Positions 1 to 41,339 are shown, numbered from the stretch's first letter. The stretch: 41,339 nt of DNA from an uncultured Verrucomicrobiota bacterium (GCA_903934135.1 CAIZMQ010000090.1:1-41339); one strand, 5' to 3'. The notes: a model not told the origin generated them from the sequence alone. A program made the numbers and translations.

Positions 1-451
1 ACCAAGCATTGTTTCCCGTAGTGTTGGTAGTCGCATTTACTTGCGTGTCCGTATGGTATCCAGCTCCTCCACCCCCGCCCGCGACTGCGAGGGGAGTGTT
101 AGTTGCACCAAGCACGACGAAGCTTCCGCCACCGCCGCCGGCAGGGTAAATCCCGAGGCTGCCGTTCCCTTGGCCGCCAGCCAAGAGCGAAAGGACTTCC
201 CCGGCGTTTAGCTGAAAGCTCCCGGAGACCACAGCTCCCAGACCTCCAGAACTGGTCGCGCCAGTTCCGCCCGCAGCACCGTAAGCCGTGATGCTGTACA
301 TGGTGGTTTGCGGCACCGTCCACTGGACGATCGAACCGGAGAAGTTGAAGTTCCAGATGTTGGTAGTCTGGGCATGAAGGGTGGACGTGCCATTGAAAGC
401 AGCGAAACAGCCGGCAAGGGCAAGCAACGGATTAAGGATGGTTTTTTTCAT
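1..451 (-). CDS. Secreted glycine-rich protein, N-terminal part only (runs off the window start)
   Basis: Reverse-strand reading from the ATG at 451 gives MKKTILNPLLALAGCFAAFNGTSTLHAQTTNIWNFNFSGSIVQWTVPQTTMYSITAYGAAGGTGATSSGGLGAVVSGSFQLNAGEVLSLLAGGQGNGSLG..., a signal peptide plus Gly-rich domain, open to position 1. Not in the ORF track. Confidence 0.8.
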   Translation of the reverse strand, partial: MKKTILNPLLALAGCFAAFNGTSTLHAQTTNIWNFNFSGSIVQWTVPQTTMYSITAYGAAGGTGATSSGGLGAVVSGSFQLNAGEVLSLLAGGQGNGSLGIYPAGGGGGSFVVLGATNTPLAVAGGGGGAGYHTDTQVNATTNTTGNNAW

Positions 452-484
452 GGCGATGGGTTTGTCTTTTTTCAAATTAATGGA

Positions 485-1477
485 TTAGCCGAGTTTGCGA
501 CGACGAAGTGCGATCAGCACCCCAAGCACACCGAGCCCGAGCAGTGCATAAGTCGAGGGCTCGGGGACGGTGGCGAGGCGGAATCCCAAGGAGTAGGTCT
601 CGCTCTCGGGCACGTAGTCGAGGCTGAAGGAGGACCCGAGGGAAACATAGTTGAAGTTGACGGTCCAGGCACCCCCGCGGAGACCACGATACGGACCTTG
701 GATCGAGTCATTCCACTCAAACACATTTCCTCCCTGGTCATAAGTGTCATAAAAGCTTTCCGAGTCGACGAAAGCTCCCGATTCCGTGAGGTAGTTCTGG
801 GTATTGCTGGCTTCCGCGCTTTGCGTTACCGAATAGACTCCGTTGTTGTAATTCGCCTGATTCGAATCGCTGCCGACCATGTTCCCGGGCTGGTTGTCGC
901 TCTGCGTCGGATACAGCCAGTAACCGGAGTTCGTGCCGCCGCCCTTGTAGTAAGCTGCTTTATACCACTCGTCCTCGCCCGGGATCCACCAAGTGGCGCC
1001 CGCGTTTTTCGTGATGATGCCACTCGTCGCCCCGTCGAGCGTGTAGGCACCGGTCTCGGTGCTCGAGCCGGCGGTGGCTCCATTTTGCATCCAGTTGGCG
1101 AAACGTGCCGCGTCGAACCAGCTCACATAACTCACCGGACGGCTCCCGCTGCCGACCAGCACATAGCTGTAGCTGCCGCTGCTCCCGGTCCGCGAGATGC
1201 CGGCGGTGTTCATAAACGTCGCCATGTCTGCGTTGTAAAGGCTGTAGGTATCCGTTGCCGCCACGGCATTGAGGAAGGTCGCGTATTGCGAAAGGCTCAC
1301 CTCGTATTGGCCGATGGCAAACACGTTGGTCACGGCTCCGTAGCCCGTGTTGTCCATGGTATTGCCCGCATCTCCCACGGTGACCAAGTCGATCGTGACC
1401 AGCGGTTGGGCTTGGAGGCTGGGCGTGAAGGCGAGGGCGACACAGAGCGCCATAGCGAAATGGGATTTTTTTCTCAC
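485..1477 (-). CDS. PEP-CTERM protein with formylglycine-generating-enzyme/SUMF1-like domain
   Basis: Motifs IGQYEVSLSQYATFLNAV, VSYVSWFDAARFANWM, GNVFEWNDS, RGLRGGAW, LGFRLA; tail VPEPSTYALLGLGVLGVLIALRRRKLG. GTG start at 1477 (MRKKSHFAMALCVALAFTPSLQAQ) gives a better signal peptide than the 1522 start. Confidence 0.85.
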   Translation of the reverse strand: MRKKSHFAMALCVALAFTPSLQAQPLVTIDLVTVGDAGNTMDNTGYGAVTNVFAIGQYEVSLSQYATFLNAVAATDTYSLYNADMATFMNTAGISRTGSSGSYSYVLVGSGSRPVSYVSWFDAARFANWMQNGATAGSSTETGAYTLDGATSGIITKNAGATWWIPGEDEWYKAAYYKGGGTNSGYWLYPTQSDNQPGNMVGSDSNQANYNNGVYSVTQSAEASNTQNYLTESGAFVDSESFYDTYDQGGNVFEWNDSIQGPYRGLRGGAWTVNFNYVSLGSSFSLDYVPESETYSLGFRLATVPEPSTYALLGLGVLGVLIALRRRKLG

Positions 1478-1568
1478 GGTTCGAGTTCGATGCTGAGGAC
1501 GCCATCTTGGATCGATGACCAAACACGCGCAAGATGCTTATCGGGGTACTTCCGGGGTGTTGGCCTGC

Positions 1569-1606
1569 AAAAAAGTTCCCGCTTCCCGAGCGCCTGTGCG
1601 CTCGGG
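1569..1606 (-). terminator. Possible intrinsic terminator after the 1624-3105 gene
   Basis: Perfect 9-bp stem cccgagcgc-ctgt-gcgctcggg at 1585-1606, then T6 (1574-1569) on the minus strand after a 10-nt gap. Confidence 0.45.
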
Positions 1607-1623
1607 TGATTTGTCAAAAAAAC

Positions 1624-3105
1624 TCAGCTCAGGCGCCGACGACGCAGGACGTACGCACCGAGGGCAACGGCCGAGATACCAAGCAGCGCATAGGTCGAGG
1701 GCTCCGGCACAGCTTCGACCCGGATAAGACCGTGCTCCGTGCCTTGGTAGAGCACGCCATCGGGACTGATCATGCTGACCATCTGCAGCGGGTTGTCGCC
1801 GGATGAGGAACCGTAGGGAGTGCTGCTGAGCACTGCACCAGTATCCGGATCGATCGTGATCATGCTGTAGACGCGGGTGTTGGTGTCGACACTCATGGTG
1901 TAGATGAGGTTGTCGAAAACCGACAAGCGCGGCTCCGCAGCCGAGGTGATCGTGTTGTTCGACCAGACGGTTTGAAGGCTGCCGTCGGGCAACACATCCA
2001 CGCGTTGCATGCCGCCAACGAACGGTGCGGATGCGGGGTCGCTCGGACCGCTCTCCGCCGACGGCGGATACGGGTAGCCGTAGGTGCTCGGGTAATAAAT
2101 GCTGTTGCCCACGGCGATCGCCGCATCCTCGTTGCCGCTGTTCACGCCGGCGGTCAGGAAGGGCACCGAGCCGACCAAGGCGCCGGAAATTGTCTGGTAA
2201 ACCAGGATGTTCTCTTGCGGTGCGGCGTTGTCGGTAATCGTCAGGTATTCATAGCCGTTGGTAGGTCCGAAAAAGGCCGGCGTGGCACCCGTGCCCCAAC
2301 TCAACTGCCCGGGCTTGCGGGCCGGACCTGCGTCATAGGTTTCACGCCAAAGTTGCTCCGGTGCGTTGGTGCCTGCATTGAACATGTAGAGCGCGGCGGT
2401 GGAGGCAACGGCCACACCGGCGGGTGAAGACGAAATGCTGTTGGCGACCTGCTCGCCGGTCGGCAGGGTGACGTGTGCGGTCTGCTCGGTGGAAGGGTCG
2501 TAATAGCCGACCACCGCCCCCGAACCGGCCGATGTTCCCTGGGCGGTGGCGAACCAGACCCTCCCTTGGTAGTCGGGAACAAGGCCGACGACATCGGGAT
2601 AGCCGATTTGCACCGATGACTCGACGTTGAGCGACCACGAACCGCCGGCCGCTTGGGTGTGGGAAATTCGCTGGAGAAAGCCGTTGGCGTTGACCAGCAC
2701 CAAGCGGTCGTCGTTGTCCAAGTAGGAATAAATCCCGCCGGCAAGTTCGCTCGTGGTGGACCTGACGAGCTCCATCGGAGTGGCCAGCGACTCGAGGGTG
2801 GTCGGGTCGAGGAGGTAAACGTAGGGAGTCCGGTTTTCCAGCCGGGTGGCGACCGACACGATCAGTCCGTCCGATCCCATGAGAATGGTCGGAAAGACAG
2901 CGCCGTAATTCGTATTGATGATCGAGACAGGTCCGGAGCCGGGTCCTGGATTCGTGGTGGCGTCGGACGACGCCGCGTTGGCGTGCATCGTGGCGGTGCC
3001 GGGTGGTCCCATGAAAGGGTTGGCCGGGGGAAAAGTTTGCGCCGCGGCATCGATGGCCAGAAGGAAAGCACAGATCCCGAGACATGGCCGCACGTGAGAA
3101 ATCAT
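1624..3105 (-). CDS. PEP-CTERM protein, probable beta-propeller-like repeats
   Basis: Signal peptide MISHVRPCLGICAFLLAIDAAAQ; repeated VYLLDPTT / VVGYYDPST / DPDTG blade-like stretches; tail VPEPSTYALLGISAVALGAYVLRRRRLS. Confidence 0.8.
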   Translation of the reverse strand: MISHVRPCLGICAFLLAIDAAAQTFPPANPFMGPPGTATMHANAASSDATTNPGPGSGPVSIINTNYGAVFPTILMGSDGLIVSVATRLENRTPYVYLLDPTTLESLATPMELVRSTTSELAGGIYSYLDNDDRLVLVNANGFLQRISHTQAAGGSWSLNVESSVQIGYPDVVGLVPDYQGRVWFATAQGTSAGSGAVVGYYDPSTEQTAHVTLPTGEQVANSISSSPAGVAVASTAALYMFNAGTNAPEQLWRETYDAGPARKPGQLSWGTGATPAFFGPTNGYEYLTITDNAAPQENILVYQTISGALVGSVPFLTAGVNSGNEDAAIAVGNSIYYPSTYGYPYPPSAESGPSDPASAPFVGGMQRVDVLPDGSLQTVWSNNTITSAAEPRLSVFDNLIYTMSVDTNTRVYSMITIDPDTGAVLSSTPYGSSSGDNPLQMVSMISPDGVLYQGTEHGLIRVEAVPEPSTYALLGISAVALGAYVLRRRRLS

Positions 3106-3159
3106 GGCGAGACTCTCGCCTTGCCCTTCCCAAATTCAAGAGCAAATCCCGGACGCACG

Positions 3160-3258
3160 TTCCTCTCTTCGTTTCGTTGACTCCCTCGCCTTCGGTGGCC
3201 TCTGGCCATCTGCCCCGAGCGCCCGTGCGCTCCGGTGCTCGTTACCTTGTGTTCAAAA
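3160..3258. repeat. Dispersed element B, copy 1
   Basis: gttcctctcttcgtttcgttgactccctcgc...ctgccccgagcgcccgtgcgctccggtgctcgtt; similar to 11333-11436 and 16648-16762. Confidence 0.8.
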
Positions 3259-3276
3259 AATTCCCGCCATTCCCTC

Positions 3277-3379
3277 CTCCGTGATCTCCGTGCCTTGGTG
3301 AGAGCAATGTCCGCTCCCTGCCTCCCGAGCCTTGGCCCGGGAACTTGAGAACTCTCACGGAGACACGAAGCGCACGGAG
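3277..3379. repeat. Dispersed palindromic element A, copy 1
   Basis: Arms ctccgtgatctccgtgccttggtgagag (3277-3304) and ctctcacggagacacgaagcgcacggag (3352-3379) form a long imperfect inverted repeat; second copy at 16508-16609. Confidence 0.8.
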
Positions 3380-3426
3380 CCGTGCGGCGACGGCGCGGAG
3401 GAGTCCCCCGGAAGTTTCAGACCGGG

Positions 3427-4260
3427 TCAGACCGAAGAATTCTTCATCCGCCTGCAGACCACGAAGAACAAGGAGAGGATGCCGAAGGCAAAATAATGGA
3501 AAGTGGCCGGCTCTGGAACCACCGCATAAGCCGAATGAATATAATAGTCGTTGCCCGCATACTGGGCGATCGAGAAATAATTGACCCCATCATAAGCATC
3601 CCAAGCATGCGCGCTGGCGAAACCCGCTCCGGCACCCGGAACGGCGCCATGCAAAGGATCTTGCGGATCAACGAACGAAATGGTGGCGTTGTCCGTCTCG
3701 CTGACGTAACCCAGATTATTTAGGTCGGTCCAGTTGAAGCCGCCAAAAGAAACCGCGTGCCCGATGGTGGCTGCGCTGCCCGGCAGGGGAAAGAGCAACA
3801 GCTGCACGGTGGCCGAAAGCAAAGCGGACTGATACAAGTCGGACAGCCGGGGAAAAGTATATTTGGTGACCGACAAATCGGAAAAACCTTTCGACTGGAA
3901 ATAGCTTTCCATGCCGGAAGTAATATTAGCCGAGTCTGTCCCCTGCGTCGGCGTGGTATTCAAGTAGGATGGCCCGGATAAATTAATGGCAGACTGGATC
4001 CAGTCGCCATACGTGGCGCCGACGAGGGCTGTCTGGAAGGTTTCGGGGTATTGGTTTTGCAGTTTGACCATCAGGTTGACCCAGGAGGTCGGATTGCAAC
4101 CATTTTGCCCGGTGGCTTGGACAATCTGCGGCTCTCTCTGGTCGAGCCATCCGAAGTTCGCGACGTTCTGCAATGCGGAATACGTCGTCTGGGCCTGTGC
4201 GGTCCAAGGGCAACTGGCGAGGCAAACAACAACCGCAAAACTTGCCATGATTTTCTTCAT
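3427..4260 (-). CDS. PEP-CTERM protein with C39-peptidase-like core
   Basis: Signal peptide MKKIMASFAVVVCLASCPWTAQAQ from ATG at 4260; QNGCNPTSW, GHAVSFGGFNW and FVDPQDP fit a Q/C-H-D arrangement; tail VPEPATFHYFAFGILSLFFVVCRRMKNSSV. Confidence 0.75.
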   Translation of the reverse strand: MKKIMASFAVVVCLASCPWTAQAQTTYSALQNVANFGWLDQREPQIVQATGQNGCNPTSWVNLMVKLQNQYPETFQTALVGATYGDWIQSAINLSGPSYLNTTPTQGTDSANITSGMESYFQSKGFSDLSVTKYTFPRLSDLYQSALLSATVQLLLFPLPGSAATIGHAVSFGGFNWTDLNNLGYVSETDNATISFVDPQDPLHGAVPGAGAGFASAHAWDAYDGVNYFSIAQYAGNDYYIHSAYAVVPEPATFHYFAFGILSLFFVVCRRMKNSSV

Positions 4261-4524
4261 ACGAAGGGGCACCATAAGCTTCGGAGAGACCAAAGTCCAG
4301 TTGGGTGGCATCGGCGAGGGAAAGCTGCCCTCAAAGCCAGCACCGATGGCACAAACCGGCGCGACACATAGGGCGGCCCGCTGAGCCGTGGTCTTTGGCC
4401 GCGGACGAAGATAACCCAAGTCAGCGCACCTACCCTGCGCTGCATGAATGTGGCCGAGCACAAACGAAACACCCGCACGTTGCCGCGCGGGTGTCGCCAT
4501 GAATTACCACCCCCCGATGGTTAT

Positions 4525-7500
4525 TCAGGAAACTTGCTTCCGCCGGCGCCACGCGTGTGCGCCCCATCCCGCCGCGGCCAAGGCCAGCAACGCGTAGGTG
4601 CTCGGCTCGGGAACGACCTGGACTTGCATGACCTGCCCGTTGACGTCGCCACTGCCGAAGTTTGCCGTCTGGGCCACCGTTGTGACGGTGATGTTCATGT
4701 TGGTGCCCAAGACGAGGGATTCGTATTGGGCTTTGTTGTAGTAACTGACCCCGTTGTAGGTGGTGGGGCCGTTGGTATTGGCGAAGTAATAATTGTACGT
4801 CGCGCCGCTAATCGAACTGGCGAAACTCGCTGACTGGTCGGTGAAAAAGCCGCCTTGGTATTGCACCGCGGTGCTTCCGGTGAAGAGCGCGGCTCCGCTG
4901 AAGTAAATGAAGACCCCATTGCCCGCGGCGAGGGCCTGACTAAATGGAGTTGCACCCGTGATCCGGATGACATCGTTCACGCTGTTGGATGCATTGTTGT
5001 AGGTCGGAGCAGTGCCGGTCATTTCAAAGTTGAAATCCGTTCCCCCAGAGGGATCCACTTGCGGGGTGGTCAGGATGCCGGGGCTGTTGCCCGGATTGAT
5101 CGCGCCCGCGCCGCCGATCGTGCCGACCGAACCGTAGCCACTGAGGCTCGCGCCGGAGGCCACGGTGACCGCCGAGTTGGCGATCGATCCGCCGGAGAGG
5201 TTGAGGTCGCCGGCCGAGACCGCCGTCGCCCCATTGTAACTGCTGCTCCCGCTCAGACTCAGGCGGCCGATGCCGGTTTTGCTCAGGGAGCCACTGCCAC
5301 TCATCGCCCCGCTGTAAGTGCCGGCCGTGCTCTGATCGAAGGTCACTGCCGCATTGTTGGTGATCGCGCCCTGCAAACTTGTCGTCGTTCCGACGAGTGA
5401 TCCCGCCGAGACCACCGTGCCACGCGTGTAGGTGTTGGCTCCGCTCAGGGTCGTTGTCCCCGTGCCGAGTTGGTTCACTGTGCCGTTGCCGGAGATGACG
5501 GCAGACAGCGTCGTGCTGTTGCTCTGGTTGAAGTTAATCACGCCCGTGCCCGATCCGAAGGCGATGGTCGGTGCAGTGATCGTGCCAGCCGCATCATTGG
5601 TGCCTAAGCGGCCGATGTTCAAGGTGCCGGAGGAACCGGCGTTCGCGGCGATGCTGATAGCCGAGGCCGCGAGGGTGCCACCATCCGATACGGTCAGAGC
5701 GTTGTTGGTGTTCCCGCGCCCCACCGACAGCGTGCTACTGTTGGTCCAAAGCGAGCCTGCACCGCTGACCAGCACGCTGTTGTTTATGGAAGAAAAGCCG
5801 ATGTAGCTGGAAGAAACCGCCACCGTGCCGCCGTTGGAAATGACCAGGCTGTTGCCGCTGCCAGAGCTGCCGACATAAAGCACACTGCGGTTGGTCCAGA
5901 GCGAGCCCGCACCGGTGACCAGCACGCTGTTGTTCGAGGAGGAGCCATTCGCTCCAATGAAAACCTGACCAGCTGTTCCTTCGTCTGACACCGTCCCGCC
6001 GTTACTAATCACCAAGCTGTTGCCGCTGCCCGAGTTGCCGACGTAGATGTCGTAGTAGTTGATCCAGAGCGAGTTCGACCCGGTCACCGTCGCCTTGTTG
6101 TTGCTCGCCGTTGAATTCCGGCCGATGACGGCACCCAAAGTCCTCACCGTCCCTCCATTGCTCACCACCAGCTGGCCGCCGCTGCCAGAGTTGCCGACAT
6201 TGAACTGGCTGGAGAAGTTGTTGGTCAGCACCGATCCCGCCCCGGTTACCGTCACTGTCCCGGCATCGGCCAGCGTGTTGGCCCCCGAGAGGCCCAGCGT
6301 GCCGCCATTGACCGTCGTTCCCCCGGTGTAGGTATTGGTCCCCGAGAGGATCAGCGTGCCAGCGCCCGCCTTGGTCAGACTGCCCGGTCCACTAATCGCA
6401 ATCATCTGGGTCAGGCTGCCCGAGCGGTTGAAGATCAGGCTGGCGTTGTTCACCATCGAAGGGAAGTTGGACCAGTTCAGCGATCCGGTCGTGCCGCCGT
6501 TGCCGATTTGCAACGTGCCCTCGTTGATCGTCATGGTCCGAGCATAGTTCTCTGCCGTGAGGATCAAGGTGCCGGCGCCGGATTTGGTCAGGCGGCCTGG
6601 GCCACCCTCGATTTCGCCGGAGTTGGTGAGGATGATGTTCGCGCCCACATCCATGGTGCCATTGCCAATGAGCGACCAGTTGTTATTCACCTGCACGCTA
6701 GCCAAGGCCGCCACTGTCGCGCCATTGCTAGCGAAGGTGACCCTGTATGAGCCGATCAAGAACGAGCCGAATGCCGATCCGTTGCTGATCGCCACGGTCC
6801 CCTCATTGATCGTCGTGCCGCCGGTGTAGGTATTGGCTGCGCCGAGAACCATGGTTCCAGCACCCGCTTTAGTCAGACTGCCTGCGCCCGAGATCACGCC
6901 GGAGTTGGTGAGGATGTTCGCGCCTACATCCATCGTGCCATTGCCAGTGAGCGCGGAGTTGTTGGTCACCTGCACGCTAGCCAAGGCCGCCACCGTCGTG
7001 CCATTGCTGGCAAAGGTCACGGTGTTACTGCCGAATGACGACCCGTTACTGATCGCCACGGTCCCGGCGTTGATCGTTGTCCCGCCCGTGTAGTTGTTGG
7101 CCGCGCCGAGAACCATAGTCCCTGCACCCGCTTTGGTCAGCCTGCCTGCGCCCGAGATTACGCCGGAATTGGTCAAAACATTCGCACCAACATCCATCGT
7201 CCCATTGCCGGTAAGCGCATAGTTGTTGGTCACCTGCATGCTGGCCAAGGCCGCCACCGTCGTGCCATTGCTACCGAAGGTGACGGTGTTCGATCCAAAC
7301 GACGACCCGTTGCTGATCGCCACGGTCCCCGCATTGATCGTCGTTTCGCCGGTGTAGGTGTTCGCTGCGCCGAGAACCATGGTGCCCGCGCCCGCTTTGG
7401 TCAGGCTGCCTGCGCCCGAGATTACGCCGGAATTGGTCAAAACATTCGCACCAACATCCATCGTCCCATTGCCAGTGAGCGCGTAGTTGTTGGTCACCTG

Positions 7501-10500
7501 CACGCTGGCCAAGGCCGCCACGGTCGGGCCATTGCTGGCAAAGGTCACGGTGTTCGATCCAAACGATGCCCCGTTGCTGATCGCCACCGTGCCCGCATTG
7601 ATTGTCGTCCCGCCGGTGTAGGTGTTGGAGGCGCTGAGCGTCAGCGTGCCCGCGCCATCTTTGGTAAGCGTGCCCGTCGTCGTGCCGATGATGCTTGCCG
7701 CTGTGATGTTGCCCGCGCCACCGAAAGTCAGGCCGAAGGTCGCGCCGGTGATCGTTCCGGTATTGGTCAGGATCAGAGTTCCGGCATCCGCATTGATGCG
7801 GGTGGAATTGGTCAGGGTGATCAAGCCGCCGTAGGCGTTCGATCCCGTGATGTTGCGCAGGGCGCCGCTGGAACTGATGCCCGTGCCCGCCAAGGAGAGC
7901 GACTCGGCTCCGATGCTGAGGTTGCCGCCGACATTGTTCGTGGTGAGCTCCAAGGCCGAGCCGCTCACGATCACCGTGCCGCTGTTGGTCGTGCCCAGGC
8001 CGCTGTCGTTGCCCACGCGGATGGCCCCGGCGTTGTTCGTGACGATGCCGGTGAAGGTGTTGGCCGCGCCGAGCACCATGGTGCCCGCGCCCGCCTTGGT
8101 CAGGCCGCCTGCGCCCGAGATCACGCCCGAGTTGGTCAGGATGTTCGCTCCCACATCCATCGTGCCGCTGCCGGTGAGCGCGTAATTGTTCGTCACCTGC
8201 ACGCTAGCCAAGGCTGCCACGGTCGTGCCATTGCTGGCGAAGGTCACCGTGTTGTTGCCGAACGACGACCCATTGCTGATCGCCACGGTGCCCGCGTTGA
8301 TCGTCGTCCCGCCGGTGTAGGTGTTGGCTGCGCCGAGAACCATGGTGCCCGCGCCCGCCTTGGTCAGGCCGCCTGCGCCCGAGATCACGCCCGAGTTGGT
8401 CAAAACATTCGCGCCCACATCCATCGTGCCGCTGCCGGTGAGCGCGTAGTTATTCGTCACCAGCACGCTGGCCAAGGCCGCCACGGTCGTGCCATTGCTG
8501 GCGAAGGTCACCGTGTTCGAACCGAACGAGGCTCCATTGCTGATCGCCACGGTCCCCGCGCTGATCGTGGTGGTTCCCGAATAGGTATTGGCGCCCGAAA
8601 GGATCATCGTGCCCGCGCCCACCTTGGTCAGACTGCCGCCGCCGCTGAGGATACCCGAGTAAGTCGTGTTGCTGTTGTTAGCTCCCACGTTGAGCGCCAC
8701 CGCTCCGCCCGAGGCATTGGTCAACGCGAGGTTGGTCGAACCCTGCAAACCGCCCAAGTTCGCGCCGGTCAAGTTGCTGAAGGAAACCCTTCCCGCGCTC
8801 GAGTAGTCCAGCGTGCTGGCGCTCAGCGCATTGGTGTTGGCCAAGGAGAGCACCCCGGCGCTCACTGTGGTCGTGCCGCTGTAGGAGTTGGACGCGGACA
8901 GGGTCATCGTGCCCGTGCCACTTTTGGTCAGTCCGCCTGCTCCGCTCAGGACGCCCGACTCGGTTGTCGTCGTTCCCGCAGCGACATTGTAAGTCGTTCC
9001 ATTGAGCGTCTTGCTGCCACTCAGGGTAACCGTTTGCAGCGTGGCTATGTTGTAGAGACTCATCGCGTTGGCCACCGTGCCAGTCGCATTGATCTGCAAG
9101 GTCGAAGCTGCATTGCTTTGCGTGATCGCACCGCTGCCCGCCGCATTGGCGTGGTCGAGCCGCAGCGAGCCCTGCTGCAGGAGGGTTCCTCCATTGTAGT
9201 CATTGCCGGAGTAAGTGAGAACGAGCGCGTTGCTGCCGGTCTTGATGATGCCCGTGTTGGTCATCCCGGAGCTGGTGATCCACGAGTTGATCAGGATATC
9301 GCCGCCGCTCGCATCGATGGTCAGCTTTTGCCCTCCTTCCCAGAGCCAGATGGTGTTCGCGGTGGCGATGGTGGATGCGTAGCTGTCGCTGTTGCGCAGC
9401 ACGCCGCCGGGCGCGGATGCTATCAGATTGCCCCAGCTGTTGGTATCCATGGACCACCCTCTCAGGTCCACGGTGCCCCCATTGCCCACGAAGAGGTTCA
9501 GCCCGGCGCTTCCCGTGCCGCCATTGAAGTTGATCAGGCTGTTGGTGCCATCGGCCGAAAGATGCCCGCCGTTGCCGCCGCGGAGCACGCCGCCGGTGTT
9601 GACGTTGATCGTACCCCCGGAGGCAACGACAAAGGAACCAGCCACCGCCATGGTTCCACCGTTCAGATTCAGCGTGCCGGCGGCCGCACTGTTGCCACTG
9701 ACGGCCAGGTTTTGCGCGGATAGGCTCCCGCTATTGAGATTGAGGATGCCGGTTCCTCCGCTGTGCCCGATGGACACGTTGAGATTCGAGTAGGTCCCGC
9801 CGCTGATGTTGAGCGTGCCGGAGCCGCCGGAACCGACCAGCGTGGTCGCTCTGTTGGAGACAACGCCCCCGGCATTGATCTGCAACGTTCCCGCGCTGAT
9901 TGTCGTGCCGCCCGAGTAGGTGTTGGCTCCGGTGAATATCACCGTGCCCGCGCCGGATTTGCTCAGCGCACCCGTGCCGCTGACCACATTGGTCAGGGTC
10001 AAGCTGTTGGTGCGGTTGATGGAAAGCGTGGCGTTATTGGTGATGTTGCCCGCCACCGAGCCGGTGTTGTCCAACTCGAGCGTGCCCGCGCTGATCGTCG
10101 TGCCGCCGGTGTAGGTGTTCGACGCGCTCAAGGTTGTCGTGCCCGCGCCGAGCTGCTTTACGACACCATTGCCGGAAATGGTGGCGGTGATCGTGGTCGC
10201 ATCGCTCTGGTTAAAGTTGATCACGCCCGTGCCCGCGCCGAAAGCAATGCTCGGCGCAGTAATCGTTCCCGCGGTGTCATTGGTGCCAAAGCGACCGATG
10301 TTCAGCGTGGCAGAGGACCCGTTCGACGCTGCGATGGTCAGACCCGAGCCGGCCGAAGCGTTGCCACCGTTGGCTACTGTGAGAATGTTGCTGAGGCCCG
10401 CGTTGCCGACAAAGAGGCTGAGGGCGTTGCTCCAGCGGGAGCCCGCACCCGTGACCAGCACGCTGTTATTGTCGGCGGGCACATCTCCGCCGATGTAGCT

Positions 10501-11121
10501 GTGAATCCCGACAGTGACCAATCCGCCGTTCGAGATGACCATGCTGTTGCCGCTGTTACCCGAGCCACCGACGAAGAGATAGAGCGCGTTGTTGAAAAGA
10601 GTGTTTGTTCCCGTGACCAGCACGCTGTTGTTCAAAGAAGAACCGAAGGTTCCGATTTGGCTGATCGAGGCCGCCACCGTGCCTCCATTGGAGACGACGA
10701 GGCTGTTGCTGCTGCCGTAAGCTCCGACATAGAGGTAGCCGCTGTTGGTCCAGACGGAATTCGCCCCCGTGACCAGCGCGCTGTTGTTGGAGGAAAAGCC
10801 GGTGTAGCCGATGCTGCCTTCCACATTGGCGACCTTGCCCCCGTTGCTGATGACCAAGCTGTTGCCGCGGCCGTCAAAGCCGACAATCAAGGCGTTCGTG
10901 TTGGTCAGAACCGTGCCGGCACCAGAAACGTTGAGCAGGTTGTTCGTCGCGTTGGTCGTGTAGCCGACATAAGTGTTATTGAAGCGGTTGGTGCCCGAGG
11001 TGAAGTTCGTCGTGACGTTGGCGGCATTGGAACCAACGTAGAGGTCTTGGGCGCGACCGCGCGCCATGGGCAGAAAGAGAACGGCGCAGAGCACCGCGGC
11101 GAGGGAGATGGAGCGTTTCAT
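4525..11121 (-). CDS. Giant PEP-CTERM protein with autotransporter-associated beta-strand repeats
   Basis: 2198 aa; many GAGTLTLSGANTYTGGTTINAGTL-type repeats; signal peptide MKRSISLAAVLCAVLFLPMARGRAQ; tail VPEPSTYALLALAAAGWGAHAWRRRKQVS. Confidence 0.93.
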   Translation of the reverse strand: MKRSISLAAVLCAVLFLPMARGRAQDLYVGSNAANVTTNFTSGTNRFNNTYVGYTTNATNNLLNVSGAGTVLTNTNALIVGFDGRGNSLVISNGGKVANVEGSIGYTGFSSNNSALVTGANSVWTNSGYLYVGAYGSSNSLVVSNGGTVAASISQIGTFGSSLNNSVLVTGTNTLFNNALYLFVGGSGNSGNSMVISNGGLVTVGIHSYIGGDVPADNNSVLVTGAGSRWSNALSLFVGNAGLSNILTVANGGNASAGSGLTIAASNGSSATLNIGRFGTNDTAGTITAPSIAFGAGTGVINFNQSDATTITATISGNGVVKQLGAGTTTLSASNTYTGGTTISAGTLELDNTGSVAGNITNNATLSINRTNSLTLTNVVSGTGALSKSGAGTVIFTGANTYSGGTTISAGTLQINAGGVVSNRATTLVGSGGSGTLNISGGTYSNLNVSIGHSGGTGILNLNSGSLSAQNLAVSGNSAAAGTLNLNGGTMAVAGSFVVASGGTINVNTGGVLRGGNGGHLSADGTNSLINFNGGTGSAGLNLFVGNGGTVDLRGWSMDTNSWGNLIASAPGGVLRNSDSYASTIATANTIWLWEGGQKLTIDASGGDILINSWITSSGMTNTGIIKTGSNALVLTYSGNDYNGGTLLQQGSLRLDHANAAGSGAITQSNAASTLQINATGTVANAMSLYNIATLQTVTLSGSKTLNGTTYNVAAGTTTTESGVLSGAGGLTKSGTGTMTLSASNSYSGTTTVSAGVLSLANTNALSASTLDYSSAGRVSFSNLTGANLGGLQGSTNLALTNASGGAVALNVGANNSNTTYSGILSGGGSLTKVGAGTMILSGANTYSGTTTISAGTVAISNGASFGSNTVTFASNGTTVAALASVLVTNNYALTGSGTMDVGANVLTNSGVISGAGGLTKAGAGTMVLGAANTYTGGTTINAGTVAISNGSSFGNNTVTFASNGTTVAALASVQVTNNYALTGSGTMDVGANILTNSGVISGAGGLTKAGAGTMVLGAANTFTGIVTNNAGAIRVGNDSGLGTTNSGTVIVSGSALELTTNNVGGNLSIGAESLSLAGTGISSSGALRNITGSNAYGGLITLTNSTRINADAGTLILTNTGTITGATFGLTFGGAGNITAASIIGTTTGTLTKDGAGTLTLSASNTYTGGTTINAGTVAISNGASFGSNTVTFASNGPTVAALASVQVTNNYALTGNGTMDVGANVLTNSGVISGAGSLTKAGAGTMVLGAANTYTGETTINAGTVAISNGSSFGSNTVTFGSNGTTVAALASMQVTNNYALTGNGTMDVGANVLTNSGVISGAGRLTKAGAGTMVLGAANNYTGGTTINAGTVAISNGSSFGSNTVTFASNGTTVAALASVQVTNNSALTGNGTMDVGANILTNSGVISGAGSLTKAGAGTMVLGAANTYTGGTTINEGTVAISNGSAFGSFLIGSYRVTFASNGATVAALASVQVNNNWSLIGNGTMDVGANIILTNSGEIEGGPGRLTKSGAGTLILTAENYARTMTINEGTLQIGNGGTTGSLNWSNFPSMVNNASLIFNRSGSLTQMIAISGPGSLTKAGAGTLILSGTNTYTGGTTVNGGTLGLSGANTLADAGTVTVTGAGSVLTNNFSSQFNVGNSGSGGQLVVSNGGTVRTLGAVIGRNSTASNNKATVTGSNSLWINYYDIYVGNSGSGNSLVISNGGTVSDEGTAGQVFIGANGSSSNNSVLVTGAGSLWTNRSVLYVGSSGSGNSLVISNGGTVAVSSSYIGFSSINNSVLVSGAGSLWTNSSTLSVGRGNTNNALTVSDGGTLAASAISIAANAGSSGTLNIGRLGTNDAAGTITAPTIAFGSGTGVINFNQSNSTTLSAVISGNGTVNQLGTGTTTLSGANTYTRGTVVSAGSLVGTTTSLQGAITNNAAVTFDQSTAGTYSGAMSGSGSLSKTGIGRLSLSGSSSYNGATAVSAGDLNLSGGSIANSAVTVASGASLSGYGSVGTIGGAGAINPGNSPGILTTPQVDPSGGTDFNFEMTGTAPTYNNASNSVNDVIRITGATPFSQALAAGNGVFIYFSGAALFTGSTAVQYQGGFFTDQSASFASSISGATYNYYFANTNGPTTYNGVSYYNKAQYESLVLGTNMNITVTTVAQTANFGSGDVNGQVMQVQVVPEPSTYALLALAAAGWGAHAWRRRKQVS
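6640..7620 (-). repeat. Four tandem coding repeats, period 264 bp (88 aa), one unit 279 bp
   Basis: The landmark ca(c/t)gct(a/g)gccaaggc(c)gcc starts at 6694, 6973, 7237 and 7501. Confidence 0.9.
8042..8575 (-). repeat. Two further copies of the same 264-bp coding repeat
   Basis: Same landmark at 8200 and 8464 (264 bp apart), separated from the first array by a different stretch. Confidence 0.9.
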
Positions 11122-11332
11122 CGAGGACTTTTATCCGGCCGCGCGTGACATCGTTTCCACAAAAAAACGCTGTCAAACAAAGGGGTCGGCAGCCGGCAGA
11201 CCCGCAACGATGACAACGGGAACAATATTGCCCTCGAAATTCCTACCCGCAAGCGGTTTTCGGCTCTGGACGCCGCACCGGCCTGACCCCGGATCGGGAC
11301 AAATGATAACAAAGAAAACTCCCCGGGAGACT

Positions 11333-11436
11333 GTTCCTCTCTTCGTTAAGTTGACTCCCTCGCTCCCACTCCTCTCGCCTGGCGTGGCCTGTGACCATCT
11401 GCCCCGAGCGCTCGCTCCAGTGACCTGCGAAAAAAC
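11333..11436. repeat. Dispersed element B, copy 2
   Basis: gttcctctcttcgttaagttgactccctcgctcccactcctctcgcctggcgtggcctgtgaccatctgccccgagcg... Confidence 0.75.
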
Positions 11437-11494
11437 TCAGGCCAACTTCCGCCGGCGCCACGCGTGCGCGCCCCATCCCGCCGCGGCCAAGGCC
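11437..11494 (-). pseudogene. Relic PEP-CTERM C-terminal tail
   Basis: Reads ...LAAAGWGAHAWRRRKLA-stop; 11446-11494 matches 4537-4585 (tail of the 2198-aa protein) at 48 of 49 bases, then diverges abruptly. Confidence 0.75.
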
Positions 11495-12148
11495 GTCCAC
11501 GTTCCGTCCCTCCATGGGCCGCCGCCTTACTGATCGCGAGACTGTTGCCGATATTCGGGAGTCCATCGACTGTTTAACTCAGCGAAAGATGCTGCCAAAG
11601 AGGGAAGGGCGTAAGAGTCCGAGGGTAGGAGATATTCCGGGTAAAGTATTCCAAACCTGGCTTGCTCGAGCGAATGTGCACGGTGGCTGCGGTCTCCCTT
11701 CGAAGAGTGACAAGAGGCGACCTTCATACACTGCATTGGAGCGGTTTTTTGCAAAGCGAGGCAGAAAAGGTATGAGGGCAGCTTTGCCCAACTATCGCTC
11801 AAAGGACGTTCATCCACCTCATGAAGTGCCGAGAACAAAAGATTTCGAGAGCCTGGTGCGTGAGCGGAAGGAATTCTTTCCCTCGTTTGAGGCGGACAAG
11901 ATCTTCTTGAGGGCCTGATGGGTCGAGCAGCGGAACAAGAGATAAGACTTGGGTCTTTCGAGGTTGCTACGGATTGACACGGCATCGTCAGCAAAACGCA
12001 GGAGACTCAAAGCTCGGAGCAGGAATGCTCAAGTAATCGTCTGAGTCGGACAGCAAAGAAGCAAAGCAATCCTCCTTCAGCACCGTTTCCAACAGTTGCT
12101 CCAGAGTTTTTATCCTCGTAGAAGTGGATTCTCTATACCTCTACAGAG

Positions 12149-12182
12149 CAAAAAAACCCACCCCCGATGAAGGGGATGGGTC
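12149..12182 (-). terminator. Intrinsic terminator of the 12206-12817 gene
   Basis: Hairpin acccaccccc-gatga(a)-ggggatgggt with A7 on the plus-strand 5' side, i.e. a T-tract on the minus strand. Confidence 0.75.
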
Positions 12183-12205
12183 TTTGGTGTCAGTCTGAAA
12201 GATAC

Positions 12206-12817
12206 TTAAGCGGTTTTCTTCTTACGAAGAACCATCAGCAATCCCATGGCTCCGATGCCGAGGAGTGCGTAGGTGGAGGGCTCGGGGACGGCTCCGACCG
12301 GGATTGAGCCTCCGGTGTTGTCGTAGGCGTACGAATTCAGAGTGAATGTAACGTTGGGAACGGTTGAGGTGGTCTTGGCTCCAACCACGGTGACATTCAT
12401 CCAGCCGTAGTAGACGGCATTGCTGTTCGACTGATCCTTCACATCAAACGCGACGTAACGGGTTCCATCGCTGAGGTCGATTCCCGTGTTCGATGATGGG
12501 ACAAGAGAGGCATCCACGATCTGGTCCAGGAGGGCCACAATGAAATGACTGTCGCTGTATGACGAAAGTCGGGAAGAGCTCGGCTGGGTAAAGCCCGAAT
12601 TAAATGGGGGCATTGGTGGGAACACCCTGACAGCATTTTGGATTAGATAGAATCCCCCTCCATTGGGGTCGGGGTTGCCCAATATGTTGTGTGTACTAGA
12701 AAAATCCCCAGATTGGGAAAAGCCAGGAGACGGGTTGTAAACGATCGCCGCCGTCGCGTTCTGCGCGAAGGAAGTGATTCCTGCCACGAGGGCAAGCATG
12801 AGTAGGGTTTTTTTCAT
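12206..12817 (-). CDS. Small PEP-CTERM secreted protein
   Basis: Signal peptide MKKTLLMLALVAGITSFAQNATA; tail VPEPSTYALLGIGAMGLLMVLRKKKTA. Confidence 0.9.
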   Translation of the reverse strand: MKKTLLMLALVAGITSFAQNATAAIVYNPSPGFSQSGDFSSTHNILGNPDPNGGGFYLIQNAVRVFPPMPPFNSGFTQPSSSRLSSYSDSHFIVALLDQIVDASLVPSSNTGIDLSDGTRYVAFDVKDQSNSNAVYYGWMNVTVVGAKTTSTVPNVTFTLNSYAYDNTGGSIPVGAVPEPSTYALLGIGAMGLLMVLRKKKTA

Positions 12818-12969
12818 AGGATAGTTTTCTTATTTGGTTGGTTGGATTTGAGGCAGAGGCGCCGCGTGCCTTCCCTCTCGCGGGCCCGTCAACGTGGGGA
12901 CCGAAAAGCTGAAAGAACGGTGCCTTGGTAGCCATCCCCAGCCCCTTTCCAATAAAAATCACAAAAAAT

Positions 12970-13002
12970 GCGACGAAATGGCCAAAAAGCGCGACGAACT
13001 GG
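12970..13002. promoter_or_regulatory. Candidate LytTR-type direct-repeat operator
   Basis: gcgacgaaatgg (12970-12981) and gcgacgaactgg (12991-13002), 21 bp start to start, in the intergenic region upstream of the LytS/LytTR pair. Confidence 0.45.
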
Positions 13003-13069
13003 TCATGCGCCCTCTCCGTGGGGCTTTTCGCCGACCGCGCACAGATCATAAGATGTCCCATCTTCGGCC

Positions 13070-14176
13070 ATGCACGACGGGCAAACAAAGAAACCGGAAA
13101 CACCTGCGCTGCGCCCGCCGAGGGCGGCGGGCCTGCAGCCCGATTTGCTGCAGAGATTGTCCTTCTGGCCGCTGCAGGTCGGGGGCTGGACGCTCTACAC
13201 GATCTTTCCGCTCGCCGCATATTTTGCGGGGGGCGTCCATAGCCCGGATTACCTGTGGTTGGCCTTGACCAGGGGGGTCTCGGGCCTCCTGCTCACCTCG
13301 GCGCTGCGACCCCTCTGCCAACGCATTTTCAAGGCGAAGATCCGTTATGCCGTCCTCTTGCCGCTGCTGGTGGTGGCCGCACTCGTCCTCGGCGTCCTCG
13401 AGCTGGATGCCATGCGGCGCATCGGAACGTTGCTGGGAATTCCTTCTTACGGGTTCGCGCAAAGCGAGGTGTACACGGGCTTCGTCCTACTGCGGGCGAT
13501 CGTGCTGCTTCTCTGGCTCCTGCTCTATTTCGGCATCAAGACGCTGCGGCAGACCGCCGAGACTGAACGGGAATTCCGGAAAGCGGAGGCCAGGCTGCTG
13601 CGCTCGCAGATGAACCCGCATTTTCTTTTCAACGCGCTCAACACGATCATGGCGGTGCGCAACGACGCGGACAAGGTGGAGACAGTCACCCAATCGCTGG
13701 CTGACTACCTGCGCTTCTCGCTGCAACAGGAGGAGGGCGAGGAGCACGGGTTGTCGACACATCCGCTCGGCGACGAACTGGCCGCCCTCGAGGATTACCT
13801 GAGGGTGGAGAAGGTGCGCTTCGGCGACGACCTCGTCTGGCGCATCGATGCGGGGGAGGATGCGCGCCGCACGCCGGTGCCCTCGGCCCTGGTGCAACCG
13901 CTCTTGGAGAACGCGATCAAATACGGGCAGGAGACCGGCCCGCGGCCGCTCCGCGTCTCGATCACCGCACAGGTTGCGCAGGGCAAGCTGCAACTTGCCG
14001 TGGAAAACTCCGGCCACTGGGTGGAAGAAGGGTCGCCGCAAGCGGGCCGCATCGGCCTGAGCAACCTGAAGCGGAGGCTCGCTTTGATCTACGGCCGCAC
14101 CGCCTCGCTCGACGTTCGCCACACCCCTGCCATGGTCAAGGTGTGCATCGCCCTCCCCGCCCGACCATCGCCATGA
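13070..14176 (+). CDS. LytS/YehU-type sensor histidine kinase
   Basis: N-terminal TM segments then RSQMNPHFLFNALNTIMAVRN and PLLENAIKYG (His_kinase / HATPase motifs). Confidence 0.93.
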   Translation: MHDGQTKKPETPALRPPRAAGLQPDLLQRLSFWPLQVGGWTLYTIFPLAAYFAGGVHSPDYLWLALTRGVSGLLLTSALRPLCQRIFKAKIRYAVLLPLLVVAALVLGVLELDAMRRIGTLLGIPSYGFAQSEVYTGFVLLRAIVLLLWLLLYFGIKTLRQTAETEREFRKAEARLLRSQMNPHFLFNALNTIMAVRNDADKVETVTQSLADYLRFSLQQEEGEEHGLSTHPLGDELAALEDYLRVEKVRFGDDLVWRIDAGEDARRTPVPSALVQPLLENAIKYGQETGPRPLRVSITAQVAQGKLQLAVENSGHWVEEGSPQAGRIGLSNLKRRLALIYGRTASLDVRHTPAMVKVCIALPARPSP

Positions 14177-14952
14177 GCACGGTGGCCAAGGGCACCGTGA
14201 TCCGCGCCGTGCTCGTGGATGACGAACAACCGGCGCGCCAGCAAATGCGCGAGCGCCTCGATGCCCATCCCGGCATCGTCGTCGTGGGCGAGGCGGACCG
14301 CGTGAAGTCCGCCGCCGACTTGATCGGGAAAACAAAGCCGGACGTGATCTTCCTCGATGTGCAAATGCCGGGCGGCACGGGCTTCGCGCTTCTTCCCCTG
14401 CTCGCCGACCTGGACCCGCCACCCGCCGTGGTATTTGTCACCGCTTATGACACCTACGCGGTGAAAGCTTTCGAAACCAATGCGCTCGATTACCTGACCA
14501 AGCCGGTCAAGGCGAGCCGGCTTGCCCTCACCATCGATCGTTTGCAGAAACGGCCGCTGCCCGGCACTGCACCCGCACAGGACGAAACGGCGCCGGGCCC
14601 GGCGGCAGGACGGTTGGAACTGCGCGACCTCGTGCTCCTGCGGGAAAAGAACTCCACGCGCATGGTCGAGGCGGGAGAAATCTGTGCGGTGGAAACGGAG
14701 GCCGACTACACACGCATCCATCTCAGCGGCGGACATACGGTGCTCATGCGCAAAAAGATGACGCAATGGGAAGAGGAATTGCCTGCGCCGCCCTTCCAAA
14801 AAATCAGCCGCCGCCTGCTGCTCAACGTGCCGCGCATCAACGGCATCGTGGCACACGACCGCGAGAGCGCCGAGGTTCGTTTCGAAGGCACGGAAAAGAT
14901 CGTCGTGGTCAGCCGGATGGAATTGCGCCGCATCCGGCAGGCGTCGCAATAA
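14173..14952 (+). CDS. LytTR-family response regulator
   Basis: MSTVAKGTVIRAVLVDDEQPARQQM, FLDVQMPGGTGF, VFVTAYDTYAVKAFETNALDYLTKPV, LytTR domain; ATGA 4-bp overlap with the kinase. Confidence 0.95.
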   Translation: MSTVAKGTVIRAVLVDDEQPARQQMRERLDAHPGIVVVGEADRVKSAADLIGKTKPDVIFLDVQMPGGTGFALLPLLADLDPPPAVVFVTAYDTYAVKAFETNALDYLTKPVKASRLALTIDRLQKRPLPGTAPAQDETAPGPAAGRLELRDLVLLREKNSTRMVEAGEICAVETEADYTRIHLSGGHTVLMRKKMTQWEEELPAPPFQKISRRLLLNVPRINGIVAHDRESAEVRFEGTEKIVVVSRMELRRIRQASQ

Positions 14953-14964
14953 AAGGCGCAAGCC

Positions 14965-15666
14965 TCAATCCGGCGACCACTGGTAGCCGCAGGATGCGGG
15001 AGGATCTTTGGCCAGGGTGTTGGCGCCGCCGAAGGAATGGATGGGCAGGAACCCGCTATGACCATCGACGAAGAAGACCCAGCATTTCGCATCGGGCACG
15101 GCGACGGTGCCTGTGAACGGATGGTTGGAGAAAGGCACACTCGCCCCGGCCTCGGCCATCAATACGGTGCGCGCAGGCCTCTTGACGGCCGGCAAACGAA
15201 CCCCGGAAAGCCCGCAAAGCGCGGGTGAGATGTTGTTTGCCCCACTGAAAACATAATGCGGAGACTGGAAGTCGCCATTGGTCGCGGCGGTGCGTGACGG
15301 GCAGCAAAACAAAGGGCGCCGCTGCCGGGCCTGTTCTTCGGTCAGGCCGAGATAGGGCAGGATGTCCCGCGTGTAGGTGTAGGACACGGACGTGAGCGGG
15401 TTCCCGGTGGGCGGCTGGCCCGCACCGGGCAGGGCCATGTCATGATCCTGGGCGCAGACGAGAACCGCGTGCCCGAGTTTGGCCAAACGCGCCTGGCACT
15501 GCACGCGGCGCACGCGTTCGAGTATGGATGGCACGGCACTCGCAGCCGAGCCCGCCAGCACGGCAATCAGCACGATCGTGACCAAGAGCTCGATGAGGGT
15601 GAAAGCCGAGTAAGTGATGCGGCGCGTTGCCAAAACAATTACGGTCTTTGCCGGGGCGTTACTCAA
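14965..15666 (-). CDS. Prepilin-type N-terminal cleavage/methylation domain protein
   Basis: SAFTLIELLVTIVLIAVLAGSAASAVPSI and the C-terminal FVDGHSGFLP typical of these verrucomicrobial/planctomycetal pseudopilins. Confidence 0.88.
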   Translation of the reverse strand: MSNAPAKTVIVLATRRITYSAFTLIELLVTIVLIAVLAGSAASAVPSILERVRRVQCQARLAKLGHAVLVCAQDHDMALPGAGQPPTGNPLTSVSYTYTRDILPYLGLTEEQARQRRPLFCCPSRTAATNGDFQSPHYVFSGANNISPALCGLSGVRLPAVKRPARTVLMAEAGASVPFSNHPFTGTVAVPDAKCWVFFVDGHSGFLPIHSFGGANTLAKDPPASCGYQWSPD

Positions 15667-15762
15667 AATGACTGCAATTTACTGCGCGAAGGGCAATGCG
15701 CAATGACAGCCGCAGCCAAAAGCAGCCGCCGAAGTCTGCCCACGCTAGTAGCAGACGCTCGG

Positions 15763-15791
15763 TTGACATACGAAGCTGCTTCGCATAAGTT
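15763..15791 (+). promoter_or_regulatory. Putative promoter with internal palindrome
   Basis: ttgaca (15763-15768), 17-nt spacer containing cgaag-ctg-cttcg (15771-15783), weak -10 taagtt (15786-15791), ATG at 15798. Confidence 0.3.
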
Positions 15792-15797
15792 GGCCAA

Positions 15798-16157
15798 ATG
15801 CCGACATTCGACAAGCTGACTGCCCATTACTCGCGGATCGGGCGCAAGGGTGGACGCGCGAAGAGCCCTGCCAAAAGTCATGCCGCACGTTTGGCTGCAC
15901 TAGCCCGCTGGGGCGACAGCGGCACCGCATCCATTCCTGCGGGGGAATTGAAAGACAGACAGTGGTATGGCGGAAAAGGTCGCAATGCCGATATCGCCCT
16001 GTGGGACGGACGAAACAAGACCTTCTGGGTGACTTGCATCAATGATTTTATCTCCCCCATCGACTACCCGCGCCCAGGAACCCGCGCGGTGCGCCTCAAG
16101 GGCGAGAAGCATTACGATGACGGGGGAACCTTCCGTCCTCTTCGGGAGATTCGGTGA
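15798..16157 (+). CDS. Small basic protein, possible partner of a nucleotidyltransferase (toxin-antitoxin-like)
   Basis: 119 aa with IGRKGGRAKSPAKSHAARLAALARWG N-terminus; 4-bp GTGA overlap with the next ORF. Confidence 0.55.
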   Translation: MPTFDKLTAHYSRIGRKGGRAKSPAKSHAARLAALARWGDSGTASIPAGELKDRQWYGGKGRNADIALWDGRNKTFWVTCINDFISPIDYPRPGTRAVRLKGEKHYDDGGTFRPLREIR

Positions 16158-16669
16158 GCTTCTCGACAGGAGAGCAAGCGTTGGCGGCTTTGGCCGCACT
16201 TGGCCATAAGCTCGATGAACACGGGACGGAGCCGGTCTCCCTGCTCATTTGCGGCGGGGCTGCCATGAACATCTCCGGCTTGCTGACACGCCTCACGGCT
16301 GATGTTGACGTGCTTGGTGATATGCACGCGAATGGCGAACTCGGCGAAATGCCAGATTGGATTCACGCTATCGCGACGGAAGTGGCAGAGGAGTTGGGTT
16401 TGGAGAGGCATTGGCTCAACGACGCCGCTGCTTCGGTGACTTCCATGGGACTTCCTTCGGGAATTATTCTGCGCGCAACATCCGGGCAAAAACTCAGGCC
16501 ATTTCCTCTCCGTGATCTCTGTGCCTTAGTGAGAGAAAAATCGGCTCCTTGCCTCCGACCCCTAGCCCGGGAACCGGAAACCTCTCACGAAGACACAAAG
16601 AGCACGGAGGCAGCGAGGACGGAGAGACGGTGCATCCGGGGCCCCAGTCCTCCCCCTTCGTTACGTTGA
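16154..16669 (+). pseudogene. DUF6036-like nucleotidyltransferase fragment with repeat-derived C-terminus
   Basis: LLICGGAAMNISGLLTRLTADVDVLGD matches a nucleotidyltransferase-fold start; from about 16490 the frame reads through repeat A. Confidence 0.6.
16508..16609. repeat. Dispersed palindromic element A, copy 2
   Basis: Arms ctccgtgatctctgtgccttagtgagag (16508-16535) and ctctcacgaagacacaaagagcacggag (16582-16609). Confidence 0.85.
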
Positions 16670-16762
16670 CTCCCTCGCTCCCGCTCATCTCGCCTGCGGT
16701 GGCCTGTGGCCATCTGCCCCGAGCGCCCGCGCGCTCCGGTGCTCGTTATCTTTTGTTTAAAA
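16648..16762. repeat. Dispersed element B, copy 3
   Basis: tcctcccccttcgttacgttgactccctcgctcccgctcatctcgcctgcggtggcctgtggccatctgccccgagcgcccgcgcgctccggtgctcgtt. Confidence 0.85.
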
Positions 16763-16765
16763 ATT

Positions 16766-17752
16766 CTAAACCAACCCCTCGCGCTGGAACCACGCGAGGG
16801 TGCGGGCCAGGGTATCTTCCAAAGTGGCGCGGCCGCGCCAGCCGGTGGCTAGGTGGAAAGGGTCGGGGTCGATAACCCAGCGATCCGGCCAGATTTCGCG
16901 GGCGCGGTCGGCGGTGAGGGACGGGACATTTTCCCCGATCGCGGGGATGAACTTCGAGGCAAAGGCGACGGGCTTGAGGAGGAACTGCGGGACGGGCAGC
17001 AGCCTGCCTTTCTTTCCGCTCACTTTGCCGGCGGTGAGCATGAGTTCCGCGTCGGTGATCGTGCCGGGCGATGTGACGTGCGCGACATCCAATCCTCCGC
17101 CGCGCTCGAACCACGCGTCGATCGCGTCGGCCAGATCGTCGGAGGAGACCCAACTGAAATGTTTCAAGGCGCGCCCGGGCTTGGTCCAAATCTTTCCACG
17201 GACCATGCGGAAGAGCGGCAGCGTGGCCTGGTCGCCGGGACCGAGCACCATGGGGGCGCGGAGGAAGCGGACGCGTTGGTGGCCGGCCGCGCGCACGGCG
17301 CGCTCCATTTGCAGCTTGGACTCGCCATACCAGGAGATCGGACGGTCAGGGTGGTCCAACTTTTTGGCCGGGTGGCCTTCAGGAGTTGGGCCGCCGGCCG
17401 ATTGCGAGGAGAGGACAAGCACTTCGGGTGCATCCCCGAGTTGCCTGAGGAGGTCGAGGGTGCCGTCGACATTGACCCGGAAATATTCGTCGCGGGAGCG
17501 GCCGAAAAGGACGCCGGCGCAGTGGACGACGCGATCCACGGAACCGAGATCACGCAGATTCCAGGCGGGGGCGGCGGCTTTAATCATGCGCAGCTTGCGC
17601 ATGCCGGTGGCACCTTCGCGGGCGAGTTGCGCGCGGAGTTTGTCCGCCGAACGGACCGGGGCGATGATTTCATCGACGGCGTCATCGGCCAAGGCACGCA
17701 GGACAAGGGTACGGCCGATGAATCCGGTTGCGCCGGTGACGAGCAGTCGCAT
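16766..17752 (-). CDS. NAD-dependent epimerase/dehydratase, candidate ceramide reductase (CerR-like)
   Basis: MRLLVTGATGFIGRTLVLRAL Rossmann start, SWYGESKLQMERAV; directly downstream of the Spt and GNAT genes. Confidence 0.85.
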   Translation of the reverse strand: MRLLVTGATGFIGRTLVLRALADDAVDEIIAPVRSADKLRAQLAREGATGMRKLRMIKAAAPAWNLRDLGSVDRVVHCAGVLFGRSRDEYFRVNVDGTLDLLRQLGDAPEVLVLSSQSAGGPTPEGHPAKKLDHPDRPISWYGESKLQMERAVRAAGHQRVRFLRAPMVLGPGDQATLPLFRMVRGKIWTKPGRALKHFSWVSSDDLADAIDAWFERGGGLDVAHVTSPGTITDAELMLTAGKVSGKKGRLLPVPQFLLKPVAFASKFIPAIGENVPSLTADRAREIWPDRWVIDPDPFHLATGWRGRATLEDTLARTLAWFQREGLV

Positions 17753-17754
17753 GG

Positions 17755-18909
17755 TCAGAGTGGTTTTTCCCAGATGGTAAAGTCCTTCGACCGGCGGCCG
17801 CCGAGGATTTCGATGCTGCGGACGATCTGTTCGTTGTTCGCCTCGATCCAGGAGACCTCGGAGACCGGGTAGTCGACACCGACTTGGCGGAAAGTTTCGC
17901 GGTAGAGAAAGGGTGCGATGCCGCGGCGGCGGCGGAATTCGGGCTCGATCCCGAGGATGAGATGACGGGCGCGGCGGGGACGGCCGGTTTTGATCATCCA
18001 GAGCATGGGGAGCAGACGGAGAAAGCCGCGCGGCCAGGACAGCGAGCGGCGGAGGAACTCATTGATGTCGGGCAAAGAAATGGAATAGCCGACCTCGCGT
18101 CCTTCGTGCATGACGAAAAAGAGCATGTTTGCCGCGGCAATGGTGCGCAGGCCGGCGGCGGAATGTTCCAGTTCTTCCCAGGTGACCGGGACATAGCCCC
18201 AGTTGCGGTCGAGGGTGACATTGTAGAGACGTTGCAGAATGCGCAGTTCCCGTTCCGGCTTGCGCAGGTCGAAGGGACGGGTGTCGAGCCCGCTTTTCTC
18301 CCTCGCGTGGTCGGAAAGCCGCACCATGACCGGGCTGGCCGGCGCGGTCATGTCCATCTCGAAAGCACAAAGCCGCCGCACCTCGGACAAGCCGAGCCGT
18401 TCGTAGGTCGTGACATAGCGCGGCGGGTTCCAAGGCATGAAAACGCACGGCGGATCCTCGAACCCTTCGCTGAGCAGGCCGCAGGTGTCGTTGATGCTCG
18501 GCGAATAGGGGCCGCGCACGGAGGTAAGTCCGCGCTCCCGCAGCCAGCGGCAGGCGGCGGCGAAAAGCGCGTCGGCCACCTCGTCGTCGGCAAAGTCGAA
18601 AAAACCGAAGAATCCGGTCAGGTCGCGGTGGGTTTCGTTGTGCAGCGGATTGCGGATCGCGGCGATGCGACCGACGGGGCGGCCGTCGCGCAGGGCGAGG
18701 AACGGGGCGAGTTCGCCGCCGGTGGCCAGGAACGGCGAACGCGGTAGGAAGGTGTCGACGATGCTTCCCGGGATCGGCGGGACGAATTGCGGGAAGCTAC
18801 CTAGGACGTCCTCGGCGCAGTTCTCAAACCGCCGCAGTTCGGACCGGCTGCGGCAGGGAAGTATCGTGATGCCTTTGGGGGATTTCCCCGGCGGCTCGCT
18901 GGTAGACAT
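17755..18909 (-). CDS. GNAT-fold acyltransferase, candidate bacterial ceramide synthase (bCerS-like)
   Basis: FLALRDGRPVGRIAAIRN, GFFGFFDFADD, RGPYSPSINDTCGLLSEGFEDPP; 2-nt gap to the epimerase gene. ATG at 18909, alternative TTG at 18918. Confidence 0.8.
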   Translation of the reverse strand: MSTSEPPGKSPKGITILPCRSRSELRRFENCAEDVLGSFPQFVPPIPGSIVDTFLPRSPFLATGGELAPFLALRDGRPVGRIAAIRNPLHNETHRDLTGFFGFFDFADDEVADALFAAACRWLRERGLTSVRGPYSPSINDTCGLLSEGFEDPPCVFMPWNPPRYVTTYERLGLSEVRRLCAFEMDMTAPASPVMVRLSDHAREKSGLDTRPFDLRKPERELRILQRLYNVTLDRNWGYVPVTWEELEHSAAGLRTIAAANMLFFVMHEGREVGYSISLPDINEFLRRSLSWPRGFLRLLPMLWMIKTGRPRRARHLILGIEPEFRRRRGIAPFLYRETFRQVGVDYPVSEVSWIEANNEQIVRSIEILGGRRSKDFTIWEKPL

Positions 18910-20167
18910 CGTCTTCAAAGATATGGAGTTCCCGCGCGATGCGCTCGAAAGTCTCGAGCACGTATTCGAGTTGCTGCGGGGTGTGGGTGGCCATGTAGCT
19001 GGTGCGAATGATGGCCTGGCCGCGGCGCACCGCAGGATAAATAGCCGGCGTGGCGAAGACGCCGTTGTCGAAAAGGCGCTGGGCGAAGAAGAAGGCTTTT
19101 TGCTCGTCTCCGATCAGGATGGGGACGATCGGCGTCTCGGTCGTCCCGATGTGGAAACCGAGTTCGCGGAAGCCGCGGTGCATGCGGCGGGTGTTCTCCC
19201 AGAGTTTCACCATGCGCCACTGCTCTTCCTGCATGACCTCGAGCGCTTTGAGCACGCCGCCGGCCACGGCGGGGGTCGGCGAGGCGGTGAAAATGAAGCA
19301 ACGGGCCTTGTGGCGGACGAATTTGATCACGTCCTTGTCGCCGGCCAGGAACCCGCCCATGCAACCGAGCGATTTGGAAAACGTGCCCATCATGAGGTCG
19401 GCCCGGTCGGCTGTTCCCGTATGGTGGGCGCTGCCCTTGCCGCCTTCGCCCATCACCCCGAGGGCGTGGGCTTCGTCGACGTAGAATTTGGCTCCGAATT
19501 CGCCGGCCACGTCCATCAACTCGGCGAGACGTGCGATATCGCCCGACATGCTAAAAACGCCGTCGATGACCACCATCTTGCCGGCTTCGGCCGGCAGGCG
19601 GGAAAGACGCCGGCGCAGGGATTCGGGAGAATTGTGGGAAAAAGGGATGATTTTGGCCGGCGACATGCGGCAGCCGTCGATGATGCTGGCGTGGTTTTCC
19701 TTGTCGCAGAGGATGAAATCACCCTCCTCGAAAAGGCAGGTCAGCGCACCCTGATTGGCGAAGTAGCCGGTGGAAAAAAGCAGGGCGGAGTCCTTGCCAA
19801 TGTAGTCGGCCAGGCGCTCTTCGAGCTCTTCGTGGATGACGAGGTTGCCGCTGAGGAAGCGCGAACCCGTGCAACCCAGACCATATTTGCGGGTGGCTTC
19901 GACCGCAGCCTCGACCACGCGGGAATCGTTGGCCAGGCCGAGATAGTTGTTCGACCCGACCATGAGGACGCGCTTGCCCTCGCAAATGACTTCGGCGCCG
20001 TCCATTTCCTCGATGGGGCGGAAAAAAGGGTAGATGCCCAGCGCTTGGGCCCTTTCGGGCTCGTCGTAAGCCACGCACTTGGCAAAGAGATCATTGTCTC
20101 CATCCCAGGGATGGCCGTTGAGGGAAGGTGTCACTTCCTCCCCGTTGATGCTGATGATTTTCATCAA
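18824..20167 (-). CDS. spt: Alpha-oxoamine synthase, probable serine palmitoyltransferase
   Basis: NYLGLANDSRVVEAA, GLGCTGSRFLSGNLVIHEELE, DEAHALGVMGEGGKG, GTFSKSLGCMGGFLAGDKDVI (PLP lysine). Confidence 0.9.
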   Translation of the reverse strand: MMKIISINGEEVTPSLNGHPWDGDNDLFAKCVAYDEPERAQALGIYPFFRPIEEMDGAEVICEGKRVLMVGSNNYLGLANDSRVVEAAVEATRKYGLGCTGSRFLSGNLVIHEELEERLADYIGKDSALLFSTGYFANQGALTCLFEEGDFILCDKENHASIIDGCRMSPAKIIPFSHNSPESLRRRLSRLPAEAGKMVVIDGVFSMSGDIARLAELMDVAGEFGAKFYVDEAHALGVMGEGGKGSAHHTGTADRADLMMGTFSKSLGCMGGFLAGDKDVIKFVRHKARCFIFTASPTPAVAGGVLKALEVMQEEQWRMVKLWENTRRMHRGFRELGFHIGTTETPIVPILIGDEQKAFFFAQRLFDNGVFATPAIYPAVRRGQAIIRTSYMATHTPQQLEYVLETFERIARELHIFEDDVYQRAAGEIPQRHHDTSLPQPVRTAAV

Positions 20168-20270
20168 GGTTGCGCCGAAACGAGAAAACTAATGGCCCGG
20201 TCCCGCCTTGGCAATCATGCATTTGAGGCTGTTCCGGGCCTCCAGCCCGAAGGCCGAAAGGGCGGAAAGA

Positions 20271-21122
20271 TCAATTCCGGCTGGTGGCCGGGGTGGCCGA
20301 GCGACCGGTCTCGGCGAAACGCACATCGCCCCGCCTTCTCTGCTGCACAAACGTGTTATTGTCGCCGTATTTTGCCCACGGCCCGCGCGGCACCTCGCGG
20401 AACTCGACAAAACGCCAGCTGGCCACATCTTTTCCTCCCCGCATCCCGATGTAGTCCCGCACGGCGGGTGAAACGTCGAGGCCGGCCGCTTGGTTGAGGT
20501 TGGGGAGCGGACGCTGGTTCCCGAACACATATTGCCAGTGGTCGGTCCGGAACGGCCCGCAATCTTCCCACTGGGCGTAAGCCTCGCGGGTGCGGCCGCG
20601 CACCACAACCCAGCGGCCTTTGCAGACCGATTGGCCCGCTTTGACAAAGGCCTCACGGAACCAGGGAATGACCCGCGGGGCTTCGGGCTTGGTCCGTCCC
20701 TTGGTCACGTCATTGTAGGGAAGGGCAACATAGAAAGGGTTCTGCCTCGGGATGAAGGCGGCCGGCAAATAACCGCGGCGGGTGCGCGGTTCGGGATTGT
20801 CGTAGCCGCCGAAGTTGCGCGCCCACTCGACATCCCAAGAGCTTTTGCAATTCGGAACCGGATTGTTCTGCGTCGGTTGCTCGCCGACCCAGAAGACGGT
20901 GGTGACAATATTGTTTTTCCACGAATGGGAGCGCGAATTGCCCGCCCGCGGCGACGTCTTGACCGAAGGTCGCGAGATACGGGGTTCGACCCGCAGAAGC
21001 ACGCTCTCCCGCAAACGCAGGGCTTGATCCTCGAACGAAGTCGAAGCCTCGGCGCCGGCGGCCAGGGCGGCCAGAAAAAGTCCGGTCAGCGCTGCCCTCA
21101 AGAAGAAATCGGAATTCCGCAT
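20271..21122 (-). CDS. Secreted protein, possibly double-psi beta-barrel-like
   Basis: Signal peptide MRNSDFFLRAALTGLFLAALAAGAEAS; C-terminal WEDCGPF...AGLDVSPAVRDYIGMRGGKDVASWRFVEF. Confidence 0.7.
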   Translation of the reverse strand: MRNSDFFLRAALTGLFLAALAAGAEASTSFEDQALRLRESVLLRVEPRISRPSVKTSPRAGNSRSHSWKNNIVTTVFWVGEQPTQNNPVPNCKSSWDVEWARNFGGYDNPEPRTRRGYLPAAFIPRQNPFYVALPYNDVTKGRTKPEAPRVIPWFREAFVKAGQSVCKGRWVVVRGRTREAYAQWEDCGPFRTDHWQYVFGNQRPLPNLNQAAGLDVSPAVRDYIGMRGGKDVASWRFVEFREVPRGPWAKYGDNNTFVQQRRRGDVRFAETGRSATPATSRN

Positions 21123-21238
21123 GGGTGGAATTGGTAAATATCCGGCCGATCGTCGGACCGCGCAAGCAAAAGACCCCTCCCCCGTTTCAAGGATCCGGCC
21201 CAAAGAGCGGGTCCTCAACGGTTTGGCGGGCGCGCAAT

Positions 21239-22375
21239 TCAGCTCCGCCAACCGGCCGCCGGCCCACGATCACCGTTGCCACGGTGCACCCAGATACTTT
21301 GGAGCAGACCGACACTGAAGAGCACAGCGAGAACAAACGATCCGCCGTAGCTGACCAAAGGCAGGGGCAGACCGGTGATCGGGGTGACCCCGATGGTCAT
21401 GCCGATATTCATGAAGGTGTGGGTGAAAATGAGCGTGGTCAGCCCCACCCCGAGCAAACGGCCGAGGTCATCCCTGGCCTTGAGCGACACGTAGAGGCCC
21501 AGGCCGACAAAGGCGAGGAAGGCAAGGAGCAGAAGTAACCCGCCGATGAAGCCATGTTGCTCGCCGATGACCGAAAAAATGAAATCGTTGTGCACGATCG
21601 TGCTCGGCAGAAAACCCAACTCATTGAGCGTATTCTCCGCCTTGAAACCCTTGCCGTCCCAACCACCGGAGCCGATGGCCGTGAGCGACTGGTTGATCGT
21701 CCAGCCCGCACCCTGAGGATCGAGTTCCGGATCGAGGAAGGTGAGGATGCGCTGCCGCTGGTAGGGTCGCAGACCGAAGTTGACCACCAGCGGGATGACC
21801 GCGACGACGACAAGGATCAGCGTGAGGAGGTAGCGCGCCGGGATACGCGCCGCATAAAGCATGGCCATCATGACCGGCAGCCAGACAATGGACGACCCGA
21901 GATCCGGTTCCGCGAGGATCATCAGGCAGGGCAAGCCGGTGATGGCGCCGCAAAGGGCGATGCGGAGAGGCGAAGGCATGTCCTCGTGGCCGGAAAGGAA
22001 GAGGGCCATGAGCATGATGCCCGCCAGGATGGCCAGCTGCGAGGGTTGGAAGCTCATGAAACCGAGGTCGAGCCAGCTGCCGCTCCCGTAGACCGTTTTG
22101 CCGAAAAGGTGGACGGCAACCAACCCGGCCAAGCCGGCCAGATAAACCGGCAGGGCGCCACGCCGGATCCACCGGTAGTCAAAAAGCGACACCCCGAGGC
22201 AGACCACCAAACCGAGGGCCAGCCAGACGAGTTGGCGGCTCCAGAAGTCCTGGTCTCGGACCCAAGTCGCGCTGTAAATGGCATAGACGCCGAACAGCCC
22301 GAGCAGGATGACAAGGACAAGCAGCGGCCATTGCAGGCCGGTCATTTTGCGGAAAAGATGGGTGATCGTTTTCAT
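21239..22375 (-). CDS. rodA: Rod-shape-determining protein RodA (SEDS family)
   Basis: GSGSWLDLGFMSFQPSQLAILA, EPDLGSSIVWLPVM, NDFIFSVIGEQHGFIG, GLPLPLVSYGGSFVLA; ATG at 22375. Confidence 0.93.
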   Translation of the reverse strand: MKTITHLFRKMTGLQWPLLVLVILLGLFGVYAIYSATWVRDQDFWSRQLVWLALGLVVCLGVSLFDYRWIRRGALPVYLAGLAGLVAVHLFGKTVYGSGSWLDLGFMSFQPSQLAILAGIMLMALFLSGHEDMPSPLRIALCGAITGLPCLMILAEPDLGSSIVWLPVMMAMLYAARIPARYLLTLILVVVAVIPLVVNFGLRPYQRQRILTFLDPELDPQGAGWTINQSLTAIGSGGWDGKGFKAENTLNELGFLPSTIVHNDFIFSVIGEQHGFIGGLLLLLAFLAFVGLGLYVSLKARDDLGRLLGVGLTTLIFTHTFMNIGMTIGVTPITGLPLPLVSYGGSFVLAVLFSVGLLQSIWVHRGNGDRGPAAGWRS

Positions 22376-22376
22376 C

Positions 22377-23168
22377 TCAGGCCACCAACTTGGGCACGGC
22401 AGACAACAGTTTCCTCGTGTACTCGTGCTGCGGGTTTTCGTAAATCTCCCCGGCGGGCGCGGACTCCACAATTTTCCCGCGGTGCATCACGATGACATGG
22501 TCACTCACGTGCTCGACCACGGCAAGATCGTGCGCGATGAAGAGGTAGGCGACACCGAGCTGCTCCTGCAAGTCCTGGAGAAGATTGACGATCTGCGCCT
22601 GCACGCTGACGTCGAGCGCGCTGACCGGCTCGTCGCAGACGATGAATTTCGGTTTGACCGCGAGGGCCCGGGCAATGCCGATGCGCTGGCGTTGGCCGCC
22701 ACTGAACTCGTGCGGGTAGCGACCCATGGCATCGGCGGGCAAGCCGACCAACCCGAGCAATTCCGCCACCCTCTCACGCCGCTCCTCTTTGCTCATGGCG
22801 GGAAAGTGAATCTCCAGCGGCTCGGCCAGGATCGCACCGACCGTCATCCGCGGGTTGAGCGATCCGAAAGGGTCCTGAAAAATCATCTGCAGATCTTTGC
22901 GCATCGGACGGAACTCCGCTTCGCCCAACGGCAGGATGTCGCGCCCTTCGTAGAGCGCCTGGCCCGACGTGGCCGGAATCAGCTTGAGCAAGGTCCGCCC
23001 CACCGTCGTCTTGCCGCTGCCGCTCTCGCCGACCAGACCGACGGTCTTGCCCGGCTCGATGTCGAAGCTCACGCCGTCCACCGCCTTGATTTCACCGGTC
23101 TGACGGCGCAGGACGCCGCCATAGACCGGAAACCACGTGCGCAGGTTGCGGACGGAGAGCAGAGGCAT
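22377..23168 (-). CDS. Oligopeptide-type ABC transporter ATP-binding protein (OppF-like)
   Basis: Walker [16 protein letters not shown], signature [15 protein letters not shown], Walker [13 protein letters not shown]. Confidence 0.93.
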
Positions 23169-23253
23169 CCGCGCAATGTGCCCTCACGGGCGTTCCGCCG
23201 CAAGAACGACGGTGACGGCGGGGCAGCCGGCAAGTTTGGCCGCCACCACGACG

Positions 23254-23706
23254 CTACCCGAGCCAGGCGTCGAGCAGCCCGGCGAATTCCGCGGGCGTGG
23301 CAGCGGCAAGCAGGGCGTCCGTTTTTTCCGGTTCGCGACAAATCCGGGCCAGGGCCCCGACATTGCGCAAATATTCCTCCGACATCGTGGCGGGGATGGC
23401 GAAAACGAAAACCAGACGCGGCCCGGCCGGCGCGGCCCACCGGGCCGCGGCCAAGGCAACTTCCCGCACGGCTTGACCGCGGCCGTGGGCAAGAATGACG
23501 CTGCCGGCGGCATCGGCTAATTCCACCACTTGGCGGCTCCCGATGGACAACCAGAATTCCTCCCAATTCCCGACACGCGGATCGGCGGACAGCAATTCGG
23601 CGGTGCGGCGCAAGGCGGTCTCGCGGTCCGGCGCTTCCAGATCGAGTCGCGCCAAGGACGGGCCAATAATCGAAGAGCCGTCCATCACACGTTGCTTCCA
23701 CTCCAT
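23254..23706 (-). CDS. PTS EIIA-type domain protein
   Basis: 150 aa, RETALRRTAELLSADPRV...GSVILAHGRGQAVREVALAAARW. Confidence 0.6.
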   Translation of the reverse strand: MEWKQRVMDGSSIIGPSLARLDLEAPDRETALRRTAELLSADPRVGNWEEFWLSIGSRQVVELADAAGSVILAHGRGQAVREVALAAARWAAPAGPRLVFVFAIPATMSEEYLRNVGALARICREPEKTDALLAAATPAEFAGLLDAWLG

Positions 23707-24539
23707 TTCAACTTGTCCCGCAGCACGCCGCTGAAAGTGCGGCCCGGCAGGGTGGCCAGACGCAGTTTTTCCGCGGCGCGCGAAATGCGCAGCACGTCAC
23801 CCGGACCGAAGTCGCGGATCTCCTGTCCGTCCACATTGACCGTGACCCCGGGGCCGCCCCCGACCAAACGCAATTCGAGCCGTGCGTGGTCGGAGACCAC
23901 GGTGGAACGGTTGGTCAGCACGTGCGGGCAGATCGGGGTGATGACAAAGCATGCGCTGTCGGGCAGGAGCAGTGGACCACCGGCCGACATGGAGTAAGCG
24001 GTCGATCCGGTCGGGGTGGCCACGATGAGGCCGTCGGCATGATAGACGGAAAGTTCCTCGTCATCGATGTGCACCGCCACCTTGATCAGTTGCGAATGCT
24101 GGCCTCGGCTAACCACGGCATCGTTCAGGCCGGTCAATGCCTCCACCGTTGCGCCCCCGCGCACCAGTTCAACCCGTAGCATGGTGCGCGCGCTAAGGCG
24201 GAAGTCGCCGGCCGCGATACTTTCCACCGCCTTGGGCCATTCTTCGCCGTGCACGCCGGTGAGAAAACCAAGCGAGCCGACGTTGATGCCGAAAATGGGA
24301 GGCACCTCGCCGCGCACGCGGTGCAAGGCTCGCAGGATCGTGCCGTCGCCGCCGAGCACAATGAGCAGGTCACACGCCGCACCAAGTTGCTGCTCGTCCA
24401 CCCCGCGGGCCCCGACCGCTTCGGCCGTGCGCGCCTCAAGCAGCACTTCGACACCGCGCGTGCCGAGAGCCTCCATGAGGGAGCGGGTCAGAGCGGCTGC
24501 TTCCGGCTTGTCGGCCCTTGCTACGATGCCGGCTTTCAT
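23685..24539 (-). CDS. nadK: NAD kinase
   Basis: LIVLGGDGTILRALHRVRGEVPPIFGINVGSLGFLTG, ATPTGSTAYSMSAGGPLL; ATG at 24539. Confidence 0.95.
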   Translation of the reverse strand: MKAGIVARADKPEAAALTRSLMEALGTRGVEVLLEARTAEAVGARGVDEQQLGAACDLLIVLGGDGTILRALHRVRGEVPPIFGINVGSLGFLTGVHGEEWPKAVESIAAGDFRLSARTMLRVELVRGGATVEALTGLNDAVVSRGQHSQLIKVAVHIDDEELSVYHADGLIVATPTGSTAYSMSAGGPLLLPDSACFVITPICPHVLTNRSTVVSDHARLELRLVGGGPGVTVNVDGQEIRDFGPGDVLRISRAAEKLRLATLPGRTFSGVLRDKLKWSGSNV

Positions 24540-25264
24540 GGTTTGAGCAGAACAAGAAGTTCGCGGTTGCCGTCCGCCCCGGCCACCGGTGAATCGACAA
24601 CCCCGCCCCAACTCCAGCCGAGGCGGATGGCGAAATCGCGGATTTTATCGACAGCCCGCTGGCGTGCGCCGTCATCGCGGACCACACCGCCGCGGCCGAC
24701 TTCGGCCCGGGATAATTCGAACTGCGGCTTGATCAAGGCAACGATCATTCCGCCGTCAGTAAGAAGCCCCGCCATCGGCGGCAAGACCAAAGTCAGCGAA
24801 ATGAAACTCACATCGGCCACGGCGAACTGCACTTTCTCCGGCAAATCACCGGGCTGGAGGTGCCGCGCATTGCAGTGTTCCATGACCACGACACGGGGGT
24901 CGCTGCGGATCTTCCAATCGAGCTGCCCGTGGCCGACGTCCAGCGCGTAGACTTTCGCCGCCCCGTGCTGGAGGAGGCAATCGGTGAAACCGCCGGTCGA
25001 TGCCCCCACGTCGAGGCAGGTCAGCCCGGCCGGATCAAGACCGAAGTGGGCCAGTGCCCCCTCGAGCTTCAATCCTCCCCGTCCGACGTAGCGCTCCGCC
25101 GCCCGCACCTCGAGCGGCGTGTCATCCGGCAAGGTCTGCGAAGCTTTGTCCATGCGGGTGCCACCGGAAAAAATGCCGCCGGCCATGATGAGGCGTTGCG
25201 CTTTTTCCCGCGAGGGGCAAAGGCCCCGCTGCACGAGCAGGACATCCAGACGTTCTTTGGCCAT
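24536..25264 (-). CDS. tlyA: TlyA-family rRNA 2'-O-methyltransferase
   Basis: S4 domain MAKERLDVLLVQRGLCPSREKAQRLIMAG, then CLDVGASTGGFTDCLLQHGAAKVYALDVGHGQL; ATGA overlap with nadK. Confidence 0.95.
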   Translation of the reverse strand: MAKERLDVLLVQRGLCPSREKAQRLIMAGGIFSGGTRMDKASQTLPDDTPLEVRAAERYVGRGGLKLEGALAHFGLDPAGLTCLDVGASTGGFTDCLLQHGAAKVYALDVGHGQLDWKIRSDPRVVVMEHCNARHLQPGDLPEKVQFAVADVSFISLTLVLPPMAGLLTDGGMIVALIKPQFELSRAEVGRGGVVRDDGARQRAVDKIRDFAIRLGWSWGGVVDSPVAGADGNRELLVLLKP

Positions 25265-25276
25265 GGCGCGAGGCGC

Positions 25277-25804
25277 CTAACCGGCGGGGAGTCCGGCATC
25301 CTGCAGGCGGCGTTCGAGTTGCCGGATGTGCACCTCGGCCATGTCGAGTTGCCGGTGCCTTTCCATGAGAAGCAGTTCCAGCTCGCGGATGCGTTGCTGC
25401 AAATTTTGCCGGATGCTAAGGCGTCCGGGTTCGTTCAGCGCGGCGGCCTCGGGGGCCGGCGGCTGGCCGTGGAAAAAGGCCGCATGACGCAAGGTCGTTT
25501 CGGCGCCCGTGCAACAGTTGATCACGATGCTCTCGGCCGTGATCTCGCCGCAGCGGAGAAATTCCAGCACAGCCTCCTCCGTGGTGGGACCGTAGTATGA
25601 GTCCTCGCCCAAATGAATAAGGTAATCCATGTGGAGTTCGGGAACCATGGGAGCCTTGAGCCAATGGGCGCGGTCATCACTCACCTGATCGAGGGGCGAG
25701 ACCTGCGCGGCGCGCGACCACTCCTTGAGCTTGGCGAATTCGACCGGACCGAAGACCTCGCCGTCCTCGTGCTTTTTCAAAAACCATTTCGCGGAGTGCT
25801 CCAT
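25277..25804 (-). CDS. GYF_2-like domain protein with C-terminal coiled coil
   Basis: MEHSAKWFLKKHEDGEVFGPVEFAKLKEWS and a second GEDSYYGPTTEEAVLEFLRCGEI; heptad-rich end. Confidence 0.6.
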   Translation of the reverse strand: MEHSAKWFLKKHEDGEVFGPVEFAKLKEWSRAAQVSPLDQVSDDRAHWLKAPMVPELHMDYLIHLGEDSYYGPTTEEAVLEFLRCGEITAESIVINCCTGAETTLRHAAFFHGQPPAPEAAALNEPGRLSIRQNLQQRIRELELLLMERHRQLDMAEVHIRQLERRLQDAGLPAG

Positions 25805-25838
25805 CGCGTCGGACGCATTCTCGGACCGCCGGAGCGTC

Positions 25839-26039
25839 ATGGCCAGCAAATCCCACGCGCCGCTTGCCTCCCGGCCCCGGCTGCGGCATGTTGTCGGTTC
25901 GATGTTCAGGCTGACGCGCCAGGAACGCAGGCTCGTCGCTTTCATCCTCGCGGCCTTTCTCACCGGGCTTGGGATCAAGCACTGGCGGGAAACGCGGGAG
26001 ACGGAAGCGGCAGTCGCGGAATTGGCGCCGGCTCCTTGA
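25839..26039 (+). CDS. Small single-pass membrane protein
   Basis: LTRQERRLVAFILAAFLTGLGIKHWRE; placed just upstream of the Minf_1886 gene. Confidence 0.55.
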   Translation: MASKSHAPLASRPRLRHVVGSMFRLTRQERRLVAFILAAFLTGLGIKHWRETRETEAAVAELAPAP

Positions 26040-26042
26040 TCC

Positions 26043-26480
26043 ATGCAAAAACCCGCTTTTCACGAAACCCTAGACCAATTGGTGGCCAACGATCCGCGCT
26101 ACACCCGGGAGGCTTACGGCTTCCTGCGCGAGGCCCTCGAATTCACCCAGAAGAGGCGCCGCAAATCCCGCGCCGAATCAACCCATGTCTCGGCCAACGA
26201 ACTCCTCGAGGGATTCCGCGAATATTCGCTCCAGCAATTCGGTCCGATGGGCCTGACCGTCCTCGAATATTGGGGCGTCCGCTCCACCGGCGATGTCGGC
26301 CGCATGGTTTTCAATCTCATCGAAGCCGGCGTCTTTGGCCGGGCCGAGGATGACCGCATCGAGGACTTCGAGAACGGGTTCAGCTTCGAGGAAGCTTTCG
26401 TCGAGCCGTTCCGTCCGGTCGAAAAGAAAACAGGCCGCCGCGCCCCGCGCACCCGCAAAGTCGCGCAGGAGGCCAACTAA
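26043..26480 (+). CDS. Minf_1886 family protein
   Basis: DPRYTREAYGFLREALEFTQK...HVSANELLEGFREYSLQQFGPMGLTVLEYWGVRSTGDVGRMVFNLIEAG. Confidence 0.9.
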   Translation: MQKPAFHETLDQLVANDPRYTREAYGFLREALEFTQKRRRKSRAESTHVSANELLEGFREYSLQQFGPMGLTVLEYWGVRSTGDVGRMVFNLIEAGVFGRAEDDRIEDFENGFSFEEAFVEPFRPVEKKTGRRAPRTRKVAQEAN

Positions 26481-26507
26481 CGCGGCCGGCCGCCGCGCCG
26501 CCCGCCC

Positions 26508-29081
26508 ATGCCCGAGTTCCTGCCAGCACCCGATCCGGCCGCCTCGGCGCTGGCCCGCGGTCAGACCATCACCCGTGTGCTCCCCAACGGTTTCACCGTG
26601 CTGGTCGAGCCCGACCACTCCGCCCCGGTGGCCAGCGTGCAGGTCTGGGTGCAGAGCGGCAGCATTCATGAAGGCCAGTGGCTCGGCGGCGGATTGTCCC
26701 ATTTGCTCGAGCACATGATTTTCAAGGGCACGGAAAAACGCGGCCCCAACGAGATCGCCCGCGCCGTGCAGGAGGCCGGGGGCTACGTCAATGCCTACAC
26801 CTCCTTCGACCGCACGGTCTATTGGATCGATGTGCCGGCCGACGGCACGGCCACCGCGATCGAACTTCTGGCCGACGCCACGCTCAACTCCACCTTGCCG
26901 GACGGCGAATTCGCCAAAGAACAGGAGGTGATCCGCCGCGAGTTCGCCATGGGCTTCGATGATCCCAACCGCATGAGCACCGAACTCATGCTCTCGACCG
27001 CCTTCAGCACCAGCCCCTACCGGCACCCGATCATCGGGCATCTCGAGGTCTTCAACCGCCTGACCCGCGACGACCTCACCGCCTACTACCGCGCCCGCTA
27101 CACTCCGGAGAACATGTTCCTCGTCGTGACCGGCGACGTCGACACGGTGCAAATTTTTGCCGAGGCGGAAAAATGGTTCGGTCGTGCGCCGCGGCGGGTC
27201 CAACCCCCGCTTTTCATCCCGCACGAACCACCGCAACTCGGACGCCGCGAGGCGCACGAGGAATTCGGGACCGAGCTGACGCGTTGCTCGGTCGTCTGGC
27301 ATATCCCGCCGGTCACCCACCCCGACACCGCCCCGCTCGATGTGCTGGCCACCGTTCTGGGCGGTGGCCGCAGCACGCCCCTGCACCTGGAATTGCGCGA
27401 GAAACGCAACCTCGTCCATCACATTTCCGCCTACTCCTACATGGCGGGAGAGATGGGACTCTTCGGCATCGACTTCCTTTGCCAGCCGGAGAAGCGCGCC
27501 GAGGCGGAAAGCGCAGTGCTCGACATCGTCGATCGTTACCGCGGACAAGCGGCCTCGGGCAGCGAGGTGACCAAGGCCCGGAAGAGCATCCTCGCCGACC
27601 AAATCAGCAACCTCTCCACCGCGCGGGGCCGCGCCTCGGACATCGGCGGGAGCTGGTTGCTGGCCCGCAACCCGGATCTCGGCTCCGAATACCTCGGGCA
27701 TGTCGGGCGCGTCGAGGCCGCCGACCTGCAACGCGTGGCCTGCCAATACCTGGTAGAATCGAAGGCCACCATCACCTCGCTCAATCCCAAAGGTTCCCTC
27801 GACCGCACGGTCAAGACGGCCGCGGCCCCGGGGGCGCGCCGGATCGAGCGCTTCACCCTGCCCAACGGACTGCGCGTGCTGGTCTGCGAGGACCGCAAAC
27901 TCCCGCTGGTCAACTTCGTCTCCGTCTTCCGCGGCGGCCTTCTCGCCGAAACCGCCGGGACCAATGGCGTCACCGCCCTCGCCGCCCGCACCCTGATCAA
28001 AGGCACGGCACGTCGAGACGGCGAGCAACTCAACGACGAGATCGAAGCGGTGGGCGGGCAAATCCGCGCCGATTCCGGAAACAACAGCTTCAGTGTTTCG
28101 GTCGAGGTGATGAAACCGGACCTGCGGCTCGGCATGGACATTTTGTCCGACGTGCTGGTCCACGCAACTTTCCCCGAAGAGGAAATCACCCGCGAAAAGG
28201 AAGACCAGATTGCCGCGATCACGGCCGAGGACGAGCAGATCACCACGATCGCGCGCCATGCCATGCGCCGGGCCATATTCGGGGACCATCCTTACGGGCT
28301 GCGTTCGAACGGCACCGCGGAATCGGTCGGGGCCCTGACCCGCACCCAGTTGCTCGCCTTCCGCGACACCTGCGTCACCGCAAAAAACGGCGTGCTCGCC
28401 ATTTTCGGCGACGTTTCCCTGGAGGAAGTGCGCGCCTTGACCGCCGAAATGTTCGGTCCGCTCCCCACCGGGGAATTGCTCATGACCGATCCGCCGGCCC
28501 CCGCGGCGCTGACCGCCGCGGTTGAAGTGGTGGCCAATGAACCCAAGCAACAAGCCGTGCTCATGGCCGGCTTCCGCGGGGCGGACGCCCTCAGCCCGGA
28601 CCGCGTGGCCCTGGAGTTGATCGATACGGCAAGCAGCGACATGTCTTCGCGCTTTTTCCACCGCATCCGCGAAGAACTCGGGTTGGCTTATTTTGTCGGC
28701 GCCGCACAGATGATGGGCTTTGCCCCGGGCATCTTCACCTTCTACCTCGGCACCGATCCGGCCAAGGTCGACCTCGTGCGGAAAAATTTCGACGAAGAAA
28801 TCGCCTCGCTGGCCGAAGACGGCCTGACCGAAGCTGAATTGCTTCGCGCCAAGAAAAAGCTCATCGGCGGCGAAGCCATCCGCAACCAGTCGCTCGAGGC
28901 CTTCGCCCACATCGTGGCGGTGGACGAGTTGTATGGGCTCGGAGCCGACCACCACGCGCAGCGCACGACGGAGATCAACGCGGCCACGCTCGGGCAGGTG
29001 CGTGACGTGGCGCGGAAGTATTTCCGCGAAGCGTTCCGCGCGACGGTTTTGGTCACCCCCCAAGCCGCCGCCACGGAGTAG
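26508..29081 (+). CDS. M16-family zinc metallopeptidase, two M16 modules
   Basis: HLLEHMIFKGTEKR (HxxEH) in the N-terminal half; second module from RIERFTLPNGLRVLVCED. Confidence 0.95.
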   Translation: MPEFLPAPDPAASALARGQTITRVLPNGFTVLVEPDHSAPVASVQVWVQSGSIHEGQWLGGGLSHLLEHMIFKGTEKRGPNEIARAVQEAGGYVNAYTSFDRTVYWIDVPADGTATAIELLADATLNSTLPDGEFAKEQEVIRREFAMGFDDPNRMSTELMLSTAFSTSPYRHPIIGHLEVFNRLTRDDLTAYYRARYTPENMFLVVTGDVDTVQIFAEAEKWFGRAPRRVQPPLFIPHEPPQLGRREAHEEFGTELTRCSVVWHIPPVTHPDTAPLDVLATVLGGGRSTPLHLELREKRNLVHHISAYSYMAGEMGLFGIDFLCQPEKRAEAESAVLDIVDRYRGQAASGSEVTKARKSILADQISNLSTARGRASDIGGSWLLARNPDLGSEYLGHVGRVEAADLQRVACQYLVESKATITSLNPKGSLDRTVKTAAAPGARRIERFTLPNGLRVLVCEDRKLPLVNFVSVFRGGLLAETAGTNGVTALAARTLIKGTARRDGEQLNDEIEAVGGQIRADSGNNSFSVSVEVMKPDLRLGMDILSDVLVHATFPEEEITREKEDQIAAITAEDEQITTIARHAMRRAIFGDHPYGLRSNGTAESVGALTRTQLLAFRDTCVTAKNGVLAIFGDVSLEEVRALTAEMFGPLPTGELLMTDPPAPAALTAAVEVVANEPKQQAVLMAGFRGADALSPDRVALELIDTASSDMSSRFFHRIREELGLAYFVGAAQMMGFAPGIFTFYLGTDPAKVDLVRKNFDEEIASLAEDGLTEAELLRAKKKLIGGEAIRNQSLEAFAHIVAVDELYGLGADHHAQRTTEINAATLGQVRDVARKYFREAFRATVLVTPQAAATE

Positions 29082-29150
29082 GCTTGTCGCGGCGGTCTTG
29101 GCCCGGCCGCGGCAATTGCATTCGGCCCCGGCCGGGGGTAGAAACCAACC

Positions 29151-29546
29151 ATGGCTGAAGTCCAAAATACCCAACAATCCGGCGAGATGACCCGCCGCTT
29201 CATCGAATTCGTTCTCATGCAGGCGCAGCAGATTGCGCTCATGCTCGGGCAAATTCCCGGCCCCGACGGCAAGCCGATGGATCCGAACCTTCCCGTGGCC
29301 CGCATCTTCATCGACCAACTCGAAATGATCCGCGAGAAAACGCGGGGGAACCTGAGCAAGGAAGAAGAAGATATGCTGACCAAGGTGCTGGCCGATTTGC
29401 AGCTGGCTTTCGTCGAGGCGGGTCATCAGGCGGCCGGCCCCGCACCGGCAGTCACCGCGGCGGAGGAAAAGTCCGGCGCACCCGTCTCCGATACCCCGCC
29501 GGACGAGGACGACGGAAAAAAGAAGTTCAGCAAAAGCTACGGTTGA
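29151..29546 (+). CDS. DUF1844 family protein
   Basis: FIEFVLMQAQQIALMLGQIPGPDGKPMDPNLPVARIFIDQLEMI. Confidence 0.88.
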   Translation: MAEVQNTQQSGEMTRRFIEFVLMQAQQIALMLGQIPGPDGKPMDPNLPVARIFIDQLEMIREKTRGNLSKEEEDMLTKVLADLQLAFVEAGHQAAGPAPAVTAAEEKSGAPVSDTPPDEDDGKKKFSKSYG

Positions 29547-29579
29547 TCGCCGCCGCTCGGCCGCGCACTATCTGGCCTC

Positions 29580-29906
29580 ATGGAAATCACCGATTCGGTT
29601 TTGCACGGAACCCCTTTGCTCGCCCTCCGCGGGCGCCTCGACGGCACCGCCGCTCCGGCGGTCGAAGAAAAAGTCACCATCCTCCTGGCCTCCGGCGCGA
29701 CGCGTTTGGTCTTCGATTGTTCCGGTATCGAGTACGCGAGCAGTGCGGGCCTGCGCGTCTTCCTCTCGGCGGCGAAGAAACTAAAGACCGCCGGGGGCCG
29801 TTGCGGCTTTGCCGCGCTGACCCCTCCGCTGCGCGAAATTTTCAACATTTCCGGTTTTCTCGATGTGCTCGAGATCCATGACACCGTGGAGTCGGCTGCC
29901 GCCTGA
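29580..29906 (+). CDS. STAS-domain protein (anti-sigma-factor antagonist type)
   Basis: LRGRLDGTAAPAVEEKV, LVFDCSGIEYASSAGLRVFLSAAKKLK. Confidence 0.9.
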   Translation: MEITDSVLHGTPLLALRGRLDGTAAPAVEEKVTILLASGATRLVFDCSGIEYASSAGLRVFLSAAKKLKTAGGRCGFAALTPPLREIFNISGFLDVLEIHDTVESAAA

Positions 29907-29910
29907 AGCC

Positions 29911-30576
29911 ATGACCCAACTGACTTTCACCGAAGAAATCGTCCTTCTGGCCCTCGACGACAAAAGCGGGGCGCAGCTGCACCTGCCGGTCACCGCGCTG
30001 GGCTACGGGTTGGCCGGGGCCGTGCTGGCCGATCTTGCGGTGGCCGGAAAAATCGATACCGATCCCGAGCGCGTCACCGTTTTGGATCCATCGCCCACCG
30101 GCGACCCCCTGCTCGACCCCTGGCTCGCCTTGATCAGCGCGGAGACCACCGCGCATCCCGTGGCCTACTGGCTTTCCGTTTTCTCGGACCGGCGGACGGA
30201 GATCGAGCAGCCCGCTCTGGACCGTCTCATGACCCGGGGCATCCTGCGCCGGGAGGACAAAAAAATCCTCTGGGTCATCGGTCTCCGGCGCTACCCCACG
30301 GTGGACGGGCACGAGCGCACCGAGGTACGCACGCGGCTTGGGCAACTCATCCTCGGGGAAGACCTGCCCGACCCGCGCGACGCCATACTCATCAGCCTCT
30401 TGCATGGATGCCGTTTGACCGACCACATTTTCGACGGACCGGAGTTTGCGGCCCGCGAACAACGTCTGGCCACGCTGGCCAAGATGGATTTGGTCGGCCG
30501 CGAAGTGGCAACGGCCACGACCGAGGCGATCGTTGCGCTGACCGCCGCAATGAATGCGTCAGTGCCGCACATGTAG
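29911..30576 (+). CDS. GOLPH3/VPS74 (GPP34) family protein
   Basis: MTQLTFTEEIVLLALDDKSG...GYGLAGAVLADLAVAGKI...DRLMTRGILRREDKKILW...RDAILISLLHGCRLTDHIF. Confidence 0.85.
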   Translation: MTQLTFTEEIVLLALDDKSGAQLHLPVTALGYGLAGAVLADLAVAGKIDTDPERVTVLDPSPTGDPLLDPWLALISAETTAHPVAYWLSVFSDRRTEIEQPALDRLMTRGILRREDKKILWVIGLRRYPTVDGHERTEVRTRLGQLILGEDLPDPRDAILISLLHGCRLTDHIFDGPEFAAREQRLATLAKMDLVGREVATATTEAIVALTAAMNASVPHM

Positions 30577-30626
30577 AGACCGCCCGGCGGCTCACCTTAG
30601 TGCACGCCCTCGCGGCGCCCCCCTAC

Positions 30627-30660
30627 AAAAAAACCGGCGGCCTCTTGCGAAGCCGCCGGT
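30627..30660 (-). terminator. Intrinsic terminator of the SWIB gene
   Basis: Perfect stem accggcggc/gccgccggt with A7 on the plus-strand 5' side. Confidence 0.85.
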
Positions 30661-30681
30661 TGGTGAAGGATAACCGGGAGG

Positions 30682-31017
30682 TTATTTGAGGTGCTTGGAG
30701 ACGTGCTTGGTCATCTCGAACATGCTGACGAGTTTTTTGCCTCCGAAGATGACCTTCAGATTGTCGTCGGCGTGGATCATCGTCTTTTTGACTTTGTCCT
30801 GCAGTTTGTTCTTCTTGATGTAGTCCCAGAGCCTTTTCGTCATTTGTCCGCGGGCAGCGGGCTTGGCGCCAACAATGGCGGCGAGAGCGGCGGAAGGCGT
30901 CACCGGCTTCATGAGCGCGGGATTGGCTTTCCGTTTTTTCTTCACCACTTTTTTCTTGGCGACTTTTTTGACGGTTTTCTTGGCTGGTTTTTTCTTGGTT
31001 GGTTTTTTCTTGGCCAT
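30682..31017 (-). CDS. SWIB/MDM2 domain protein with Lys-rich histone-H1-like N-terminus
   Basis: MAKKKPTKKKPAKKTVKKVAKKKVVKKKRK then GQMTKRLWDYIKKNKLQDKVKKTMIHADDNLKVIFGGKKLVSMFEMTKHVSKHL. Confidence 0.93.
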   Translation of the reverse strand: MAKKKPTKKKPAKKTVKKVAKKKVVKKKRKANPALMKPVTPSAALAAIVGAKPAARGQMTKRLWDYIKKNKLQDKVKKTMIHADDNLKVIFGGKKLVSMFEMTKHVSKHLK

Positions 31018-31190
31018 AACAACCCGTTGTGTTGACAGATTCCCTTAGGGTCTGCAACCACAATTTATAGGGGTGCACCAAGGTAGGTCGCGCCATCCAT
31101 GCGCGATTCGAGAAGGAAATCGCGATGGGGGAGGTTGCGTGGTGCGGCCCGAGGTAGCCAGCGGGCCCTACCCGGGGGGGTGGCGAGGAG

Positions 31191-34100
31191 TCAGGGTGCC
31201 AGCTCGACTTGGACGCGGTAGAAGCGCCCACCGGTCGAGCCGAGGCCGGTTTCCGTCACGGTCTTGGTCGTGTCGTCGCCGGTCACGGGGTTGGCTTGGC
31301 CGTCCGCGATTTGGGTCACAGCGGTCCAATCATCACCGGAGGTGAGATGGGTGCGGGCCATGACCGTGTAGACGCGACCGGCCACGGTCGGGAATTGGAC
31401 GCGGAAGGTATCGCCGGTCGACTCGACGGCAAGGGCCGGGAAGCCGCTGGCGGCATTCATCGGATTCGAACCAACAATGTATTCCTCGCGGTCCGTCAGA
31501 CCATCGCGGTCAAAGTCGCCGGTGCCATCGCGGTCGAGATTGCCGAAGTTCTCCAATTCCCAGACATCGGGCAGGCCGTCGTCGTCGCGGTCGGGGTGCG
31601 TGCTGCCGCCGTCATCGAAGCCGAGGGTGACGAGGTGCGGGCCGGCGCCGGTGAGTTCGACTTCGACCTGGTGCGTTTGCGCTTGGTTGCGACGCTGCAC
31701 AGTAGTGGTCGCGGCAGTGTCGACGGCCGCGGTGTTGATCTGCGGGGCCTCGACCCAGGCGCGGACCACTTCGCTGCCGCTGGCGTTGGCCACGCTGACG
31801 CGAGTGCTGTTTTCGACCACTTCAGTGGTGAGGCCTTCGTGGCCGTGGAGCATGAGGTCAAGGAGGTTCGGCGAGAGGCCGAAGCGGATGGAGAGTTTGG
31901 AGGGACCGCTCAGCGTGTAGGACGCGGCGAGTTCGCCTTGCGTGGCGGACGTCAGGACGATGGTCTTGCTCACGCCGTCGGTGCTGAAGGTCCAGCCTTT
32001 GGCGCCCCCGGGGGCCGCACTGACGGCATAGTCGGCATTGACACCCGCGCTGCTCCCGGTCGAACCGGTGAGCGAATACCAATCCTTGAAGCCGCTGGTG
32101 CGGTAAGCCGTTTCGTTGCTCAAGCCTTCGTCCTCGGTATCCGTGTTGCCGTAAGAGGCGAAGTTACCCGCCACCTGCCAAATCTTGCCGGTGCCGTCGC
32201 GCAGCCAGGCCGCGGTCATGCGGCCGCCCTTCTTCTCGAAGACAGCGAAGACACGGCTGTTGAAGAGGAGGTATTCATTCTGTCCGTCGAGATCGACGTC
32301 CTCCTCCACCGCCTCGTGGGTGCCGGCGGCGGCCGACGCGTTCCACTGCTCGACGCGCGCGTAGACTTTGGCAAAGCGGGCTTGGCCTTGGGTGTTCCGG
32401 GCGAAGGGGGCCAGCGATTGGTTCTCGAGCGACGCGGGGTTGATGTAATCGCCGGTGCTGAATTTGCTCAGGTCGTTGGCTTGGCCCGCATTCGGCAGGT
32501 AGAACGCGGTTTGGAACATGGCGCCTCCGATGACCGCGCGGGCCACGTCCTGCAGGTGGCCGGAGGTGGCGGTCTTGGCGGCATTCCATGCCGCATTGGC
32601 ATGGCCGTCGCCGCCGACCCGGCCGAAGGCGCTGTCCGCGGTGAAGGTCTGGGTCTTCAGCTTGTTGAACCAATTGTCATAATTTTCCCGGGTGGCCCAG
32701 TCGACCCAGTCTTTGGCCGTCTGGCGCAAGTCGCGGCCGGTGCCCTGATCGACCGTGCCCCAAGTTCCGACAAGTTGCCCGTTGTCTTGCCGCGGGTATT
32801 GGATCTGACCCGCGACGATCTGCCCGGCGGTGACGAGGCGGACCCAAGGACGGCTGGCCAGCCAGCGGACGTTGGCGTCATAGCTGGTGGCTTTGGCGTC
32901 GCTGGAGAACTCATCGAAGTCGCGCCAGAGGACAACGACTTGGTCCTGCGTGCCGCTGCGGGAGCGGCGGGAGAGGAGTTGGCGGACGGGCAATGGCGTG
33001 CCCTCGTCGAGCGTGCTGTTTAGGTAATCGCTGGCCACGTCATGAATGGGGAAAATTTTCAGCCCATTGACTTCATTGAGGCGGTACCCCGAGGTGCTCA
33101 AAGCGTTGCTCCGGCCGAACCACTTGACGAAGTGACGCATTTGGTCGGCGAAGGTGTAGCCGTAGCCCATGCCCTGGATCATGGTCAGGGTCTCGTCGTC
33201 GAGGACGCGCTCAGCCGGCCAGAAGATGCTGCGCGAGGCGGCCGGCTGGTTGTCGCCGTAAATGGTATCGAGGAATTTTTCCGCAACCTCTTTGTTCGCG
33301 AGGTTGAACTCGGGGAGGAAATATTTCGGCACGTGGTCGGCGAAGGTCGAGCCGACGAGGGAAACTTTCCCTGCACCGACCAGTGCCTTGACCGCGCGGT
33401 TGAAGCTGGGTCCGTCGTTGTTCGGCCACGGGCCGGCATTCGGGTTCTTGGCCCATTGGAGCGCGGAAGCGAGCGTCGGGGTGATGTGGAGGGTGAGTGG
33501 CGCGTTGTAGGCCTCGTGAGTCTCGAGCAGGCGGGAGTAACCGACGGCGGGGGTGCCGCGGCGAACCCAGGTCTGCGCGGTCTCGGCCCGGTCGATAGCT
33601 TGGTTGCCGTGGGCGAGAAGCATGACTTTGGCGTTCCTGTTGCGGTCGTTGCTTCCGCTCCGGCCGAAGAAGCTGGAGAGCTTGCCGTTGAGGCGGATGT
33701 TGTCCTGATCCCGCCAGAAATCGGAGGCCAGCCAGTCGTCGTAGATGGTGTCGCGGATGTCGTTGCGGCCCGGAATGTCCCCGCTGCCGCTGCCGATAGT
33801 GTTCGGCATGGTGCTGAAGACTTGGAAGTTGAGCGTGTCCGGATTGCCGCCCCAGCCGGCATCGATGAGGTGCTGCCGGTCGACGGAAATCTCGACCGCA
33901 TCATAGCGACTGGACCAGGCGATGCGGTCGAGTCCGGTGCCGAAGCCGCGCGAAATAACGCCGAAGCTGGCCGGGTTCTGGAACTGGTCGATCGTGTTAT
34001 TGCCGCGGTTGGTGTCGATGAAGATCGAGCCGAAGTCTTGGCCATAGGCCGCGACGACCGCCTCCCAGCGCATGTCGGTGGCGATGTCGACCTCGTTGGG

Positions 34101-37100
34101 AATGGCGCGCTCGCCGACGGCGGGGCTGCCCATGTCGATGACGATGTAGGCAGCGACCTGGCCCTGCCAAGCATTCGGCGCGAGGTCCATGAAGTCGACG
34201 CGGAAGTAAACACGTCCGTCGGCGGCGCCGCCATCGCGGAAACTGAAGGCGACGGTGTCGCGCGAGCTGTCGCTGGCATTGGTGCGGTAGACATCGGCGC
34301 CCTGGCTGCCGCCTTCATTGTATTCATCGAGCACGAGCAGATCTTCGTGCGTCCAATCGGTGAAGCTGCCGATGGTGATGGCCCCCTCGCCCGCCCCGCC
34401 TCCGCCGCCAGTGTTGGACTGGTTCGGTTGCGTGCCGTTGGCAAGTTCGGAGGCGTTGTCGAGGTCGTCGTTGTCGGGATCGCCCGCCGGACCGTTGTTG
34501 ATGTTGCCGGGGCCGCCGTCGCGGAAGCTGTAAGTGCCGTTGTCGAGCGGATCAAGGCCGTGGTTGACCTCCCAGCCGTCGGGCAGTCCGTCACCGTCCG
34601 TGTCAGTGCGCAACGGATCGGTCTCGCTAATGACGATTTTCGGCCAACCGTCGGTCTGCGCGGTGCCGTTGCCGCCGGGCGCGTAGGCGGCGAACAGCGC
34701 GGTGTAATTGATCGCCCGCGAGGCGGCGGCGCCGAGGCGGAATTGCGGGTTGGCCGACAGGAGCAATTCGGTGAGCGTTCCGTCCTCAGCCTTGAGGAAG
34801 ATTTCGGTGCGACCGTTGAAATTCTGATCCTCGCCGGTGCCGTCGTTCAGCCCGTCACCATCGGAGTCGGTTTTGGCGGAAGTGGTCTCCTGCCAAGTCT
34901 CAAAAGACTCGATTGTGTTGTTGGGCCAGTCGCCGAGATTCGGGCGGTTCGCGCTGTCGGTGTATTGGTTGATCGTGGCGGCAAGTTGCAGTGGTTTGCC
35001 GTCTCCGTCGGTCCAACCGTTGCGGTTGGCATCCTCGACGCCATCGGAGAGACCGTCACCGTCGGTGTCGCGATTGAGCGGATCAGTCACCGAGCCGGCC
35101 GCTTGGCGGGCGCGGTCGTCGCCTTGGCTCTGCGAGCCGACGCCGGGCACCGCCGGATGGTTCTGCACCACGGCATAAAGCGGGGGATCCAGGTCGCCGA
35201 TGAAGTTGGGGGACCCATCGCCGTTGCTGTCGGCCGTCAAATCGGTCGGCGGCGAGGACGCCGTGCGCCAGCCGACCTCGAGAGCGTCAGGCAAGCCGTC
35301 GCTGTCGCTGTCGGGGCTGGTCGGAAGCGAGCGGCCGGTGGCGAAGTAGGTGTGGACGTCGCCGTTGCTCCACGTCTCGGCGTTTCCGGGCGGGAGCGCC
35401 TTGCGGTTGCTCTCGTCGATGTTGACCAATCCGTCGTTGTCGTCATCGCGGTCGTCGAAGCCGGAAGGCTCGACGATTTGGCGCAGGACGACGGAAGCAT
35501 TGCGCGACGTTCTGGTGACAACGCCGTCAAGCGGTGCTTCGGCTTCGATGACGTAGCTGCCGGGTGCGGTGATGTTCCACGTGTAGCTCCAAAGCCTGAT
35601 GTTGCCGTTTGTTTCGGATACGGGGTCTCCGCTGACGGCGATGCCGGTCAGCGCCGGTGCGTCGGTCACCCCGGAGTCGGTCTCCACTTGGACCACGTAG
35701 GCCATGGCATCGGGACCCGGACCGTCGGGAAGAATGAGTTCCGTCGGACGGCCGTCGGGGCCGACCACGGTCGGGCGGGTGATACGGAGGAAGGGTTTGT
35801 CGCTCGCGTTGACGGTGACGCGCCGGATGGCCGTGAAGGTGCGGTTGGTGTCGCCCGGATCGCGATAGACGACGCGGAACTCCTGCTGGGGCACGGCGGA
35901 GTTGTAAAGATTCGGCAAAGGGATAGAGAGCTGGTGAAAGGCGCTGCCGGGACCGAAGCTGCCGTAGTCGATGGACCAACTGTCGCGGTCCTGCGCATTG
36001 CCCTCGGCCAGGAACGTGAACCGCGCCATCATCTGCTCCGGCGTGATGGAGACATTGCTCCATGTCTTGGGGAACCAAACGCGCATGATGTAGTTGTCGT
36101 CGACCTCGTCGCCGTCATTGGCCGGGAAGGCGACAAGGAGGCGCTCCGCGTTGCCCAGGGTCTGGACGCTGCGGGTGATCTCGCGCACGTGGGCCGCGGC
36201 CGCCCCGAGGCTGAGATCGCGGGACGAGGAGGCCTCGAGGAGGCGGACTTTGATCGTCGCTGCACCGGAAACCGGGATGTTGTTGTAGGTGAACCGCCAC
36301 TCTTTCTGGTGGGGACTGTCGATCGACAGGCTGGGTGTCACCTCGATGGCCCGGGCCCAGGTCGGATTCAGGGTCGTGTCATAGCTTCCGTTGCCGTTGA
36401 GATCGGTGAAAGTTTCACCCTCGTTCCAAACGCCGTTGTTGTTGGCGTCGACAAAGGGCTCGAAGCCGGCTCCGTTTCCGTTCTGCCGGCGCGTGACTGC
36501 ATCGTCGTTGTCGGTCTCGGAGTCGGCGATGGAATACCAGACTTCCTCGACGGTCATGTCGGTGCGGACCACCATTTCGTAGCCGGATCCACCAACCGTT
36601 TCGCCGTTGGTGGCGGGGAAAGCCAGTTCGCCATCGGGCGTCTTTGCGTCATAGTAAAACGTCTGGACAAAGGTGTTGTAGAGCGCGGCTTCGTTATGGC
36701 TGGCATCGAGCGCCGGTTTGCCAGTCGTGGGATAGGCGTTGCGCTTGAGGAAGGCGCGGGCGCGCAGGACGTGGAAGCCCTCGCTCAGGCCGGTCTGCAT
36801 GGCGAAGGGCCATTGGTCGTAGGATTTGTCGACCTGCGGTGTGCGTGCGTAGTCGTTGTGCGGGAAAAATTGGACGGTTTCCGGATTGAAATCGGCCACA
36901 CGAAAGGTGGTCATCATCATTTTCTTGTAGGCGACCGAACCCGCGTCGCCCGGCCACCAGGCGGGGGCACCGGTACCCTCGTTTTTGCAGAAACCGATCT
37001 TGTAGGTGAACTTCGTGCCGGCCGGCGGCTTGGGAATACTGGCTGAACCCCACCAGTCGTCGGTGCTTTGGTTGTGACGGAAGTTGAGTTCGGCCGATTT

Positions 37101-39629
37101 GGTCGTGCCACGACCGATGCCGCCGGCTCCCTCGGGGAAGGAACCGTCGGTTGTGTAGTAGACGAAAGCTTTGAAACCACCGCCAACCGAGTTGCTTTTG
37201 GCCCAGACGACAAGGTCATCGGAGCCCTCGACGAGTTGCGGACCGTCGACGCCGTTGGTGCCAGCCGGACCGCCGACGGTCTGCGCGGGGTCGTGAAAAA
37301 TCCACTGGGCGACATTGCCGCTGTAGCTGTTGTAGTTGTTGGCGGCTGCCGGACCGTTGTTCACGGTCGCGCCGCCGCCGATTGTCTTGGTGTAGGTTTC
37401 GGCTCCGACGGAGCCGATCTTGTTACGCACCACGTCGCGCGCCGCGAATTTTTCCGGATGTTGGCGGTCGGCAAAGTCCGGCTGTTCGTAACCAAGGAAG
37501 ACGTCGGTGCGCAGACCGGGCGGGTTGTCCCGGAGGGCGGGATCGGTTCCTAGGCCCGTGCCGTTGAGGTCGACACCCCCGTCGAGCTTGAACAGGACGT
37601 TTTCGGCCGAACCATCGGCGCGCGCCAGGATGGTGACGGGGCCGCCTTTGACCACCGGCACGGTCGTGCGGTAAGTCAAGTCAGGCGGCGAGGTCCCGGC
37701 GGGAAAGCCTCGGTTATCCAGTCCGTAAGGGTTGAAATTTTTATCTCCATCGCGGCCGTCTTGGCGCGTGACCGTGATCTGCGGAACCTCCTCGCCGTTT
37801 TGGTGGAGCGTGATGGGACGTGTCCACAAGTCGGACGCCTCCGGAGTGCGGTAGCTGAAGACGAAGTAACCGCCCGCAGGAACGACGACGGCGGGCAGGT
37901 TGCTGGCGGCGACATAGAAGTCACCCATGAACGAGCCGTCCGGACCGCGCGCGTATTGGTGCAGCCAGGCATTGCCCGGAAAGCTGGTCGCAATGCCGCG
38001 CGACTGACCGGCCACCGTGTTGTCGTTCATCATCATGACCATGGTGATCTCGCCGGCGGCCGTGCCGCTGCGGGTCGAGCCGTCCGGGTTGCGGTTGTCG
38101 CGGCGCTCGAAGGCAAGATAATCGCCGTCGGCCCAGAGGCCTTGCTGCAAGCCGCGCGCGAAGTCGTTGTGGATTTTCAAGATGTTCGGGATACCCGGGT
38201 CGCCGAACTGTCCGAGATAATGCGTGTTGGCATGCCGCGGGAAGGCACCGCCCGACTCCCCGAGCGTCTCGGCTTTGTTGTAGCCGTCGGAATAAATGAG
38301 CCCCATGCCCTCGCGGGTCATGTAGAAAGCATGTTGCCATTCCTTCTGCGCGGCAAAGTCGCTGTCGTGGCTGTTGGCGTGGGTCACGCCCATGCCTTGG
38401 GGGAACCCGCCGGCTCCGGGCGCATCGAGGCCCTGCAAGCCGGCACTGGGATTGCCGAGAGTGCTGTTGAGTTTCGAGCGGAGGTCGTTGTCGACCAGAC
38501 GCATGCCCGCGTCCCAGTAGCCCCCGTAGCCGGGTGGCTGGCCGAGGTGCTCGCCGAAAAAAAAGCCGTCATCGCGCGGCTTCTTGTCTTCGAAAACGGA
38601 ATCGCGGTGGTTGGCGTCGCTGAAACCACGGGTGCGGTTGAATTGCCACTGCACCCCGCCGAGATATCCGGCATCGCTGGTGTCCTTACCGGCTCCGGAT
38701 TGCTGGCCGAAAAAGAAATCCGGCACGTGCTTGACCGCGTCGAGACGGAATCCGTCGGCCTTGGTGCGATCGATCGTCCAACGCGCCGCGCGAATCAAGT
38801 AGGCACCGACGTCCTCCACGAAAGCCCCGCGATTGGCCAGAATGTATCCGCGGGCTTTGAGGCGGATCTCTTCATCCGTCGCCCCGGCGCCCAACTCGGC
38901 CCGCGCCTGATCGAGCAGGATCCCGAAATAAGCCGTGTTGCCGTCCTTGTCTTTGTCATACTGTCCGGGACGTTCGAGGTCGCGGACGAAAGAAAACTTC
39001 GGGTGGGTCGAGCCTTCCGATGGTCCGAAGTTTGCGTTGGGTGTCTCGTGCGCGATGTCGATCAGGTCGGACAATCCCAGGTTCTGCACCTGCCAGGCGC
39101 TGCCCCAATCGCGGGTATTGTCCCACTTGCGGTAGAAGCCGTCTTCGGTCATCAGGAGGTGAAAATCCTCCGCCACCATGCCGGGATAGAGCTCGGTTTG
39201 CCCTTCGCCCCCGATCGGGGTGTTCTCATTGAAGCCGGGCACGTCGAAGGCCCGGTGGTTCATGATGTTGTCGAAGTAGACCCGGATCCCGAACCGATGC
39301 GCCACTTCCATCATGTGCCGCAACTCGGCTTCGGTGCCGTAGCGGGTGCGCACGGTGTTGCGTTGGTCCTTGGAGCCGAGGTCGTAGGCGTCCCAGAGAT
39401 CGTAGCCGACGGACAGCCCGCCGGAGGCTTTGGCCGCGGGCGGCAGCCAGAGGGAGTTGTAGCCGGCCTCGGCCAACTCGGGCATTTTCCGCGCCACCTC
39501 CGACCAGGAGACGTTGAAAAGCTGGAGCATCGCCTCGGCGTGGGCCGAAGGAGGGCGCCCCCCGGGGAGGACAAACAGAACACAGACGACAGCCAACAGG
39601 CGCCGCCAGACTGCGGGAGCAAACTTCAT
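31191..39629 (-). CDS. Giant secreted glucan hydrolase: GH13 alpha-amylase plus TSP3-like Ca-binding repeats, DOMON-like and GH57-like domains
   Basis: GH13 motifs YFDNIMNH, DGFRLDAVKH, FFFGEHLG, NSHDSD; repeats DSDSDGLPD, DTDGDGLSD, DSDGDGLND, DTDGDGLPD; later FWPAERVLDD and WRDFDEF; signal peptide from ATG at 39629. Confidence 0.88.
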   Translation of the reverse strand: MKFAPAVWRRLLAVVCVLFVLPGGRPPSAHAEAMLQLFNVSWSEVARKMPELAEAGYNSLWLPPAAKASGGLSVGYDLWDAYDLGSKDQRNTVRTRYGTEAELRHMMEVAHRFGIRVYFDNIMNHRAFDVPGFNENTPIGGEGQTELYPGMVAEDFHLLMTEDGFYRKWDNTRDWGSAWQVQNLGLSDLIDIAHETPNANFGPSEGSTHPKFSFVRDLERPGQYDKDKDGNTAYFGILLDQARAELGAGATDEEIRLKARGYILANRGAFVEDVGAYLIRAARWTIDRTKADGFRLDAVKHVPDFFFGQQSGAGKDTSDAGYLGGVQWQFNRTRGFSDANHRDSVFEDKKPRDDGFFFGEHLGQPPGYGGYWDAGMRLVDNDLRSKLNSTLGNPSAGLQGLDAPGAGGFPQGMGVTHANSHDSDFAAQKEWQHAFYMTREGMGLIYSDGYNKAETLGESGGAFPRHANTHYLGQFGDPGIPNILKIHNDFARGLQQGLWADGDYLAFERRDNRNPDGSTRSGTAAGEITMVMMMNDNTVAGQSRGIATSFPGNAWLHQYARGPDGSFMGDFYVAASNLPAVVVPAGGYFVFSYRTPEASDLWTRPITLHQNGEEVPQITVTRQDGRDGDKNFNPYGLDNRGFPAGTSPPDLTYRTTVPVVKGGPVTILARADGSAENVLFKLDGGVDLNGTGLGTDPALRDNPPGLRTDVFLGYEQPDFADRQHPEKFAARDVVRNKIGSVGAETYTKTIGGGATVNNGPAAANNYNSYSGNVAQWIFHDPAQTVGGPAGTNGVDGPQLVEGSDDLVVWAKSNSVGGGFKAFVYYTTDGSFPEGAGGIGRGTTKSAELNFRHNQSTDDWWGSASIPKPPAGTKFTYKIGFCKNEGTGAPAWWPGDAGSVAYKKMMMTTFRVADFNPETVQFFPHNDYARTPQVDKSYDQWPFAMQTGLSEGFHVLRARAFLKRNAYPTTGKPALDASHNEAALYNTFVQTFYYDAKTPDGELAFPATNGETVGGSGYEMVVRTDMTVEEVWYSIADSETDNDDAVTRRQNGNGAGFEPFVDANNNGVWNEGETFTDLNGNGSYDTTLNPTWARAIEVTPSLSIDSPHQKEWRFTYNNIPVSGAATIKVRLLEASSSRDLSLGAAAAHVREITRSVQTLGNAERLLVAFPANDGDEVDDNYIMRVWFPKTWSNVSITPEQMMARFTFLAEGNAQDRDSWSIDYGSFGPGSAFHQLSIPLPNLYNSAVPQQEFRVVYRDPGDTNRTFTAIRRVTVNASDKPFLRITRPTVVGPDGRPTELILPDGPGPDAMAYVVQVETDSGVTDAPALTGIAVSGDPVSETNGNIRLWSYTWNITAPGSYVIEAEAPLDGVVTRTSRNASVVLRQIVEPSGFDDRDDDNDGLVNIDESNRKALPPGNAETWSNGDVHTYFATGRSLPTSPDSDSDGLPDALEVGWRTASSPPTDLTADSNGDGSPNFIGDLDPPLYAVVQNHPAVPGVGSQSQGDDRARQAAGSVTDPLNRDTDGDGLSDGVEDANRNGWTDGDGKPLQLAATINQYTDSANRPNLGDWPNNTIESFETWQETTSAKTDSDGDGLNDGTGEDQNFNGRTEIFLKAEDGTLTELLLSANPQFRLGAAASRAINYTALFAAYAPGGNGTAQTDGWPKIVISETDPLRTDTDGDGLPDGWEVNHGLDPLDNGTYSFRDGGPGNINNGPAGDPDNDDLDNASELANGTQPNQSNTGGGGGAGEGAITIGSFTDWTHEDLLVLDEYNEGGSQGADVYRTNASDSSRDTVAFSFRDGGAADGRVYFRVDFMDLAPNAWQGQVAAYIVIDMGSPAVGERAIPNEVDIATDMRWEAVVAAYGQDFGSIFIDTNRGNNTIDQFQNPASFGVISRGFGTGLDRIAWSSRYDAVEISVDRQHLIDAGWGGNPDTLNFQVFSTMPNTIGSGSGDIPGRNDIRDTIYDDWLASDFWRDQDNIRLNGKLSSFFGRSGSNDRNRNAKVMLLAHGNQAIDRAETAQTWVRRGTPAVGYSRLLETHEAYNAPLTLHITPTLASALQWAKNPNAGPWPNNDGPSFNRAVKALVGAGKVSLVGSTFADHVPKYFLPEFNLANKEVAEKFLDTIYGDNQPAASRSIFWPAERVLDDETLTMIQGMGYGYTFADQMRHFVKWFGRSNALSTSGYRLNEVNGLKIFPIHDVASDYLNSTLDEGTPLPVRQLLSRRSRSGTQDQVVVLWRDFDEFSSDAKATSYDANVRWLASRPWVRLVTAGQIVAGQIQYPRQDNGQLVGTWGTVDQGTGRDLRQTAKDWVDWATRENYDNWFNKLKTQTFTADSAFGRVGGDGHANAAWNAAKTATSGHLQDVARAVIGGAMFQTAFYLPNAGQANDLSKFSTGDYINPASLENQSLAPFARNTQGQARFAKVYARVEQWNASAAAGTHEAVEEDVDLDGQNEYLLFNSRVFAVFEKKGGRMTAAWLRDGTGKIWQVAGNFASYGNTDTEDEGLSNETAYRTSGFKDWYSLTGSTGSSAGVNADYAVSAAPGGAKGWTFSTDGVSKTIVLTSATQGELAASYTLSGPSKLSIRFGLSPNLLDLMLHGHEGLTTEVVENSTRVSVANASGSEVVRAWVEAPQINTAAVDTAATTTVQRRNQAQTHQVEVELTGAGPHLVTLGFDDGGSTHPDRDDDGLPDVWELENFGNLDRDGTGDFDRDGLTDREEYIVGSNPMNAASGFPALAVESTGDTFRVQFPTVAGRVYTVMARTHLTSGDDWTAVTQIADGQANPVTGDDTTKTVTETGLGSTGGRFYRVQVELAP

Positions 39630-39852
39630 GGGGGAGAAGTCCAAAGTCCCAGATCTTTTTCTGTTGTCAAGGGTGGCGGCCATGGATTTAAAGAGAAAAT
39701 GGCCTGTGCGAAGACGTTTTTACTCTGTTAATTCAGACAGTCGTTTAACTTGTTTGTTCATTTTTACCAACAAAAATAGCGCTGCTCAGTGTCGCTGGGA
39801 CGGCGGGGTTGGCATCGGGGCTGGTTGGGCGTAAAGACATGGCCAACACCTT

Positions 39853-40209
39853 ATGCCTTGGGAACACCGCTCCGAACCGCTGGCGCCGAGTCATGTCTTC
39901 GCCGGGCGAGTGCTGCGGCAGATCCTGCTCGTCGCAGGAATCATCGCGGTCGCGCTGGCCATCGGGACGACCGGCTACATCCTGATCTCGGACCTCGACC
40001 TGGTGGATTCGTTCCTCGAGGCGAGCATGCTCCTGAGCGGAGCGGGCCCCCTCTACACGGAGCGAAGTTCGAGCAATGACCTGAAAATCTTTTCTTCGCT
40101 CTACGCGCTGTTCAGCACGCTGATTGTTGTGTCGAGCGTGGGCATCCTCGCCTCGCCCGTCGTGCACCGCGTGTTGCACCGGCTGCATCTCGAACGCGGG
40201 CAGGAGTAG
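39853..40209 (+). CDS. Small two-TM membrane protein
   Basis: QILLVAGIIAVALAIGTTGYILIS and IFSSLYALFSTLIVVSSVGILASPVVHRVLHRLHLE, linked by SFLEASMLLSGAGPLY. Confidence 0.65.
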   Translation: MPWEHRSEPLAPSHVFAGRVLRQILLVAGIIAVALAIGTTGYILISDLDLVDSFLEASMLLSGAGPLYTERSSSNDLKIFSSLYALFSTLIVVSSVGILASPVVHRVLHRLHLERGQE

Positions 40210-40250
40210 CGGAGCGCTCTGGCCATAGCGCCGCCGCTCCATTGGTCACC

Positions 40251-40994
40251 TTATTTCACGCCGAGCGCGGCGCCGACGCGTTTGCAGACCGTGTTGAGTG
40301 ACTTGACACGGGCATACCATTTGAAGTTCGCGGGAATGACCTGCCACGGAGCGAACTCGGGCGAGGTCTTGGCGAACATGTCCTCGGCGGCCTTGAGGTA
40401 CGCAGTCCATTTGTTGCGGTTGCGCCAGTCCTCCTCGGTGATCTTCCAATTTTTCATCGGATCGGTCGCGCGCTTCTTGAATCGCGCCATCTGCTCCTGC
40501 TTGGAAATTTGCAGCCACATTTTGATCATGATCGCCCCGTCATCGTGGAGGACGCGCTCGAATTCGTTGATCTCGCGATAAGCGCGCTGCCATTCGGTTC
40601 GCGTGCAGAAGCCTTCGACCCGCTCGACCAGCAAACGGCCGTACCACGAGCGGTCGAAGATGGCGATTTCCCCGCGGCGCGGGAGCTTGTTCCAGAACCG
40701 CCAGAGATAATGGTGCGCATATTCCTCGTCCGTCGGTTTGATCGTGGAGTAGACACGGATGTGACGGGGATCAAGACGCTCGACCAGCCGTCTGATCGTC
40801 CCGCCCTTGCCCGCGGCATCAGGACCCTCGACGACAATGATCACGCTGCGCTTCGCGTCCTTCAGGGCATGCTGCAACTCGAGCAGTCGCAAATGGCCGG
40901 CGCGGAGTTTTTCACGGTATTTCTCCGGGGTGTGGGACTTCGACTGGTCGAGTTCGGCGAGGCGGACCGGCCTGCTGGCGGAAGCGATGGGCAT
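40251..40994 (-). CDS. ppk2: Polyphosphate kinase 2 family protein
   Basis: VEGPDAAGKGGTIRRLVERLDPRHIRVYS (Walker A), IAIFDRSWYGRLLVERVEG, MARFKKRATDPMKNWKITEEDWRNR. Confidence 0.93.
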   Translation of the reverse strand: MPIASASRPVRLAELDQSKSHTPEKYREKLRAGHLRLLELQHALKDAKRSVIIVVEGPDAAGKGGTIRRLVERLDPRHIRVYSTIKPTDEEYAHHYLWRFWNKLPRRGEIAIFDRSWYGRLLVERVEGFCTRTEWQRAYREINEFERVLHDDGAIMIKMWLQISKQEQMARFKKRATDPMKNWKITEEDWRNRNKWTAYLKAAEDMFAKTSPEFAPWQVIPANFKWYARVKSLNTVCKRVGAALGVK

Positions 40995-41048
40995 GGGTTT
41001 ACTTTTAGCGAGCGGTTGGGCTCAGGGCCAGACCGGGGGACGAACACG

Positions 41049-41083
41049 AAAAACCCCGCGGGCCTTGGGGGCACCGCGGGGTT
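41049..41083 (-). terminator. Intrinsic terminator of ilvC
   Basis: Stem aaccccgcgg (41052-41061) / ccgcggggtt (41074-41083), T-tract on the minus strand. Confidence 0.8.
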
Positions 41084-41106
41084 CCTCTAGCGGGGGGGAA
41101 AGGAGA

Positions 41107-41339
41107 TCAGGCGTAGGATGCTTGCGCGCCTTTGAGGTTGCGCTTCTGGATCCAGGGCATGAGCGCGCGGAGACGTGTCCCCGTTTTTTCAATGCCGTGT
41201 TTTTCGCCTTTTTTGAGGAGCGCGTTGTATTTTTTGCGGCCCTTCTTGTCCTCGGCAATCCATTCGCGGGCAAATTTCCCGTTCTGTACGTCCTTGAGCA
41301 CACCCTTCATGCGCTTTTTGGTGCCGGCGTCGATGATCT
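41107..41339 (-). CDS. ilvC: Ketol-acid reductoisomerase, C-terminus only (runs off the window end)
   Basis: IIDAGTKKRMKGVLKDVQNGKFAREWIAEDKKGRKKYNALLKKGEKHGIEKTGTRLRALMPWIQ; open to 41339. Confidence 0.85.
   Translation of the reverse strand, partial: IIDAGTKKRMKGVLKDVQNGKFAREWIAEDKKGRKKYNALLKKGEKHGIEKTGTRLRALMPWIQKRNLKGAQASYA

Follow-up and report, generated by a model that had tools for sequence, protein, structure and literature searches.

Three open reading frames lie head to tail on the minus strand of a contig from a freshwater-type verrucomicrobial bacterium. They encode an alpha-oxoamine synthase, a tandem-GNAT protein and an extended-SDR "epimerase", and all three were found where the original prediction had put them (16766–20167). 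The contig, here called the window, is the whole stretch of DNA that was analysed (41,339 bp); it is contig 90 of a 2.27-Mb genome, in 182 contigs and 89% complete. The closest relatives bearing the locus are metagenome-assembled genomes (MAGs) of Chthoniobacterales (Verrucomicrobiota). Features of the locus are as follows.

18824..20164, minus strand: spt, serine palmitoyltransferase-like alpha-oxoamine synthase, 446 aa from ATG 20164 (NCBIfam, PDB, tree, catalytic residues)
18824..18909, minus strand: spt/bcerS coding overlap, 86 bp (same place in related Chthoniobacterales loci)
17755..18909, minus strand: bcerS-like N-acyltransferase with predicted tandem GNAT fold, 384 aa (YghO homology, AlphaFold/Foldseek)
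16766..17752, minus strand: cerR-like extended SDR, putative reductase, 328 aa (Pfam Epimerase at 69.7 bits, tree, motifs)

For the synthase, a start at ATG 20164 is more likely than one at TTG 20167, which would give 447 aa. The genes had been described as having no real gaps. This is true of the GNAT stop and the SDR start codon (ATG), which are only 2 bp apart; the synthase and GNAT genes actually overlap. Scanning of 16500–21300 found no sigma-70 promoter, and terminator-like sites there were at about chance level.

Identity of the synthase

Pfam PF00155 (aminotransferase class I/II) matched the synthase at 186.7 bits, and its PLP lysine, K265, lies within the motif GTFSKS. The top NCBIfam model was SerpalmtaseCFB (NF047600, the Bacteroidetes-type Spt equivalog) at 500.6 bits, followed by the other Spt type (402.5), a Kbl-related model (397.5), Kbl (382.9) and BioF (378.3). 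We file the protein as an Spt rather than as the narrow NF047600 equivalog, because its score does not reach the curated cut-off of 640 bits; the synthases from such clusters in Aureispira, Rubrobacter and Streptomyces likewise score below it.

The best PDB match was the Sphingobacterium SPT (3a2b/8guh, E 6e-124), with Sphingomonas Spt also among the best. Alignment to the solved Spts showed identity at H159, D231, H234, K265 and R388, the last corresponding to Sphingomonas R390. In the Sphingomonas structure the catalytic residues are these same five (H159, D231, H234, K265 and R390). Sphingomonas R378 is not kept in the window protein (I376), nor in the Sphingobacterium Spt. Residues 36–414 align without gaps to the Sphingobacterium multivorum enzyme, with identical catalytic residues; the window synthase differs in having ∼20 extra N-terminal residues and a C-terminal tail whose codons lie within bcerS. 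Cysteate acyltransferase (sulfonolipid synthesis) was rejected as first choice for the enzyme, its solved representative scoring far lower than serine palmitoyltransferases (224.8 vs 417.2 bits).

A maximum-likelihood tree placed the synthase with Sphingobacterium, Bacteroides, Sphingomonas, E. coli-type and other Spts, on a branch with support of only 89/84. The non-Spt side of this tree held E. coli and Bacillus Kbl, E. coli BioF and the host genome's own BioF-like protein. Forcing the synthase to group with Kbl/BioF made the tree 26 log units worse (AU test, p = 0.036), and a Kbl or BioF identity was rejected on these two results. For the original prediction, clustering with Kbl, BioF or HemA would have counted against the proposal; the synthase groups instead with the solved Spts, HemA having been compared by model score only (276.8 bits). 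Only one further gene in the host genome is closely similar to the synthase, a BioF-like gene on contig C148, so the window gene is not required to account for biotin synthesis. Strong homology thus argues that the protein is serine palmitoyltransferase-like, predicted to condense serine with a long-chain acyl thioester.

Identity of the GNAT protein

Neither Pfam nor NCBIfam gave a match to the GNAT protein or to E. coli YghO, and naming it through these libraries was dropped. Direct comparison with YghO of E. coli BL21 showed 30% identity across residues 14–384. YghO is the published orthologue of Caulobacter CC_1154, a ceramide acyltransferase (PMC9386255), and this bears out the earlier proposal that the GNAT gene is related to Caulobacter bcerS. 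In BL21, yghO adjoins genes for a fatty acyl-AMP ligase, an epimerase, an ACP and Spt. The K-12 strain MG1655 differs from BL21, having an IS5 element beside yghO and no spt cluster there. Over nearly its full length the GNAT protein is 28–34% identical to proteins from spt clusters of Rubrobacter, Roseomonas, Diaphorobacter, Aureispira, Streptomyces, Sphingomonas and E. coli. Comparisons to Caulobacter were made through the published BL21 orthologues and the Sphingomonas and Roseomonas clusters.

An AlphaFold model of the GNAT protein was built from ten close sequences (pLDDT 68). With this model as query, Foldseek ranked tandem-GNAT proteins best (E 6e-11), at a TM-score of about 0.5, a moderate match to a model of that pLDDT; mycothiol synthase, FemX and N-myristoyltransferase ranked lower. 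A predicted tandem-GNAT fold suits an N-acyltransferase role. From homology and modelled fold we infer that the protein is bCerS-like, a predicted N-acyltransferase of a sphingoid base.

Several genomes carry more than one bCerS-like gene (G052, G420, G425 and G450), which hints at differing acyl preferences. G052 has three in all, two of them in tandem (L080:6125-8508). Another bCerS-like gene, L035 (G121:C1:2089039-2090151), has one in-frame TAG within the matched stretch.

Overlap of spt and bcerS

The GNAT frame can begin at ATG 18909 or upstream at TTG 18918, and has no later ATG, GTG or TTG near its N-terminus. The overlap with the synthase gene is therefore genuine, and at least 86 bp long. 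Within it are the codons for the final 27 residues of Spt, which lie beyond the point where the alignment to solved Spts stops, and for the first 28 of bCerS. All nine related contigs likewise have the GNAT start codon within the synthase gene; the overlap is 86 bp in eight of them and no shorter than 80 bp in the remaining one. In other families of the order it is longer (110–146 bp, by likely ATG starts). Base differences within the overlap fall on every codon position, as is expected where two reading frames constrain each other, so they do not point to one frame as the selected one. The arrangement suggests that Spt and the acyltransferase are translationally coupled. The Spt tail is an overprinted protein end (18824–18909), of a kind seen also at L037, L038, L043, L044 and L046.

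Conservation of the cassette

The cassette is intact in nine other Chthoniobacterales contigs, with gene order and strand kept and with identities of 80–99% for the synthase, 66–99% for the GNAT protein and 65–96% for the epimerase. The arrangement is thus not due to chance; the three genes form a real, conserved set. The full triplet was found in the window, these nine contigs, four other genomes of the order (L037, L038, L043 and L044) and two more distant ones (L039 and L041). An SDR gene lies directly downstream, at 2–159 bp, in all ten Chthoniobacterales loci and in the four other genomes of the order.

Each of the 11 genus members sampled has the GNAT gene, as do 93 of 147 genomes of the order and 45 of 388 Verrucomicrobiota genomes. 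An alpha-oxoamine synthase gene is close by, within the stretch read, at 19 of the 26 strongest verrucomicrobial GNAT loci, including all eight from the window's order. Some verrucomicrobial relatives have spt and the GNAT gene without this SDR, and in Aureispira spt and GNAT are in tandem with the epimerase divergent.

Comparison with known systems

The Caulobacter crescentus set comprises spt (CC_1162), cerR (CC_1164) and cerS/bcerS (CC_1154), together with aasR and acpR; its E. coli BL21 orthologues run from ECD_02850 (yghO) to ECD_02854 (spt). Homologues of all three core genes (Spt, GNAT-type acyltransferase and SDR reductase) are found in the window. The window cassette differs in having no adjoining acyl-ACP synthetase or acyl carrier protein: neither acpR nor aasR of the five-gene rhodobacterial ceramide system was found among the genes flanking it. 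It differs also in its spt, which is of the Bacteroidetes rather than the rhodobacterial type. Bacterial cerS has been described as always in a separate operon (PMC11324152). In contrast to the proteobacterial arrangement, the window bcerS overlaps spt and belongs to one operon with it.

The order spt, GNAT, epimerase, with short overlaps, is also seen on Rubrobacter radiotolerans plasmid 1 (NZ_CP007515) and on a plasmid of Streptomyces sp. NBC_01001 (NZ_CP108712). Identities to the window proteins (spt/GNAT/epimerase) are 46/34/30% for Rubrobacter and 41/28/35% for Streptomyces, the last over partial length of the epimerase, and the spt-GNAT overlaps there are 8 bp and 4 bp, compared to 86 bp in the window. 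The original description of a minimal three-gene cassette is correct for the locus, then, but the cassette is not unusual, given the same order in these two organisms.

A Black Sea survey reported Spt-like proteins in 22 Verrucomicrobiota MAGs and counted potential sphingolipid producers in 40 phyla (PMC11334938). Those proteins come from the same phylum as the window. The MAGs are marine, and the available portions of the survey hold no description of a cassette in this Chthoniobacterales genus.

The putative reductase

The SDR has a Rossmann nucleotide-binding motif (GxxGxxG; GATGFIG, residues 7–13) and the YxxxK motif (YGESK, residues 142–146). In a tree that took in 19 other SDRs of the host genome and six E. 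coli sugar-nucleotide or related SDRs, it joined the CerR references (E. coli, Sphingomonas and Roseomonas) and other cassette SDRs with support of 99/95, and this group was set apart from most sugar epimerases. The tree agrees with the original proposal that the epimerase is CerR-like; the reciprocal best-hit test gave no single partner. A second host SDR (C20:1433-2416) also falls inside the CerR group, and the CerR references match it about equally to, or better than, the window SDR. By inspection only, the C20 gene is surrounded by polysaccharide-like genes, so that context favours the window SDR as the CerR candidate. The cerR assignment is the weakest of the three identifications.

Caulobacter CerR is reported to be periplasmic. 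Inspection revealed no signal peptide on the window SDR, which opens straight with the Rossmann strand, and the E. coli and Sphingomonas relatives likewise have none at the N-terminus. This weakly suggests cytoplasmic reduction, the E. coli and Sphingomonas relatives looking alike in this respect.

Proposed pathway and alternatives

We consider it probable, from homology and gene linkage, that 16766–20164 is a bacterial ceramide-synthesis operon; the sequence evidence thus supports the original prediction. The most likely product would be an (oxo- or dihydro)ceramide formed from acyl-CoA and serine. In the first step, for which homology is strong, the PLP enzyme Spt would join an acyl thioester to serine with loss of CO2, yielding 3-oxo-sphinganine. 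The acyl donor would most likely be acyl-CoA, because that is the substrate of Bacteroidetes-type Spts (PMC11324152) and because the neighbourhood holds no ACP partner. In the second, the tandem-GNAT protein would acylate the amine with another fatty chain, as its homology to YghO/CC_1154 and its linkage suggest. In the third and weakest step, the SDR may reduce the 3-keto group with NAD(P)H to give dihydroceramide.

The order of acylation and reduction in bacteria is generally disputed. If translation of Spt and the acyltransferase is coupled, reactive 3-oxo-sphinganine could be consumed at once. We tentatively raise the possibility, which we would not yet favour, that in this Chthoniobacterales genus the overlap ties Spt output to the N-acyltransferase, such that acylation of 3-oxo-sphinganine comes first and cytoplasmic reduction follows.

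In another reading, Spt and bCerS act as proposed while the SDR has a different substrate, for example a sugar of the headgroup or some other keto lipid, and an unlinked enzyme reduces the keto group. The split reciprocal best match and the relatives with spt and GNAT but without this SDR fit such a scheme, as do the description of an unrelated KDSR (BT_0972) and the proposal of a KDSR for Bacteroides. Yet the gene is kept directly downstream throughout the Chthoniobacterales loci and the four further genomes of the order, and its product groups with the CerR references; we judge this scheme unlikely.

Alternatively, the same pathway logic could apply to another amino acid (alanine, glycine or cysteate), giving a 1-deoxyceramide-type lipid or a sulfonolipid. 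Substrate choice within Spt-like enzymes is not readable from the sequence tests made, and PMC11334938 considers 1-deoxyceramides in connection with these three gene families. Against this, the solved cysteate C-fatty acyltransferase trails the serine palmitoyltransferases by score, and the tree puts the synthase with Bacteroidetes-type and other Spts, making another amino acid quite improbable.

Least credible by far is an ordinary small-molecule enzyme of the Kbl/BioF type that happens to lie near an unrelated acetyltransferase and a sugar epimerase: alpha-oxoamine synthases are all alike, as the Kbl (383 bits) and BioF (378 bits) scores attest, but the tree and AU test, the separate BioF-like gene, the conservation of the triplet across phyla and the homology of the GNAT protein to the ceramide gene yghO all speak against it.

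Flanking genes and headgroup candidates

Upstream of the cassette are a gene for a protein with no Pfam match and an FtsW/RodA-family gene; downstream are unrelated ORFs. Two short plus-strand ORFs (15798–16157 and 16154–16669), overlapping by 4 bp, face the end of the cassette; neither had a Pfam match, and they possibly form a two-gene module. Elsewhere in the window, on the minus strand, 4525–11121 encodes a repeat-rich, secreted-looking protein of 2,198 aa with a C-terminal PEP-CTERM-like sorting motif, and 31191–39683 is an ORF of 2,830 aa whose scanned part matches the bacterial TSP3 repeat and glycosyl hydrolase family 57.

The cassette itself has no headgroup enzymes. Three CDP-alcohol transferases are encoded elsewhere in the host genome, unlinked, and are possible headgroup enzyme candidates. 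No diacylglycerol/ceramide-kinase-type gene (PF00781) scored above the cut-off in the genome; there was a single weak match, at 24261–24503 of the window. In another family of the same order, one locus (L065:4547-11294) brings together spt, a CDP-alcohol phosphatidyltransferase, GNAT, a second CDP-alcohol transferase and an NTP transferase, possibly a headgroup pathway. CDP-alcohol phosphatidyltransferase and NTP-transferase genes are found likewise in sphingolipid clusters of Proteobacteria.

Fusion proteins of ∼1,320–1,350 aa were noted in another family of the same class (L077:2645-6619, and also L074, L075, L076 and L078). They have ketoacyl synthase, acyl carrier and dehydratase-like domains followed by a C-terminal alpha-oxoamine synthase (domains checked in two). 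The fusion genes adjoin or overlap a bCerS-like GNAT gene, with a PAP2 gene following in L077. They look like a one-protein form of the PKS and AOS (SgaA/SgaB) sphinganine route of Pseudomonas fluorescens MYb115 (PMC12134224).

Implications

The three genes also stand together in Rubrobacter and Streptomyces, and Spt-like proteins had already been reported from Verrucomicrobiota (PMC11334938). Sphingolipid production by Verrucomicrobiota is a prediction, and we found no measurement in isolates in the literature consulted. We infer from the genes that this bacterium makes ceramides. The cassette is a compact, clone-ready candidate ceramide operon without the ACP branch, and a three-gene set of this kind would be useful for settling the order of acylation and reduction in bacteria. 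Were acylation and then reduction to take place in the cytoplasm, the compartment layout would be unlike the cytoplasm-periplasm split reported for Caulobacter, and a lineage not known to carry sphingolipids in its envelope would do so. The finding marks Chthoniobacterales as a lineage whose membranes merit a check for sphingolipids.
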